From contig NZ_LT607751.1 in the NCBI RefSeq assembly GCF_900090305.1, positions 4,464,001-4,528,000 on the forward strand: a DNA stretch of 64,000 bases, in the 5' to 3' direction. The DNA is from Micromonospora siamensis (GTDB lineage Bacteria > Actinomycetota > Actinomycetes > Mycobacteriales > Micromonosporaceae). The translations under genes and the position numbers were made by a program. Under the pieces are notes generated by a model that was not told the origin of the DNA, made no database searches, and saw only the letters and a program-made list of their open reading frames with translations. Shown piece after piece: positions 1 through 64,000 of this stretch; the stretch's first letter is position 1, and each line of letters opens with the position of its first letter.

Positions 1-63
1 GACGCAGGTCGCCACGGGCGGACTACGACCGGCCGGTCACCCGCCGGCGCGAGCAGCCGGCCA

Positions 64-195
64 GCGCCGGCCCGAACTGTCGGCCAGCGCCGGCCCGAAA
101 CAACCGGTCTGCGCCGGCCCGAAACAACCGGTCTGCGCCGGCCCGAAACAACCGGTCTGCGCCGGCCCGAACAGTCGGTCAGCCACCGGCCCGAG
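64..195. repeat. Tandem repeat, about six 23-24 bp units
   Basis: The 13-mer GCGCCGGCCCGAA begins at 64, 87, 111, 135 and 159, and a degenerate copy follows near 182, so the period is 23, 24, 24, 24 and 23 bp. The middle units are identical and contain CCGG half-sites that could pair into small hairpins. The array lies just past the stop codon of the VOC gene (stop at 179-181) and overlaps its last codons. It may act as a transcription end, or be a simple slippage-expanded repeat. There are no unique spacers, so it is not a CRISPR array. Confidence 0.8.
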
Positions 196-886
196 CGGGC
201 CGGATGACGGTGAAGACGGCGCCCGCCGGATCGGCCAGCGCGCAGACCCGACCCGTCGCCACGTCGCTCGCCGGCACGAGCACCCGACCGCCCCGCTGCC
301 GGGCCCGCTCGGCGGTGTCGTCCGGGTCGGCCACCGCGAAGTAGACCATCCAGCCGGCCGGGAGCAGGTCGCGCAGCGGTGGCGGCAGCGCCAACCGGCC
401 GGCGACCGGCGGGCCACCGGCGCCGAGCAGGGCGTACGAGTCGTCGGGGGCGCCGGGCGGCACGGTGGCCCGCAGACCCAGCGCGTCGGCGAGGAACCGG
501 TCGGCGGTGGCCGGATCGCCCGTCATGTACTCGTACCAGCTGGGCCGGCCGGGGCCGGCGGCCACCGGGGTGGTGCCGGCGCGCAGCCGGAAGCCCGCCC
601 CGAGCGGGTCGCGCACCTCGTCGCCGTCGACGTGGGCGCCGGCCCGCTCGGCCGACGCCCGGACCTGCCCGGCGTCGGCGGCGCCGAGGACGGTCCACCA
701 CGTCGCCGGTGCCGGTCCCCGACGCAGCCGCGCGGCGGCGACCCCGTCGGCGTGTGCGGTGAGTCCGTCGGCGCCGGCCGTGCAGGTCCAGCCGAGCAGG
801 CCGGCGTAGAAGTCGGCGGCGGCGTCGAGGTCGCCGGTGACCAGTTCGACGCCGACGGGCGACACGGACGTGAGGGATGGGTTCAC
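179..886 (-). CDS. VOC (glyoxalase/bleomycin-resistance fold) family protein, two tandem domains
   Basis: A 235-residue cytoplasmic protein made of two consecutive beta-alpha-beta-beta-beta modules typical of the vicinal-oxygen-chelate superfamily. The first starts at VGVELVTGDLDAAADFYAGL and the second at WYEYMTGDPATADRFLADAL. Proteins with this layout are usually annotated as metal-binding glyoxalase-like or resistance proteins; the substrate cannot be read from sequence. The GTG start (886-884) overlaps the TGA of the upstream GGDEF-EAL gene in a GTGA arrangement, so the two are probably translated together. A downstream tandem repeat begins near the stop codon. Confidence is high for the family and low for a specific role. 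Confidence 0.8.
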   Translation of the reverse strand: MNPSLTSVSPVGVELVTGDLDAAADFYAGLLGWTCTAGADGLTAHADGVAAARLRRGPAPATWWTVLGAADAGQVRASAERAGAHVDGDEVRDPLGAGFRLRAGTTPVAAGPGRPSWYEYMTGDPATADRFLADALGLRATVPPGAPDDSYALLGAGGPPVAGRLALPPPLRDLLPAGWMVYFAVADPDDTAERARQRGGRVLVPASDVATGRVCALADPAGAVFTVIRPARAGG

Positions 887-2982
887 ACGACTCTCCAGGT
901 GGGCGAGGGGTCAGCGCGGGGCTGCGGGACCACGGTCGGTACGACGACGGTGTCCTGCCAGGCACGGGAGGTACGGCGGGACAGCTCGTCCAGCGGCACC
1001 GGGCGGCCCAGGTGGTAGCCCTGCCCGGCGTCGACGCCCAGCGCCCGCAGCGCCGGCACCAGCGCGGCGCGCTCCACCGATTCGGCCACCGTGGACATGC
1101 CGAGGCCGTGTGCGGCACGGACCACGGCGTCGATGAGGACCGGATCGGCGCCGCCGTGGTCGGCCTGCCGGACGAAGTCACCGGCGATCTTCACCGTGCT
1201 GAAGGGCAGGTGCTTGAGATAGGCGAAGGAGCCGAAGCCGGCGCCGAAGTCGTCGAGGCTGAGCCGGCAGCCGGCGTCGCGCAGCGCGTCGGCGAGGTGG
1301 CGTACCGCCGCGACGTTGGTGATCGCGGCGGTCTCGGTGACCTCCAGGCCGAGCCGGTCGGCCGCGATGCCGGCGGCGCGCAGCGTGCGGACCACCCAGT
1401 CACCGAAGCCCGGGGACTCCAGGGAGCGGGCGGAGATGTTGATGTCGAACCGCAGCCCCGCCCGGGTTGCCCCCGGCTCGGCCAGCGCCGCCGTGGCGGT
1501 GGCCACCACCCACCGGTCGAGGTCGCCGATCAGGTCGTCGCGTTCCACCGTGGGCAGGAACTCCGCCGGCGACAGCACCGGCTCCGCTCCGTCGCGCAGC
1601 CGGACGAGCAGTTCGTGACTGACCACCTGGCCGGTCGCCAGGTCCACGATGGGCTGGGCGTCCAGCCCCATCCGGTTCTCGTCGAGAGCCCGGCGGACCC
1701 GGGTGACCACGCTGATCCGCTGCACGGCGTGCCGGTACTGCTCGGGCAGGTACAGCCGGGCCCGGTTGCGGCCGGCGTCCTTCGCCTCGTAGAGGGCGAG
1801 ATCGGCGTGCGCGAGCATGGTGTCGCGGGTGTCGGCCGGTTCCCGTGAGGCGGCGCCGATGCTCAGGGTCACCCGCAGGCCGGTGCCGGCCACCGGCACC
1901 GGCGCCCGGACGACGGCGTTGCACATCGCCTCGGCGATGACCAGCGCGCCCTCGGCGTCCGCGCCGGGCAGCACGACGGCGAACTCGTCGCCGCCGAGCC
2001 GGCCGAGCAGCGTGCCGGGTGGCAGCTCGCGCCGGAGCAGTCTGGTCAGCGCCCGCAGCACCTCGTCGCCGACCGCGTGCCCGTGCACGTCGTTGATGTC
2101 CTTGAAGTTGTCGATGTCGACCAGCAGCAGGGCGCCGGAGGGCTCCGGCCCGCCCGCGAGCAGCTCGTCTATGTGGGCCAGCAGGGCCCGCCGGTTGGGC
2201 AGGTCGGTCAGCGGGTCGCGCTCGGCGAGCCGGGTCAGCTCGTCCTGGACCCGGCGGACGGCGGTGATGTCGTGGGCGGTGCCGAGCACCCGTACGGGCG
2301 CCCCCGTGCTGTCGGTGAAGACCTCGCCGTAGCACTCGAAGACCCGCAGCGTGGCGCCGTCGGCCAGGTACATCCGGTGGGTGTACGAGAACGCCCCGCC
2401 ACGGCGCAGCGCGTCCTCGAGCGTCTGCTCGATCATCCCGATGTCGTCGGGGTGCACCATGCGCCGGTAGGCGGGGTAGTCCAGGCCGGTGCCGGGCGGC
2501 AGGCCGAACATCCGCTGGAGCACGTCGCTCCAGATCACCTCACCGGAGGGCAGGTCCCACTCCCAGGTGCCGACCTTGGCGAGCTGCTCGATGTGGGCCA
2601 GCCGCCACCGGTAGTTGCGGCCCCGCTCACGCTCGCGGCGTTCGACGCTGACGTCCCGCAGCTCGAACAGGCGCAGCGGCTGCCCGTCGTGCTCCACGCC
2701 GTGACAGCGCACCTGGATCCACCGGACGACGCCGTCGGTGCCGCGTACCGGCAGGTCGACCGGGTTGTCGCCGGGCGTCATCCCCGCCAGCGGCAGCTCG
2801 GCGAGCCCGACGCCGAGCCGGTGACCGGCCGGGTTGCACCACACGCACCGGCCGTCCGGGGTGACCATCGCCAGTGCGGTCGACGTGGTGTCCGCCGCAA
2901 GGGCCGGCAGAGCGCTCACCGGGCCACCCACTTCCTTCACCGATGACGGACGGGGCACGACGACGACCGATGGAGGGGCCAT
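883..2982 (-). CDS. PAS-GGDEF-EAL diguanylate cyclase/phosphodiesterase
   Basis: A 699-residue, apparently cytosolic cyclic-di-GMP signalling protein. An N-terminal PAS-like segment (about 30-110) is followed by a PAS/PAC sensor (about 135-245), a GGDEF domain with an intact GGDEF motif (GRLGGDEFAVVLPGA) and a C-terminal EAL domain. In the EAL domain the signature is HELLVR rather than EAL, but the downstream Asn (DINISA), Glu (LEVTETA), DDFGAG and Lys (VKIAGDF) positions are kept, so phosphodiesterase activity is plausible. No membrane segments are visible. It is co-transcribed with the VOC gene through a 4-base overlap. The ATG at 2982 has a poor ribosome site; a GTG near codon 20 with an upstream GGAAGTGGG is a reasonable alternative start. 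Confidence 0.9.
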   Translation of the reverse strand: MAPPSVVVVPRPSSVKEVGGPVSALPALAADTTSTALAMVTPDGRCVWCNPAGHRLGVGLAELPLAGMTPGDNPVDLPVRGTDGVVRWIQVRCHGVEHDGQPLRLFELRDVSVERRERERGRNYRWRLAHIEQLAKVGTWEWDLPSGEVIWSDVLQRMFGLPPGTGLDYPAYRRMVHPDDIGMIEQTLEDALRRGGAFSYTHRMYLADGATLRVFECYGEVFTDSTGAPVRVLGTAHDITAVRRVQDELTRLAERDPLTDLPNRRALLAHIDELLAGGPEPSGALLLVDIDNFKDINDVHGHAVGDEVLRALTRLLRRELPPGTLLGRLGGDEFAVVLPGADAEGALVIAEAMCNAVVRAPVPVAGTGLRVTLSIGAASREPADTRDTMLAHADLALYEAKDAGRNRARLYLPEQYRHAVQRISVVTRVRRALDENRMGLDAQPIVDLATGQVVSHELLVRLRDGAEPVLSPAEFLPTVERDDLIGDLDRWVVATATAALAEPGATRAGLRFDINISARSLESPGFGDWVVRTLRAAGIAADRLGLEVTETAAITNVAAVRHLADALRDAGCRLSLDDFGAGFGSFAYLKHLPFSTVKIAGDFVRQADHGGADPVLIDAVVRAAHGLGMSTVAESVERAALVPALRALGVDAGQGYHLGRPVPLDELSRRTSRAWQDTVVVPTVVPQPRADPSPTWRVV

Positions 2983-3239
2983 CGCGGGGTGACGGCGAGT
3001 CTACCCACCGACACGGTAGGTCGCTCGTTTCGGCGGCGGGGGCCGACCCGTACCGGCCCGGGCGACCGGATCGAGATCGCCTTCAACCGGGTCGGCGCCG
3101 CCCGACCGGGCCTGGGCGGCCTCGCCACCTGCACCGTCGACATGAGCCCGCACACCGGTCGCGGCCCGGCGGATCGTTCGTCCGCCGCGCCGTCCGATAC
3201 CCGCCAGCACCGGCCCGGGCGGTGCAGCAGGTTGGGATC

Positions 3240-3857
3240 ATGCACATCGTCTCGCCGCTCAAGGTGCTGTACTTCGGCACCCCCGTCGTCCTGATCAGCA
3301 GCCGCAACCCCGACGGCGGCACCAACATCGCGCCCATGTCGTCGGCGTGGTGGCTGGGCCAGTCCTGCCTGCTCGGGCTGGCCAACGCCAGCCAGACGGC
3401 GGCGAACCTGGCGCGGGAACAGGAGGCGGTGCTGAACCTGGCCCCGTCTTGCCTGGTCGACGCGGTCGACCGGTTGGCGCTGACCACCGCCCGGCCCGAG
3501 GTGCCCGAGCGCAAGCGGGCCCAGGGTTACCGCCACGAGCCCGACAAGTTCGCCGTGGCCGGCCTGGACCGGCAGGCGTCGGACCTGGTGGGTCCGGACC
3601 GGATCGCCCAGTGCCCGGTCCAACTGGAGTGTCGGGTGGTCGCCACCCATCCGTTCGGGCTGCCGCACGTCGACGCCACCGCCTTCGAGGTGGAGGTGGT
3701 CCGCGCCCATGTGGAGCAGGAACTGCTCATCCCCGGCACCGCGTACGTCGACCCGGTCGGCTGGGACCCGCTGATCATGAAGTTCACCGAGTTCTTCGGT
3801 GGCGGCCGGAACATCCACCCGTCCCGGCTGGCGAAGGGCTGGCGGATGCCGCACTGA
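3240..3857 (+). CDS. Flavin reductase-like (FMN-binding split-barrel) protein
   Basis: A 205-residue cytosolic protein beginning MHIVSPLKVLYFGTPVVLIS, with the split-barrel pattern of the flavin-reductase/FMN-binding family (PVVLISSRNPDGGTNIAPMSS followed by ANLAREQEAVLN and CRVVATHPFG). Members reduce free FMN or carry FMN in small oxidoreductases; a substrate cannot be assigned. The open frame extends further upstream, but the ATG at 3240 is where family similarity begins, so I place the start there. It is transcribed divergently from the GGDEF-EAL gene and lies 445 bp upstream of the first NRPS gene on the same strand. It could supply reduced flavin to the FAD monooxygenase at 28 kb, but that is inference. 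Confidence 0.8.
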   Translation: MHIVSPLKVLYFGTPVVLISSRNPDGGTNIAPMSSAWWLGQSCLLGLANASQTAANLAREQEAVLNLAPSCLVDAVDRLALTTARPEVPERKRAQGYRHEPDKFAVAGLDRQASDLVGPDRIAQCPVQLECRVVATHPFGLPHVDATAFEVEVVRAHVEQELLIPGTAYVDPVGWDPLIMKFTEFFGGGRNIHPSRLAKGWRMPH

Positions 3858-4302
3858 CGGGCGGCCGGACGACACGCCGGCCATCCGTTCGTACGGCGCG
3901 GTGTACGGAACGCCGCCGGCGCCACCGCGCGGGTCGCCGAGCCATGGACGAACGTGCATCGATGGTCACCGAAAGCATTGACGACCGGCACGATCCGTGG
4001 ATCCCATCAAAGATCATCAGTGCCATCATGTGACAGGCGAACGCATCGGAAGAGCGACACCTGTCGCATCGACGACTGCTGTAGCGGGCACCGGCGTCGC
4101 AGGCTTGCGACCGCGGGGCGGCCCACCGGTCGGTGGCGAGGCAGCACGCCCGGCACCGTACCCGTGACCACCCTCCACCACCGGTGCCCCACCGGCCGGC
4201 ACGGCAGGTCCGGGACACCCGATCGCCAGCCGTCGCCGGGACGGTCGCCACGTCGGTGGCGGCCGCCCGGCCCACGCCGGCCCGAAGGAGGAAGCGGATC
4301 CG
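3858..4302 (+). promoter_or_regulatory. Leader/promoter region of the NRPS-PKS operon
   Basis: No convincing gene is visible in these 445 bp. The stretch around 3950-4060 is less GC-rich than its surroundings and contains TTGACG (3978-3983), a possible -35 hexamer, but no good -10 follows at 16-19 bp, so the promoter is not fixed. A strong Shine-Dalgarno, AAGGAGG (4285-4291), lies 11 bases before the ATG of the large synthetase and decides that start. Just after the flavin-reductase stop there is only a weak GGCCGG/CCGGCC inverted repeat. Confidence 0.4.
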
Positions 4303-7300
4303 ATGACCGACGTGCTGAGGTCCCGGCCGGCGACGCCCGTCGCGCCGCCCGACCCTGCCCACGCCGCCCCGACCGGTGGTCCCGTCCCGGCCAGCCACGA
4401 GCAACACCAGATGTGGTCGTTGAGCCGACTCGACCCCGACCCGGCCGGCTACCTGGTGCCGCTGGCCTACCGGCTCCGCGGGCCGCTGGACGTGCCGGCG
4501 CTGGCGGCGGCGCTCGACGCCCTGGTGGCCCGGCACGCCGCACTGCGGACCACCCTGGTGCCGGCCGACCCGGCCGTCGACGGGTCAGGACGACGGGACG
4601 CGACGCCGCGCCTGCTCCAGGTGGTCCACGAGCCGCGCCCGGGACTGCTGCGGGTGGACGACCTGAGCGGACTGCCGGACTGGCAGCGCGACCAGGAACT
4701 CCAGGCCCGGCTGCACGCCGAGACGCGCGTACCGCTGGATCCGGAACACGGACCGGTGCTGCGGGCGAACCTGCTGCGGTGCACGTCCCAGGAGCACGTG
4801 CTCCTGCTGACCTTCCACCACGTCGCCGTCGACGAGTGGTCGCTCGGCATCCTGCACGACGAGTGGGAACGGCTCTACGCCGCGCACCGCGCCGGCCGGC
4901 CGGCCGCGCTTCCCCCGGTCACCGTCGACCACCGCGACCACGCCGCCCGGCAGCACGACTGGCTGCGCGGAACCGAGGCGGCGGCGCAGCGCGACCACTG
5001 GCACGCCCGGCTCGCCGACGCGCCCGCCGTGCTGGAGCTGCCCACCCGCGGACCCCGGCCCGAGGTGCCCTCCGGCGCGGGCGCCACCCTGTCGGTCCCG
5101 CTCGACGTGCCCGCCGACGGCCTGCAGGCGCTGTGCCGGCGCGTCGGCGCCTCCCCGTACATGGTCATGCTGGCCACGCTGCACGTGCTGCTGGCCCGCT
5201 GGACCGGACAGCGGGACATCGTGGTCGGCACGCCGGTGGCGAACCGCCGGCGGACCGAGACCCAGCAGCTCGTGGGACTGCTGCTCAACACCGTGGCGGT
5301 CCGGGCCCGGCTGGACGACGACCCGTCGTTCGAGACGCTGCTCGGGCGGGTCCGCACCGCCGCCCTCGACGCCCTCGCCAACGGCGAGCTGCCCTTCGCG
5401 GCGCTGCTGGAGTCGTTGCGCCCGGCCCGCCGCCCCGGCTTCACCCCGCTGTTCCAGGTGATGTTCGTGTACGGCCGGGAGGCCACCCCGCCCCGGCTCG
5501 ACGGCCTCGAGGTCACCACGGTCGAGGTGCCCACCAGCACCGCCAAGTTCGACCTCACCGTCTCGGTACGGGAGAACACCGACGGGGTACGCACCGAACT
5601 GGAGTACCGCACCGACCTGTTCGACGAGGACACCATCGGCCGGCTGGCCGGGCACTTCCAGACGCTGCTGCGCTCGCTGGTCGCCGACCCGACCGCACCC
5701 GTCGGCTCGGCCACCATGCTCACCGACGAGGAGCACCGGCAGCTCGTCGTGGCGGCCAACCGCACCGCCACCCCCACCGCACCGGACGAGCTGGTGCACC
5801 TGCTGATCGAGCGGCAGGCCGGTCGTACCCCCGCTCGCGTGGCGGTGACCGACGGCGACACGGCGCTGAGCTACCACGAGCTGCACGCGCGGGCCGACGC
5901 GCTGGCCGCAACGCTGCGTGGGCGGGGCGTCGGCATCGGCGACCTGGTCGGCGTGCTGCTGCCCCGTTCGGTGTCGTTCGCGGTGGCGGTGCTGGCCACG
6001 CTGCGCACCGGCGCGGCCTACGTACCCATGGATCCGGCCAACCCGCCGGCCCGGCTGCGCTACCTGATCGATGACACCGCCGCGTCGGTGGTGCTCACCT
6101 GCCCGGAGCTGGCACACCTCGTGCCCGACGGCACGGCGCTGCTGATGCCGGAGCCCGACGCGCCCGTCCCGGCCGCACCACCGGGACCGAACGGCGGCGG
6201 ACCGCGACGGCGGCCACGCCGGCGGCCGGCACCCACCCCGGACGACCTGGCGTACGTCATCCACACCTCCGGGTCGACCGGCCGCCCCAAGGGCGTCATG
6301 GTCACCCACCGGGGCGTCTGCAACTACGTGCGCTGGGCGGCCCAGGCATACCGGCTGCGGCCCGGCGACGTCGTCCCGCTGCACTCGTCGGTCGGGTTCG
6401 ACCTGACCGTCACCAGCCTGCTGGTCCCGCTGGTCGCCGGCGCCACCGTGCGGATGCTCGGCGACCACCTCGGCCCGGAGGCGCTCGGTGAGGCGCTGCG
6501 CGCCCAGCGGCCGGCCTTCGGCCTGGTGAAGATCACCCCGGCCCAGCTCGACCTGGTACGCCACCAGCTCGGTCCCGCCGAGCTGGCCGACCGGACCCGC
6601 TGCTTCGTCATCGGCGGCGAGAACCTGCGCGCCGACCAGGTGGCGCCGTGGCGGGCCCACGCCCCGGGCACCGCGCTGGTCAACGAGTACGGGCCGACCG
6701 AGACCGTGGTCGGCTGCGCCGCGTACGAGGTCGACCCGGCCACCCCCACCGACGGCTCCGTCCCGATCGGCCGGCCGATCGCCAACACCGAGCTGTACGT
6801 GCTGGACTCGTGGGGCAACCCGGTCCCGGTGGGCGTGGTCGGTGAACTGTACGTCGGCGGGGCCGGCGTGGCCCGCGGCTACCTGAACCAGCCGACGCTG
6901 ACCGCGCAACGATTCGTCCCGCACCCCTTCTCGTCCGCGCCGGACGCGCGGCTCTACCGCACCGGCGACCTGGTGCGCCGGCGTCCCGACGGGAACCTCG
7001 AATACCTGGGCCGCACCGACAACCAGGTCAAGCTGCGCGGTTACCGGATCGAGTGCGGGGAGATCGAGGCGGCGGTACGCCGGCACCACCCGGACGGCGA
7101 CGTGACGGTGCAGCTGCGCCGGGACGACCCGGACGACCCGCGACTGGTCGCGTACGTCGCCGGCGGCTCGCCGACCGACGCCGCGGCCCTGCGGGCGGCG
7201 CTCGCCGCCGAACTACCCTCCTATCTGGTCCCGTCCGACGTGGTCCTGCTCGACGCGCTGCCGCTGACCGGCAACGGCAAGGTGGACACCGCCGCGCTGC

Positions 7301-10300
7301 CCGCCCCGTCCCGAGCGCGCCCGACGACAGCGCCGGCGCCGCCGCCGGTCGCCCCCGCCGAGCCCGGCCCGGCGACCTGGGACGCCACCCGGATCCGGAT
7401 GGAACGGCTGGTCACCGAGGTCTGGCAGGACGTGCTCGACGTCGCCGAGATCGGCGCCCGGGACAACTTCTTCGACCTCGGCGGCCACTCGATGCGACTG
7501 CTCGCCGTGCTGCGCCGGCTGCGCGAACAGCTCGGCGACGCCGTCACGGTGACCGACCTGTTCCGCAACCCCACCGTCGAGTCGCTGGCGGCGTACCTGA
7601 CCACCGTCACCACCGGGGCCACCGCCCCGGCAGCCCCCGCCCCCGCGCCGGCCCGCCTCCCCCGGCCCCGGGCCGGCGACGACACCGGCCGGCCCGACGG
7701 GCTGATCGCCGTGGTCGGCATGGCCGGCCGCTTCCCCGGGGCCCGGGACGTCGACGAGTACTGGCACAACATCCGTACCGGGGTCGAGTCGGTACGGGAG
7801 TTCACCGTCGAGGAGATGCTGGCCGACGGGGCGGACCCGGACCGGCTGGACGACCCGGCGTACGTCCGCTCCGGCACCTGGCTGCCGGGGATCGACGAGT
7901 TCGACGCGGCCTTCTTCGGCATCACGCCCCGCGAGGCGCAGACCCTCGACCCGCAGCACCGGATGCTGCTGGAGTGCGCCTGGCACGCGCTGGAGCACGC
8001 CGGCTACGATCCGGCCCGGCACCCGGGTCGGATCGGCCTGTTCGCCGGCTCGGGGCGCAGCGCGTACCTGCTGGACCACCTGAGCACCCACCCCGAGCTG
8101 CTGCACACCCTCGGCGAGCACCAGCTGTCGATCAGCAACGACAAGGACTTCCTGCTCAGCCGGGTCGCCTACAAGCTCGACCTGACCGGTCCGGCGGTCA
8201 CCGTGGCCACCGCCTGCTCGACGTCGCTGGTGGCCGTGCACCTGGGCCGGCAGAGCCTGCTCACCGGCGAGTCGGACCTGGTCCTGGCCGGCGGGGTCAG
8301 CGTCTTCCCCGCCCAGCGGCGCGGCTACCTGCACCACGACGGCGGGGTCTACTCCCCCGACGGGCACTGCCGCCCGTTCAGCGCGGACGCCCGGGGCAGC
8401 ATCGCCTCCAGCGGCGTCGGCGTCGTCGCGCTGAAGCGGCTGGAGGACGCCGTCGCCGACGGCGACACCGTCTACGCGGTGATCCGGGGCTCGGCGATCA
8501 ACAACGACGGCGCCCGCCGCACCGGCTACACCGCGCCGGGCGTCGACGGTCAGGTCGCGGTGATCACCGCGGCCCACGCGTCGGCCGGCGTGGACCCCCG
8601 CTCGGTGAGCTACGTGGAGGCGCACGGCACGGGCACCACCCTCGGTGACCCGATCGAGGTGGCCGCCCTGACCGAGGCGTTCCGCCGGGGCACCGACGGG
8701 CGCGGCTTCTGCGCCCTCGGCTCGGTCAAGGCCAACATCGGCCACACCGACGCCGCGGCCGGGATCGCCGGCCTGCTCAAGACCGTGCTGGCGCTGCACC
8801 ACCGGACGCTGCCGCCGACGATCAACGTACGCCGGCCCCATCCGGGGATCGACTTCGCGAGCAGCCCGTTCCATCTCCCCGACACGGCCCGACCGTGGCC
8901 CGGCGACGGTCCCCGCCGGGCCGGGGTCAGCTCGTTCGGCATGGGCGGCACCAACGCGCACGTGGTGCTGGAGGAGCCGCCGGCCGCCCCGCCCACCCCG
9001 CCGCCGGCCCCGGCCACCGGGCCGCAACTGCTGGTCGTGTCGGCCCGTACGCCCGGGGCGCTGGAGCGGCAGACCCGCCAGGTTCGCGACTGGCTCGACG
9101 GGCAACCCGGGGCGGAGCTCGCCGACGTGGCGGCGGCCCTGGGCCGGCGGCAGCCGATGGCGCACCGGCGGTTCCTCGTCGCGGCGGACCGCGCCGACGC
9201 GCTGGCCGCCCTCGACGCGCCGCAGCGGCAGTTCGGCGGCGCCCACCCCGGCGGCCCGCGGGCGCTGGTGTTCGCGTTCCCCGGGCACGGCGCCCAGCAC
9301 GTGGCGATGGGCGCCGGACTGTACCGGGGCGAGCCCACCTACCGGGCCGTGGTCGACGAGTGCGCCGACCTGCTCCGCGAGGATCTGGGCCTGGACCTGC
9401 GTACGCTGCTGTGCCCGGAGCCCGACGGCCACCCGGCGGCGGAGCGGCTGCTCGCCCGGCCCGGGCTGATCCAGCCCGCGCTCTTCGTCACCGGTTACGC
9501 CCTGGCCCGGTCGCTGGAGGCCCGCGGGGTGACCCCGGACCTGATGGTGGGGCACAGCCTCGGCGAGTACGTCGCCGCCTGCCTGGCCGGCGTCTTCTCG
9601 CCGGCCGACGCGCTGCGGCTGGTGGCCGCCCGGGGCGCGCTGGCCGAGCGCACCCCGCCCGGGGCGATGCTCGCGGTCGGCCTGCCCGAGGCGGCGGCGA
9701 CCGAACTGCTGGGCGGCGACCTGTCGCTGGCCGCGGTCAACGCGCCCGAGCTGTGCGTCCTCTCCGGCACCCCGGAGGCGATCGAGGCGGTACGCGACCG
9801 GCTGACCGGCGACGGGGTGCAGTGCCGGCCGCTGCGGGTCACCCGGGGCTACCACTCGGCGCTGCTCGACCCGGTGCTCGACGAGTTCGCCGCGCACGCC
9901 CGCCGGGTCACCTACCACGAACCGCAGCGCCCCTACCTGACCAACCTGACCGGCGGGCCGGTCGAGCCCGGGCAGGTCACCGACCCGGCGTACTGGGTGG
10001 AGCACCTGCGCCGCCCGGTCCGGTTCGCCGAGTCCGCGGCGCTCCTGGCCGAGCAGGACGTGGTCCTCGCCGAGCTGGGCCCCGGGCACGCACTGGGCGG
10101 CCTGGCCCGGCTTGCCGGCCTGCGGCCGGGCCAGGTGGTGGCGGCGATGCGGCACCCGCGGGCCGACGCCGACGACCTCACCACGCTGCTCGACGCGGTC
10201 GGGCGGCTCTGGCTGGCCGGCGTCGAGGTCGACTGGGGACGGTTCCACGGGCCGCGCCGCCGGTTGGCCCTGCCCGGCTACCCGTTCGAGCGGCACCGCT

Positions 10301-13300
10301 ACTGGATCGACCCGGCGCCGAGGACCGGCCCGACCGGCCCCGCGCCCGCCCTGCCGGCGGCGGAGCCGACCACCCCGGAGGCGCCGGAGACCGCCGGGAA
10401 CCGGCCGGCGCTCAGCACCGCCTACGTCGCGCCGAGCACACCCGCCCAGGAGTGCGTGGCCGAGCTCTGGTCGGACCTGCTCGGCATCCGACCGGTCGGG
10501 GCCCTGGACGACTTCTTCGAGCTGGGCGGCCACTCGCTGCTGGCCACCCAGTTCGTGGTGCGGCTGCGGGCCCGCCTGGGCGTGGCGCTGCCGCTGGAGG
10601 CGGTCTTCGCCACCCCGACCGTCGCCGGACTCGCGGCCACCCTGCCGACGGAGGCCACCGCGCCCGCCGCCGAGCCGGTGCGGCCGGCCGCCGCACCGGC
10701 CCTCCCCCGCGCCGACGCCGACGCCGGACCGGCGCCGCTCTCCTCCGGGCAGCACCGGCTGTGGTTCCTCGACCGGGCGTACGACCAGGACGCCTACACC
10801 GTCAGCACGGCCCTGCTGCTCGACGGCGACCTCGACGTCGACGCGCTGAAGGGCTCCCTCGACGAGCTGGTCCGGCGGCACGAGTCGCTGCGCACGGTCT
10901 TCCCGCTCGGCGACGACGGCGACCCCGTCCAGCGGGTGCTCCCGCCCGGCCCGGTCGACCTGCCGGTCGTCGGCCCGCCGGCGGACGCCCACGGCACCGG
11001 CCCGGCGCCGCGCAGCATCGTGGAGCCGGCGGTCGCCGACGCGCTGCCGCCGTGGGCGCACGCGGCGCTCGCCGCCGACGTCCGGCGCCCGTTCGACCTG
11101 GCCCACGGGCCACTGTTCCGGGCCGTGCTGCTGCGCGTCGCCGACGACCGGCACGTGCTGTCGCTGACCATGCACCACACCGTCTCCGACGGCTGGTCGC
11201 TGGGCATCATCGCCGACGAGGTGGCCACCGGCTACGACGCCGCCGTGCACGGCCGCCCCTCGCCCCTTCCCGACCTCGTGATCCAGTACGGCGACTACGC
11301 GCGCTGGCAGCGCGGCCGGCTGGCCGACCCGGACAGCGAGGACGTCCGGTACTGGCGTGGGCGGCTCGCCGGGGTGGCCGCCGTCCTGGAGGTGCCCACC
11401 GACCGGCCCCGGCCGCCGGTGCAGAGCTTCCACGGCGCGGCCCACGCCCGGTTGCTGTCCCCGGAGACCGCCGACGAGCTGCGCCGGTTCAGCCAGGCGC
11501 GGGGCGCCACCCTGGCCATGACGGTGCTCGCCGCCTGGAAGACGCTGCTGTGGCGCTGGACCGGCCAGCGCGACATCTGCGTCGGCACGCCGGTGGCCGG
11601 CCGGGTACGCGCCGAACTCGAACCGATGGTCGGCTTCTTCGTCAACATGCTGCCGCTGCGGACCACCGTCGACGCCGACTGGACCTTCGAGGAGCTGCTC
11701 GGGCAGGTCCGGCGCACCGCGCTCGGCGCGTACGACCACCAGGAGGTGCCGTTCGAGCGGCTCGTGGACCTGGTCGACGCGCCCCGGGACCTCAGCCGCA
11801 ACCCGCTGTTCCAGGTCATGTTCAACATGCTGAACGTCCCCGAGCGGGAGCTGCGGGCGCAGGGGCTGCGGCTGACGCAGTTCGCCGTCGAGCCGGGCAT
11901 CGCCCAGCAGGACCTCGCCCTGTACGCGTACGAGGTGCCCGAGGGGCTGCGGTTCCGGCTGGAGTACAACACCGACCTGTTCGACGCGGCCACCGCCGAG
12001 CGGATGACGGGCCACCTCGAGCGGCTGCTCGCCGCCGCCGTCGCCGACCCGGGCACCCGGCTGGGCGATCTGGCCGTGCTCACCCCCGCTGAGCTGGACC
12101 GGGTCGCCGGGTGGAACGACACCGCCGTCGCGTACGACTGGCCGGGGGTGCCGCCTGGTCGGACGCCGACCCTGGTGGAGCTGGTCGAGCACCAGGTCGC
12201 CACGAACCCGAACCGGCCGGCGGTGACGTTCGGGACGACCACCCTCAGCTACGCCGAGCTCGACGCCCGGGCCAACCGGCTCGCGCACCGGCTGCGCCGC
12301 GCCGGCGTCGGCCCCGACCGCACGGTCGCCGTCTGCCTGCACCGCTCGGCGGAGCTGCCGGTCACCCTGCTCGGCGTGCTCAAGGCCGGCGGCGGGTACG
12401 TGCCGGTCGACCCCGACTACCCGGTCGAGCGCCAGCGGTACGTGCTCACCCACAGCGGCGCCACCGTCCTGGTCACCGAACCCGACCTCACCGACCGGTT
12501 CACCGGGTACGCCGGTGAGGTGCTGCTCGCCGGTGCGGTGGCCGACACCGGGCCGGACACCGCCCCGGAGCCGTCGGCCGGGCCGGAGCACCTGGCGTAC
12601 GTGATCTACACGTCCGGGTCGACGGGCCGCCCCAAGGGGGTCCGGGTGACCCACGGCGCGGTGGTCAACACCCTGGCCGCGATGCGCGAGCGGCCGGGCC
12701 TGACCGCCGACGGCACCATGCTGGCGATGGCCAGCTTCGCCTTCGACATGTCCGTGCCGGAGCTCTTCCTGCCGCTGGTCGTCGGCGCCCGGATGCTGCT
12801 GGTGGGCCGGGACGTCGGCTACGACGCGCCACGGCTGGCCGCCCTGCTCGCCGCGGAGCGGGTCACCCTGGCCCAGGGCACCCCGGCGACCTGGCGGCTG
12901 CTGATCGAGTCCGGCTGGGCCGGGCTGCCCGGCCTCACGGCGGTCTGCGGCGGCGAGGCGGTCTCCGCGCCGCTGGCCCGGCAACTCGCCGAACGGGTCG
13001 GCGCGCTGTGGAACCTGTACGGCCCGACGGAGGCGGCGGTCTGGTCCACGATGGAGCGGCTGGGGACCGACGTCACCCGGGTCACCGTGGGCCGCCCGAT
13101 CGGAAACGTCCGGGCGTACGTGCTGGACGGGCGGCTCTCGCCGGTCCCGGTGGGGGTGCTGGGCGAGCTGTACCTCGGCGGCGCCGGGCTGGCCCGGGAC
13201 TACCTCGGCGACCCGGAGCTCACCGGACAACGCTTCGTGCCCGACCCGTTCGGTGGTGGGCGGTTGTACCGCACCGGCGACCTGGCCCGCTGGCTGCCCG

Positions 13301-16224
13301 ACGGCCGGATCGAGTTCGCCGGCCGCACCGACTCGCAGGTGAAGGTGCGCGGCTTCCGCATCGAGCTGGGCGAGATCGAGGCGGTGCTGCGGGGTCACCC
13401 GTCGGTCCGGGACACCGCTGTGGTGGTCCGCGAGGACGACGGGGAGAAGAGCATCGTCGCGTACCTGACGCTCACCGGCGATGCGGCGACCGGGCCCGAC
13501 CCGGACGCGGCGCCGGTGCCGGACTTCGACGTCGACCCGGCGCCGTGGCGGGCCTTCGCCCGTGACTTCCTACCCGACCACATGGTCCCGTCGGCGTTCG
13601 TGGTGCTCGACCGGATGCCGTTGAGCGCCAACCGCAAGGTCGACCGGGCCGCCCTGCCGGCGCCGGTGCGCGGCCGCACCGCCGTCGGCGCCAGCCCGCC
13701 GGACACACCGCTGCGCGCGGCGCTGGCGCACCGGTGGGCGCAGGTGCTCGGGTACGACAGCGTCGGCATCGACGACGACTTTTTCGACCTCGGCGGCGAC
13801 TCCTTCAAGGCGATCAAGGCCCTCTCCGGCACCGACCCGGCGATCAGCGTGCTGGACCTGTTCCGCCACCCGACGATCCGGGCGCTCACCGCGCACCTGG
13901 CCGAGACCGGGGGCTCCGCCGGGCGGCTGCTGCACGAGCTGACCCCGGCCCGGCCGGCGACGCCCACCCGGCTGACCCTGGTCTGCGTACCCTTCGCCGC
14001 CGGCAGCGCGATCACCTTCCAGCCACTCGCCGACGCCCTGCCACCCGGCGTGCGGCTGTACGCGCTGGAGCGGCCCGGGCACGACCTGAACCGCCCCGAC
14101 GAGCCCCTGCTCGGCCTGGACGAGCTGGTGGACGGCTGCGTCGCCGAGGTGGTCGAGCAGATCAGCGGCCCGGTCGCGGTGTATGGGCACTGCATGGGCG
14201 GTGCCGAGGCCGTCGAGCTGGGCCGCCGGTTGGAGGCGGCCGGGGTGGAGCTGACCGGGGTGGTGATCGGTGCCCACTTCCCCGCCCCGCGCCTGCCCGG
14301 CCGGGTGTTCGGCTGGTTGCACCGCTGGTTCCCGACGCAGCGGTGGACGTCGAAGCGGCGGACGCTGGAGGCGCTGCGCGCGATGGGCTTCTTCACCGAG
14401 GTCTTCGACGAGCGGGAGAAGGACTTCGTGATGCGGGTGGTCCTGGCCGACGCCGCGATGGGCGAGGACTACTACACCGACGTCTACGCGACCGGGCTGT
14501 CCCCGAAGCTGTCGGCGCCGATCGTCTGCGTGGTGGGCGGCGGTGACCGGGCCACGGAGTTGTACCAGGAGCGGTACCTGGAGTGGGAGTTCTTCTCCGA
14601 CCGGGTGTCGCTGGAGGTGATCGAGGGCGCCGGCCACTACTTCGCCAAGCACCAGCCCGCCGAGGTGGCCCGGATCATCCTGGCCAGCTGCGACCCGGGC
14701 GTTCGCGAGCGGCAGGCGGCGGGCGCCGACGTACCCCCGCCGGGACCCGCGGTCGGAGCCGCGCCGGCGGTCCCCGAGCCGGCCGGCGCGGTCCGGCCCG
14801 CGAAGGCGGTCCCCGAGCCGACGGCCGTCGCGCCGGCCGCCCGGCGGGCGACGCCCAGCCTCACGGTGTTCTACCTGGTCGCCATCGGTCAGCTGGTCTC
14901 GCTGGTCGGCAGCGGACTGACCGGGTTCGGCATGGGGTTGTGGGTCTATCAGCAGACCCGGTCGGTGTCGCTGTTCGCCACCGCCACCGTCCTGGCGCTG
15001 CTGCCCGCCGTGGTGCTCTCCCCGATCGCCGGCGCGCTCGCCGACCGGTGGGACCGACGGCTGATCATGATCGTGGCCGACTGCCTGGCCGCGGCCGGCA
15101 CGGTGAGCCTGGCGCTGCTGCTCTGGCTCGGCCAGCTGCACCTGTGGCAGGTGTTCACCGCCGTCACCGTCACCGCGGTGGCGACCGCCTTCCAGCAACC
15201 CGCGTACCTGGCGGCCGTCACGCAACTGGTGCCGAAGCGGTACTACGGGCGGGCCAACGGCATCGTCTCGCTGGGCACCGCGACGAGCACGGTGCTGGCG
15301 CCGCTGCTCGGCGGGGCGCTGGTGATCGCGGTGGGGCTGCGCGGGATCGTCGTGATCGACCTGCTCACCTTCGCCGTCGCGGTGACCGTCACCCTGTCGG
15401 TGCGCTTCCCCGACACCCTCTTCGTCAGGCGCGAGGAGTCGTTCCGGCGGGCGGTGCTCGGCGGCTGGCGGTTCATCGTCCGCCGGCACGGGCTGGTGGC
15501 GCTGGTGGTGCTGACCGCGTCGCTGAACTACTTCTTCGCCATGGTCGAGGTCCTGGTCACCCCGCTGACCCTCTCCTTCGGCGATCCGGCGGTGCTCGGC
15601 CGGGTCCTCGCCGCCAGCGGTGTCGGCATGCTCGTCGGCTCGGTGCTGATGGGGGTGTGGGGCGGCACGGCCCGGCGTACCACCGGCATCCTGGGCAGCG
15701 TCGTGCTGCTCGGCGCGTCGCTGCTCACCGTGGGCCTGCGCCCGGACCCGCTCTTCCCGGCGCTCGGCCTGTTCGGGATGGGGCTGGCCACCGCCCTGGT
15801 GAACACCCACTGGCTGGCCATCGTGCAGGCCAAGGTCGGGCTGGAGCTGCAGGGCCGGGTGCTGTCCATGGGCCAGATGCTGTCCTGGCTGATGGTGCCG
15901 GCCGGCTTCCTCTCCGCCGGACCGCTCGCCGAGCACGTCTTCGCCCCGCTGGTGTCACCCGGTGGGGCGCTGGCGACCCTGGTCGGCACCGGGCCGGGCC
16001 GGGGCATGGCCCTCGCGGCGATCGTGGCCGGCCTCTGCGCCCTCGCCCTCGCCGCCGCGGGCATCGCCTACCGGCCGATCCGCGACATCGAGGACGAACT
16101 GCCCGACAACGATCCGGGCACCGTCGTCCTGGCCGACAAGGACCGCCTCCAGGCCGAGGCGGACCGCCGGCTCGCCGAGCACCGCCGGGGGGCCGCGCCG
16201 GTCCGGGCGGGTGGTCGCCGATGA
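4303..16224 (+). CDS. Hybrid NRPS-PKS with terminal thioesterase fused to an MFS transporter
   Basis: A 3973-residue megasynthase. Domains by residue: C (HHVAVDE, H172-H173), A (TSGSTG near 656), PCP (Ser1063), KS (Cys1305, His1441, His1481), AT (GHSLGEY, Ser1752), ACP (Ser2078), C (HHTVSDG, H2291), A (TSGSTG near 2771), PCP (Ser3167), TE (GHCMGG, Cys3297; His3445), a Pro/Ala-rich linker (about 3470-3515), then an MFS exporter to the end. The first A domain reads D-L-T-K-V-G-E-V-G, matching Asn codes. The second reads D-M-P-Q-V-G-L-V-W, close to Gly. GHSLG in the AT favours malonyl-CoA. No KR, DH, ER or epimerase domain is present. A leading C domain suggests N-acylation of the first residue. 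Oddities are Cys as TE nucleophile, the fused transporter, and Glu replacing Gly in the first C motif. The stop overlaps the next ATG. Confidence 0.97.
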
Positions 16225-19200
16225 GCGCCCCGGCCCGACCCGCCGGCCCGACCCGCCGCACCGGCGGCCGGCGCCCCACCCCCGGCCCGTCCGCCGTGGA
16301 CTGCCTGCACCGGATGGTGGCCGCGCAGGCCGCCCGGACCCCGCTGGCGGAGGCGGTCCGGCACGCCCGGGGCACGCTGTCGTACCGCGAACTGGACGCG
16401 GCGGCGAACCGGCTGGCGCGGGTCCTGCTCGCCCGGGGAGTGCGCCCGCAGGACCGGATCGGGGTGTGCCTGCCGCGCACCCCGGAGCTGGTGGTCGCAC
16501 TGCTCGCCGTGCTCAAGGCCGGCGCCTGCTACGTCCCGCTGGACCCGGCGTACCCGGCGGCCCGGGTGGCCTTCATGACCGCCGACTCCGGGGCCCGGCT
16601 GGTGCTGACCCGCGCCGACCTGGCCGACCGCTTCCCGGGACTGGCCGTCCCCGTCGACCGCCTGGACCTGCCGGCGGACGGCGGCGACCCGGCCGTGCCG
16701 GCGAGCCCGACCGACCTGGCGTACGTCATCTACACCTCCGGCTCCACCGGGCGGCCCAAGGGGGTGGCCATCGAGCACCGCTCGGTGTCGGTGCTGATGC
16801 ACTGGGTCCGGCAGACCTTCGACGACGTCGAGCTGGGCGGGATGCTCGCCGCCACCTCCGTCTGCTTCGACCTGTCCGTCTTCGAGATCTTCGGCCCGCT
16901 CTGCTGGGGCGGCCGGGTGCTGCTCGTCGACGACGTGCTGGCCCTCGCCGCCCCGGGCGCGGACCGGCTGCCGGTCACCCTGGTCAACACCGTCCCCTCC
17001 GCGATGGGCGAACTGCTCACCGCCGACGCCCTGCCGGCGAGCGTACGGACGGTCTGCCTGGCCGGTGAGCCGCTCACCGCCGCGCTGGCCGCCCGGGTCC
17101 GGGCCCGTCCGCAGGTACGCCGGCTGTGCAACCTGTACGGCCCGTCCGAGGACACCACGTACTCCACCTGGGCGGAGGTGGCGCCGGACGGCGGGGACCC
17201 GCCGATCGGCCGCCCACTGCCACGGACCCGGGCGTACGTCCTCGACGAGAACGGGCGGCCGGTCCCGCCGGGTGAGCCGGGTGAGCTGCACCTGGCCGGG
17301 GCGGGCCTGGCCCGCGGCTACCTGGGCCGGCCCGAGGAGACCCGGGCCCGGTTCCTGGCCGACCCGTTCCGCCCCGGTGAGCGGATGTACCGCACCGGCG
17401 ACCGGGTGCGGCTGCGCCCCGACGGGCAGCTGGCCTACCTGGGCCGCCTCGACGACCAGGTGAAGCTGCGCGGCTACCGGATCGAGCTGGGCGAGGTGGC
17501 CGCCCGGCTGGCCGCCCTGCCCGGCGTACGCGAGGCCACCGCCGCCGTCCGCACCGGGCCGAGCGGCGACCCGCTGCTGGTCGGCTACCTGGTCGGCGAG
17601 CGGCGCGACGACGTCCGGGCCCGGCTGGCCGCCGTCCTGCCCGCGCCCCTGGTCCCGGCGACCGTGGTCTGGCTGGACCGGCTGCCCACGCTGCCCAACG
17701 GCAAGGTCGACCGGTCGGCGCTGCCCTCCCCCACCTTCGACGCCGGATCGGACGGCGATGCGCTCGCCGGCACGGCCGGCACGGTGGCGGCGGTGTGGCG
17801 GGAGGTGCTCGGCGTGCCGGTCGCCGCCGACGGCGACTTCCTCGACCTGGGCGGCGACTCGCTGCTCGCGGTCCGCTGCGCCACCCGGCTGGCCGTGGCC
17901 ACCGGCCGGCCGGTGCGGCCCGGTGACCTCTTCGCCCACCCGACCGTCGCCGCGCTCGCCGCCCACCTCGACCGGCTGGCCGCCGAGCCGGCGCCGGCCG
18001 GTCCGGTCCCGGCGGTGACCCCCGAGCCGGGCGGTCGGGCTCCGGCCGCGCCGGTGGCCGATCCGGAGCCGCCCGCTGGCGCGCCACTGTCGGCCGCGCA
18101 GGCCCGGCTGTGGTTCCTGCACCGGCTCGACCCGGCGGACACCTCGTACCTGCTGGCCTTCGCGGTGCGGTTCGACGCGCCGCTGGACCCGGACCGGCTG
18201 GCCGGGGCGCTCCGCCGGGTGGTGCAGAGGCATCCGGCCCTGCGCACCGTCTTCCCGGCCGGGGCGGACGGACCGGTGCAGCGGGTCCTGGTCACCGCCG
18301 GTCCACTGCCGACGGTCGCGCCACCCGAGCCGGGTACGCCCCTGGACGAGCGGCTCACCCGGCTCACCGCCGAGGCCACCCGCGCCCCGATGGACCTGGC
18401 CACCGGGCCGCTGCTCCGCGCCCACCTGCTGCCCGACGACACCGGCCGGGCGGTGGCGCTGCTGCTGGTGGTGCACCACATCGTCTGCGACGACTGGTCG
18501 TTCGGGCTGATCGTGCGGGACCTGGCCCGGGCGTACGACGATCCCGACGCGCCGGGGTCCCCGGTTGCCGGACCGGCCGCGTTCGCCGCCACCCAGCGGG
18601 AGTGGCTCGCCGGGCCGGCGGGACGGCTGGCGCTGACCGACCTGCTCGACGAACTGCGCGGCGCGCCCGACCTGCTGGACCTGCCCGCCGCCCCGCCGCC
18701 CGGCCGGTGGGCGGGCACCGGGCCGCAGCCCGACCGGGCGGCGACCGTGAGCACGCCGCGCCGGCCGCCGCCCGGGCGGTCCGGACCGCCGGCCGGGGCC
18801 GCGCTGCGGACCACCGTGGACGCGGCCACCGCCGACGCGGTACGCCGGCTGGCCCACGCCGAGCGGGTCAGCCTGCACATGGTCGGGCTGGCCGCGTTCG
18901 CCACCCTGCTCGGCGCGGCCACCGGCCGGGGCGACCTGCTGGTCGGCGTCGCGTTCGCCGGCCGGACCAGCGTCGCCGCCGAGGCGAGCGTCGGCTGTCA
19001 CGTCAACACCGTGCCGCTGCGACTGCGCCCGACACCCGAGCGCCGCTTCGCCGACCTGCTCGCCGAGGCCCGCCGGGTCACCCTCTTCGCCGCCGCCCAC
19101 CAGGACGTCCCCTTCGACCTGCTGGTGGAGCGGCTGCGGCCCGCCCGACCGCCGGGCCGCACCCCGCTGGTGCAGGTGGCCTTCGGGGTGCAGAACGCCC

Positions 19201-19466
19201 CGGCGGCCCGGCACCGCACCGCCGACGGCGTCCGGTTCACCGGTGTGGAGCTGACCCCGGACACCGCCCGGCTCGACCTGACCCTCTGGCTCGACGAGCG
19301 GCGGGACGGGCTGACAGCACTGTGGACGTACCGCACCGACCTGTTCGACCGCGACGGGGTGGTCGCCTGGCACCGCCGGTTCACGGCGCTGCTGCGAACC
19401 GCCGCCGCCGACCCCCGGCGCAGTCTCGCCGACTGCGTCGACACCCTGGGAGTGAGAGATGACTGA
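16221..19466 (+). CDS. NRPS, A-PCP-C
   Basis: A 1081-residue synthetase of order adenylation (about 30-500, TSGSTG near 173), carrier (GGDSLL, Ser547) and condensation (about 600-1075, HHIVCDD near 752). The pocket reads D-L-F-N-C-A-L-T-Y by eye, closest to codes reported for Ala. It starts with A and has no carrier after its C domain, so it must accept its downstream partner from another protein. The second Gly of the HHxxxDG motif is Asp. The frame is open further upstream inside the preceding gene, but the ATG at 16221 sits in an ATGA overlap with that gene's stop and is followed directly by a normal A-domain N terminus. Its 3' end overlaps the next gene by 8 bp. Confidence 0.95.
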
Positions 19467-20517
19467 ACCGACCCGGGTCGCGCGGACCATCCCCCGGCGC
19501 GGCCGTGAACGCGACCTGGTGGAGGTACGCCCCGACTGGCCCGGCGGCCCGCTGCCGGCCCTGGTCCGGGCGAACCTGCCGGACGTGGACCTGGCCGGTT
19601 GGCTGGCCGGGCACCGCGACCGGGTCGACGAGCTGGCCCGCCGGCACGGCGCCGTGCTGTTCCGCGGCTTCGCCGTGGCCGGCGCCGCCGACTTCCGCAC
19701 CGTGATGGGCGCGCTCTCCGACGACGTGCTCTCCTACGGCGAACGCTCCTCGCCGCGCAGCCAGGTCACCGAGGGCGTCTACACCTCCACCGAACACCCG
19801 GCCGACCAGCCGATCGTGCTGCACAACGAGCAGTCGTACACGGTGAACTGGCCGCTGCGGATCGTCTTCCACTGCGAGGTGGCGCCGGGCGCCGGTGGGC
19901 GTACGCCGCTCGCCGACAGCCGGCGGGTGCTGGCCCGGCTGCGTCCGGAGACCGTCGCCGAGTTCGAGCGGCGCGGGGTGCTCTACCGGCGCAACTACCT
20001 GCCCGGGATCAGCCTGAGCTGGCAGACGGCGTTCCAGACCGAACGGCGGGAGGACGTCGAGGCGTACTGCGCGCGGGCGCTGATCGACACCGAGTGGGTC
20101 GGCGACCAGCAGCTGCGGACCCGGCAGGTCCGCCCGGCGGTACGCCGGCACCCGGTCACCGGCGAGCGGACCTGGTTCAACCACGCGCTGTTCTTCCACG
20201 TCACGTCGCTGCCCGAGGAGGTCAGCGCCGGCCTGCGGGCCGCCCTGGCCGAGGAGGACCTGCCCTACCAGACCGCGTACGGCGACGGCACGCCGATCGG
20301 CGCCGACGTGCTGGCCGAGCTGCGGGCCGCGTACGCCGCGGAGACCCGCTCCTTCGCCTGGCAGCGCGGCGACGTGCTGCTGGTGGAGAACATGCTCGCC
20401 GCGCACGCCCGGGAGCCGTTCACCCCGCCCCGGCGGATCCTCACCGCGATGTCCGACCCGGTCGCCGCCCCCGAGCTGACGGCCCGACGCGACGGGACGA
20501 CGGGAGAGCCGGCATGA
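19459..20517 (+). CDS. TauD/TfdA-family Fe(II)/2-oxoglutarate-dependent oxygenase (first copy)
   Basis: A 352-residue soluble oxygenase of the TauD/clavaminate-synthase-like family. Iron ligands are visible as His122-x-Glu124 (LHNEQSY) and His316 ([11 protein letters not shown]), with an Arg-rich 2-oxoglutarate-binding end (PPRRILTAM). Family members in NRPS operons, such as SyrP, hydroxylate the beta carbon of a carrier-bound amino acid. With Asn and Glu predicted among the building blocks, beta-hydroxylation of an acidic or amide side chain is a reasonable hypothesis. It overlaps the upstream NRPS by 8 bp and the next oxygenase by 4 bp, so it is part of one translationally coupled operon. 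It is paralogous to its downstream neighbour. Confidence 0.9.
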
Positions 20518-21530
20518 GCGGGCCCACGCCCCGCCGGCGCGGCACCGGCACGATCGGCTCGCCGGTGACCCGCCGGGCGCTCGTCGACGACGAGTTCGTG
20601 CTGCTCGTCGAGGCCGCCGTCCCCGACCTGGACCTGGCCGGCTGGCTGGCCGGCCGACGCGCGGAGCTGCTGGCCGACCTGGACCGGCACGGGGCGGTGT
20701 TCTTCCGCGGCTTCGACGTCCGCACCCCCGACGACTTCAGCCGGGCCGCCCGGGCGGTCGGCCCGGACCTGCTGGGCTACCTGGAACGCGCCGCCCCGCG
20801 CCACGAGGTCGCCGACCGGGTCTTCACCTCCACCGAGTTCAACGCCGGGCAGTGGATCCCGCTGCACCACGAGATGTCGTACTCGCACAACTGGCCCCAA
20901 TACCTGTACTTCTGGTGCGGGCAGCCGGCCACCGGCAGCGGCGGGGCCACCCCGCTGGCCAGCGAGCGGGTCACCACCCCGCTGATCCCCACCGACGTGC
21001 GGGAGCGGTTCCTGCGGCACGGGGTGCGCTACGTGCGCAACTACGGCCCGCACCTGGACCTGCCCTGGCAGGAGGCGTTCCAGACCACCGACCGGGCCGA
21101 GGTCGAGGCGTACTGCGCGGCGTCGGCGACCGAGTTCACCTGGCTGGGCGCCGACGGGCTGCGGACCGTCGCCCGGCGGCAGGCGGTCGCCACCCACCCG
21201 CGGACCGGGGAGACGGTGTGGTTCAACCACGCCCACCTGTTCCACGCCACGAACCTGCCGGCGGAGGTGTCCGCCGCGCTGACCCGCGAGTACGGCCCGG
21301 AGGGGCTCCCCCGCAACGCGTACTTCGGCGACGGCGAGCCGATCCCCGACGAGGTGGCCACCGGGCTGCGCGAGCTGTATCGGGAACACGCGGTGTCGGT
21401 TCCCTGGCAGCGCGGCGACGTGCTGGTGGTGGACAACTTCCTGGCGACCCACGGTCGCGAACCCTTCAGCGGCGACCGGCAGATCCTGGTCGCCATGTCC
21501 GACCTCTACGTGAACCGGAGCGTGGCGTGA
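20514..21530 (+). CDS. TauD/TfdA-family Fe(II)/2-oxoglutarate-dependent oxygenase (second copy)
   Basis: A 338-residue paralogue of the preceding gene, sharing the [10 protein letters not shown] opening, FTSTEFN/YTSTEHP block, [18 protein letters not shown] block and [22 protein letters not shown] block. The metal-binding triad is preserved as HxE (LHHEMSY) plus a distal His (NFLATHGREPF). It would catalyse a second oxidation on the same peptide or on a different carrier-bound residue. The start ATG at 20514 lies in an ATGA overlap with the first oxygenase. The frame is open further upstream but has no TauD-like content there. The stop overlaps the GTG of the next NRPS. Confidence 0.9.
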   Translation: MSGPTPRRRGTGTIGSPVTRRALVDDEFVLLVEAAVPDLDLAGWLAGRRAELLADLDRHGAVFFRGFDVRTPDDFSRAARAVGPDLLGYLERAAPRHEVADRVFTSTEFNAGQWIPLHHEMSYSHNWPQYLYFWCGQPATGSGGATPLASERVTTPLIPTDVRERFLRHGVRYVRNYGPHLDLPWQEAFQTTDRAEVEAYCAASATEFTWLGADGLRTVARRQAVATHPRTGETVWFNHAHLFHATNLPAEVSAALTREYGPEGLPRNAYFGDGEPIPDEVATGLRELYREHAVSVPWQRGDVLVVDNFLATHGREPFSGDRQILVAMSDLYVNRSVA

Positions 21531-24500
21531 ACGGCTACCGTCTGTCCCCGATCCAGCGACTCGCCTGGTCGCACAAGCACGACCTGGTCCGGGCCCGGGT
21601 GCGCCTGGACCGCCCACTGGACCGGGCGAGGTTGCAGGCCGCCGTGGACACGGTGGTGGCCCGGCACGAGGCGCTGCGGCTGGTCCTGGTGCACCACCCC
21701 GGCCTGCGGGTGCCGATGCAGGACGTCGACGACGACCGCGTCGTCACCGTCGGCGCGCAGGGCGAACTGTCGGTCACCCTCACCGACGACGCCCTGGAGC
21801 TGGCCGCCACCCCGCTGATCGCCGACCCGGCCGGCCTGCGGCTGGTCCTCGCAGACCTGGCCCGGGCGTACGCCGGCGAGACGCTGCCGGAGGACCCGGA
21901 GGCGCTGCAGTTCCTCGACGTCGCCGAGTGGCAGCTGGAGGAGCGCGAGGCGGCCCCGGCCGCCGCGCCGGCCGCCCCGGCCGCCCGGCTGGTCACCCCG
22001 CACGGGGACGACCCGAGCGCCCCGGTCGCCGCCACCGTGGACACCGCCGGCCTGACCGACGTGGCGCGGACCGCCGGCGTCGAGCCGGGCACCGTGCTGC
22101 TGGCCGCCTGGGCGGTGGCGGTGGCCCGCCGGGCGGAGGCGCCGGACGGGGCCGACGAGGCGGAGCTGGTGCTGGCCCGGTGGAACGACGGCCGGCACGC
22201 CGCCGGCACCACCACCGTGGTGGGCCCGCTGGGCGGCTACGGTCCGCTGCGGCTGCCCCTGCCGCTGCCCGCCGCCCCGGCCGATCTGCTGGCCGCCGTA
22301 CGCGCCGCCGAGGTGGCCGCCGACGGCACGTTCCACCTGGTGGAGCCGGTGGACGAGCAGACCGGCGCGGTCGCCGGCTTCGCGGTGGAATACGTCGTGG
22401 ACCCGACCACGCTGGCCGGGTTGGGCGCCGGCGCGGTCGAGGTGGGCACCCCGGCGGCGGCCACCGGCCCGCAGCTCACCGCGCTGGTCGACGGCGACCG
22501 GATCTCGCTGCGGGTGGTCGGTGGCCAGTGGCTGCTGGACTCGCTGCTCGCGGTGCTGCGCAGCCTGCCGGCCGCGCTGGCCGAGGGCACGCCGCCGACC
22601 GGGCTCGGCGACGCCGAGGCCCGTTGGCTGGCCGACGCGGCCGGCGACCCGGGTGCGGCGTCGACGCGTACCCTCGTGGAGCTGCTCGACGCGGGCCTGG
22701 CCGGGATGGCTCCCGACGCCGTGGCGGTGCTCGCCGCGGACGGCGGCTACGCCGCGGGTGAGCTGCGGGAGCGGGCCGCGCGGGTGGCCGGCGCGCTGGC
22801 CGCGCGCGGGCTGCGGGGCGCCCCGGTCGGGGTGCTGGCCACCCGGTCCCGGGAGACCGTGGTGGCGTTCCTCGGCGTGCTGCGCGCCGGGGCGGTCTTC
22901 GTCCCGCTGGACCCGGACGCCCCGGCGCCGCGGCTCGCCGCCCAGCTCGCGGCGGTCGGCGCGCGGCTCGTGGTGGGTGCCGGCGGCCCGGCGACCGTGT
23001 CGGTCGACGACCTGGTCGCGGCCGGCGAGCCGTCGCCCGCCGCGCCGCCCGCCCCGACCGACCCGGCGTACGTCATCTTCACCTCCGGCTCGACCGGCAC
23101 GCCGCGACCGGTGCAGGTGTCGCACGGCGCCGCCGCGCACCTGGCCGACGCCCTCGAATCGGCCGTCCACGCCGGCAGCCGGCCGGGGCTGCGGGTGGCG
23201 GTGAACGCCCCGCTCACCTTCGACGCCTCGATCAAGCAGCTGGTGCAGCTCGGCCACGGCCGCGGCCTCTACCTGGTGCCCGAGGAGACCCGCCGCGACG
23301 GCGCGGAGCTGGCCGACACGCTGGCCGCGCACGACGTCGACGTGCTCGACCTGACCCCGTCGCAGCTGCGCATCCTGCTCGCCGGGGCGGGCGACCGCCC
23401 GCTGCCCGGCCTGCTGCTGCTCGGCGGGGAGGCGGTCGCGCCCGACCTGTGGGAGACGGTGGCCGCGCTGCCCGGCGTCCGGGCGGTCAACCTGTACGGC
23501 CCGACCGAGTGCACCGTGGACACCAGCGCCGCCGAGATCCGTGCCGGGGACGCTCCCAGCATCGGCCGGCCGCTGCCCGGCGTCACGGTGTGGGTGCTCG
23601 ACGAGCGGCTGCGCCCGGTCCCGCCGGGGGTCGCCGGAGAGCTGTGCGTCGCCGGGCCGCAGCTCGCCGACGGCTACCGGGGCGACCCGGAGACCACCGC
23701 CCGGCGGTTCGTCTCCGTGCAGCTGCCGTCCGGGCGCACCGAGCGGGTGTACCGCACCGGCGACCGGGTCCGCTTCGACGCCGACCGGCGGCTGCGCTAC
23801 CTGGGCCGCCTCGACGACCAGGTGAAGATCCACGGGTTCCGGGTGGAGCCGGGCGAGGTCGCCGCGGTGCTGCGCGGGCACCCGGAGGTGGCCGACGCGG
23901 CCGTGGTGGCCCGGGACGACGACGGGCACGGCGACCGGCTGGTCGCCTACGTCCGCCCGGGTCGACCGACCCGCGCCGTCGACGTGGACGTCGAGCGGAT
24001 CGCCGGGGTCAACCCGCACGAGACCCGCTACCTGTACGACGAGATCTTCGTCCAGCGGGTGTACCTGCGCGACGGCATCGTGCTGCGTCCCGGGGCGACC
24101 GTGCTCGACGTGGGCGCGAACATCGGCATGTTCTCGCTCTTCGTGCACGCCGCCTGCCCGGACGCGACGATCCACGCCTTCGAGCCGGTCCCGTCGGTGG
24201 CCGGGCTGCTGCGCCGCAACGTCGCCGCGTTCGGCGTACCGGCCACGGTGCATCCCTTCGGGCTGTCCCGGGCGGACGGGGAGGTCTCGTTCACCTACTA
24301 CCCGGGCTACTCGATGATGTCCGGCCACGCCGCGTACGCCGATCCGGACGCCGAGGTGGCGGTGATCAAGAGGTTCCTCGCCAACGAGCGGGACGCCGGG
24401 GCGGGCGAGCGGGACGTGCTGCTGGACCGGGTCGACGAGCTGCTCGTCGAGCGGTTCGCCGGCCGGGAGCTGACGGTGCCGGTCCGGCCGCTGTCGGACG

Positions 24501-26815
24501 TCCTCGACGAGCTGGCGCCCGAGCGGATCGACCTGCTGAAGATCGACGTGCAGCGCGCCGAGGCGGACGTGCTCGCCGGGCTGGCCGACCGGCACTGGCC
24601 GCTGGTCGCCCAGGTCGCCATGGAGGTGCACGACGCCCCCGGCACCGACACCGCGGGCCGGCTGGCCGAGCTGGTGGCCCTCTTCGAGGCCCGCGGCTTC
24701 GACGTGGTCACCCGGCAGGACGACCTGCTGGCCGGCACCGACCGGCACACCCTGCACGCGGTACGCCCGGAGTACGCCGCCGACCCGCGTCCGGCGGTGA
24801 CCGTGCCGGACGGGCCGGCCACCGGCCCGCTCGACGAGCGGCTGACCGGCTGGCTCGCCGACCGGCTCCCGGCCCACCTGGTGCCGGCGGCCGTGGTGCT
24901 CCTCGACGCGCTGCCGCTGACCGGCAACGGCAAGCTGGACCGGGCGGCACTGCCCGCGCCCCGCCTCGACCGGCCCGGCGACGGCCCGGCCGTGGCGCCG
25001 GTCAACCGGGCGGAGGCGATCCTGGTCGAGGCGTGGCGGGAGGTGCTGGGCGTGCCGGGCGTCGGCGTGACCGACCCGTTCTTCGCCCTCGGCGGCGACT
25101 CCATCCGCAGCATCCAGGTGCAGGTCGCGGCGAACCGGCGCGGGCTGTCCTTCCGGCTGGGCGACATCTTCACGTACCAGACCATCCGGGAGCTGGTGAC
25201 GCACGGCGAGATCACCCTGGACGGAGTGGCGCCGCAGGTCGCGGCCGAGCCGGCCGGGCGGTTCGCGCTGGTGGCCGCCGCGGACCGGGCGGAGCTGCCC
25301 GGCGGACTCGACGACGCGTACCCGATGACCGCCCTCCAGCAGGGCATGGTCTACCACTGCGAGGTGACCGGCGACCCGGCGATGTACCACAACGTGACCG
25401 CGCACCGGATCGCCGCGCCGCTGGACGCGGCGGCGCTGCGCCGCGCGGCGGCCGGTCTGGTGGCCACCCATCCGGTGCTGCGGACCGGGTTCGCGCTGGG
25501 CGCGTACTCCGAGCCGTTGCAGCTGGTGCACACCGACGTGCCGGTCGAGGTGCCGGTGACGGACCTGAGCGGCGCCGATCCGCAGACCCGCCGGGCCCGG
25601 ATCGACGACCTGGTGGCCCAGGAACGGGTACGCCCCTTCGACCTGACCCGCCCGCCGCTACTGCGGCTGCACGCCGTCCAGGAGGACGCCGACACGTTCA
25701 CCCTGATCATCGCCGAGTTCCACGCCGTCCTGGACGGCTGGAGCCTGCACCTGTTCCGCACCGACCTGCTCGCCGCGTACGACCGGGAGCGCGCCGGCAC
25801 GACGTACCCGGCGCGGCCGGGCCTGCCGGTGCGGGAGTACGTGGCGGCCGAGCGGGCCGCCCTGGCCGACCCCGGCACCCGCCGGTTCTGGCTGGACGGC
25901 CCGGGCGCGCTGCCACCGCTGCTGCTCGGCGGCCCGGCGCCGCGGACCACCACCACCCAGCGGGTGCCGCTGCGCGGGGACGCCACCGAGGTCGTCACCG
26001 CGGCGGCCCGGGCGGCCGGCGTACCGGTCAAGTCCTGGCTGCTCGCGGTCCACCTGCGGATGCTCGGCGAGCTCGCCGGGCGGGACGACGTGGTCACCGG
26101 ACTGGTGGTCGGCGGCCGGCCCGAGGGCGAGGGCAGCGACGCCACCCTCGGGCTGTTCCTCAACACCCTGCCGGTGGGCCTGACGCTGGGCACCCGCTCC
26201 CCGGCCGACCTGGCCGCCGAGGTGTGGCGGGCCGAACGGCGGATGATGGGGCACCACCGCTTCCCGCTCGCCGAGATCGTCCGCGCCGGTGGGGCCGGTC
26301 CCCGCTTCGACCACTTCTTCAACTGGACCCACTTCCCGAACGGGCCGGCCGGCGGCGGCAGCCGCATCGTGGACAGTCGCGGGATCACCGTGGACGTGGC
26401 GTTCAGCCTCGCCGTGGACGCCGAGCTGGACGCCGACACGGGCCGGCTGGCCCTGACCGTCCAGTACGACCACCGCACCGTCCCCGCCGACCGGGTGGAC
26501 GCCTTCTCCGACGGCTTCCGCCGGCTGCTGGCCGCCGACCCGACCGCGCCGCTGCCGGCCGTACCGACCGGGCCGGCGACCGGGGACGACGCCCGGGACC
26601 GGTGGGCGACCCGGGTGGCGGCGGCCTGGCAGGAGGTCCTCGGGATCGCCCCGGGTGACCCGGCGACCGACTGGTCGGCCGCCGGTGGGGACTCGCTGCG
26701 GGCGCTGCGGCTCGTCACCGTGCTGCGGCAGCGCCACGGCAGCGACCTCACGCTGCCCGAGTTCCTGACCCTGGGCAGCTACGGGCGGTTGGTGGACCGG
26801 GTGGCGCGCTCGTGA
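21527..26815 (+). CDS. NRPS, degenerate C - A with embedded FkbM-type methyltransferase - PCP - C - PCP
   Basis: A 1762-residue synthetase starting at GTG in a GTGA overlap. Residues 1-380 resemble a condensation domain, but the active-site block near 93-102 reads ATPLIADPAG instead of HHxxxDG, so it is probably non-catalytic. The A domain (about 390-1140, TSGSTG near 520) has pocket residues D-A-K-D-L-G-L-V-D, matching Glu codes. Between its core and the NGKLD motif (about 1133) is an FkbM-family methyltransferase with DVGANIGMFS (about 861) and LLKIDVQRAE (about 1006). Then come a PCP (Ser about 1192), a C domain with FHAVLDG (catalytic second His about 1399 kept, first His replaced by Phe) and a final PCP (GGDSLR, Ser about 1723). 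There is no TE or reductase, so release happens elsewhere. Confidence 0.95.
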   Translation: MNGYRLSPIQRLAWSHKHDLVRARVRLDRPLDRARLQAAVDTVVARHEALRLVLVHHPGLRVPMQDVDDDRVVTVGAQGELSVTLTDDALELAATPLIADPAGLRLVLADLARAYAGETLPEDPEALQFLDVAEWQLEEREAAPAAAPAAPAARLVTPHGDDPSAPVAATVDTAGLTDVARTAGVEPGTVLLAAWAVAVARRAEAPDGADEAELVLARWNDGRHAAGTTTVVGPLGGYGPLRLPLPLPAAPADLLAAVRAAEVAADGTFHLVEPVDEQTGAVAGFAVEYVVDPTTLAGLGAGAVEVGTPAAATGPQLTALVDGDRISLRVVGGQWLLDSLLAVLRSLPAALAEGTPPTGLGDAEARWLADAAGDPGAASTRTLVELLDAGLAGMAPDAVAVLAADGGYAAGELRERAARVAGALAARGLRGAPVGVLATRSRETVVAFLGVLRAGAVFVPLDPDAPAPRLAAQLAAVGARLVVGAGGPATVSVDDLVAAGEPSPAAPPAPTDPAYVIFTSGSTGTPRPVQVSHGAAAHLADALESAVHAGSRPGLRVAVNAPLTFDASIKQLVQLGHGRGLYLVPEETRRDGAELADTLAAHDVDVLDLTPSQLRILLAGAGDRPLPGLLLLGGEAVAPDLWETVAALPGVRAVNLYGPTECTVDTSAAEIRAGDAPSIGRPLPGVTVWVLDERLRPVPPGVAGELCVAGPQLADGYRGDPETTARRFVSVQLPSGRTERVYRTGDRVRFDADRRLRYLGRLDDQVKIHGFRVEPGEVAAVLRGHPEVADAAVVARDDDGHGDRLVAYVRPGRPTRAVDVDVERIAGVNPHETRYLYDEIFVQRVYLRDGIVLRPGATVLDVGANIGMFSLFVHAACPDATIHAFEPVPSVAGLLRRNVAAFGVPATVHPFGLSRADGEVSFTYYPGYSMMSGHAAYADPDAEVAVIKRFLANERDAGAGERDVLLDRVDELLVERFAGRELTVPVRPLSDVLDELAPERIDLLKIDVQRAEADVLAGLADRHWPLVAQVAMEVHDAPGTDTAGRLAELVALFEARGFDVVTRQDDLLAGTDRHTLHAVRPEYAADPRPAVTVPDGPATGPLDERLTGWLADRLPAHLVPAAVVLLDALPLTGNGKLDRAALPAPRLDRPGDGPAVAPVNRAEAILVEAWREVLGVPGVGVTDPFFALGGDSIRSIQVQVAANRRGLSFRLGDIFTYQTIRELVTHGEITLDGVAPQVAAEPAGRFALVAAADRAELPGGLDDAYPMTALQQGMVYHCEVTGDPAMYHNVTAHRIAAPLDAAALRRAAAGLVATHPVLRTGFALGAYSEPLQLVHTDVPVEVPVTDLSGADPQTRRARIDDLVAQERVRPFDLTRPPLLRLHAVQEDADTFTLIIAEFHAVLDGWSLHLFRTDLLAAYDRERAGTTYPARPGLPVREYVAAERAALADPGTRRFWLDGPGALPPLLLGGPAPRTTTTQRVPLRGDATEVVTAAARAAGVPVKSWLLAVHLRMLGELAGRDDVVTGLVVGGRPEGEGSDATLGLFLNTLPVGLTLGTRSPADLAAEVWRAERRMMGHHRFPLAEIVRAGGAGPRFDHFFNWTHFPNGPAGGGSRIVDSRGITVDVAFSLAVDAELDADTGRLALTVQYDHRTVPADRVDAFSDGFRRLLAADPTAPLPAVPTGPATGDDARDRWATRVAAAWQEVLGIAPGDPATDWSAAGGDSLRALRLVTVLRQRHGSDLTLPEFLTLGSYGRLVDRVARS

Positions 26816-27990
26816 CCGGGCTCGGCACGGCCGCCGTGCACGGCGACGACGGCCTGGTCCCCGGTGCGGCGGTGGCCCCGCCGATCGTGCAGAGCGCGAC
26901 GTTCAGCGCCGAGTCCGACGAGCGGTTCACCGAGATCGCCACCGAGAGCCGGGGCAGCGCCTTCTACACCAGGTACGGCAACCCGAACCACGCGCAGGTG
27001 GCGGCGGTCGTCGCCGCGCTGGAGGGCGCGGAGACCGGGCTGGTCACCGCCTCCGGGATGGGCGCGATCAGCACCGTCGCGCTGGCGCTGCTGCGCGCCG
27101 GTGACCACGTGGTGGTGCAGCGCAGCACGTACGGCGGCACCACCTCGCTCGCCACCGGCCTGCTGCCCCGGTTCGGGGTGGCGTACACCCAGGTCGACCA
27201 GACCGACACCGCGGCGTTCGCCGGGGCGTTGCGGCCGCAGACCCGGCTGGTGCTGGTGGAGACGCCGAGCAATCCGCTGCTGGAGCTGACCGACCTGGCG
27301 GCGGTGGTGGAGCTGGCGCACGCGGCCGGGGCGCTGGTGGTGGTGGACAACACCTTCGCCACCCCGGTGAACCAGCGTCCGACGGCCGTCGGGGCGGACC
27401 TGGTCTGGCACAGCGGCACCAAGTTCCTCGGCGGGCACTCCGACGTCTCCGCCGGGGTGGTCGTCGGCTCCGCCGCACTGATCGAGCGGGTGTGGCGGAC
27501 CGCGATCGTCACCGGTGCCACCCTCGGCCCGGTGGACGCCTGGCTGCTGCTGCGTGGCATCCGGACGCTGCCGCTGCGGGTGGAGCGGCACAACGCCAAC
27601 GCCCTCGCCCTGGCCCGGGCGTTGGAGGGGCACCCGGCGGTGGCGCGGGTCCGCTACCCGGGGCTGGCGTCGCATCCGCAGCACGCGCTGGCCCGCCGGC
27701 AGATGACCGGTTTCGGCGGGGTCCTCGGCGTCGAGCTGCGCGGCGGCCGGGCGGGCGCCACGGCGCTGCTGGGCGGGCTGCGGCTGGCCAAACGCGCGGC
27801 CAGCCTGGGCAGCGTCAGCACGCTGGTGGTGCATCCCCGCTCGATGTGGGCGGGCATCGTGGACGCCGGGCAGCTGGCCGCCGCCGGCATCTCGGACGGC
27901 CTGGTGCGGGTCTCCACCGGCATCGAGGACACCGCCGACCTGGTGGCGGACTTCCTCGCGGCGGCCGACCTGGCGGTGGACGTGGGGTGA
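26812..27990 (+). CDS. Cys/Met-metabolism PLP-dependent enzyme (cystathionine gamma-lyase/synthase fold)
   Basis: A 392-residue fold-type I PLP enzyme. The PLP lysine is in SGTKFLGGHSD (Lys204), with the family motifs YTRYGNPNHAQ, ETPSNPLLELTD and DNTFATPVNQRP. It lacks the usual SATKY wording but is otherwise typical of gamma-lyases and gamma-synthases. The GTG start overlaps the NRPS stop, making it the last tightly coupled gene of the operon. That position points to a pathway role, such as gamma-elimination or gamma-substitution on an O-activated homoserine-type substrate to make an unusual amino acid, rather than housekeeping methionine metabolism. The role is inferred; the family call is secure. 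Confidence 0.9.
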   Translation: MTGLGTAAVHGDDGLVPGAAVAPPIVQSATFSAESDERFTEIATESRGSAFYTRYGNPNHAQVAAVVAALEGAETGLVTASGMGAISTVALALLRAGDHVVVQRSTYGGTTSLATGLLPRFGVAYTQVDQTDTAAFAGALRPQTRLVLVETPSNPLLELTDLAAVVELAHAAGALVVVDNTFATPVNQRPTAVGADLVWHSGTKFLGGHSDVSAGVVVGSAALIERVWRTAIVTGATLGPVDAWLLLRGIRTLPLRVERHNANALALARALEGHPAVARVRYPGLASHPQHALARRQMTGFGGVLGVELRGGRAGATALLGGLRLAKRAASLGSVSTLVVHPRSMWAGIVDAGQLAAAGISDGLVRVSTGIEDTADLVADFLAAADLAVDVG

Positions 27991-28082
27991 TCCGGCCGAC
28001 GTGCCGGGCCGTCCACCGCTGGGCGAGAATCAGGACCGTCCGGGGTCGCGGTGACCGGCGAACGGCGATGGGTGGTCGAGTC

Positions 28083-29654
28083 ATGAGGACGGTCCAGGTG
28101 GTGATCGTCGGTGCCGGGCCCACCGGGCTCACCGCCGCCACGCTGCTCGGCCAGTACGGCGTCGAGTGCCTCGTCCTCGACCGCTTCGGCGGGATCTACC
28201 GGCTGCCCCGGGCCGTCGCCCTGGACGACGAGGTGCACCGCGTCCTGGCCAGGCTGGGGGTCGCCGACGAGTTCGCGGCCATCTCCCGCCCGCACCGGGG
28301 TCTGCGCCTGCTCGACCGGGACATGCGGGTGCTGGCCGAGTTCGCCCGCGACCCGGCCCCGGGCCGGCACGGCTACCCGCAGGGAAGCCTGTTCGACCAG
28401 CCGGAGCTGGAGGCGATCCTGCGCCGCAACCTGGCCCGCCACCCGTCGGTCACCCTCCGCGGCAACGCCGAGGTCACCGCCCTGACCCAGAACCCCGACG
28501 GGGTACGGGTCGACGTCACCGACACCGCCACCGGCGTCCCGGAGTCCGTCCGGGCCGGGTACGTGCTGGGCTGCGACGGCGCCAACAGCCTCACCAGGTC
28601 GACCATCGGCGCCGCCATGCGGGAGCTGGGTTTCACCCAACGCTGGCTGGTGGTGGACGTGAGCACCGAGGCCGACCTGGGCCAGTGGGAGGGCGTGCAC
28701 CAGCTCTCCGATCCGGCCCGCGCCGGCACGTACATGCGGGTGGGCAGGACCCGCCACCGGTGGGAGTTCCAGCTGCGCCCCGGTGAGACCGCCGACGACC
28801 ACCGCGACATCACCCGGCTGCACCCGCTGATCTCGCGGTGGACCGGGGACCTTCCCGTCGACCAGCTGGAGATCGTCCGCGTCGCCGAGTACACCTTCCG
28901 CGCCCGGGTCGCCGACCGGTGGCGCGACCGTCGGGTGTTCCTGCTCGGCGACGCCGCCCACCTCACCCCGCCCTTCATCGGCCAGGGCATGTGCGCCGGG
29001 CAGCGCGACGCGATGAACCTGGCCTGGAAGCTGGCCGGCGTGCTCGCCGGCACGCTGGGCGGAACCGCGCTGGACACGTACCAGGTCGAACGCGCCCGGC
29101 ACGTCCGCGCCATGATCAGGCTGGCGAAGCTCCTCGGCACGGCCATGACGGCCGGCGGCGAGCTGGGCGACGTCGTCCGCCGCGCCGTGGCGCCGCGACT
29201 GCACCTCGTGCCGGGGCTCACCGGCCTGGCGACGGACAGCCGGACCCCGCCGCTGCGCCGCTCCGGGCTCGTGCTGCGGCCACGGCTGCGCCGCGGACTC
29301 GCCGGTGGGCTCTGCCCGAACGCGATCGTCGACGGCGACCGACGCTTCGACGACGTGGCCGCGGGCCGGTTCGCGATCGTCACCGCCGTCGAAGCGTCCG
29401 CCGCGGCGCGGGCCGCCATCGCACGGCGCGGAGCGGTGCTGGTCCTCGCCCGGCCGGCCGACGCGCTGCACCGCTGGCTGCGGTCGGGTGGGGCCCGGGT
29501 CGCGGTGGTCCGGCCCGACGGTGTCGTCCTGCGGGCCGGTCGCCGGCTGCTTCCCGCCATGGTCGAGGCCGTCCGGCCCATCGGACCGGTGGGTCCTGGA
29601 CAGGACGGACGCCGCCTGCGGCAGGCGGGTCCGGTCCGGCCGAGCCGCCGGTAG
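28083..29654 (+). CDS. FAD-dependent aromatic-type monooxygenase (PheA/MhpA-like)
   Basis: A 523-residue class A flavoprotein monooxygenase. It has the N-terminal Rossmann motif VVIVGAGPTGLTAATLLGQYG, the mid-sequence DG motif (LGCDGANSLTR), and the FAD-ribityl motif LLGDAAHLTPPFIGQGMCAGQRDAMNLAWKLAG split over residues of about 285-320. Closest by pattern to 3-(3-hydroxyphenyl)propionate-hydroxylase-like enzymes, which hydroxylate aromatic rings using NAD(P)H. It lies 92 bp after the PLP gene on the same strand and could be the last gene of the operon or have its own promoter. ATG at 28083 is preferred because the Rossmann motif follows at once; an in-frame ATG at 28068 has no better ribosome site. 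It ends convergently with an MFS gene. Confidence 0.88.
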   Translation: MRTVQVVIVGAGPTGLTAATLLGQYGVECLVLDRFGGIYRLPRAVALDDEVHRVLARLGVADEFAAISRPHRGLRLLDRDMRVLAEFARDPAPGRHGYPQGSLFDQPELEAILRRNLARHPSVTLRGNAEVTALTQNPDGVRVDVTDTATGVPESVRAGYVLGCDGANSLTRSTIGAAMRELGFTQRWLVVDVSTEADLGQWEGVHQLSDPARAGTYMRVGRTRHRWEFQLRPGETADDHRDITRLHPLISRWTGDLPVDQLEIVRVAEYTFRARVADRWRDRRVFLLGDAAHLTPPFIGQGMCAGQRDAMNLAWKLAGVLAGTLGGTALDTYQVERARHVRAMIRLAKLLGTAMTAGGELGDVVRRAVAPRLHLVPGLTGLATDSRTPPLRRSGLVLRPRLRRGLAGGLCPNAIVDGDRRFDDVAAGRFAIVTAVEASAAARAAIARRGAVLVLARPADALHRWLRSGGARVAVVRPDGVVLRAGRRLLPAMVEAVRPIGPVGPGQDGRRLRQAGPVRPSRR

Positions 29655-29686
29655 CCCGTGACCGCCACCGCCCACGCCGCCGGTGG

Positions 29687-30982
29687 TCAACCGCCCCCGG
29701 CACCGGCCTGGACGGGGTCGGGCGGCGTGGGCGGGTGCGTCGCCACCGGCTGGTCCGGCGGCGCGCCGGCAACGGAGCGACCGGGGGCCACCGTGGTCAA
29801 CCGGCGCACGTCCGGGCTGGCCAGCATGCCGAGGACCGACAGCAGCACCAGCGTCGCCAGGATCAGCAGCGTGCCGCGGGTGCCGAGCGCGGCGGCCACC
29901 GGTCCGACCCCGACCTGGCCGATCGGGATGGCGACCCAGGATCCCAGCATGTCGTAGGAGTAGACGCGGGCCAACCGGTCGGCGGGGACGTGCTGCGCGA
30001 TGGACGTGTCCCAGGCCACCGCGAACTGCTCGACGGCGATGCCGGCCGCCACCGCGGCCGGGATCAGCACGACGGTCAGCGGCGCGAGGGCCAGCCCGAG
30101 CAGCAGGAGCGACGCGGCCAGCATGCAGGCCACCCCGAGCCGCAGGAGCCGACGCACCCGCAGTCGCAGGGCGATCAGGCCGCCGACGAGCATGCCGGCG
30201 GTCTCCGCCGCCAGCACCACACCCCAGGCGCCCCGGCCGACCGTGTCGTCCGCGACGGTCGGTCCGAGCACGTTCACGCCGCCGGCGAGGGCTCCGTTGA
30301 GGACCATGAAGCCGAGCACCACCACCCACACCCACGTCCGCGCGGTGAACTCCGTCCAGCCCTCGCGGAGATCGGCGACGACGCCCCCGCCGGCACGCGT
30401 CTGCGGCGGGACGGCGACCCGGAGCCCGGCGAAGGCGGCAGCCGCGACGGCGAAGGCGATCGCGTCGACGGCCAGGCCCCAACCGGGTCCGACGGCGGCC
30501 ACCAGGAGGCCACCGAGCGCGGCGCCACCGATCATGCCCCCGTTGACGCCGAGCCGGAGGATCGCGTTGGCCGACTGGATCAGCTCCGGTGGCACGGTCT
30601 GCGGCGTGGCGGCGGCCGAAGCGGGCTGGGACAGGGCGCTCACGATGCCGTTGACCGCGGCGAGCGCCAGTAGCAGCGGGACCGTCGCCGCGCCGGTGAG
30701 CACGAGGGCGGCCACCGCCGCCTGGGTCGACGCACCCAGCAGGTTGGAGCCGACCAGCACCAGCCGACGCGGTATCCGGTCGGCCACCACCCCGCCGACG
30801 AGCACGAACAGCACGGTCATCAGCGATCGCGCGCCGACCACCAGGCCCAGGTCCCGCACCGAGCCGGTCAGGTCGAGTACGGCGAAGGCCAGCGCGATGG
30901 GGGCGACCCCGTTGCCGAGCATGTTGACCAGCCGGCCGGCCGCCAGGTGGCGGAACGCGGCGTGGCGAAGCGGGGCCAGCAT
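29687..30982 (-). CDS. MFS transporter (EntS/MFS_3-like)
   Basis: A 431-residue integral membrane protein with about 12 hydrophobic segments, beginning MLAPLRHAAFRHLAAGRLVNML, and the conserved cytoplasmic loop GGVVADRIPRRLVL between segments 2 and 3. A Pro/Ala-rich cytoplasmic tail of about 40 residues closes it. Proteins of this group often export siderophores or peptides, and it sits immediately next to the NRPS operon in convergent orientation, so self-resistance or product export is plausible. It resembles the MFS module fused to the first synthetase, giving the locus two candidate exporters. The upstream divergent region holds a 14-bp perfect palindrome. Confidence 0.88.
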   Translation of the reverse strand: MLAPLRHAAFRHLAAGRLVNMLGNGVAPIALAFAVLDLTGSVRDLGLVVGARSLMTVLFVLVGGVVADRIPRRLVLVGSNLLGASTQAAVAALVLTGAATVPLLLALAAVNGIVSALSQPASAAATPQTVPPELIQSANAILRLGVNGGMIGGAALGGLLVAAVGPGWGLAVDAIAFAVAAAAFAGLRVAVPPQTRAGGGVVADLREGWTEFTARTWVWVVVLGFMVLNGALAGGVNVLGPTVADDTVGRGAWGVVLAAETAGMLVGGLIALRLRVRRLLRLGVACMLAASLLLLGLALAPLTVVLIPAAVAAGIAVEQFAVAWDTSIAQHVPADRLARVYSYDMLGSWVAIPIGQVGVGPVAAALGTRGTLLILATLVLLSVLGMLASPDVRRLTTVAPGRSVAGAPPDQPVATHPPTPPDPVQAGAGGG

Positions 30983-31061
30983 CGGTCCTCCATCCGGACG
31001 CCGACGACGTCACCGTGGTGCTACCCGCGGACGACGGCGTCCGGGACATCCGCAATGGTCG

Positions 31062-31075
31062 ACCGTCCGGACGGT
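31062..31075. promoter_or_regulatory. Perfect 14-bp palindrome, possible operator
   Basis: ACCGTCCGGACGGT is a perfect palindrome in the 184-bp divergent gap between the MFS gene (start 30982, minus) and the GNAT gene (start 31167, plus). The placement suits a dimeric repressor site serving one or both genes. No regulator gene lies immediately beside it. In DNA this GC-rich, a 14-bp palindrome can arise by chance, so this is suggestive only. Confidence 0.35.
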
Positions 31076-31166
31076 GAGGGCGAGCCATTATCTCGACGGC
31101 AGAAAGGCCGTCGTCGGTCCGGTGCCGGCCCGGCGGGCGGGGTGCGGGCCGTGGCAGACTCGCCCC

Positions 31167-31619
31167 GTGCGGATCAGTCAGGCGAACCCGGACGACGTCG
31201 CGGACCTGGCCCGGCTGTTGTGGTTGGACACCCTCGGCGAGCAACCGGCACAGCTGTCCGTTGACGCATTCGCGGCGGATCTCGCGAAGTGGTGGGCCGC
31301 TCACCAGGATTCGCACGTGGCGTTCGTCGCCCGGCTCCTCCGGCCGGAGATCGTCGGTATGGCCTGGGTCGCGCTGCTGCCTCGCGTCCCGAGACCTGGA
31401 GCGACGGGTCGGCTGTCCGCGGACATCCAGAGCGTCTTCGTCATGCCGAGCCAGCGAGGCCAGGGGGTCGGCTCGGCGCTCGTGGAGGCCGCCGCGGAGC
31501 ATGCGACACGTCTCGGGGCCCTTCGTGTCACGGTCCGTTCCGGCCGCAGGGCGGTGCCGGTCTACCGACGGCTGGGATTCGAGTCGTCCCGACAGCTCCT
31601 GCAGCGACCGGCCGACTAG
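31167..31619 (+). CDS. GNAT-family N-acetyltransferase
   Basis: A 150-residue cytosolic acetyltransferase. The acetyl-CoA binding motif A is clear: DIQSVFVMPSQRGQGVGSALVEAA (V-x-x-x-x-R-G-x-G-x-G/A), followed by the C-terminal VPVYRRLGFESSR typical of GNATs. The GTG at 31167 is chosen because the fold begins at VRISQANPDDVADLARLLW; the frame is open further upstream but has no protein-like content there. The acceptor substrate is unknown. Possible roles include self-resistance by acetylation, but nothing here ties it to either cluster. Confidence 0.8.
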   Translation: MRISQANPDDVADLARLLWLDTLGEQPAQLSVDAFAADLAKWWAAHQDSHVAFVARLLRPEIVGMAWVALLPRVPRPGATGRLSADIQSVFVMPSQRGQGVGSALVEAAAEHATRLGALRVTVRSGRRAVPVYRRLGFESSRQLLQRPAD

Positions 31620-31752
31620 GGATGTCGACCGGTCGCGGGCCGGGCTCCGGGGCACCAGGGTCGTCCTCCTTGCCACCGCCGTCCTCGCGCTGGACCTCGC
31701 CACCGACCGGCCGCACCGGCACAGCCGACCGGCTCGCGTTCCACCCCGGCGG

Positions 31753-31923
31753 TCAGGAGCCGCTGCCGCCCACCGCCTCCCGGATCGACTCGGCGACCTC
31801 GTCCGGCCTCGACACCGCCATCGCGTGCGAGGCGCCCGCGACCTCCGCTGACGCCACCCGGCACCGGGTACGCGCCGCCGACGTCGCGACCGTCGTGGGA
31901 ACCGACCGCAGGGCATCGGCCAT
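31753..31923 (-). pseudogene. C-terminal remnant of an alpha/beta-hydrolase
   Basis: Read on the minus strand, the 57 codons from 31923 to the TGA at 31755-31753 end in EVAGASHAMAVSRPDEVAES, followed by a short tail. This is the usual end of alpha/beta-hydrolase-fold proteins: the catalytic His in GASH, then the last helix. The rest of the hydrolase is missing; upstream on this strand the DNA becomes the promoter and coding region of the divergent phosphopantetheinyl transferase. I interpret it as a truncated relic left by a rearrangement. The remainder of the 336-bp gap between 31620 and 31955 holds no other gene that I can see. Confidence 0.6.
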
Positions 31924-31942
31924 TGTCGACGTTGCCAGTGGT

Positions 31943-31948
31943 TACGCT
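31943..31948 (+). promoter_or_regulatory. Candidate -10 element for a leaderless phosphopantetheinyl transferase transcript
   Basis: TACGCT fits the TANNNT consensus and ends 7 bases before the ATG at 31956. Actinobacterial leaderless transcripts typically show this spacing, and no Shine-Dalgarno is present before the ATG. A partial -35 (TTGTCG, 31923-31928) lies 14 bp upstream, shorter than ideal. Confidence 0.4.
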
Positions 31949-31955
31949 AAGGCCC

Positions 31956-32786
31956 ATGCGGGACACCGTGCGGCTGTGGATCCTGCCGGCCGTCCTGGAC
32001 CCGGACGAGCTGGACCGGTGTCGGGCGGTGCTCGACCCGGCCGAACGGGCCCGCGCCACGGCCCTCGGGCACCCGTCGTCGCGCCACCGCTTCACCGTCG
32101 CGCACGGCGCGCTTCGCCTGTTGGTCGGGGCGCTGGTGGACGCACCTCCCGAGGACCTGGCCTGGACCGAGGGCCGGTACGGCAAGCCGACCACGACCGG
32201 ACCGGCGGCCGGGCTGCACACCAGCCTGTCGTACTCCGGTGATCTGGTCGCGATCGCCGTGAGCGTTGGCCGGACGGTCGGGGTCGACCTCCAGCATCCG
32301 ACGCCGGGCCGGGATCCGGCGGACCTCGCCGCGCGGTTCTTCCACCCGAGCGAGGTCCGACACGTTGCCGCCGGGGGCGACCTGTCCACCCGCCAGGCGC
32401 GGTTCACCCGGCTGTGGACCCGCAAGGAGGCGGTCGTCAAGGCGGCCGGAGTCCGCCTCCGTCCGTACCTCGCGCTGCCGGTGCACCGCGGTGACGTCGT
32501 GGCCGTCGGGCCGGCCGGCCCGCACCGGCTCACCGACGTGGCCACCTCCGGCGCGTTCCGGGTCGCGGTCGCGCTGGTCGGTACGGCGCCGTACACCGTG
32601 CGGTGCGGCACCGGTCGACGACTCACCGACGCCGTCGCCGTGGTCGCCTCGACGTCGTCGCGTGACCACGAGGGCCGGCCAGCGGTCCCGGGCCGGTCGG
32701 CTCACCGCCACCGAACTGCGCGACGCGCTGGCGACGGCGGAGCCGCCACCGGCGACGAGGATTCCTCCATCGACAGAGGGCCTTGA
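31956..32786 (+). CDS. Sfp-type 4'-phosphopantetheinyl transferase
   Basis: A 276-residue enzyme that converts apo carrier proteins to holo form by transferring phosphopantetheine from CoA to the conserved Ser. Diagnostic motifs are present in order: RHRFTVAHGALR, LSYSGDLVAIAVS, VGVDLQ (the Mg-binding GVD motif, with Gln where Glu is frequent) and FTRLWTRKEAVVKAAGVRL (the W-x-x-KEA motif). The last 45 residues are a Ser/Arg-rich extension without family similarity. It can serve the carrier domains of both NRPS blocks, and no other such enzyme is in the window. The start at 31956 is preferred over the in-frame TTG at 31923 because of the -10 placed 7 bases ahead. Confidence 0.9.
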   Translation: MRDTVRLWILPAVLDPDELDRCRAVLDPAERARATALGHPSSRHRFTVAHGALRLLVGALVDAPPEDLAWTEGRYGKPTTTGPAAGLHTSLSYSGDLVAIAVSVGRTVGVDLQHPTPGRDPADLAARFFHPSEVRHVAAGGDLSTRQARFTRLWTRKEAVVKAAGVRLRPYLALPVHRGDVVAVGPAGPHRLTDVATSGAFRVAVALVGTAPYTVRCGTGRRLTDAVAVVASTSSRDHEGRPAVPGRSAHRHRTARRAGDGGAATGDEDSSIDRGP

Positions 32787-32812
32787 CAGCCGATGAATAG
32801 CTCCAGTTAGAT
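32783..32812 (+). promoter_or_regulatory. Candidate promoter of the secreted-protein gene
   Basis: A consensus -35 TTGACA (32783-32788) is followed after 18 bp by TTAGAT (32807-32812). The -35 overlaps the end of the phosphopantetheinyl transferase gene. The following gene starts about 57 bp downstream, so this would be a housekeeping-sigma promoter with a short leader. Confidence 0.5.
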
Positions 32813-32820
32813 GCTCCTGC

Positions 32821-32840
32821 GGTGGAATGTCCACTCCACC
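32821..32840. promoter_or_regulatory. Overlapping inverted repeats between promoter and start of the secreted-protein gene
   Basis: The segment contains GTGGA-ATG-TCCAC nested with GGTGGA...TCCACC, directly after the candidate -10 element. Positioned at the likely transcription start, it could be an operator or form a small 5'-leader hairpin. An in-frame ATG inside it (32827) has its purine-rich motif abutting the codon and is unlikely to be the start. Confidence 0.35.
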
Positions 32841-32868
32841 CGCACAATTCATTCTCATGGGGGCATTT

Positions 32869-33828
32869 GTGCTGAAGAGCATGCTCAAAAAAGGTGCGGC
32901 TCGTGCCGCCTTATTCGCACTGGCGCTGACGGCCGGTGTGATGGCGGCGCCCACGGCGGCCAGCGCCGCCTACTACAACACCTACAGCACCGTCGCGACG
33001 CTCGGCAATGCCAACGGCTGCTACTCGGCGCAGGGATTCGGTGTCGGTTCCACCTACGCCTATTCGGTGAAGGTCAACAGTGACGACACCAAGGCGGTCG
33101 TCTACCGCACCAACATGAGCGACGAGTCCACCACGCTCATGGCCAACGGGGACAACGGGACCACCTACACCACCGCGCTGGGCCACGCCAACGACGTGGC
33201 GCTGCACTCGAACGACGGCAACTACTACATGTTCGTCGTCACGATGGAGGCCGGCAGCGCGAGTCTCGTGAAGCTGAGGTACGTGGGAACCACCTACTAC
33301 AAGGTGGGCAGCTACGCGATCACCTACGGTGGCGCGAACAAGGCGATGACCGGCGTGAAGATCACCGGTAAGGACGCCAGCAACATCTACTTCCTCTTCA
33401 AGAACGGTCGGACCTTCTACCGGGGCTCACTGCCGTTGACCGCGACCAGCGGCACGATCAACACCACCTACGGCTTCTACGTGAATATCGAGAACGCCCT
33501 GGTGAACGGCAGCACCATCGGCAACATCACGTCGTATTCCACCCAGGGGATCGGCTACCACAACAACACGTTGTACTACCCGCTGACCTACAGCAACGTC
33601 AGTGTCGTGCTCGTCTACCGAAATGTTTCGGCCGCCTCGGGGACGATCTACGCCGACAACGGCCTGTCCTTCCGGATCACCTCGAGCGCGTATTCCGACC
33701 TTTTCGAGATCGAGGGGCTCGGCGTCGCCAACGGTGACAAGCTCTGGTTCAACACCAACCGGCGGGCGAACCCCGACGACACCACCAGCGACGGGGTGCA
33801 CTACTTCAACGACTACAGCGCCGTCTGA
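32869..33828 (+). CDS. Secreted Tyr/Asn/Thr-rich protein of unknown function
   Basis: A 319-residue protein with a clear Sec signal peptide: a KSMLKKGAAR n-region, hydrophobic AALFALALTAGVMA and a likely cut after AASA before AYYN. The mature part is rich in Tyr, Thr, Ser, Asn and Gly, has a single Cys (NANGCYS) and short alternating hydrophobic strands, suggesting a beta-rich extracellular domain; I do not recognise the family. GTG at 32869 is chosen because GGGGG lies 5-6 bases upstream; ATGs at 32827, 32857 and 32881 are alternatives. The signal sequence contains a TTA codon (32911-32913), rare in such genomes and often a marker of bldA-dependent expression. Base composition is less GC-extreme than its neighbours. 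A perfect palindrome follows the stop. Confidence 0.8.
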   Translation: MLKSMLKKGAARAALFALALTAGVMAAPTAASAAYYNTYSTVATLGNANGCYSAQGFGVGSTYAYSVKVNSDDTKAVVYRTNMSDESTTLMANGDNGTTYTTALGHANDVALHSNDGNYYMFVVTMEAGSASLVKLRYVGTTYYKVGSYAITYGGANKAMTGVKITGKDASNIYFLFKNGRTFYRGSLPLTATSGTINTTYGFYVNIENALVNGSTIGNITSYSTQGIGYHNNTLYYPLTYSNVSVVLVYRNVSAASGTIYADNGLSFRITSSAYSDLFEIEGLGVANGDKLWFNTNRRANPDDTTSDGVHYFNDYSAV

Positions 33829-33838
33829 CCTGGTGCCC

Positions 33839-33880
33839 CGCGGTCCCGGCCCGCCGCCGCGGCGGCGGGCCGGGACCGCG
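33839..33880. terminator. Perfect 42-bp palindrome, probable bidirectional terminator
   Basis: Two 21-bp arms (33839-33859 and 33860-33880) are exact reverse complements with no loop bases. It lies 11 bp after the secreted-protein stop, between convergent genes. The hairpin would be extremely stable in RNA. There is no U-tract, as is common for actinobacterial terminators. Confidence 0.8.
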
Positions 33881-33891
33881 GACGTGCCGTT

Positions 33892-33941
33892 GTGCGCCGA
33901 AGCGACGGCACCCGTCGAGGGTCCCCGCCGCTTCGGCGCAC
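33892..33941. terminator. Second inverted repeat at the convergent junction
   Basis: GTGCGCCGAAGCG (33892-33904) is exactly complementary to CGCTTCGGCGCAC (33929-33941), giving a 13-bp stem with a 24-base loop. It lies 13 bp beyond the stop of the radical SAM gene and likely ends the RiPP operon coming from the right, while the neighbouring 42-bp palindrome ends the leftward gene. Confidence 0.65.
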
Positions 33942-33954
33942 GGCGCGCCGCGGG

Positions 33955-36084
33955 TCAGGGAGTCGGCGCGGCCTGGTCCGGGATGCGGTGCCGGCGGACC
34001 AGCCGTTGCCCGATGAAGGTACGCCAGACGCGGTCGGCGACGGCCGGCTCGACGATCCAGAGCCGGCGCTGTGCCTCGGCGAGGGTGAGCGGGGCGGCGA
34101 AGAGATCGAGGAACAGCCGGCTGCTGCGGTTGAGCGCGAACACCTGGCCGTCGGCCCGCCGGAACAGGTGCCGGCCGGGCTGCAGCTCGCCGGAGCCGTC
34201 CGGGTCGTCCGAGCGGATCCGCCGGTACGCCTCCCAGAGCTGCTCGTCGTCGCGCTCCACGAAGGCGCCGTTGGCGAGGAACTCGGTGTCGTCGTCGGAG
34301 TCCAGCCGGACCCTGTCGTCGGCGAGCACGCCGCGCACCGCCGTGCCGTAGCGGTCGTGGTAGAAGAACGTGTGCGGGGTGTCGGTGCTGCCCAACCACG
34401 GCCGGTGGAAGTGCCCCGGGTTCAGGTCGGCCTTGGCCCGGGCGACGTCCTCGCGGGCGGCCTCGGTCACCGGCTCGTCGTAGCGGAGCATCCGGACGAT
34501 GTCCGAGCCCTCCACCGGGCGTACGTTGCTGATGCCGAACCGTTCCGGCTGCTTGGCCACGATGGCGCCCGGGGTCAGCATGAAGTCGCCGAGCCCGCCG
34601 AGGGTCCACAGGTCCGGGTTGTCGCGCAGGAAGGTGATGCTGTCCAGCGCCTCCTCCCGGGTCTCGGTGGGAAACCCGGTGAAGCCCATCATCTGCACGC
34701 CGATGTTCGCCTTGGTCATCGCGATCATGGTCCGGCGCACCTGCTCCGGTTTGGTGCCCTTGTCGATCAGGTCGAGGATGCGCTGGTTGCCGGACTCGAA
34801 GCCGACCGACACGGCCACGCAGCCGCTGCGCCGCAGCAGCTCGCAGCGCTCGTCCGACCAGTACTTCTCCAGCCGGATCTCGGCGCCCCACCGGAAGTCC
34901 AGCCCGCGCTCGACGACCTGCTCGGCGAAGCGCAGGATGGTCGCGGGCGCGAGCACGTCCACCGAGAAGTAGATGAACTTGGCGAACTTCGACAGCTCGG
35001 TGACGTCGGCGACCATCCGGCCCACGGTGTCCTGTCGCCACGGGCTGGTCGGCCCGTCGGTGTTCAGGCCGTAGTCGCAGAAGGTGCACTTGTTCCAGTA
35101 GCAGCCCCGGGTCGGCGAGTAGTAGACGAACCGCTCCGGGCTCAGGTAGAGGTCCCAGGGAAGGCCGGAGAAGTCCGGCAACGGCAGCTGCCCGAGGCGT
35201 TCGTAGCGCAGCGGCAACTGGCGCTGGCGACCGTAGCGCGGGTGCAGCCGGACGTTCGGGTGCCCGGCCGGCAGGGTGCCGGCGGCGACCGCGTCCAGGA
35301 GCTCCGCGTACGCGCTCTCCCCCTCGCCGACCACGATCGCGTCGAAGTCGCCCAGCACCTGGAAGACGTACTCGGGGCGGCTGGCGCACTTCCACACGTC
35401 GGAGACCTCGGTGCCGCCCCCGACCAGGAAGACGTCCGGGCAGGCCCGCCGGATGAGCTTGGCGATCCAGAGCGCGAACGGGAGCTGCCACTGGTAGGTG
35501 ACGCTGATCCCGACCACCCGGTGTCCCCCGGCGACCAGCCGAGGGATCAGCACGTCCTCGTAGTACGGCTGGAAGGGGCGGTTGAGCCGGCCGAGCAGCG
35601 CCTCGTCGGTCAGTGCGGCGACCGAGCCGATCGAGATCATCGGCGGCGGCTGGAGCCGGAAGCCGGCACGGAACTGGCCGGGGAAGCCGACCGCGCCGAG
35701 CGCGTCCATCCAGGAGATCACCCCCTCGACGGCATCCTGGTAGTGCCGGTAGTCGTAGAAGAGGCTCGGATCCTGCAACACGCCGATCGAGCGGCGCAGC
35801 CGCTGCGGGTCGGGCTCCGGCAGGCCGAGCAGGTTCGCCCGGGCCATCAGCGCGTCCGGTCCGCTGAGGTCGTCGGTCGAGCGCCGGGACAGCTCCCGGC
35901 ACAGCCACTCGTACGCGGCCGGGCTGTACGAGTGGTGGAACGCCTCGATGTTGGCGTCGATGATCTCCGCCGGCTGGTGCCCCTGGGCGCGGGCGTACGA
36001 GTCGAGGTAGTTCAGGGAGTGGTATCCCGAGGTGGGATCGGTCAGCGGAGGGTAGATCAGTGCCGCCTTCACCGTGCCGCTCAT
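33955..36084 (-). CDS. B12-binding-type radical SAM protein of the RiPP cluster
   Basis: A 709-residue enzyme. An N-terminal half (about 1-300) contains a Rossmann-like segment resembling cobalamin-binding domains (VVGISVTYQWQLPFALWIAKLI, VFLVGGGTEVSD, AIVVGEGESAYAELLDAV). The radical SAM core follows with RGCYWNKCTFCDYG, then GAEIRLEKYW, GFESGNQRILDLIDKGT and MGFTGFPTET. The cluster-binding cysteines are spaced C-x4-C-x2-C, one residue longer than the classical C-x3-C-x2-C; I checked this in the DNA. Such proteins commonly C-methylate unactivated carbons of RiPP cores. The open frame extends 84 codons further, but ATG at 36084 is where similarity begins. It is the last gene of the precursor-YcaO-TfuA run. 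It may act on the Val/Ala/Asn-rich core of the precursor at 38.7-39.1 kb. Confidence 0.88.
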   Translation of the reverse strand: MSGTVKAALIYPPLTDPTSGYHSLNYLDSYARAQGHQPAEIIDANIEAFHHSYSPAAYEWLCRELSRRSTDDLSGPDALMARANLLGLPEPDPQRLRRSIGVLQDPSLFYDYRHYQDAVEGVISWMDALGAVGFPGQFRAGFRLQPPPMISIGSVAALTDEALLGRLNRPFQPYYEDVLIPRLVAGGHRVVGISVTYQWQLPFALWIAKLIRRACPDVFLVGGGTEVSDVWKCASRPEYVFQVLGDFDAIVVGEGESAYAELLDAVAAGTLPAGHPNVRLHPRYGRQRQLPLRYERLGQLPLPDFSGLPWDLYLSPERFVYYSPTRGCYWNKCTFCDYGLNTDGPTSPWRQDTVGRMVADVTELSKFAKFIYFSVDVLAPATILRFAEQVVERGLDFRWGAEIRLEKYWSDERCELLRRSGCVAVSVGFESGNQRILDLIDKGTKPEQVRRTMIAMTKANIGVQMMGFTGFPTETREEALDSITFLRDNPDLWTLGGLGDFMLTPGAIVAKQPERFGISNVRPVEGSDIVRMLRYDEPVTEAAREDVARAKADLNPGHFHRPWLGSTDTPHTFFYHDRYGTAVRGVLADDRVRLDSDDDTEFLANGAFVERDDEQLWEAYRRIRSDDPDGSGELQPGRHLFRRADGQVFALNRSSRLFLDLFAAPLTLAEAQRRLWIVEPAVADRVWRTFIGQRLVRRHRIPDQAAPTP

Positions 36085-36094
36085 CGCCGCCTCC

Positions 36095-37492
36095 TCAGCC
36101 GACCCGGGCCGGTGCCCCGGCCGGGGTGTCCTCCTGCGCCACCACCGCCACCGCCGGCAGCCGCGGGGCGCCGAACGCCTTGACGTACGCCACCAGTGGT
36201 TCGGCGGCGAAACGGAACGCCGCCAGGTCGACGAAGCCCCGGTCCCACGCCGCCGCCTCCAGCCCGTCGGCGGCGCAGCCCCACAGCCGGGCGAAGCACG
36301 CGTCGACGACCTCGGTCCGGAAGTGCAGCCGGCCACCCGGCCGGCGGTGACCCGTCGTACGCGGGACGAGGGTCTCGTTCAACGACGCGGCGGTCGCCGC
36401 CACCTGCCGGGCCGCGTCGCACAGCTCGGGGGTGCGCAGCGGCGCCGCGACCATCCACAGCGCCAGGCTGCGGTACGGCGTCGTGCCGAAGGCCCGCACC
36501 AGCACCCGCAGCACCGCCTCGGTGTCGTCGAGCCCGCGTTCACCCTCGGTCAGCCACTCCCGCCCGCCGGGCGGCGCGACGCTCAGTCCACGGCGGTGGG
36601 CCGCCTCGACGGCGCGCTCCTCGACCGCCGGCTCGGCGAGGTCGACCTCGGCCAGCCCGGCCAGGACGCCGCGCCGGTGCCAGGCCGGCGCCTCAGGGTG
36701 CAGCAGCATCAGCACCGCCGCGACGTCCCGTTCGCTGACCCAGTGCCCGCCGGCCGTCGACCCGGCGAACCGGGCCCGCCAGCTGTCGAGGAAGCGGGTG
36801 TGCAGGTTGTCGATGGGCTGGTCGCCGGCGTGCGCCGGGCACAGTTCGGGATCGTCGTCGGCCGCCATGGTCAGCAGCAGCCGGGCATCGACGGTCTTGG
36901 CGTCGAAGGGGTCGTGGCGGTGCCAGGCGAGGAACCGCTGCACCGCCCCGGCCGCCCCGGGCGGCGCGGTGCGCTCCAGCGCCTGGTAGGACCGCCGCCG
37001 GAACGGCAACTCCCGGCAGTGTTCCAGCAGCAGGTCGGCCTCACCGGCGTCGAGGACCCCGGCGTCGACGGCCCGGCGCAGGGCCACCCGGACGTTCACC
37101 AGCGGCTCGCTGAGCGCGCGGTGGCCGTACTCGGCGGGCCCGTGCACGACCGCCACCTCGTCGTCGCCGGTGACCACCCCGTCGCGGTAGAGCCGGAACA
37201 CCTCGCCCACCCCGCGCATCCCGAACGGCCACAGCTCGGCGGCGCGCAGCGCGCCCATGCTGCCCGCGCCGGCGACGGTCACGCCCCGGTCGAGCAGGTC
37301 GAGGATCTCCCGGTGCCGTACCGGCGGGTGCTGGAGGAAGAAACCGTCGACGATCAGCACCCGGTCGCCGGGGCCGACGTCGAGGCGGAGCAGGTCGCCG
37401 TGCGCCACCGGGGGCAGCACCACCGCATCGGGCAGCAGCCGGTCGACCTCGTCCGTGGGCAGGCTCGGGCCGATGAACACGACGTCAGTCAC
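36095..37492 (-). CDS. TfuA-like protein
   Basis: A 465-residue protein whose N-terminal about 200 residues carry TfuA-family features: FIGPSLPTDEV, VDGFFLQHPPVRHREIL, the signature GVTVAGAGSMGALRAAEL, FGMRGVGEVFRLY and GDDEVAVVHGP. TfuA proteins partner YcaO enzymes in backbone thioamide formation, for example thioviridamide-type RiPPs and thioglycine in methyl-CoM reductase, probably by handling the sulfur donor. The remaining about 260 residues are an additional helical region I cannot assign, so the protein is longer than minimal TfuAs. The GTG start at 37492 lies inside the end of the YcaO gene (8-bp overlap), strongly implying joint translation. Confidence 0.88.
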   Translation of the reverse strand: MTDVVFIGPSLPTDEVDRLLPDAVVLPPVAHGDLLRLDVGPGDRVLIVDGFFLQHPPVRHREILDLLDRGVTVAGAGSMGALRAAELWPFGMRGVGEVFRLYRDGVVTGDDEVAVVHGPAEYGHRALSEPLVNVRVALRRAVDAGVLDAGEADLLLEHCRELPFRRRSYQALERTAPPGAAGAVQRFLAWHRHDPFDAKTVDARLLLTMAADDDPELCPAHAGDQPIDNLHTRFLDSWRARFAGSTAGGHWVSERDVAAVLMLLHPEAPAWHRRGVLAGLAEVDLAEPAVEERAVEAAHRRGLSVAPPGGREWLTEGERGLDDTEAVLRVLVRAFGTTPYRSLALWMVAAPLRTPELCDAARQVAATAASLNETLVPRTTGHRRPGGRLHFRTEVVDACFARLWGCAADGLEAAAWDRGFVDLAAFRFAAEPLVAYVKAFGAPRLPAVAVVAQEDTPAGAPARVG

Positions 37493-38651
37493 GGGGCACT
37501 CCCGGTCGGGTGCTCAGGGCCCGCTCGTCGAACATGCGCAGGCCGGGGGCGAAGACCTTGCTCACCGCAATGCCGATGTCGTCGTGGGTCAGGTCGACGG
37601 CGAACGGCTCGACCCCGGTGATCCGCTGTACCCGGGTGGCCAGCTCGCGCAGCACCTGGCCGACGTCTCCGGCGGGCGGCGGGTCCCGGCGGACCGGCCC
37701 GAGCGGCCGGTCCACGGTGGGCGGCGGCACCGGCGGCGCGGCGACGTCGTGGTACGCCGTGGCGTCGATGTCGTCGCGCGCCCCGGAGACCATGACCAGG
37801 CGCGACTGCGCCGCCTCGGACATGGCCCGACCGACGGCGATCTCCGGATCCACGTGGCAGCCGAACCCACCGAAGGTCACGGGCAGGTCGGGCGACCAGA
37901 TCGATGCGGCGTAGCAGGGCACGCCGACGGCGTTGGTGATGTCGCAGACCTCTACCCAGCAGCCGGCCCGCAGCAGCGCCTCGTGCACGGTGCGGGTCAT
38001 CGCGTTGGTGGCGGTGGCCGGGTCGGTGTAGGTGCGCGCGTCCAGCGGCGAGGTGCAGTACGGCGCGATGCAGTCGCGCTCGACCACCTCCAGCAGGGCG
38101 TGCAGGCTCGCCTCGGCGAACGTGTTCCCGGTGGCCAGACCGTTGCTGCTGGGGGTGAAGAGGGCGCGGTCCCAGCCCCGCCGGACGGTGAAGTCGAGTT
38201 CGATGGTGCCCCGGGGCACCAGGCACGGCTCACCGGTCACCAGGCCGCGGCCGGCCACCCAGTCGAGCTGGACGGCCGGGGTCAGCGGGGACCGCTCCGC
38301 CAGGTGCAGCCACCGGACGTCGTACGGCAGGTCGAGCGCCTCGGCCGGGGACCGGACGACGGTCCCCGGCCGAAGGTTCTCGGCGTGCCAGGACTCGATG
38401 CTCTCCATGACCGCGCTGACCCGGGACTGCGTCGCCGTGGCGCCGGTGCCGACACTCACCGCCATGGTGGCGCCGACGGGACGGTAGGCGACGTGCACCG
38501 GCAGACCGATCTCGTCGAGTCGGGTGATGTCGGCGACCCGGGTGATCCGGAACCGCTCGAGCATCCCGCCGACCCGTTCCCAGGTCTGCTCCACGGTGGC
38601 CGTCCGGTAGGTGCCGGAACGGAACGCGATGGTCTCGGTCGTGTCAGTCAT
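37485..38651 (-). CDS. YcaO-domain protein, stand-alone (TfuA-partner type)
   Basis: A 388-residue YcaO enzyme that would use ATP to activate a backbone amide of the precursor. ATP-binding elements are visible: GTGATATQSRVSAVMESIESWHAEN (E-x-x-E-x-x region), SSNGLATGNTFAEASLHALLEVVERD (E-x-x-x-E/R region) and DPEIAVGRAMSEAAQSRL. It has no fused E1-like partner and no Pro-rich C terminus, unlike azoline-forming YcaOs, and it is directly coupled to a TfuA gene. That combination is the hallmark of thioamide-forming systems. It starts 28 bp downstream of the first precursor gene, so precursor, YcaO, TfuA and radical SAM form one transcription unit. Confidence 0.92.
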   Translation of the reverse strand: MTDTTETIAFRSGTYRTATVEQTWERVGGMLERFRITRVADITRLDEIGLPVHVAYRPVGATMAVSVGTGATATQSRVSAVMESIESWHAENLRPGTVVRSPAEALDLPYDVRWLHLAERSPLTPAVQLDWVAGRGLVTGEPCLVPRGTIELDFTVRRGWDRALFTPSSNGLATGNTFAEASLHALLEVVERDCIAPYCTSPLDARTYTDPATATNAMTRTVHEALLRAGCWVEVCDITNAVGVPCYAASIWSPDLPVTFGGFGCHVDPEIAVGRAMSEAAQSRLVMVSGARDDIDATAYHDVAAPPVPPPTVDRPLGPVRRDPPPAGDVGQVLRELATRVQRITGVEPFAVDLTHDDIGIAVSKVFAPGLRMFDERALSTRPGVPRD

Positions 38652-38679
38652 CGAGGCTCCCGGCTGGGGTTGGGGGAAC

Positions 38680-39054
38680 TCAGACGATGAGGACGGCGAT
38701 GACGTTGACGTTGTTGTCCGCCACCGACGCCACACCGCCGGCGACCGTCTCCAGCTCCGCCTCGGTCAACTCGTTGAGATCCACCAGCGGCACCTCGGGC
38801 ACGTGCAGCACGTGCCGGCCGGGCGTGCCGGACCAGTCGGCGACGATCTGCTCCTTGGTGTAGAGGGTGGCGGGCTGGGCCCGGTCCACCTCGACCACGG
38901 CGCCGGGGGCCACGGGCAGGCCGGCCGCCGTCGCGTAACCGGTCGGGTCGGCGAGGAGCCGGTTGAGTTCCTCGTCGCTGCGCCACACGGCGGTGACCAG
39001 CTCCGAGTACTTGGTCACGAACCTCGCACCGAATTCCTGCTCGTCGTTGCTCAT
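38680..39054 (-). CDS. NHLP-leader RiPP precursor with Cys-free core
   Basis: A 124-residue precursor. Residues 1-107 form a nitrile-hydratase-alpha-like leader (EFGARFVTKYSELVTAVWRS, LLADPTGYATAAGL, LYTKEQIVADWS, LHVPEVPLVDLNELTEAELE) that ends in TVAGG, a double-Gly site for the cluster's C39 peptidase. The predicted core is VASVADNNVNVIAVLIV: 17 residues, no Cys, one Ser. The Val/Asn/Ala bias recalls proteusins of the polytheonamide type, and with YcaO, TfuA and a B12 radical SAM protein next door, thioamidation plus C-methylation of backbone or side chains is the natural hypothesis. ATG at 39054 is set by GAAGGA 9 bases upstream. The gene has its own candidate promoter. Confidence 0.88.
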   Translation of the reverse strand: MSNDEQEFGARFVTKYSELVTAVWRSDEELNRLLADPTGYATAAGLPVAPGAVVEVDRAQPATLYTKEQIVADWSGTPGRHVLHVPEVPLVDLNELTEAELETVAGGVASVADNNVNVIAVLIV

Positions 39055-39112
39055 CGTCTGTTCCTTCCGTCGGGGACCGCTGCGGAACTGGCGGGGAATT
39101 GCTGTGGCCAGA

Positions 39113-39142
39113 ACGCTAGAAAGATCTGGATTGGACAATCAA
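39113..39142 (-). promoter_or_regulatory. Promoter with spacer dyad upstream of the Cys-free precursor
   Basis: On the minus strand a -35 TTGATT (39142-39137) is followed after 18 bp by TAGCGT (39118-39113), a TANNNT-type -10. The dyad GATTG-TC-CAATC (39140-39129) overlaps the -35 and spacer. MerR regulators typically bind a dyad within a long spacer, and a MerR-type gene lies 0.8 kb away. The surrounding 60 bp are noticeably AT-richer than the rest of the locus. Confidence 0.5.
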
Positions 39143-39203
39143 GGATTTCGGCGGAGTGCCATCAGAACGTGCCGTGCCGGCCCGGCCGCGGCTGACTTCC
39201 GTG

Positions 39204-39566
39204 TCAGGTGCAGCAGCACGGGCAGCAGCAGGCACAGCTGGAGTCCAGGCCGGCGACCACGCTGTCCAGCTCGTCCTCGGCCAGCTCCGCCTCGGCCACC
39301 GGCAGCAGCGACGGCACGTACAGCAGGAAGGTGCCCGTCGTCGAGGCCGACTGCCACGACTCGACCTGCACCTCCAGGTCGGGGTCGGCGTCGGCGGCCT
39401 CCCGAACGACCCGGACCTCGACCTCGTCGGGGAGCACGAGCCCGTAGCCGGCGAGGAATCCGCGCGGGTCCCGGCCGAGCGCCTGCTCCCTGGCCGGGTC
39501 GGCCCATACGTCGGCGACCAGCCGGCTGTACGCGGCCACGAAGACCGCTCTATCGACAGGTGTCAT
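39204..39566 (-). CDS. NHLP-leader RiPP precursor with seven-Cys core
   Basis: A 120-residue precursor. The leader resembles that of its neighbour (FVAAYSRLVADVWADP, GFLAGYGLVLPDEVEV, FLLYVPSLLPVAEAELAEDE) and ends ELDSVVAG, where a C39 peptidase could cut. The remaining LDSSCACCCPCCCT has seven Cys, two Ser and one Thr in 14 residues; I verified these codons in the DNA. Cys/Ser/Thr blocks of this kind are substrates for azoline-forming YcaO systems with SagB-type oxidation to thiazoles or oxazoles, and both enzymes are encoded at 46.8-50.6 kb. It lies 149 bp upstream of the Cys-free precursor on the same strand. The start follows CAGGGG/GGAGCAGGGG purine-rich sequence. Confidence 0.88.
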   Translation of the reverse strand: MTPVDRAVFVAAYSRLVADVWADPAREQALGRDPRGFLAGYGLVLPDEVEVRVVREAADADPDLEVQVESWQSASTTGTFLLYVPSLLPVAEAELAEDELDSVVAGLDSSCACCCPCCCT

Positions 39567-39936
39567 CGCCCCTGCTCCCTCGGGGAAGGTCGACCGCCCG
39601 CGGTGGGGCGGTGACGGCGGCGGGCGGCCGGATCGTTCCGACCACCGGTTCGCGTCTCATGCTCGACCACCCCGGGACGCCGGCCGACCGGCCGGCCGGA
39701 ATTTCATCGAATGTGGCCGAGAAACGGTCGCGGCGCGGCGCAAGCGGAGTAAACGGCAATCATCACCTTCGACGGAACGGCGGATTCTAATGACATTTAA
39801 CACTGTGGACAAGTAGTAATTCCTCGCCTGTCACCCGACCGGTTCCCGCCCATACGCTGCGACCAGCGCACCGCCCACCACCGCAGCGGTGGGCGGGATG
39901 TCGCGTCCCCGTCGCCGAGCGCTGCCGGAGGCCACC
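39567..39936. promoter_or_regulatory. Divergent regulatory region between precursor and MerR gene
   Basis: No gene is visible in this 370-bp gap. Its centre (39700-39830) is AT-richer than the flanks. On the plus strand ATGACA (39790-39795) and TAGTAA (39814-39819), separated by 18 bp, form a plausible promoter for the MerR gene. A leftward promoter for the Cys-rich precursor should also lie here, but I could not single one out. The MerR start is supported by GGAGG at 39927-39931, five bases before GTG. Confidence 0.45.
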
Positions 39937-40692
39937 GTGACCATCGACGAGATGACGACCGTGGCGGCGACGCCCGGCGGCACCGCCGGCTACACCGTCG
40001 AGGAGCTCGCCCGCAAGGTCGGCATGTCGGCGCGCAACATCCGCGCCCACCAGGCCCGACGGCTGCTGCCACCGCCCGTTCGGCGCGGCCGGGTCGCGCT
40101 CTACGACGACTCCCACGTCCGCCGGCTGGACGCGATCCTGGCCCTGCAACGGCAGGGATTCAACCTCGTCTCCATCGAGGCGATGCTCGGGGCCCGCAGC
40201 GGCGACGAGGTGCCCGACAGGTTGACCGCCATGCTGCAACGGCTGGCCACCGACCGGCCGGCGCTCGCCCACGCCCTGACCCGGCACGGGGTGATCGGGC
40301 GGTCCGCCGACGGCACCGTCCGCACCGTCCGGCCCCGCCCGCTGCGCGCCGCGTTGGAACTGCACCGGGTACGGATGGGCACGGTGCCGGCGCTGCAGAC
40401 CCTCAGCGAGGTGCTGGACAGCCTCCGGCCGGTCGCCGACGAGCTGGTGGCCGCCGTCACCGCCCGGATGCTGGCCCTGGCGCCCGAGGTGGCGCACGGC
40501 GGATCCCGCTCCTCCTGGTCGGACCTCGACCGGGAGACACTGATGCTGACCCAGGGCGTGGTCGGCCTGCTGACCGAGGCGTTCCGGCTCGCCGTGGAGA
40601 ACCAGGCGGAGGCACACGTCGCCGAGCTGCTGGAGAACCACCTCGACACGGGTCTGTGTCTGGAGGACAGCTCCGTCATCGACAACGGCTGA
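39937..40692 (+). CDS. MerR-family transcriptional regulator
   Basis: A 251-residue DNA-binding protein. The winged helix-turn-helix is at about 15-85: YTVEELARKVGMSARNIRAHQ, LLPPPVRRGRVALYDDSHVRRLDAILALQRQGFNLVSIEAML. The C-terminal 160 residues are an uncharacterised helical effector or dimerisation region with no Cys-based metal site. It is the only plus-strand gene inside the minus-strand RiPP block, lying between the precursor genes and the transporter genes, so local control of the precursors is likely. The start is GTG at 39937 with a good GGAGG; an ATG at 39898 in frame is weaker. A hairpin terminator follows the stop. Confidence 0.85.
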   Translation: MTIDEMTTVAATPGGTAGYTVEELARKVGMSARNIRAHQARRLLPPPVRRGRVALYDDSHVRRLDAILALQRQGFNLVSIEAMLGARSGDEVPDRLTAMLQRLATDRPALAHALTRHGVIGRSADGTVRTVRPRPLRAALELHRVRMGTVPALQTLSEVLDSLRPVADELVAAVTARMLALAPEVAHGGSRSSWSDLDRETLMLTQGVVGLLTEAFRLAVENQAEAHVAELLENHLDTGLCLEDSSVIDNG

Positions 40693-40698
40693 CCCCAC

Positions 40699-40725
40699 CG
40701 CGGGAGGCGCGGAGCGCCTCCCGCG
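40699..40725. terminator. Hairpin terminator between convergent MerR and ABC transporter genes
   Basis: CGCGGGAGGCGC and GCGCCTCCCGCG form a perfect 12-bp stem around the three-base loop GGA. It lies 6 bp after the MerR stop and 10 bp before the end of the oppositely oriented ABC transporter gene, so it can end transcription from both sides. Confidence 0.85.
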
Positions 40726-40735
40726 CCGTCTCCGG

Positions 40736-43700
40736 TCAGCTCGTCGCCGGTTGACCGTCCGGCTGTGCCACGGCCTCCTCGCCCGACGGCTCCGCCAGCA
40801 ACTGCCGGCGCGCCAACCGGTGGAACAGCCCGTCCGGCTGCTCCATCAGCTCGTCGTAGCTGCCCCGCTGGACGATCCGTCCACCGTCGAGGACCACGAT
40901 GGTGTCCGCGGCGCGGACCGTCGACAGCCGGTGAGCGATGATCACCCGGGTCGCGGCGAGCGCCGCGGTGCTGTGGGTCACCACCTCCTGCGTACGGTTG
41001 TCCAGGGCGCTCGTCGCCTCGTCGAAGAAGATGATCCGGGGCCGGGGCGCCAGCGCCCGGGCGATCAGCACCCGCTGGCGCTGCCCGACCGAGAGCGTCC
41101 CTCCACCGAACGGCACCATCGTGCTCATCCCCATCGGCAACGCCTCCAGGTCGTCGGCGAGGCCGGCCATCCGCGCCGCCTCCCAGACCTGGTCCAGCGG
41201 GAAGCTGCCCGCGCCACAGATGTTGTCCCGGACGGAGCCGGCGAAGAGCTGCCCGTCCTGCAGCACCACCCCGCACTGCCGCCGCACGGCGTGCACATCC
41301 AGCTCGGAGAGGTCCTGGCCGTCGTAGAGCACCGCGCCCTGCTGCTGGCGCTCGAACCCGAGCAGCAGCCGCAGCAGGGTCGACTTCCCGCAGCCGCTCG
41401 GCCCCACGACGGCGACGAACTCGCCGGGGCGTACGTGCAGGTCGATGTCGACGAGCACCGGCGGCTCGTCGGGCTGGTACGCGAAGGTGAGCCGGTGCAG
41501 CGCGATCTCGCCGCTGAGCTCGCCCGGATCGATCCGGTCCGGCCGGGCCTCGGGGTCGGCGCGCAGGATCTCCCGCAGGCTGCCCAGGCGGGGCACCGCC
41601 GCGATCACCTCCACCCCGGCGGACACCAGCACCAGCAGCGCGCCCAGCAGCATCGCGAAGCCGACGTTGAGGACGAAGAAGTCGGCCGGCGTGACCCGCC
41701 CGGCCAGCGGCCCCATCAGCACGGCGAAGAGCACGAGCTGGCCGGCGACCGGCAGTACGGTGGCGAAGGCGACCAGACCTGCCTGGCTCTGCCGGACCCG
41801 TTGCAGGGCCGCCCGGGCCGCCGCGGCCACCTCCGACCAGCGCGCGTGCGCCCGCGCCTCGGCAGCCGCGAGCTTGATCTTGACGATGCCGCCGAGCAGC
41901 TGGTTGGTCAGCGCCGCGGCCCGGTGCTCGGCGCGCAGCGCGACCCGCTGCTGGCTGGCGATGAGCACGGCGAAACCCGCGAAGCCGAGCAGGGTGGCAA
42001 CGACGATCCCCGCCGCCCACCACCCGAGCACCGGCTCGACCACCAGGAGCATCCCCAGCGTCACCACGACCGTCGCCCCCGCCGAGACGATCTGCGGCAG
42101 CAGGGCGCTCAACGCCTCCCCGACGAACGAGATCCCGAGCATCGAGTTGGCGATCTCCCCGCTGCTGCGGCCGGTGAAGTAGCGGGCCGGCAGGCGCATC
42201 AGCCGGTCCCAGATCGCCAGCTGGGCGCCGGACTGCAACCGGCCGTCCAGCCGCAGCAGCCGCAGGTTCTGCACCACCCCGACCAGCCCGGCGACGACCG
42301 CCGCGGCGAGCATCAGGGCCAGGTAGCCGAACAGGCCGTCGACCTGCCCCTGCCGGGCCAACTGGCCGAGAACCTCACCGGTGGCCAGCGGCACCCCGAG
42401 GCCCAGCAGCGCCACGCAGGCGCCGGCGAGGAGCAGGCCCCGCACGTCGGGGACCGCGCCGACCAGCCCGGCCCGCAGCAGGTGACGCATCCGGGCGGTC
42501 GGTGGCAGCGGCGCCTGCACCTGGGTGGCCTCCTCGGCGAACGTCGCCGCCGTCGCCGCGTCGATCGCGGTGCTCGCCCGGGTGTCCGGGTCGACCTGGT
42601 GGTAGCGACGCCGGCGGAACACCAGCGGAACCGCGACGGCGGGCTGCGTTTCCGCACCGACCCGCCATCCCACCAGCGGTCCCAGGTCCCGCCGCCACCA
42701 CCGGTCCGGCAGCGTCACCTCGCGCAGGAAGAGGCTGGACGAGCGGGCCACCGCGTGCACCGCGGTCCGGTCGTCCAGCGGCGTACGCGCGCGGTCCACG
42801 GGCTCGACGACCGGGCTGCCCGTCCCCTCGGTGACCACCCCCACCACCGAGGCCGCCCGCCCGTACCGGTCGAAGCCGGGCTCGGTCTCCGCGACCGGGG
42901 CCGTCTCCCCCGCGCCGATCACGCCGATGGACCGCCGGGCCGCCGCGGCGAGCATCGCGGCGTCGATCTGCCGGCGACGCCGTACGGCGTCCAGCAGCGC
43001 CGCGTCGGTCTCCTCGATCCGGGTCTCCACCATCCGCAGCAGCCGGGACACGTGCTGGTCGACCGCCGACCGGAGCTGGCCGGAGGCGAACAGGTCCGCG
43101 CTGCCGTGGCTCTCCACCACGCAGGTCGACTCGGCCACCACCCAGTCCCGGCCGACCACCAGCAGCAACTCCTGCTCGCCCGACATCTCCGCCGGGCCAC
43201 CGTCGTTGCGCCGCAGCTGGCCGCCGGCGCTGCGCAGCCACCAGGTGCCGCCGGTGGAGGTCAGCGCGCTCCCCTCGGCCAGCGAGATGATCTCCCGCCC
43301 CCGCAGCGTGGACGCGCCCCGGGGAGCCTGCCCGCGTCGCAGCGCGTCGGCCACGCCGACCAGCACCAGGTCGACGGCCTCGACGAGTTCCTGGCCGGCC
43401 CGCGCCAGCCGCGACGCCCCCTCCTCCGCCAACCGGTCCAGGCGGGCGTGCCGTTCCAGCACCGACAGCTGGTCGCGGGAGAGCCCGCGCAGCTCGGTGC
43501 CGGGAAGCGGCACCAGGATCAACTGCCAGGCACCGATCACGGTGGACGTCGGCACCAGGCCGCCGGCGGGGAGCCGCGCCACGTGGTGCCGGCGCGACGG
43601 GCTCAGCCCGGCCCGACGCACCGCGAACAGGTCCGCCTCACCGCCGGTGACCAACCATCCGGCCACCGGACCGTCCAGGCGACAGGCCTGGCGTACGCCG

Positions 43701-43756
43701 TCGCCGCAGAGGGCGATCAGGCCGCCGGCCGGGGCGCCCTCCAGCGGGTTGCTCAT
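40736..43756 (-). CDS. NHLM-type bacteriocin export ABC transporter, permease/ATPase subunit
   Basis: A 1006-residue transporter. The first about 430 residues are a cytoplasmic region typical of this subfamily, without a C39 protease. A six-helix ABC exporter domain (about 440-730) follows, then the nucleotide-binding domain with Walker A GPSGCGKST, signature LSVGQRQR, Walker B ARALAPRPRIIFFDEATS and the H-loop HRLS. In NHLM systems this protein accompanies a separate peptidase-containing ABC protein and an HlyD-like protein, as here. It starts 23 bp after the C39 transporter gene and has GGAGGAG before its ATG. It is probably the last gene of the transcript running from about 51.7 kb. Confidence 0.93.
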   Translation of the reverse strand: MSNPLEGAPAGGLIALCGDGVRQACRLDGPVAGWLVTGGEADLFAVRRAGLSPSRRHHVARLPAGGLVPTSTVIGAWQLILVPLPGTELRGLSRDQLSVLERHARLDRLAEEGASRLARAGQELVEAVDLVLVGVADALRRGQAPRGASTLRGREIISLAEGSALTSTGGTWWLRSAGGQLRRNDGGPAEMSGEQELLLVVGRDWVVAESTCVVESHGSADLFASGQLRSAVDQHVSRLLRMVETRIEETDAALLDAVRRRRQIDAAMLAAAARRSIGVIGAGETAPVAETEPGFDRYGRAASVVGVVTEGTGSPVVEPVDRARTPLDDRTAVHAVARSSSLFLREVTLPDRWWRRDLGPLVGWRVGAETQPAVAVPLVFRRRRYHQVDPDTRASTAIDAATAATFAEEATQVQAPLPPTARMRHLLRAGLVGAVPDVRGLLLAGACVALLGLGVPLATGEVLGQLARQGQVDGLFGYLALMLAAAVVAGLVGVVQNLRLLRLDGRLQSGAQLAIWDRLMRLPARYFTGRSSGEIANSMLGISFVGEALSALLPQIVSAGATVVVTLGMLLVVEPVLGWWAAGIVVATLLGFAGFAVLIASQQRVALRAEHRAAALTNQLLGGIVKIKLAAAEARAHARWSEVAAAARAALQRVRQSQAGLVAFATVLPVAGQLVLFAVLMGPLAGRVTPADFFVLNVGFAMLLGALLVLVSAGVEVIAAVPRLGSLREILRADPEARPDRIDPGELSGEIALHRLTFAYQPDEPPVLVDIDLHVRPGEFVAVVGPSGCGKSTLLRLLLGFERQQQGAVLYDGQDLSELDVHAVRRQCGVVLQDGQLFAGSVRDNICGAGSFPLDQVWEAARMAGLADDLEALPMGMSTMVPFGGGTLSVGQRQRVLIARALAPRPRIIFFDEATSALDNRTQEVVTHSTAALAATRVIIAHRLSTVRAADTIVVLDGGRIVQRGSYDELMEQPDGLFHRLARRQLLAEPSGEEAVAQPDGQPATS

Positions 43757-43779
43757 GGCCTCTCCTCCGGTTGTGGTGG

Positions 43780-45957
43780 TCAGTGGTCCCGGACCAGGCG
43801 CGCGTACGCCCCGTCCCGGGCGACCAGTTGGTCATGGGTGCCACGCTCCACCTCACGGCCCCCGTCGAGCACGACGATCAGGTCGCAGTCGCGGACCGTG
43901 GACAGGCGGTGCGCCACGATCAGGCAGGTCGCCCCCCGCCGTCGCAGGTGCAGGTCGATCAGCCGTTCGGTCTCGGCGTCCAGTGCGCTGGTCGCCTCGT
44001 CCAACACCAGCACCCGGGGATTGCGGACCAGCGCCCGGGCGATCTCCAGCCGCTGCCGCTGCCCGCCGGAGAAGTTGCGGCCGTTCTCGCGTACCGGGCT
44101 GGCCAGGCCGCCCGGGCGGGAGGCGACCTCGCCGTGCAGGCACGCGTCGCTCAGCGCGGTCACCACGTCCTCGTCGGGGACGGTCAGGTCCCACATCGTG
44201 ACGTTGTCCCGGACCGTGCCCTCGAACAGCCGTTGGTCCTGGTCGACCATGGCGACCGTGGCCGCCCAGAGGCCGTCGTCGGCCTCCGCGCGTTCGGCCC
44301 CGTCGACGGAGATCCGGCCGCTCCACGGGCGGTACAGTCCGGCGACCAGCCGGCCCACCGTCGACTTGCCGCTGCCCGAACGACCGACCAGCGCCACCCG
44401 CGCGCCCGGGGGCAGGTCGAGGCTGAAATTCTCCAGCAACGGCCGACCCAGCGGGTTGTAGCCGAAGGTGACCTCCTCGATGCGCAGGTGCCCCTCCATG
44501 GGGGCCAGCGACCGGGGTTGCGGCGCGTCCTCCGCGGGCAGCGGATAGCGCTCCACGTCGCGCAGCCGGTTGAGGTCGGCACTCATGTCCTGCAACCGGG
44601 AGCCCAACGCGGTCAGGTTGCCCAGCGGCCGGTTCATCGCCGCCGCCAGACCCTGCATGCCGACCAGCACGCCGACGCTCATCGCCTCCGCGACCACCCG
44701 CCGACTGCCCACACCCAGCAGCACCGCCGTCGTCCCGGCGGCGAGGAACGCGGGCAGCACCGAAAGCACCGCGGTCGGCACCCCCAGCCGCTGCTGACGG
44801 CTCGCGACGGTGGCGTGGCGGGCCGCGAAGCGCGCCACCGCACGTTCCTCCTCGCCACCGGCCTTCACCGTCTCGATCATCTGGACGGTGGTGTACACGG
44901 TGGTCACGAGTTTGCTGCGGTCCGCCTGGAGACCAGCCACGGCCGTCGACCGGGTCGACGCGACGTAGCGCAGCACGCTCACGTTCAACCCGGCCAGCAC
45001 CACCGCGCACAGGCCCAGCACCAGGTCGTACTGGCACAGCAGGGCGCCGTACGCCAGCACCAGCGCGGTGTCCACGACGGTGGTGGCCGCGCGGCGGGTG
45101 AGCACCTCGGCGACCATGTCGTTGCCGCGCACCCGCTGGCTCAGGTCGGCGGCCTGGCGTTGGTCGAAGAAGGTCGGTGGCAGGCGCAGCAGATGTCGGA
45201 AGAAGCGGGCGGCGCTGGCCAGCGCGAGGGCGGTCTCCGCCCGTACGGTCAGCCGTTGCTGGAGCAGGCTGGCCAGGAAGGTCAGCACGGTGGCCACCGC
45301 CACCGCCGCGACCAGCCCGGCGAACGCGCCCCGGTCCTCCTGCAGCAGCACCCGGTCGACGAAAACCCGGGCCATCACCGGAATGGTCAGACCGACGACG
45401 GCGATCAGCAGGCCCAGCAGCAGCACCTGCGCGATCGCCGACCCGGGACCGCGCCACCGCTGCGCCAGCGCCCGGAGCATCCGGTAGCGGGCGCCGCCCG
45501 GACTGAACTGCGGGCCGGGTTTCATGGTGAGCACGATGCCGGTGAAGGCGCCGTCGAACTCCTCCCAGCTCACCGCCCGGGGACCGGTGGCCGGATCGTT
45601 GATGAAGACCTTGCGCCCGAGGCCCTCCAGCACCACGAAGTGCTCGAAGCGCCAGAACAGCACCGCCGGCAGCGCCACGCCGGACAGCCCGTTCAGGTCC
45701 ATCTGGAAGCCCTTGGCCTCCATGCCGTACCGGCGGGCGCCCTTGAGGACGGTGGCCGCGGTGGAGCCGTCGCGGCTGACGCCGCAGACCCGGCGCAGTT
45801 CCTCCAGCGGCACGTGCCGTCCGTGGTGGCCGAGCACGATGCCCAGCGCGGCGGCGCCGCACTCCACCGCCTCCATCTGGATCAGGGTGGGGGTACGGAC
45901 CCGGCGACGTCGGATCCTGGGCAGCTCCGCCGAGGCGGTCGCGGTGGGCGCGCTCAT
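43780..45957 (-). CDS. C39 peptidase-containing ABC transporter (NHLM type)
   Basis: A 725-residue membrane protein that would remove leader peptides at GG/AG sites and export the mature product. The N-terminal C39 protease has the expected triad: Cys33 (MEAVECGAAALG), His106 (WRFEHFVVLEG) and Asp121 (VFINDPATG). A six-helix exporter domain (about 170-450) and an ATPase domain follow, with Walker A GRSGSGKST, signature FSGGQRQR, Walker B PRVLVLDEATS and H-loop HRLS. The ATG overlaps the stop of the HlyD-like gene (ATGA). Both NHLP precursors carry suitable cleavage sites, so it can process both. Confidence 0.95.
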   Translation of the reverse strand: MSAPTATASAELPRIRRRRVRTPTLIQMEAVECGAAALGIVLGHHGRHVPLEELRRVCGVSRDGSTAATVLKGARRYGMEAKGFQMDLNGLSGVALPAVLFWRFEHFVVLEGLGRKVFINDPATGPRAVSWEEFDGAFTGIVLTMKPGPQFSPGGARYRMLRALAQRWRGPGSAIAQVLLLGLLIAVVGLTIPVMARVFVDRVLLQEDRGAFAGLVAAVAVATVLTFLASLLQQRLTVRAETALALASAARFFRHLLRLPPTFFDQRQAADLSQRVRGNDMVAEVLTRRAATTVVDTALVLAYGALLCQYDLVLGLCAVVLAGLNVSVLRYVASTRSTAVAGLQADRSKLVTTVYTTVQMIETVKAGGEEERAVARFAARHATVASRQQRLGVPTAVLSVLPAFLAAGTTAVLLGVGSRRVVAEAMSVGVLVGMQGLAAAMNRPLGNLTALGSRLQDMSADLNRLRDVERYPLPAEDAPQPRSLAPMEGHLRIEEVTFGYNPLGRPLLENFSLDLPPGARVALVGRSGSGKSTVGRLVAGLYRPWSGRISVDGAERAEADDGLWAATVAMVDQDQRLFEGTVRDNVTMWDLTVPDEDVVTALSDACLHGEVASRPGGLASPVRENGRNFSGGQRQRLEIARALVRNPRVLVLDEATSALDAETERLIDLHLRRRGATCLIVAHRLSTVRDCDLIVVLDGGREVERGTHDQLVARDGAYARLVRDH

Positions 45958-46763
45958 CGCCGCAGCAACCAGTCGATCGGGTGCTCCCGGTCCACGGTGA
46001 ACCAGGCGGTGACCTCACTGGCCGAGTTGAGCTGGAACGGCGGTGGGGACTTGCTCCACCGCAGCCCACCCGGGGCGGCCGGGTCGACCTGCAGCGACAC
46101 CGTCACCCGGACCACGCTGCCGTGCGCGAGCAGCCGCCGGACGTCCTGGCCGGCCCCGAGGAACGCGCGCAGCGACGCCTCGGTCTCGGGGAAGGCGCCC
46201 ACCTCGGTCACCTGGCCGGCGAGGGTGCCGAACACGTTGCGGGGCGCCGCCGCGGCGGCCACCTCCACGGTGACCCCCGGTTGCAGCAGCGGCGCGGCGA
46301 CGGCGGGGGCGTAGACGACGGCCTGCAACGCGTCCCCCGCCGTGTCGAGCCGCTCCAGGTCGGCCAGGTGGCTGCCCGGGGTGACGATCTCTCCCTCGGA
46401 GACCAGCCAGGCCACGACGTACGCGTCACCGGGGGCGTTCTCCACGCGGACCCGGCCGTCGGTGGTACGCAGGCTGTACAGGGGTGTGCCCTTGGTGACC
46501 CGCTGGTGCGGCGACGCCCACACCTTGGTCACCTGGCCGCTGTCGAGCGCGTCGAGGGCGGAGATGCCGTTGGAGTGGATCAGCACGCCGGCCGCCTCGA
46601 CCGTCCGGGGCACCACGGTCCGCACCGACCACACACCGGCGGCCACCACCACGATGATCAGCGCGACACTGGCCAGCCAGCTCGGCACGGTGGTCAGCCG
46701 GACGGCGCGGTCCAGTTGTTCGGGGGCCTCGAGTTGACGCAGCGCCTGCCGTCGGAACTTCAC
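45954..46763 (-). CDS. HlyD-like secretion protein of the NHLM export system
   Basis: A 269-residue single-pass membrane protein: a cytoplasmic N terminus with a Gln/Leu-rich segment (FRRQALRQLEAPEQLDRAVRL), one membrane helix (about 28-50) and an extracytoplasmic barrel/lipoyl-like domain (DSGQVTKVWASPHQRVTKGTPLYSLRT). NHLM clusters use such proteins as partner of the two ABC subunits. The GTG start overlaps the SagB gene stop (GTGA), and its stop overlaps the next ATG, so all three are coupled. The frame is open far upstream but only inside the SagB gene. Confidence 0.9.
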   Translation of the reverse strand: MKFRRQALRQLEAPEQLDRAVRLTTVPSWLASVALIIVVVAAGVWSVRTVVPRTVEAAGVLIHSNGISALDALDSGQVTKVWASPHQRVTKGTPLYSLRTTDGRVRVENAPGDAYVVAWLVSEGEIVTPGSHLADLERLDTAGDALQAVVYAPAVAAPLLQPGVTVEVAAAAAPRNVFGTLAGQVTEVGAFPETEASLRAFLGAGQDVRRLLAHGSVVRVTVSLQVDPAAPGGLRWSKSPPPFQLNSASEVTAWFTVDREHPIDWLLRR

Positions 46764-48220
46764 GACCCGTCCACCCCCCGCACCGAACCGGCCCGCGCGG
46801 CGCCGAGCAGGAAGTCGGCCACGCTCGGCTCGACCAGCGGATCGATCCCGGACAGCTCGGCGAAGGCGTGCGAATCCCCGGCCCCGAGGGCGCAGGGGGC
46901 GAGGCCCATCGCGGTGGCGACCAGGTACATCTGGTGGGTCAGCACTCCGGCGTCCTTGAGAATCATCGCGTAGCTCATCCCTTCGTACTTCCACATCAGT
47001 CGCTGCACGCGGGCGGTGACCACCAGGACCGTCTGCGGCAGCCGGGGCATGGCCCCGGCGGCCCGCGCGTACCCGAGCAGCCGGTCGGCAGCCGGGCCCC
47101 AGCCGGCGACCGGCTCCAGCCGGTGCTCGACCGGGTCGTAGTGGTAGAGCCCCCGGTCGAGCCCGGAGCAGCGCGCGACCAGCGGATAGATCTCCAGTTC
47201 GTAGACCCCGCCGCCGCCCGGGTAGGGCCGGTGCCCGACCTCCTGCCCGCCCGCCTCGCCGGCCACGGTGGTGTGCTGCGACCGGTACAGGAACTCCGCC
47301 AGCCGTTCCCGGGTCAGCGGGTCCGCGTCGTCGTGCTCGCGCACGCTGCGCCGATCCGCGACGACCTGACCGAACGGCGGGTCGGCCTTGACGACGGTGG
47401 CCAGGTCCGGCAGCGGCAGCTCGATCGCCCGGTCGCCGTCGTAGCGGCGGCGCAGCGGCTGCGGTGGGAACCGGTCGCGCAGCCGGTAGGTGCCGCCGAC
47501 CGGCAGGACGTGCCACCCGGCGCGGGAACGCTGGTGCAGCCGCAGTTCCTCGGGTGACCAGTACGCCAGCGGCGCCTGCTCGTGTTCCGCCTCGTGCTCC
47601 GCCCCGGTCACCAGGATCCGCGCCGTGACCAGCTCGTCGAGCACCCGCGCGGCGGCCTCCGGGCCGACGGCGAGGGTACGGGCGACCGCCTCAACCCCGA
47701 CGCCCCGGGCGGCGGCGGCCAGCACGGCGGCCAGCACGGCGTCGACGCAACCGACCGTGAGCGTGCTCAACGACGACGCGGCGACGAGCCGGTCCCGCTC
47801 GGGCCGTAGGGCGACGAACCGGGACAGCCGGTACGACACGTCCGGGGTGTGCGTACGGGTCTCCGGCAGGCTGCCCCGGCCGAGTCCGGTGGGCAGCAGG
47901 TCGAGCAGCGGCCGGTCGCCGACCTGGACCCGGCGGTCCAGCCAGGAGTGCGCGACGAGCCGCCGCAGCAGCAGCTGGGCCGGCAGGACCCGGTTCTCCC
48001 CCTCCAGGCCCATCACCAGCCGGCCCACCTCCACGTCGCTGACCCAGCCGGCGGCCAGCCGCAGCAGCAGCGCCCGGCGGCCCATGCCCGGCTGCTCCAG
48101 GGCGAGCTGGAAGCGGGTCTGCCGCAGGCTCAACGACCCGTCCTCGCCGTGGCGCAGCTCCGCGTCACGGCGCAGCCGGTACAGCTCCTGCACCGGCGGG
48201 CCGGTCAGCGCGCCGCTCAC
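46760..48220 (-). CDS. SagB-type FMN-dependent azoline dehydrogenase
   Basis: A 486-residue enzyme that oxidises thiazolines and oxazolines to thiazoles and oxazoles. The C-terminal nitroreductase-fold half contains RRSVREHDDADPLTRERLAEFLY, the SagB/ThcOx-type YPGGGGVYELEIYPLV block, LYHYDPVEHRLEPV and MYLVATAMGLAPCALG. The N-terminal about 250 residues form the extra domain common in SagB proteins. It lies between the fused E1-like/YcaO protein and the export genes, consistent with an azole-forming RiPP pathway acting on the seven-Cys precursor. The start is GTG at 48220, supported by GGAGG about six bases upstream. The stop overlaps the HlyD-like gene. Confidence 0.92.
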   Translation of the reverse strand: MSGALTGPPVQELYRLRRDAELRHGEDGSLSLRQTRFQLALEQPGMGRRALLLRLAAGWVSDVEVGRLVMGLEGENRVLPAQLLLRRLVAHSWLDRRVQVGDRPLLDLLPTGLGRGSLPETRTHTPDVSYRLSRFVALRPERDRLVAASSLSTLTVGCVDAVLAAVLAAAARGVGVEAVARTLAVGPEAAARVLDELVTARILVTGAEHEAEHEQAPLAYWSPEELRLHQRSRAGWHVLPVGGTYRLRDRFPPQPLRRRYDGDRAIELPLPDLATVVKADPPFGQVVADRRSVREHDDADPLTRERLAEFLYRSQHTTVAGEAGGQEVGHRPYPGGGGVYELEIYPLVARCSGLDRGLYHYDPVEHRLEPVAGWGPAADRLLGYARAAGAMPRLPQTVLVVTARVQRLMWKYEGMSYAMILKDAGVLTHQMYLVATAMGLAPCALGAGDSHAFAELSGIDPLVEPSVADFLLGAARAGSVRGVDGS

Positions 48221-48302
48221 GGCGCCCTCCGGCCGACCGGATCCACCATCGTGGTCATCGGCACATCCCTCCCCCGATCCCGGCCCGCGCCGGGACCGGC
48301 GG

Positions 48303-50579
48303 CTAGAAGAAGACGTTCAGCGGATTGGCCGACGTCTCGTCGGCGGCCAGCGGCCCACGGCCGAGCCGCCGCGGCACCTCCCACAACCGGCCGGGGCCCA
48401 GCCGCCGCCAGAAGTGGCGCAGCCCCGGCACCACGACCTTCACCACCGCCAGGTCGATGTCCGGTCGGGACTGGTCGACGACGATCACCTCCAGGCCGGC
48501 CTGCTCGGCCCGACGTACGCACTCGCGCACGTCGTCACCGACGTCGCCGGTGGTCGACGACGGATGGTCCGTGAGGGTGCGCGCCGGCCGGGTCGGGTCC
48601 GGGGTCAGCCAGGGCTGCTCGGCGACCCGTACCGTGCCGAACCAGCGGGCGCTGTCCGGGTCGTCGATGCCGTACCGGTTGCGGCCGGAGGTGGGGCCGG
48701 GCACGGCGGGCAGGAACTGGTTCACCTCGGTGAGCGCCCGGGTCAGCGCGACGCGGGCGTCCAGGTGCGCGCCGAAGCCGACCAGCACGTCCTCCGCCGG
48801 GCCGCCGGTGCGCCGGGACACCGCGGCGAACGCGGGCACACCGAGGTCGGCGGTGAGGTCGAGGGCCCACAGCTCGCGGCCGAGGGCGGTGGCGTGGTGG
48901 TCGACGCAGGCGGCCAGCCACGGGTCGGCGAACGAGGCGAGGTCCACGCCGGGCAGCCGGGAGCGGTGGTACCACCACAGGGCCACGCTGTCGCGCTCGA
49001 CGAGTTCGCAGAAGCCCTGCAGGATCGCCTCGGCGACGGTACCGCCGGCGGCGCAGCCGTTCGAGTCGGCCGAGCACACGCCCAGCCCGGTCAGCTCCGG
49101 GTGCCCGTACCAGCAGTAGGCGGCGGGCAGCTCGCGGGTGGTCTGGCGGGTCAGCGACCAGCCCGTGGTCCAGTCCAGCTCCACGTCGTCGTCCAGCGGG
49201 CGGGGCACCCGGTGCAGGTGGCCGAGGTCGGCGTTGAGCCGGTCCCGGTCGGCGTACTGCCGGTCGGAGAAGAGCAGCAGCTCGCGCAGGTGCACCGCCC
49301 GGTCCGGCCCGAGCTGCCGGTACGTCGCCCGGTGCACCGGTCGGTCGCCGCGCCACACCCCGCAGTAGCGCTCCACCGCCTCCCCGATGGCGCTCATCCG
49401 GGCCTGCAGGTCGGTACGGCCCTTGCCGCCGCTCTGGCCCCGCAGGTTGCGGCGCAGGCCGGACACCTGCCGGGGCTGGGCGAAGTTGTGTCCCGCCGAG
49501 TAGGTGTGGGTGATCCCGTTGTCGGTCGCCTCCAGCGGGGTCAACCGGCTCACCACGCCCAGGTAGCGGCTGACGTGGTGGGCCAGCGACGCGTACCTCT
49601 CGGCGGGGTCCCGGGTGCGGGAGTCGCCGGCCCGGCTGGGCTGCGCGCCGCTGGGCGGCAGCTCGATCCGCGGGTCGGCCTTGCCGACCAGGTCCGGGTC
49701 GCCGCAGGCGGGGCACTGCGGTTGGCGTACCAGGTGGTGGCTCTCCATGCTCAGGTCGCGGGTGTCGAGGGCGACCATCCGGCCGGTGAGCCGCGGTGAC
49801 TCACCGCGCAGGGCGAGCACCGCCAGTTCGGTGGCGAGCAGCCCGGCGACGACGGTCGCCAGTCCCGGCAGCACCGCCCGGTCGGGCTGCGGCACCGGGC
49901 CGGGCAGATCCTGACCACCGAGGAAGGCGTTCACCTGCTCGTTGTCCTGCCAGCGTTGCCGCAGGCAGGCCCAGCAGCCGGTCCGGCCCGGCATCAGGTG
50001 CGGTCCGACCAGGAGGACGTTGCCGTGCGGCCGGGCCAGTGTCCACGGGCGTCCGGTGGCCAGGTGACGGGCGTTGAGCCGGGCCAGCCCGGGGTCCAGC
50101 ATGGACGACGGCAGCACCAGGACGGGGTCGGCGGCCCGCTCGGGCGGCGGGTCGTCCGGCCCGACGACCGTCACGGTGAGCCCCAGGGCCCGCAGCGCGG
50201 CGGCGGTCTCGGTGACCCGGGGGGCACCCAGGTCCACCATGGTGACCGCGCCTCCGGCCAGCCACCGGCTGCCGGCCCCGGGCGGGACACCCCGGGCGTC
50301 CCAGCCAGCGGCCTCGGCCGCCGGGGTGCCGGCCGGACCGGACACCAGCAGGCCGTGGCCCCGCAGCCGGGCCAACGCGGCGGCCACCGCGGCGACCGGG
50401 TGCCGGTCCGCCAGCCGGGCCAGCACGTCGGACAGCGGGGCGACGCCGTCGAGCAGGTCGGCCAGGTCGGCCGCCACCGGGTCGTCGACGAGCAGGCTGC
50501 GGGTCTCACCGAGGACGACGAGCGGGCCGTCGGGCAACCGCACCGGCACGTAGTCCGAGCGGAAACGCGGATGCCACAT
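48303..50579 (-). CDS. Fused E1-like leader-binding protein / YcaO azoline cyclodehydratase
   Basis: A 758-residue TOMM cyclodehydratase. Residues 1-85 look like a winged-helix leader-recognition domain. The E1-like region (about 85-330) carries paired CxxC zinc motifs (GCWACLRQRW and QCPACGDPDL). The C-terminal YcaO half has the ATP-binding blocks ARMSAIGEAVERYCGVWRG, SNGCAAGGTVAEAILQGFCELVERDSVALWW and VALTRALTEVNQFLPA, and ends in NPLNVFF. It would convert Cys, Ser and Thr of a bound precursor into azolines using ATP. It differs clearly from the stand-alone YcaO at 37.5-38.7 kb, giving the locus two YcaO types. It is followed by the SagB gene after 82 bp. Confidence 0.94.
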   Translation of the reverse strand: MWHPRFRSDYVPVRLPDGPLVVLGETRSLLVDDPVAADLADLLDGVAPLSDVLARLADRHPVAAVAAALARLRGHGLLVSGPAGTPAAEAAGWDARGVPPGAGSRWLAGGAVTMVDLGAPRVTETAAALRALGLTVTVVGPDDPPPERAADPVLVLPSSMLDPGLARLNARHLATGRPWTLARPHGNVLLVGPHLMPGRTGCWACLRQRWQDNEQVNAFLGGQDLPGPVPQPDRAVLPGLATVVAGLLATELAVLALRGESPRLTGRMVALDTRDLSMESHHLVRQPQCPACGDPDLVGKADPRIELPPSGAQPSRAGDSRTRDPAERYASLAHHVSRYLGVVSRLTPLEATDNGITHTYSAGHNFAQPRQVSGLRRNLRGQSGGKGRTDLQARMSAIGEAVERYCGVWRGDRPVHRATYRQLGPDRAVHLRELLLFSDRQYADRDRLNADLGHLHRVPRPLDDDVELDWTTGWSLTRQTTRELPAAYCWYGHPELTGLGVCSADSNGCAAGGTVAEAILQGFCELVERDSVALWWYHRSRLPGVDLASFADPWLAACVDHHATALGRELWALDLTADLGVPAFAAVSRRTGGPAEDVLVGFGAHLDARVALTRALTEVNQFLPAVPGPTSGRNRYGIDDPDSARWFGTVRVAEQPWLTPDPTRPARTLTDHPSSTTGDVGDDVRECVRRAEQAGLEVIVVDQSRPDIDLAVVKVVVPGLRHFWRRLGPGRLWEVPRRLGRGPLAADETSANPLNVFF

Positions 50580-50720
50580 GGTTCCTCCCGACCCGGAACG
50601 GACCGGCCGGCGCCGACCCTGGTCCTGACTGCTGCCATCGTCGCGTTCCGGGCCCGTGGACCCCGAGTGATGCCACCGGTTTCAGCCGTCGGCGCGCCGG
50701 CCGGACGACCGACGGCACGC

Positions 50721-51737
50721 TCAGCCGGCGGTGGCCGTCAACGCGGCGTCGTTGAGGCCGAGCACCGTGGTGCCGGCGGTCTGCGTCGGCACCAGCAGCA
50801 GGAAGGTCTGCACCCGGGTCACCCGGATCGCCTTGCCGCTCAACGCCGTACGTTGGCCGGTGGCGATCAGGTCCGGGCTCTGCGGCGTCATGCTCACGGT
50901 GGCCGGGCCGCCGGGCGCGGGGCTCAGCGTGTCGGTGGCGTGGACGGTCAGGAAGGTCAGCGTGCCGGCCGGCACCGTGACGGCGCAGTCCGACCACTCC
51001 GCCCGGTCCATCGTCCGCTTCACCGCGGCCCCGAACCCCGCCAGCTGCTGCCCGTAGATCTCCCAACCACCGGCGAACTGGTTGTCCAGCAGCGGGCTCG
51101 ACGCGACCAACGAGCGGTTGCTCGTCGTCGAGCCGATGCTGCGGGCGAAGACCTCGGCGGCGAGTGCGCGCCGACTGGTCTCGTCCAGGGCGGTGCCGCC
51201 GGGGGTCGCGGGCCGGCCGCCGATGCTCCGGACGGCCACCAGGGCGGGTTGGGAGACCTGCACGTTGTGGCTGAGCTTCCACTGCCCGTCGGGCCCGAGC
51301 GCGAACTGGCTCACGTCGGTGGGCGCGAGCTCCGCACCGGTCAGCCGGAGCGTGGCGGTGGCGAGGAAGCACGTCGGGTCGCCCGGCGGCACCGCGAAAA
51401 CCGGGTTGACGTGCTGGAACGCCGGCTGCGGGCGCTGGTTGTGGGTGGCCCGCCGGACCGCGGCGATGCTCAGGTTCAGCGAGGGAGGCGCCTCCTGGGT
51501 ACGCAGCGCCTCGATGTCCCCGGCGACGGAGGCGGCGGAATCGGCCTGGTCGAAGGCGGTGAGCACCAGGGCGGCCCGCTCCACGCCGAAGGCGGCCGAG
51601 GTGTCGGGCGCGGGGGTGGCCGCGTCGACCGGCTGACCGCCGCAGCCCGCCAGCGCCAGCAGCGTCGCCGCGGTGGCCACGGATGACGTCATCGGCGCGG
51701 GTCCGCGCCGTCCCCGCACGGATCTTCTGCCCGACAT
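50721..51737 (-). CDS. Putative lipoprotein in the RiPP operon
   Basis: A 338-residue protein with a lipoprotein signal: an Arg-rich n-region (SGRRSVRGRRG), hydrophobic VATAATLLALA and the lipobox LAGC, so it should be anchored outside the membrane. The rest is soluble, with two further Cys (PTCF, SDCAV) that could form a disulfide. I recognise no family. The ATG follows GGAGG by five bases. It lies 141 bp upstream of the cyclodehydratase gene on the same strand and may be co-transcribed. A role in immunity or secretion is possible from location only. Confidence 0.75.
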   Translation of the reverse strand: MSGRRSVRGRRGPAPMTSSVATAATLLALAGCGGQPVDAATPAPDTSAAFGVERAALVLTAFDQADSAASVAGDIEALRTQEAPPSLNLSIAAVRRATHNQRPQPAFQHVNPVFAVPPGDPTCFLATATLRLTGAELAPTDVSQFALGPDGQWKLSHNVQVSQPALVAVRSIGGRPATPGGTALDETSRRALAAEVFARSIGSTTSNRSLVASSPLLDNQFAGGWEIYGQQLAGFGAAVKRTMDRAEWSDCAVTVPAGTLTFLTVHATDTLSPAPGGPATVSMTPQSPDLIATGQRTALSGKAIRVTRVQTFLLLVPTQTAGTTVLGLNDAALTATAG

Positions 51738-51887
51738 CTCGTCCTCCGTCCACCGCCGGCCGCGGGAATCGCGCCCGATGCAGTCGAGTATGTGAGCCGG
51801 GGTGGGGCCGCGCCGGTGGCGGTGCGGCCTCGTGCTCTGCCCCGCCCGGGCGTTACGTGCGCCGATGTCATCGGGCCGCGGCCGGTG

Positions 51888-54797
51888 TCACCGATCCGTG
51901 TCATCGAGCCGGGCGACCCAGGCGACCAGACCCGACCGGGAGGCGACACCCGCCTTGCGGTAGATCCGGGTCAGGTGTGCCTCGACGGTGCGTGGGCTGA
52001 TGTTCAGTTGCCGGCCGATCAGCCGGCTGGTCGCCCCGGTCGCGGTCAACCGGGCGATGTGCCACTCCCGGTCGGTCAGGGTGGCGACCACCCGCGGATC
52101 GACGGGCCGGGCCAGTCGCAATGCGACCCGTTCCGTGCCGCACCACTCGGCCAGTTCCAGCGCCTGCCGGCGGGCCCGGGCGGCCGGCCCGGCCCGGCCG
52201 GCGGTCTCGGCGGCGCGGGTCAACGAGACCAGCGCCAGACTCCGCCGCAGCACCATCCCACCGGCCCGGAACAGCTCGACGGCCGCCTCCAGGTGCGGCA
52301 GCGCCGCCGCCGCCTCGCCGCGGGCCAGCAGCACCTCGCCGTACGCCGACTCGGCGAAGCCGCGCTGGCCGGGGAGGTCGATCCGTTCCGCCTCGGCCAG
52401 CGCCAACCGCGCCTGGCGTTCCGCGTCGGCCGGGTCGCCGGTGGCGAGGGCGGCCGCGCAGAGCAACTCGAACCACATGGGACGCAGGGTGGCCTGCAGA
52501 CGGTCCAGCTGAGCGCCGCCGCCCGCCTCGCGTACCAGTTCCACGCAGGTCGTGGGATCCCCGGCCAGCAGGGCCGCGGTCGCCAGCGCGGTGGCGGCGG
52601 TGCGGCCGCACCAGGTGGTGAGATCGGTGGTGAGCTCGACCGCGCTACGCGCCAACGCCACCGCCCGCTCGTCGTCGCGCAGGCCGCCGCGCCACGCCGT
52701 CGCCTCCGCCTCGAAGGCCAGGGCGAAGCTCAGCAGGTCACGGCTGCCGATCCGGCGGGCGACGATGCCCGCCTCGGTGGCCAGTTCGATGGCGGTGACG
52801 AGCCGGCCGGTGTGGTACGCCACCCGACTGCGGCCGAGCAGCAGTTGGCACAGTCCATCGTCCCGGTGGGCCGCCCGGACGAGCGTCAGGCCGCGGTCGA
52901 GGTGCCGCACCGCGTCGGCCGGCCGTTCCAGGTGCAGCTCGGTCAGGCCCAGCGCGGCCAGGCAGTCGGGGTTGTCGCGGACGTCCCCGTCGGGCAGCGC
53001 GTCGACGATCCGGCTGGCGCCGGTGAGCAGGTCTCGGGCCAGGTCGAGCGCGCCGTCGTGCGTCGCGGCGAGGCTCCGGACGGCCAGCAGCCCGGCCCGT
53101 TCCACCCCGGACCGGGCCGGGTCGACGGATCCGTCGGGCGGCGGTCCGGCCGGGGCGTCGATGAGCACGTCGGCTGGCGCGGCGGCGATCCGTCCGGCCA
53201 GGATGCCGGCGGCCCCAAGCTCGGTGGCGAGGCGGTAGCCACTGGCCGGCCCGACGTCGCCCGGCAGGCCGGCCAGTTCGCGGCGGCTGATCGCCTGCGC
53301 CTCGGCGTAGTTGCCGAGCAGCCGCTCCGTCCGGGCCCAGAGGGCGACCGCCTGGGCTCGCCGTCCCTCCCGGTCGGTGGGGAAGAGCGGCACGATCTCC
53401 TGGAGCAGCGCCCTGCTCTCGGCCAGGTTGCCGGCCTCGCCGGTGATCCGGGCGAGCGTCAGGGAGACGTCGCGCCGACGCTGGGTGGCGGCAGCGGTGG
53501 GTCGCAGGGCCCGCAGGGCCAGCCGCAGCCAGCGGATGGCCAGCTCCGGCGCCTCGCGGTAGATGTCCTGGGCGGCCCGGGAGAGCACGTCGACGCAACG
53601 CTCGACCCAGCGGCCGTGCGGCAGGCCGAGCAGGCGCTCCGCGTAGCGGGCCTGGTCCGCCGGGGGCGCGCCGCGATCGACCAGCGCCGTCAACGCGCGC
53701 CCGTACGCCTCCGCGCGCCACGCCGGGTCGGTGTCCTGGGCCACCGCCATCCGCAACACCGGATGCCGGAAGGCGAACCGCCCGCCGCCCGGCACGTGGC
53801 GGATCAGGTCCCGGCGGGCCAGCCGCCACCCGGCTTCGGCCGCCAGCGTGGCCGGGACCTGGGCGACCGTGGCGAGCAGGTCGGCGTCGAAGGGTCCGTC
53901 GAGGACTGCCCCGGCCCGCAGGCAGGCCAGGTCGACCGGCGGCAGGGACACCCACTCCCGGCGCAGCGCCGCCAGCGCGGAGGCGGTGATCGGCCCCTCC
54001 GGCGGGTCGCCGCAGTCCGGGACGGTTTCGGGCGCGCCACCCGGCAGCGCCGTCAGGTAGCCGGGGTTGCCGCCGCTCAGCGCGTGCCGCGCGGGCAGTT
54101 CCGCCGGGTCGAGCGACGGCTGCAGCAGGGTGACCTCGGCGAGGCTGAGCGGGCCGAGCTCGATCCGTTCGAGGGCCGGCGGCTCGGCGTCGGCGCGCTC
54201 GCCGGGTGGCCCGAACGGCATCGGGACGGCCATCTGTCGCGGCCGGTAGACCAGCATCAGCAGCAACGGGGCCGGCACCGGATAGCGCAGCAGGTGGGCG
54301 ATCAGGCCGATGGAGGAGGCGTCGGCCCAGTGCAGGTCGTCCAGGACCAGCACCAGGCCGTCGCGGGCGGCCAGCCCGATCAGCCGGCGCGCCGACTGGT
54401 AGAGCCGGAAGCGCCGGGCGTCCGACGCTCGCACGGGCGACGGCGCCGGCGGCACGGTCGGCTCCGGGTCGGTCCAGACCTCCCCGGTCAGCCGCCCGCT
54501 GCGCAGGCCAGGGCGTGGTGAGCGTCCGCTCGACAGGGCGTGCCGGAACACGTGGAAGGGGACGCCGCGCTCGTCCGGCGCGCAACTGCCGACGGCCCGG
54601 GGAACGGCGGGCGCGCACTGTCGCAGGGCCTCGTGGACGAACCGGGTCTTGCCGATCCCCGGCTCCCCCACCACCTCGCAGACCAGTTGCCGGCCACCGG
54701 CCAGCGCGGCGGCATGGGCTCTCGCGACCCGCGCCAACTGCGGTCGTCGCCCGATGAAACACGGGCCCGTGGGGGAATTCTCCAGCTCGGATGTCAT
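51888..54797 (-). CDS. LuxR-family regulator with AAA-type ATPase (LAL type)
   Basis: A 969-residue regulator. An N-terminal NTPase has Walker A GEPGIGKT (44-51) and Walker B LVLVLDDLHWAD (about 150). A long helical TPR-like middle follows, and the C-terminal LuxR helix-turn-helix is at about 905-965 (LTDREWHIARLTATGATSRLIGRQLNISPRTVEAHLTRIYRKAGV). LAL regulators are common pathway-specific activators in actinomycete clusters. The open frame continues upstream to 55016, but ATG at 54797 starts a normal LAL N terminus (FIGRRPQLARV), so I place it there. It faces the same way as the RiPP operon and could activate it or block 3. Confidence 0.93.
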   Translation of the reverse strand: MTSELENSPTGPCFIGRRPQLARVARAHAAALAGGRQLVCEVVGEPGIGKTRFVHEALRQCAPAVPRAVGSCAPDERGVPFHVFRHALSSGRSPRPGLRSGRLTGEVWTDPEPTVPPAPSPVRASDARRFRLYQSARRLIGLAARDGLVLVLDDLHWADASSIGLIAHLLRYPVPAPLLLMLVYRPRQMAVPMPFGPPGERADAEPPALERIELGPLSLAEVTLLQPSLDPAELPARHALSGGNPGYLTALPGGAPETVPDCGDPPEGPITASALAALRREWVSLPPVDLACLRAGAVLDGPFDADLLATVAQVPATLAAEAGWRLARRDLIRHVPGGGRFAFRHPVLRMAVAQDTDPAWRAEAYGRALTALVDRGAPPADQARYAERLLGLPHGRWVERCVDVLSRAAQDIYREAPELAIRWLRLALRALRPTAAATQRRRDVSLTLARITGEAGNLAESRALLQEIVPLFPTDREGRRAQAVALWARTERLLGNYAEAQAISRRELAGLPGDVGPASGYRLATELGAAGILAGRIAAAPADVLIDAPAGPPPDGSVDPARSGVERAGLLAVRSLAATHDGALDLARDLLTGASRIVDALPDGDVRDNPDCLAALGLTELHLERPADAVRHLDRGLTLVRAAHRDDGLCQLLLGRSRVAYHTGRLVTAIELATEAGIVARRIGSRDLLSFALAFEAEATAWRGGLRDDERAVALARSAVELTTDLTTWCGRTAATALATAALLAGDPTTCVELVREAGGGAQLDRLQATLRPMWFELLCAAALATGDPADAERQARLALAEAERIDLPGQRGFAESAYGEVLLARGEAAAALPHLEAAVELFRAGGMVLRRSLALVSLTRAAETAGRAGPAARARRQALELAEWCGTERVALRLARPVDPRVVATLTDREWHIARLTATGATSRLIGRQLNISPRTVEAHLTRIYRKAGVASRSGLVAWVARLDDTDR

Positions 54798-55830
54798 CAC
54801 ACAGATCAGACGCTTCCGACACACTCCAATAGGGAATGCCGGCACTATACCGGGGGACGGGCAAAGGTCGTAACAATCGACTCGTCGCATGACGAAATCG
54901 CAGGCCCGGCGGGTGGGGGGTGACGCTCTCGGGCATCCCGCCCACACCCACAGATACCGTCCGGTCACGGAAAGGCGCAGTGATTCGTACAAAATAGGAT
55001 GAAGACCCCGACACATGTACGTCTTCCCAGCTCACCGCCGCGCGGCCACCCTCTGGCGGAACGGCGGGACTTTCCCGCGGCCGGCGCTCGCGTGGTGACG
55101 CCGACAAGGAGAGCCGGAAATACGTTTCCGAGACTGCCGAAACTCACGGGAGAGACAGCGCTTCCACTATCCACGGCATCCATTGCAGTCAAGACGAAAA
55201 TTGATGAATGGCACCGTATGGATGACTACGACCACCCGGACCGCAGCCGTTCCCGCCCGGCCCGCGCCAGCACTCGGCCGGACGGTGGGCGGGCAGCCGG
55301 GTCGGCGGAGGACGGTCCACACGAACGGACAGGCGTTCTCGGGCCGACGGTGGAGAGCGACGCCGGGGCGGCACCGAGCCACACCGATCAGCGGTTGCCG
55401 AGCCGGACGAGCCGGTCGGCGGGCGCTGCGCTCACCGGTCGTCGTAGCGCTCCACCCAGGGCCGCTCCTTCGGCCGGTGACCCCCGGCTTGCAACCGGCG
55501 AACGGGCCGTCCGGGCTGCGCAGCGTGCCCATGGTCGGCCACAGGTGATACGGCCCGCCGCATCCGCACGCGTCGCCCTCCCCTGTCCTTCGCCACCATC
55601 ATCCTGCCGTCCCGGCTCACTACGGACCGAGCAGCCGGCGGTTCAACGACGATCGGGACCGGATCGCGGACCGGTGCCGACCCGGTCCCCCGGCGACGCG
55701 CCGGACCAGCCGGCGGTCCCGTGGAATTTTCTCCCGGGACGGAGTCGGATCCGGGTCGACTCGTTCGTAGCAGGGTGAGGGGCGAGGACGTCCGCCCGAC
55801 CGTGACGCTCAACCACCGGAAGGTAGAGGC
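54798..55830. other. About 1 kb without a confident gene
   Basis: The right half is GC-rich but shows no consistent coding frame, and 54800-55220 is AT-richer. A minus-strand TATAGT (54849-54844), 47 bases upstream of the LuxR start, is a good candidate -10; its -35 is unclear. On the plus strand an ATG at 55222 opens MTTTTRTAAVPARPAPALG, which looks protein-like for about 20 codons and then loses character, perhaps a truncated gene start. A minus-strand fragment at 55432-55570 is described separately. The stretch looks like decayed or rearranged DNA between two clusters. Confidence 0.5.
55432..55570 (-). pseudogene. Frameshifted C-terminal fragment of an unidentified gene
   Basis: On the minus strand one frame reads GPYHLWPTMGTLRSPDGPFA and continues to about 55490; the adjacent frame then reads GHRPKERPWVERYDDR and stops at 55434-55432. 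Both halves look like ordinary protein and neither makes sense alone, which suggests a single-base frameshift in the tail of a former gene. I do not recognise the family, and nothing coherent precedes it. Confidence 0.3.
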
Positions 55831-56394
55831 ATGGCGAAACTGATCTACGTGAACAACGTGTCGCTCGATGGCTACATCGAGGACGAAAGTGGCATCTTCA
55901 GCTGGTTCCCGCTCGACGACGACGTGTTCTCGTTCACCACCGACCTCCTGCGGTCCGTGGGTACGTTCCTCTACGGGCGGCGCCTGTACGAGATGATGGC
56001 CGTCTGGGAGACCGACCCTGCCCTGGCCGCCCAGTCCGACCTCATGGCCGGCTTCGCGAGCGTCTGGCGAGCGGCGGACAAGGTCGTCTACTCCACGACC
56101 CTCACCGCGGTGCCGACGGCCGCCACCACCGTGGAGCGCCGATTCGACCCCGCCGCCGTACGGGAGCTGAAGGCCACGGCCAACAGTGACATCACGATCG
56201 GCGGCGCCGACCTGGCGGCGCAGGCCATGCGGGCCGGGCTGGTCGACGAGTGCCAGTTGTTGGTGTGGCCCGCCGCCGTCGGAGGCGGCAAACCGGGGCT
56301 GCCCACCGGGGTACGCACCGACTTCGAGCTCCTCGACGAGCGCCGATTCCAGAACGGCGTCGTCTACCTTCGTTACCGCTGCCTGGGCCAGTGA
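55831..56394 (+). CDS. Dihydrofolate reductase-family protein (RibD C-terminal-like)
   Basis: A 187-residue cytosolic protein starting MAKLIYVNNVSLDGYIEDES, with the family blocks GTFLYGRRLYEMMAVWE, DKVVYSTTL and ITIGGADLAAQAMRAGLVDECQL. These small DHFR/RibD-like reductases bind NADPH, and their physiological substrates are mostly unknown. GGAAGG lies nine bases before the ATG. It stands alone on the plus strand between blocks 2 and 3 and ends convergently with the free-standing condensation gene over a strong hairpin. Probably unrelated to either cluster. Confidence 0.85.
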   Translation: MAKLIYVNNVSLDGYIEDESGIFSWFPLDDDVFSFTTDLLRSVGTFLYGRRLYEMMAVWETDPALAAQSDLMAGFASVWRAADKVVYSTTLTAVPTAATTVERRFDPAAVRELKATANSDITIGGADLAAQAMRAGLVDECQLLVWPAAVGGGKPGLPTGVRTDFELLDERRFQNGVVYLRYRCLGQ

Positions 56395-56447
56395 CCAGGG
56401 TGGTCACCTGATCTCGACGCTGCGGCCTCCGTGACGGGGGATCGCCC

Positions 56448-56486
56448 AGCCCCCGCCCGCACGTGGGACCCGTGCGGGCGGGGGCT
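56448..56486. terminator. Strong hairpin terminator between convergent genes
   Basis: AGCCCCCGCCCGCACG (56448-56463) and CGTGCGGGCGGGGGCT (56471-56486) form a perfect 16-bp stem with a 7-base loop. It lies between the stops of the DHFR-family gene and the condensation gene and can serve both. Confidence 0.9.
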
Positions 56487-56491
56487 GATCC

Positions 56492-57886
56492 TTACAGCGT
56501 GCGCCAGTCACGATCGGGAGCGCCTACGCCCGCCGCGAGAACCTGGCAGTAGCTCGCCGCCCAGCCGACCGCGTTGGACTCGTCGATCTCATCGGTGTTG
56601 TACAGAACGTGGCCGGTGAGCTCGCCCGACGGCAGTACGTCCACGATCCAGGCGAAACCCTCGGGTGGACCGGACGCCTCGGGCTCGTCGATCACCCATT
56701 TGCGGATCTGGTACGACCCGCTTCCGAACTGGAAGTCGTTCTCGTCGACCTGCGGCTGCGACATGGTGACGAACACCTCGCACAGCCAGGGGTCGGTTTT
56801 CGGCCGTACGATTCCTGGCATTTCATCGACGATCTGCCGGACCGGCAGCTCGTAGGTGTAAGCTTCGACGCACGTCTGCCGGGTCTTCGCCATGACCTCG
56901 CGGAACGTCGCGCAATCGCTGATGTCGGTGCGCAGCGGCAGGATGTTCATGATGGATCCGACGACATTCTGGGACTGCACGTCGTTGCGTCCGGCGGAAA
57001 TAGCGTTGAAGATGGGGTCCGTCGTTCCAGTGATCTTGTGCGCCACCACGCTGAAGGCCGCCATGAGCACGAAGAACAGCGAGCTCCGCATCGAACGTGC
57101 GAGTTCCGCCGCCGCAGTGATCACCTCGGCATCGACGTTGAAGTAGCTCGCGGAATAGGCTCTGGTGTGACGCTCGGGTATCGGGCGGTCGGTCGGCAGC
57201 GCGAAGGCCTCCCCGCCGCGCAGCTTCTCGCGCCAGTAGCTCATCGCCGCTTCGGCCGCCGGCCCGGTGATGCGCTCATGTTCCCAGGCCACGAACTCGC
57301 GGTACTGGGTGACCGGCGGCAGGGCGGCGTTGCGGCCGGCGAGGTGCGCCGCGTACAGCACGGAAAGGTCGCGCAGCAGCAGTTGCATCGACCAGCCGTC
57401 AGCGGCGGTGTGGTGGGCGACAAGCACCAGGATGGAGTCGTTGTCGTCCAGACGCACGAGCACGCTCCGAAGCAACGGCGGTACGCGCGGATCCAGGCTG
57501 CTCCGCATCGCCTCCTGCGCCAGGGTCTCGGCCTGCACGTCGCGGGACTGCCCCGCGATCGGCGTGACGTCACGGACGTCCAACGGCACCGGGACAGGCG
57601 CGAGGACCTGCTGGTACTTGGGGTCGGCGTCGCGCACCACGACCGTACGCAGGATCTCGTGCCGCTCCACCAGGTCGTCGAGTGCCCGCTGCAACGCGTC
57701 CACGTCGAGTCTGCCGGAGATCCGTATCGCTCTCGTGGAGAGGAACCGGGGGCTGAAGCTGCCCGCGTCATCGCCGAGGTCTCCGGCGCACCACAGCTGC
57801 TGGGTGCTGGACAGCGGACAGGCGTCCGGCTGGCTGGCGAGTTCCACCGACGTGGGCTGCCCGCCAGGGGCTCCTGCGCCGCTCAT
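56492..57886 (-). CDS. Free-standing NRPS condensation domain
   Basis: A 464-residue single C domain with an intact active site, HHTAADGWS, plus the usual CPLSSTQQLW opening, RHEILRTVVV and VGSIMNILPLRTD motifs. No other domain is attached. VibH-like stand-alone C domains join a carrier-bound acyl group to a free amine or to a separate carrier protein. Its ATG overlaps the stop of the upstream carrier-protein gene (ATGA), making that carrier the obvious partner. Codon use is somewhat less GC-extreme than in block 1. It is the last gene of the block 3 minus-strand run, ending at a strong hairpin. Confidence 0.92.
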   Translation of the reverse strand: MSGAGAPGGQPTSVELASQPDACPLSSTQQLWCAGDLGDDAGSFSPRFLSTRAIRISGRLDVDALQRALDDLVERHEILRTVVVRDADPKYQQVLAPVPVPLDVRDVTPIAGQSRDVQAETLAQEAMRSSLDPRVPPLLRSVLVRLDDNDSILVLVAHHTAADGWSMQLLLRDLSVLYAAHLAGRNAALPPVTQYREFVAWEHERITGPAAEAAMSYWREKLRGGEAFALPTDRPIPERHTRAYSASYFNVDAEVITAAAELARSMRSSLFFVLMAAFSVVAHKITGTTDPIFNAISAGRNDVQSQNVVGSIMNILPLRTDISDCATFREVMAKTRQTCVEAYTYELPVRQIVDEMPGIVRPKTDPWLCEVFVTMSQPQVDENDFQFGSGSYQIRKWVIDEPEASGPPEGFAWIVDVLPSGELTGHVLYNTDEIDESNAVGWAASYCQVLAAGVGAPDRDWRTL

Positions 57887-58416
57887 GAACGGGCCTCGCT
57901 CTCCTGCAGCAGCTGGTCCAGCCCGCGTACGGTGGACACCTCGAACAGGTCCACCATTCGAATACGGATCCCCAGGTCGGTGCTGATCCTCGCCGCCAGC
58001 ATCATCGCGTCGACCGACCGGCCGCCGAGACCGAAGAAGTCGTCGTCGATGCCGACCCGCGGCACCCGCAGGATCTCGGCGAACAGGTCGCAGAGAATGT
58101 CCTGGCGGGTGGTCTCCGGGGCTTCGTAGCTGGCCAGTCCGCTGAGGTCGGGCAGGGGCAACGCCTGCGTGTCCGGCAGTCCTGCCGCCGTCGCGGGAAT
58201 CGTGTCGGTCACCACGATCGCCGCCGGGACCAGATGGCGTGGCAGGTGTTTCCGCGCGTGTGCGTGCAGCGCGGCCTGGTCGATGTCCGCAGGTGAGACG
58301 TAGGCGATGAGACAGGGGCTCACCTGCGTGGTCGCATGCCTCGTGAGTAGCACGGCGTCCAGGTCCGCGAATTCCGCCAGAGCGGCCCGGACCTTCTGGA
58401 TCTCTGGGTCGTTCAT
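57883..58416 (-). CDS. Carrier protein with an adenylation C-terminal stub
   Basis: A 177-residue protein. Residues 1-90 resemble only the small C-terminal subdomain of an A domain (IQKVRAALAEFADLDAVLL, LIAYVSPADIDQAALHAHARKHLPRHLVPAAIVVTD), with no ATP-binding core. Residues 100-175 form a PCP with the attachment site FFGLGGRSVDAM, where Arg replaces the usual His or Asp before Ser. It must be loaded by an A domain in trans. An in-frame GTG at 58515 with GGAGG in front is a good alternative start and would add 33 residues beginning VSIVGEDPRSGG. The stop overlaps the C-domain gene. A 15-bp-stem hairpin separates it from the SRPBCC gene upstream. Confidence 0.82.
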   Translation of the reverse strand: MNDPEIQKVRAALAEFADLDAVLLTRHATTQVSPCLIAYVSPADIDQAALHAHARKHLPRHLVPAAIVVTDTIPATAAGLPDTQALPLPDLSGLASYEAPETTRQDILCDLFAEILRVPRVGIDDDFFGLGGRSVDAMMLAARISTDLGIRIRMVDLFEVSTVRGLDQLLQESEARS

Positions 58417-58554
58417 ACCCGCCTCACCCGATTCGCTACGTGTCGTTGACATCATCTGCGGCTGGCCGAACAGTAGAAGGCCGCCGGACCGGGGGTCTTC
58501 TCCGACGATGCTCACGTGCCTCCGCCTCCGGGCGGGCCGTACGCAGGCCTGAAC

Positions 58555-58595
58555 GTGACATGCGCCAGGCACAAGGGGCACCTGGCGCATGTCAC
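58555..58595. terminator. Inverted repeat upstream of the carrier-protein gene
   Basis: GTGACATGCGCCAGG (58555-58569) pairs perfectly with CCTGGCGCATGTCAC (58581-58595) around an 11-base loop. It lies between the SRPBCC gene stop (58662) and the carrier-protein start on the minus strand, so it may end the NRPS-TE-SRPBCC transcript, or attenuate read-through into the carrier and C-domain pair. Confidence 0.7.
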
Positions 58596-58661
58596 GGGCC
58601 ACACACGTCGTTCCCGCGGGGTTCGCCGGCAGATCAACCGACCCGCACGGCAGGCTGCCCG

Positions 58662-59180
58662 CTAGCCGAGCTTGGCCGCCAGCTCTTCGTAGGCCGGGAA
58701 GAGTTCCTTCCAACGTGCCTCGCCGTCGCCGCGCTCACGCCCGGCGAGGTAGCCGGCCAGGTCTTCCACGTGGACCTGGACCCCCGCCCCGTAGGGGGCG
58801 ACGTGCTCCATGGACATGCCCCGTTCCTCCCAGACCAGGACGGTCCCGTCGCCGTCCGCGGCCAGCGTTATCTCGGTCGCCTGCTCGTACGACTGGCGGT
58901 GGTGCCTGGTCACCACCAGCACGCGCTGCCGCGGCTCGCACACCTCCACGCGCCCCGTGCCCTCCCAGCCGTCGAAGAACTGTGCGCGGAGCTCGCCGCC
59001 GAGGACGAAGTCACCCTCGACCGTGCCCAGCCAACGCGCCAGCCGCTCAGGTTCGGTCAGCGCGGTCCACACGTCGTCGAGGGGGCTGTCGAGGCGGTCC
59101 TGCATGCGTACGACACCCTTGCCGTCCGTTGATCCCAGGGTGCCCAGGATGCGGGCGACCCCCTGCGCGTTGTCGGTCAT
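58662..59180 (-). CDS. SRPBCC (AHSA1/polyketide-cyclase-like) family protein
   Basis: A 172-residue soluble START-like fold protein: VVRMQDRLDSPLDDVWTALTEPERLARWLGTVEGDF, GGELRAQFFDGWEGTGRVEV and LVWEERGMSMEHVAPYGAGVQ. Family members bind hydrophobic ligands; a few act as cyclases or dehydratases, most are uncharacterised. The ATG follows AAGGAG by six bases. It sits between the TE-like gene and the carrier-protein gene of block 3 on the same strand; whether it acts on the product is unknown. Confidence 0.85.
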   Translation of the reverse strand: MTDNAQGVARILGTLGSTDGKGVVRMQDRLDSPLDDVWTALTEPERLARWLGTVEGDFVLGGELRAQFFDGWEGTGRVEVCEPRQRVLVVTRHHRQSYEQATEITLAADGDGTVLVWEERGMSMEHVAPYGAGVQVHVEDLAGYLAGRERGDGEARWKELFPAYEELAAKLG

Positions 59181-59364
59181 CTGGTGCTCCTTCGTTAGCG
59201 ATCAACCCTGGGCCACGTCAGCACGCAGGGTGTCCAGCCGCCGTTCCACAGAGCCGTTACCGGCCCCGTCATACATTCACCCCGATGAAGGGCTGATGGG
59301 AAGACCGTAGATCCGCCGCGCCGTTCCCGGCGGACCTCGACAAGCCCACTTTCCGCGGCACCGC

Positions 59365-60162
59365 TCAACGCCTGGCCACGTACGCGAGCACTGCCTCGGC
59401 CAGTTCCGGCGTTATGGGTTCGTCCTGCGCCAGCGCCGGAACCTCCTCGAGCCGGTACGCGCCCACGCTCAGGCCGGGGATGGTGACCTGGGTCGCGGGA
59501 GCCGCCAGCGCGACCACGGTCGTCCGCGCGGTGTCCCACGTCTTACGTGGATCGTTGTGGCAGGCCAGGAGGAACGCCAGCCAGCCGCGGTACCAGCCGA
59601 CCAGCTCGGAGAACGCGTCCGCGGCACTGTCCAGGCCCCGGCTGGCAGCCAGCGCGTCCACCTCCGCCTTGAGGACGTGCTCCATCCTGGCGACCGCCGC
59701 GACCGGGTCGCCGTCCAGGTCCGGGCACGGACGTACGGCGGCGCCGAGGTTCGTCAGAGTCTCCGCGAACCGGCGCCGGACGTGCGCCAGGTCGGCCCAG
59801 ACCGGGCCGACCAGAATGGTGGTGACATCGTGGGAATCACCCAGCAGCTCCGCGATGTGCAGCGACAGCGCGGACGCGCTGCAGTGACCGACGATGAACA
59901 CCCGGCCGCCGGCCGGGTCCGCGGCCAGGAACTCCTCGGCGCACAACTCCGCCAGCTCCGGTAGCGGCAGGTACGGCCTGTCCCCGGACAGCACGCCGAT
60001 CGGATCGATCTGGCTGACGGGGTGGCCGTCGGCTCGCCGGCTGAGGAGACGGCTCAGCCGGGGGGCCGTGGTCCAGGCCTGGAAGTCCGCCACCAGGACG
60101 GGCTCGGCGTCGCCCTTGGTCAGCCGCTTGAGGATGGTCTGCACACTCACCGTTGAGGCCAT
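59365..60162 (-). CDS. Thioesterase-like alpha/beta-hydrolase with Cys at the nucleophile position
   Basis: A 265-residue protein following the NRPS gene. Its fold resembles NRPS type II or terminal thioesterases: LAELCAEEFLAADPAGGRVFIVGHCSASALSLHIAELLG split over the nucleophile elbow, where G-H-C-S-A places Cys94 at the usual Ser. No His is visible in the last 40 residues, where the catalytic His is normally found, so activity is uncertain or the triad differs. Starting at ATG 60162 (after AGAAG) removes 28 poorly conserved codons from the longest frame. It lies 139 bp downstream of the NRPS and would release or edit its product. Confidence 0.72.
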   Translation of the reverse strand: MASTVSVQTILKRLTKGDAEPVLVADFQAWTTAPRLSRLLSRRADGHPVSQIDPIGVLSGDRPYLPLPELAELCAEEFLAADPAGGRVFIVGHCSASALSLHIAELLGDSHDVTTILVGPVWADLAHVRRRFAETLTNLGAAVRPCPDLDGDPVAAVARMEHVLKAEVDALAASRGLDSAADAFSELVGWYRGWLAFLLACHNDPRKTWDTARTTVVALAAPATQVTIPGLSVGAYRLEEVPALAQDEPITPELAEAVLAYVARR

Positions 60163-60301
60163 GGCTGCTTCTTTCGTCCGGGTTCGGGGCAGCGGGTGCG
60201 AATGGTGCTGCGCCCGGTCGGCGGGCCTGGCGGATGCCAGGCTCACGGTGTCGCGGGTCGGGGCCGAATTCCGGCGGCGGAGACGTCCCGATGGACCGCG
60301 C

Positions 60302-63300
60302 TCAACTGCTCACCGGTATGGCGGTGCCGCGGTCCGCGCTGGATGTGCCTTCCTCGACGAGCCGGTCCACACCGGCGGGTGTGGGGTCGTCCAGAAATGT
60401 GGTCAGCCGGATGCTGACGCCGAATTCCTGCGCGACATGCGCGACGAGCACCGCCGCGAGCAGTGAGTGCCCGCCGAGGTCGAAGAAGCTGTCCTCGACT
60501 CCGATCCGGTCCGTTCCCAGTACGCGGGCGAACAGGTCACACAATGCCTGCTCACGGGCGGAGGCGGAGGCTCGCCCGGCCGATGCGACGGTGAAGTCCG
60601 GGGCCGGCAGCGCCCGCCGGTCGACCTTCCGGTTGGGGGTCAGCGGCATCCTGTCCAGCACCACCACCGCCGACGGCACCATGTACGAGGGCAGGGTCAC
60701 GCTCAGCGCCTGACGGAGCTCCGTCGGGCTGGCCTGAGCATCCGGCGCCAGCGTCACGTACCCGGCAAGCCGGCGGTCCCCCGGCCGGTCCTCCCGGACG
60801 ATGACGGCCGCCTCGGCCACGGCCGGCAGCCTGAGCAGCGCGGCCTCGACCTCCCCGAGCTCGACCCGGAACCCCCGCACCTTCACCTGGTCATCGACCC
60901 GGCTCAGGAACTCCAGCTCGCCGCGCGTGTTCCAGCGGACCAGGTCGCCCGTCCGGTACATCCGCTGTCCGGCCTCGAAGGGGCAGGCCACGAACCGCTG
61001 CGCCGTGAGTCCGGGCCGGTTGACGTAGCCTCGCCCCAGGCCCGCGCCGACGACGTACGCCTCACCCGCGACGCCGACCGGAACCGGCTGCAACGTCTCG
61101 TCCAGCACGTACACGCGCGCGTTCCACATCGGTTGGCCGAGCGGCTGAACTCCGTCGGCGATCTCGTCGCCCGGCCTGATGGCGAAGTCGGAGCACGCCA
61201 CCGTCGTCTCGGTCGGGCCGTAGTTGTTGATGATGGTCAGGGCGGGACGGCGCTCATGCCACGGCCGGAGCTGCTCCCCGGTCACCGCCTCGCCGCCCAC
61301 GATCAGCTGGCCGGTCGGGGCGCACTCGGCGGTGGGCCCACCGAGCAGCGCCAGATGGCTCGGCGTCACCTTGAGGAAGGTGAAGCCACCGGGCGGCGTC
61401 AGTGCCGCCAAATCGTCGTCGATGTCCGCCAGGTGCACGCAGCCGCCAGAGGTCAACGTCCCGTAGAGCCCGGTCACGCTCGCGTCGAAGGCGATGGAGG
61501 TGAGCAGCAGCGTGTCCCCCGCCAGTGCCGGGTACGCCTGGCGGCAGCGGGCGAGGTAGTTGACCACGCTCGCGTGGGTGATGACGACGCCTTTGGGGTG
61601 GCCGGTGGAGCCGGAGGTGTAGATGACGTAGGCGGGGTGGGCGGGGTGTAGGTGGTGGGTTCGGTGGGTGTTGGTGGGGTTGGTGTCGGGGTGCTGGTGG
61701 AGGGTGTGGTGGGTGGTGGGGTCGTCGAGGATGAGGGGGTGGACCTGGTGGTGGCCGGTCAGTGTGGGGGCGTGTTGGCCGGTGGTGATGATGCGGGTCG
61801 CGTGGGCGTCGGTGAGGAGGTAGGTGATGCGCTCGGTCGGGTAGTCGGGGTCGATGGGCAGGTAGGCGGCGCCTGCTTTGAGGATGGCCAGCAGGGTGAC
61901 GACCAGGTCGGCGGAGCGGTCCATCATGACGGCGACCATCTGTTCAGGGCCGACGCCGAGGCTGATCAGGTGGTGGGCGAGTTGGTTGGCGCGCCGGTTG
62001 AGGCCGGCGTAGCTGAGTCGGGTGTCGGCGTGCCGGACGGCGTCGGCGTCGGGGGTGCGGGTGGTCTGCTGCTCGAACAGGTCGGCGACGGTGAGGTGTG
62101 GGACCGGGTGGGCGGTGTCGTTCCAGTGGTGCAGCAGCTGGTCGCGTTCACCGTCGAGCATGATGTCGGCGTGGCCGACGCGGGTCTGTGGGTCGGCGGC
62201 GACCTGTTCCAGCAGCCGGGCCAGCCGGACGGTCATGGTCTGCGCCGTGTCCCGGTCGAACAGGTCGGTGGCGTATTCCAGGGTGATCTGGATGCCGGCG
62301 GGGACACCGTCGGGGTTCTGGCGTTCGGTGAAGGTGAGGGTGAGGTCGAACTTCGCCGCTTCCAGCACCACCGGCTCGGCGTGGGCGGACAACTCGCCGG
62401 CCTGCCAGCTGTGCGCACCGGTGTCGTCCGGGACGATCATCACCTGGAACAGCGGATGCCGGGACGCCACCCGGGCGGGGTTGAGCTCTTCCACGAGTCG
62501 TTCGAACGGGACGTCCTGGTGGGAGTAGGCGGCCAGGTCGGTGTCGCGGACCCGGTCCAGCAGGTCACCGAAGCGGGGGTCACCGGACACGTCGGTGCGC
62601 AGCACCAGGGTGTTGACGAAGAAGCCGACCAGATCGTCCAACGCTTCATCGGGGCGTCCCGCCGTCACCGATCCCAGCGGGATGTCCGTCCCGGCGCCCA
62701 ACCGGGTCAGCAGCGCGGCCAGGCCCGCCTGCAGCACCATGAACATGGTCACCTGATGCTCCTGCGCCAGCTGGGCCAACGCGTGGTGCAGCCCCGCGTC
62801 CAGGTCCACCTGCGCCCGTGCCCCCCGGTGCGTGGGCTGGGCGGGCCGCGGCCGGTCGAACGGCAGCGTCAGCTCATCGGGCAGCCCGGCCAGTGCCGTG
62901 GTCCAGAAACCCACCTGCCGGGCCAGGACCACGCCCGGCTCCTGCTCGCTGCCACCGAGCAGCGCCCGTTGCCATAGCGTGTAATCGGCGTACTGCACGT
63001 CCAGATCCGCCCAGCCGGGCGCCTGCCCGGCCAGTCGGGCCTGGTAGGCCGCGGCCAGATCCCGCACCAGGATCCCCAGCGACCACCCGTCGCCGGCGAT
63101 GTGATGCATGACGATCAGCAGCACGTGTTCCCGCTCGGTCTCCGTGAACAGCCATCCACGGACCGGCAGTTCCCGCTTCAGGTCGAAGACATGACCCGCG
63201 GCCTGCTCCATCAGGCCCGTCACGTCGGCCTGGCCGACAGGCGTCACGGTGAGCTCCGGCGCGGCCTCTCCCGCCGCCACGACATGCTGATACGGCTCAC

Positions 63301-64000
63301 CGTCCGCGACCGGGAACACGGTCCGCAGCGACTCGTGCCGGATCACCACGTCCCGCAACGCGGCCCGCATCGCGTCCGCGTCGACCTGCCCGTGCAGACG
63401 CCACGCGAACGGAATGTTGTATGTCGAACTCGCCCCATACAACTCGGTCAGGAACCACAGCCGCTGCTGGGCGAACGACAGCGGCAGCCGCTGCGGCCGC
63501 GCCGCGGGCACCAAGGGCGGCAAGGCACCCCCAGCGCCCTGCAACGCGGCGGCCAGCGCCGCGACGGTCGGATGCTCGAACACCTCCCGGATGCCGACCT
63601 GCACCCCCAACGCGGAGGCCACCTTGCTGACCAACCGGGTGGCCAGCAGCGAATGCCCGCCCAGGTCGAAGAAGCTGTCCTCCACCCCCACCCGGTCGAC
63701 ACCCAGAACCTCCGCGAACAACCCGGCCAGGATCTCCTCACCCGCCGTGGACGGCCCCCGAACCTCCCCACCGAACTCCGGAACCGGCAACGCCCGCCGA
63801 TCCACCTTCCCGTTCGCCGTCAACGGCAACACATCCAGCACCACCACCGCCGACGGCACCATGTAATCGGGCAGCAACCGCCCGACCCCGACCCGCAACC
63901 CAGCCGGATCCTCCACCGCCCCCGTCACATAACCCACCAACCGCCGGTCCCCCGGCCGGTCCTCCCGAACCACCACCACCGCCCGCGCCACCCCCGCCTG
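60302..64000 (-). CDS. NRPS, 3' part: (A)-PCP-C-A-PCP, truncated by the window edge
   Basis: The frame is open to the right edge, leaving 1232 residues of the C-terminal part. Visible in order: the tail of an A domain ([28 protein letters not shown]), a PCP ([15 protein letters not shown], Ser about 115), a C domain with [10 protein letters not shown] (about 63.1 kb), an A domain with [11 protein letters not shown] (about 61.6 kb) and a last PCP ([11 protein letters not shown]). The complete A domain reads D-A-T-K-I-G-N-V-A, which I cannot assign. There is no TE on the protein; a TE-like gene follows. A His/Thr-rich loop just before the TSGSTG motif and sharp strand-composition changes suggest a patchwork history. 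Confidence 0.95.

Follow-up and report, generated by a model that had tools for sequence, protein, structure and literature searches.

A conserved block with two NHLP-type precursors, two YcaO systems and one exporter in Micromonospora siamensis as a probable two-product RiPP cluster

Results

Gene content and layout

The window, a stretch of 64,000 nucleotides of Micromonospora siamensis DNA, contains a block of two transcription units with a MerR gene between them (Table 1). The NHLM export genes together occupy 40736-46778 on the minus strand. preC belongs to what appears to be the YcaO-TfuA operon, not to the azole operon; the rSAM gene directly follows the TfuA gene, and E1-YcaO is preceded by the lipoprotein-like gene, whose product is possibly an immunity protein. 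The first-pass annotation had placed the locus at 36095-50579, a span which proves too short: the rSAM and lipoprotein-like genes lie outside it, and both of these, like the MerR gene, which had also been overlooked, are conserved with the block.

Table 1. Features of the block (positions count from the first nucleotide of the window)
Feature	Position	Strand	Evidence and remarks
Putative B12-binding/radical SAM (rSAM) enzyme, probable methyltransferase	33955..36087	-	PF04055 54.8 bits, over cut-off
TfuA (residues 1-216) with helical C-terminal extension	36095..37492	-	
Stand-alone YcaO, thioamide type	37485..38651	-	TIGR00702 over cut-off
Asn/hydrophobic-core precursor preN, 124 aa	38680..39054	-	homologous leader; predicted cleavage after VAGG; core VASVADNNVNVIAVLIV
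Cys-core precursor preC, 120 aa	39204..39566	-	NHLP-type leader; predicted cleavage after VVAG; core LDSSCACCCPCCCT
MerR/precursor divergent intergenic region	39567..39888		conserved AATTACTACTTGTC stretch (27 Micromonospora loci aligned, motif chosen by eye); promoter-like site 39812-39784
MerR-family regulator, divergent from precursor operon	39889..40692	+	PF13411 57.4 bits
Second NHLM ABC transporter subunit (ABC2)	40736..43756	-	TIGR03797 676.6 bits (cut-off 709.4)
NHLM ABC transporter ABC1 with C39-type peptidase domain	43780..45957	-	TIGR03796 902.2 bits (cut-off 853.3)
NHLM HlyD-like secretion protein	45954..46778	-	TIGR03794 134 bits (cut-off 156.2)
SagB-family FMN dehydrogenase	46760..48220	-	TIGR03605 153 bits, over cut-off; ThcOx domain
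E1-YcaO, fused E1-like/YcaO cyclodehydratase (putative azoline former)	48303..50579	-	TIGR03604 and TIGR03882 over cut-off
Lipoprotein-like secreted protein	50721..51737	-	matches no Pfam family

Two homologous precursors with oppositely evolving cores

Both precursors are real genes beyond chance, as judged from their coding signature (GC3 0.93 against GC2 0.50 in the preC frame, 0.88 against 0.45 in the frame holding preN), their mutual homology (blastp E 1e-9 in a single comparison, 35/103 residues identical; 99.3% in a profile comparison) and the size of their families at E<=1e-3 (99 members for preC, 72 for preN). The earlier description of two NHLP-type precursors 149 bp apart is borne out by these data and by the coordinates, with neither peptide reaching the TIGR03793 (leader_NHLP) cut-off of 50.9 bits (preC 36.4, preN 16.3). 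At E<=0.001 this model matches 20/21 preC-family and 9/22 preN-family members. The assignment of preC draws on weak leader_NHLP/NHase matches below cut-off, a long nitrile-hydratase-related leader, a double-glycine-type site and the adjoining NHLM exporter; preN is assigned through its homology to preC.

The translations likewise agree with what had been reported of the cores, that of preC having seven Cys in 14 residues after the AG site and that of preN being Cys-free. CCCPCC is present in 93 of 94 aligned preC-family members (the alignment omits P0016, P0066, P0094, P0098 and P0099), and no occurrence of the strings CACCCPCC, CCCCPCCCC or CCCPCCCT was found in the searched literature. Asn occurs in all 41 preN cores of the 37 dual loci described below and G487. 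Micromonospora preN cores lack Cys in 27/27 loci and contain Ser or Thr in only three of the 27, leaving almost nothing for azole chemistry; among the 10 dual loci from outside Micromonospora, Cys is found in 9 of 13 preN copies. The two cores evolve in opposite ways: mean identity in preC is 0.81 for the core against 0.55 for the leader, and in preN (alignment omitting P0171) 0.24 against 0.51. preN is also duplicated in 3/37 dual loci, whereas preC does not vary and occurs in a single copy. An L(X)4L motif is present in the leaders of 86/94 preC-family and 68/69 preN-family members (2 of 71 preN members have no recognisable site), so that leader motifs do not discriminate between the precursors.

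Typing of the modifying enzymes and exporter

As first described, two YcaO types, YcaO with TfuA and E1-YcaO with SagB, are encoded on the minus strand together with a single NHLM set. E1-YcaO has the domain arrangement of an azol(in)e (TOMM/LAP) cyclodehydratase, an E1-like domain fused to a SagD-type YcaO (TIGR03604 266.6 bits, cut-off 219.25; TIGR03882 119.8 bits, cut-off 36.9), and its closest solved relatives are LynD, TruD and MusD; its N-terminus matches PqqD at 15.1 bits, below the cut-off of 23.4. The composition of the preC core would suit such an enzyme, whose azol(in)e substrates are rich in Cys, Ser and Thr, and SagB may convert azoline to azole or carry out another oxidation. The stand-alone YcaO scores 176.9 bits against methan_mark_1 and 111.4 against SagD, each below its own cut-off, and has MJ1094 as its closest solved relative; it adjoins a TfuA-domain protein, the gene arrangement of TfuA-YcaO thioamidation. 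The TfuA C-terminal region is helical in the predicted model, of which the fold comparison covered residues 1-223, and gave no Pfam match to an RRE.

The rSAM enzyme is a third modifying enzyme that the first-pass annotation had missed. It scores 32.0 bits against PF02310 (B12-binding; cut-off 32.1) and 92.9 against PhpK, under cut-off, and has a weak match to TokK; against TIGR03975 (rSAM_ocin_1), the model for RiPP B12-rSAM C-methyltransferases, it reaches 77.8 bits, below the cut-off of 281.85. Its last ~90 residues look PqqD-like by eye; a Pfam search found no RRE there, and the predicted model, with pLDDT mostly 25-50, gives no usable fold for this part. The ECGAA motif of the ABC1 peptidase is kept in all 7 sequences compared. 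Of the proteins of the block that were scanned, none was recognised as a LanB-type dehydratase or a cycloaddition enzyme.

The block is inherited as a unit

The sample comprised 397 genomes from the order, 350 from the family and 345 from the class, with 11-13 first-look candidates scored in each genome. All 37 assessable preC loci, 27 from Micromonospora and 10 from other genomes of the family (three genera in all), contain the two precursors together with the two enzyme sets; G587/L172, where the preC match stops at residue 76 near a contig end, was left out. The rSAM gene is matched in 37/37 of these dual loci, and MerR and the lipoprotein-like gene in 36/37 each, the contigs of L167 and L038, respectively, ending before the gene (ABC2 of L167 is also cut by the contig end). 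One operon is inverted in four dual loci (L167, L169-L171) with linkage kept, and none of the 27 Micromonospora loci has lost one half; since the precursor profile also picks up preN, as it did in G487, a locus with preN alone would not have gone unnoticed. Trees of the two enzyme sets correlate (Mantel r 0.96, n = 36, omitting L140, whose stretch ends before E1-YcaO, later found in L223). The block is thus a stable unit inherited together, and the comparison of homologous neighbourhoods which the first-pass annotation had proposed yields no independent inheritance within the family.

Half-clusters associate each core with one YcaO type

Counted over loci from related genomes, which represent few independent events and are not phylogenetically independent, the Cys-rich core occurs with E1-YcaO in 43/43 loci and the Asn/hydrophobic core with YcaO, TfuA and rSAM in 38/38. 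These counts omit G054, G516, G620, G079 and G176 (weak precursor matches, other families) and G801 (L210). All six loci lacking the Asn core retain the Cys core and E1-YcaO and have no YcaO-TfuA next to the precursor: G131 and G782 have one YcaO (E1 type), one or more Cys cores and no TfuA genome-wide, and G750, G939, G913 and G934 have TfuA only on other contigs. The single locus without a Cys-rich core, G487, also lacks E1-YcaO; it has an Asn core with YcaO, TfuA and a frameshifted rSAM gene, keeps SagB, and holds the only YcaO of its genome. Its precursor search scored 12 of 111 candidates, so the absence of preC rests mainly on the ~50 kb examined. Only this one of four genomes of its genus carries a half-cluster, with no second one found.

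The remaining genes divide less cleanly. SagB does not follow the split, as it is kept in G487 without E1-YcaO and lies beside NHLM genes in L210, where no YcaO is visible. Nor is rSAM exclusive to the Asn-core side: azole-only locus L213 has a weak match (31%, 50 bits) and L139 another rSAM-like frame by eye. The lipoprotein-like gene was unmatched in the half-cluster stretches examined. In L041, a YcaO-TfuA pair adjoins a thiopeptide-like precursor, and its YcaO is nested in the block's YcaO clade, sister to L162/L163 (support 0.998, in a tree of a chosen subset of loci that does not include the G939 E1-YcaO), so that thioamidation of the Cys core, too, is conceivable.

Discussion

A probable pair of matched products

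We favour, with a probability of roughly 0.6, a two-product RiPP cluster in which each core would be matched to one enzyme set, with leader cleavage and export in common. This reading is preferred because of the enzyme typing (HMMs and solved relatives), the co-inheritance of the block, the half-cluster split, the scarcity of azole-forming residues in Micromonospora preN cores and the opposite evolution of the cores. Weighing against it are the reliance of one side on the single locus G487, the non-exclusive SagB and rSAM, the L(X)4L motif of both leaders, the position of preC in the YcaO-TfuA operon, and the Cys in most preN copies from outside Micromonospora. The dual-product interpretation of the first-pass annotation therefore stands in part: it fits the core-enzyme association best, but the overlooked rSAM, the position of SagB off the split, the undiscriminating leader motifs and the nested YcaO-TfuA beside a thiopeptide-like precursor qualify it.

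Judging from the genes, the enzyme sets probably turn preC into a chain of sulfur-containing rings and preN into a sulfur-substituted hydrophobic peptide. E1-YcaO would bind the preC leader and cyclodehydrate as many as seven Cys in the unvarying core, and SagB would oxidise the azolines to thiazoles; the product, a polythiazole peptide, would be nearly invariant. YcaO-TfuA would install one or more backbone thioamides in the variable preN core, which is rich in Asn, Ile and Val, possibly at the conserved Asn or beside it, and the rSAM enzyme would C-methylate this core. Both leaders would be cut behind GG/AG by the C39 domain of ABC1, and both peptides would leave the cell through the NHLM exporter.

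The two matched products possibly act jointly. In the stronger form of this proposal, which we regard as tentative and a little less probable than separate function, they would be an obligate two-component RiPP, exported and active together, with a constant polythiazole partner and a variable, thioamidated and C-methylated Asn/Ile/Val specificity partner; such a system is defined by an activity that needs both mature peptides, and what the loci show is co-inheritance. Of the putative partners, one has a core near-frozen across genera and the other a core that diversifies and duplicates. The block would offer a small, naturally occurring test case for the sorting of two related leaders to two YcaO chemistries, with the half-clusters as natural knock-outs for comparison; its constant polythiazole core and Asn-rich thioamide candidate would be unseen products with expected masses deducible from the genes, and with at least 37 of the family's sampled genomes carrying the block, ordinary strains would suffice to test it.

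Alternative explanations

The strongest competitor, a real contender though short of even odds, is that the peptides are independent compounds merely using one exporter, their co-inheritance reflecting compact linkage and no joint function. Half-clusters on both sides and the variable, sometimes duplicated preN core beside a constant, single preC speak for it; the retention of both halves in all 27 Micromonospora loci and the persistence of linkage through the inversion of one operon speak against it. This explanation concerns joint function and not matching, and is compatible with matched products.

It is unlikely, though worth keeping in view, that the Cys core is a substrate of both YcaO systems and becomes an azole-thioamide hybrid (compare thiopeptin and saalfelduracin), with preN an extra substrate of the thioamide set. 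The operon position of preC and the L041 pair favour such a hybrid, as do the thiopeptides thioamidated by TfuA-YcaO that are named in passages of PMC8120280; the six Cys-core loci without a neighbouring TfuA, two of them without TfuA genome-wide, and the lack of a recognised LanB-type dehydratase or cycloaddition enzyme in the block oppose it. The related suggestion of the first-pass annotation, that both systems act on both cores, survives for thioamidation of the Cys core through the nested YcaO-TfuA.

We consider it improbable that the Cys-core peptide, in place of acting as an azole antibiotic, binds metal, carries a signal or regulates the system. Its almost invariant core across genera would be unusual for a competitive toxin, and MerR regulators often sense metals or oxidants; however, E1-YcaO accompanies every Cys core examined, and the double-glycine-type site and peptidase-domain NHLM exporter point to a secreted, modified peptide. 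Chance abutment of two unrelated clusters, which the two transcription units separated by a regulator might have suggested, we give virtually no credence and reject within the family, given the recurrence of the block in every assessable locus of three genera and the correlated gene trees.

Comparison with known systems

Two-peptide lanthipeptides such as lacticin 3147 and haloduracin have two precursors, dedicated LanMs, one LanT transporter-protease and proven synergy. The block, known from genes alone, resembles them in its two precursors, separate modifying enzymes and common cleavage and export, and may follow the same operating logic with azole and thioamide chemistry; lanthionine chemistry and other leaders and enzymes set them apart. 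Thiopeptin-type thiopeptide clusters contain LanB-like dehydratases and a [4+2] enzyme, neither of which was recognised among the block's scanned proteins, and in thioamitides (thioviridamide type) the core ends in a Cys from which AviMeCys is formed, whereas the window's preN core has no Cys.

The std cluster, in the passages of PMC13174530 on it, has a YcaO-TfuA that thioamidates an Asn backbone amide, in support of the chemistry proposed for preN; it differs in its precursor and in its MNIO and carbamoyltransferase, and no second YcaO is mentioned there. The NHLP azoline system MprC/MprD/MprE, according to parts of PMC12455567, shares with the block a YcaO cyclodehydratase, an FMN oxidase and NHLP precursors with L(X)4L, on which YcaO recognition of an NHLP depends, but has one YcaO and no TfuA or thioamide. 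Network 7 of Santos-Aberturas 2019 (PMC6511847) comprises actinobacterial TfuA-YcaO clusters whose precursors have a nitrile hydratase domain; neither an azole set nor a second type of core is mentioned in its main-text passages.

Clusters combining azole and TfuA-type YcaOs have already been published (in passages of PMC8120280, and in PMC10676384). The TfuA clusters of Malit 2021 (PMC8120280) resemble the block in having a fused cyclodehydratase-YcaO and a dehydrogenase beside YcaO-TfuA. In the passages concerned, the second YcaO is treated as acting further on a peptide already thioamidated, in many cases alongside split lanthipeptide dehydratases; paired matched precursors are not mentioned, and the one B12-rSAM remark is on other clusters. 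The dehydrazole clusters (PMC10676384) share NHLP-type leaders and two YcaOs with the block but carry LanMbC. The Nakamurella cluster, in which the second YcaO adjoins TfuA, is described with one precursor against two in the block, and that of Candidatus Thioglobus has several precursors and two YcaO/dehydrogenase pairs where the block has an azole and a TfuA set; that paper raises the possibility of a separate precursor for each of the YcaOs. The dual block would be known RiPP chemistry in a new variation.

Organization of the block

Re-reading of the window sequence bore out the features and coordinates given for the RiPP locus in the first-pass annotation, and every part it had listed stands; its inventory had, however, overlooked three genes: a B12/radical SAM gene (rSAM), one of MerR type and, upstream of E1-YcaO, one for a lipoprotein-like product. 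The source genome is a single contig of 6.25 Mb. On the minus strand, the order is E1-YcaO and SagB (the azole set), HlyD, ABC1 and ABC2 (NHLM export genes), preC (the Cys-core precursor), preN (the Asn/hydrophobic-core precursor), then stand-alone YcaO and TfuA (the thioamide set) and rSAM, with the MerR gene on the plus strand between ABC2 and preC. The close relatives are Micromonospora loci, that genus accounting for all 12 named loci whose YcaO is 91–96% identical. A third YcaO of the same genome (L219:8980-9939) is distant from both types in the block.

Features in and around the block, in window coordinates
Feature	Position	Strand	Remark
B12/radical SAM gene	33955-36087	-	after TfuA
Lipoprotein-like gene	50721-51737	-	by eye; upstream of E1-YcaO
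Conserved stretch AATTACTACTTGTC	39567-39888		between MerR and preC; 27 Micromonospora loci
preC–preN gap	39055-39203		conserved TTGATT...TAGCGT-like bases, by eye
NRPS-type genes, first flank	19459-27990		condensation, AMP-binding and PP-binding domains across the two flanks
NRPS-type genes, second flank	56492-63991		

The rSAM cluster motif CYWNKCTFC (C329, C334 and C337) is invariant across 12/12 aligned sequences, and its C-x4-C-x2-C spacing departs from the C-x3-C-x2-C of ordinary radical SAM proteins. The lipoprotein-like product matched no Pfam family; its gene occurs in 36 of the 37 loci carrying both precursors and both enzyme sets (dual loci), finds no match within the half-cluster stretches fetched, and is a candidate immunity gene. 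Judged from base conservation, the preC–preN gap could hold a separate, predicted preN promoter.

Co-inheritance of the two enzyme sets

TfuA relatives were found in 22/101 related genomes, 14 of them (the window's included) at 76–100% identity, and the block is present in all 13 others of these, the contig of one (L038) ending before the lipoprotein gene. Among 350 sampled family genomes the precursor profile matched 42: 27 Micromonospora and 10 others with full-length preC, one with a truncated preC (G587), one with preN alone (G487), and three with weak matches to other families (G054, G516, G620). Because G487 matched with preN only, the profile also picks up preN by itself. All 37 full loci, counting L167 with its ABC2 cut by a contig end, hold both precursors, both YcaO types, TfuA, rSAM, SagB and the export genes. 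Four of the ten non-Micromonospora loci (L167, L169, L170, L171) keep both halves, with the azole/export operon in inverted orientation with respect to the precursor operon. The E1-YcaO tree correlates with that of YcaO (r = 0.958, n = 36; 0/999 permutations as high; r = 0.88 inside Micromonospora). The unity of the locus claimed in the first-pass annotation holds for the gene neighbourhoods of every dual locus; rare half-clusters also exist.

Six genomes from other families (G131, G750, G939, G782, G913, G934) carry Cys-core half-clusters, their precursors belonging to the same superfamily with Cys-rich cores such as CCCCPCCCCT. In all six an E1-type YcaO lies within about 13 kb of the precursor and no TfuA adjoins it; G131 and G782 have no TfuA anywhere in the genome, and the other four have one each, on a different contig. 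In the YcaO tree, which left out the G939 protein, the E1-YcaOs of the dual loci group in a single clade (support 1.0), adjoined by those of G131, G750, G913 and G934 (0.895), with that of G782 placed further away. The G487 locus (L173) contains preN, YcaO, TfuA, rSAM, MerR, SagB and NHLM genes, and neither a Cys precursor nor an E1-YcaO over about 50 kb read; its YcaO, the one copy genome-wide, is basal in the thioamide clade (1.0). Since its rSAM gene shifts frame, decay or assembly error is possible there. These patterns, representing few independent events, support matched precursor/enzyme sets.

Divergence of the two precursors

The preC and preN leaders are 34% identical and homologous by profile comparison (99.3%), and the cores are wholly different. 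The core hardly varies across the preC family (99 database proteins), 93/94 aligned members having CCCPCC; that of the preN family (72 database proteins) is variable. Once each family had been thinned at 80% leader identity, pairwise identity averaged 0.81 for the core versus 0.55 for the leader in preC (59 of 94 sequences left), and 0.24 versus 0.51 in preN (41 of 71). Asn occurs in 41/41 preN copies (37 dual loci and G487). As Cys is absent from all 27 Micromonospora copies, their core is on chemical grounds alone a poor azole substrate, an argument weaker outside the genus, where 9 of 13 dual-locus copies contain Cys. preN is duplicated in 3/37 dual loci and preC in none; L162, L163 and L168 carry two preN copies with differing cores behind a single preC (VSETKVNIIVACVVNA and VSDVNVVIVACVVVA in L162).

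Further E1-YcaO/SagB loci (L141, L174, L175) have precursors ending SCPGACVGMSA or similar, a separate precursor family within the same bacterial family. An azole-only locus (L139:9378-10526) has two unlike Cys-rich precursors side by side, with cores DINCCCCPCCCCT and GIWDPYCCSCCPSCCSASGSG.

Matching of precursors and enzymes

Several observations count against strict matching. SagB is retained in G487, where E1-YcaO was not found, and in L210:1385-10286, where MerR, SagB, HlyD, ABC1 and ABC2 (47–66% identical) accompany an NHLP-type precursor whose last residues are VAGLSHPALSDIAR, the fetched stretch showing no YcaO; may SagB and NHLM genes there be employed without azole formation? The azole-only locus L213 holds a weak rSAM match. 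Both leaders share a strict L(X)4L ahead of the cleavage site (preC 86/94, preN 68/69), a motif shown in PMC12455567 to be important for YcaO action on an NHLP. Finally, preC is encoded within the apparent thioamide operon, and on a 5.5-kb contig a YcaO–TfuA pair (L041:2534-5396), its YcaO nested inside the dual-locus thioamide clade, lies beside a precursor ending SYASSSCCYVATKAA, thiopeptide-like by eye; the pair has possibly moved between RiPP classes.

We favour, at a probability of about 0.6, two matched products with cleavage and export common to both. preC would give a constant polythiazole, and preN a thioamidated peptide, probably C-methylated; in the std cluster, a YcaO–TfuA pair is documented as thioamidating Asn (PMC13174530). 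That both products act jointly is the boldest reading the evidence permits, and one less likely than not.

Relation to known systems

The literature searched, with supplements and most subscription journals outside its scope, yielded no description of the paired block or the preC core. In the parts of the publications consulted, the authors of the Candidatus Thioglobus cluster raise two YcaOs possibly serving different precursors (PMC10676384). Already published are the combination of TfuA-YcaO with azole YcaOs in one cluster (PMC8120280, PMC10676384) and nitrile-hydratase-type precursors next to TfuA (PMC6511847), and what appears new here is the paired block and its Cys core.
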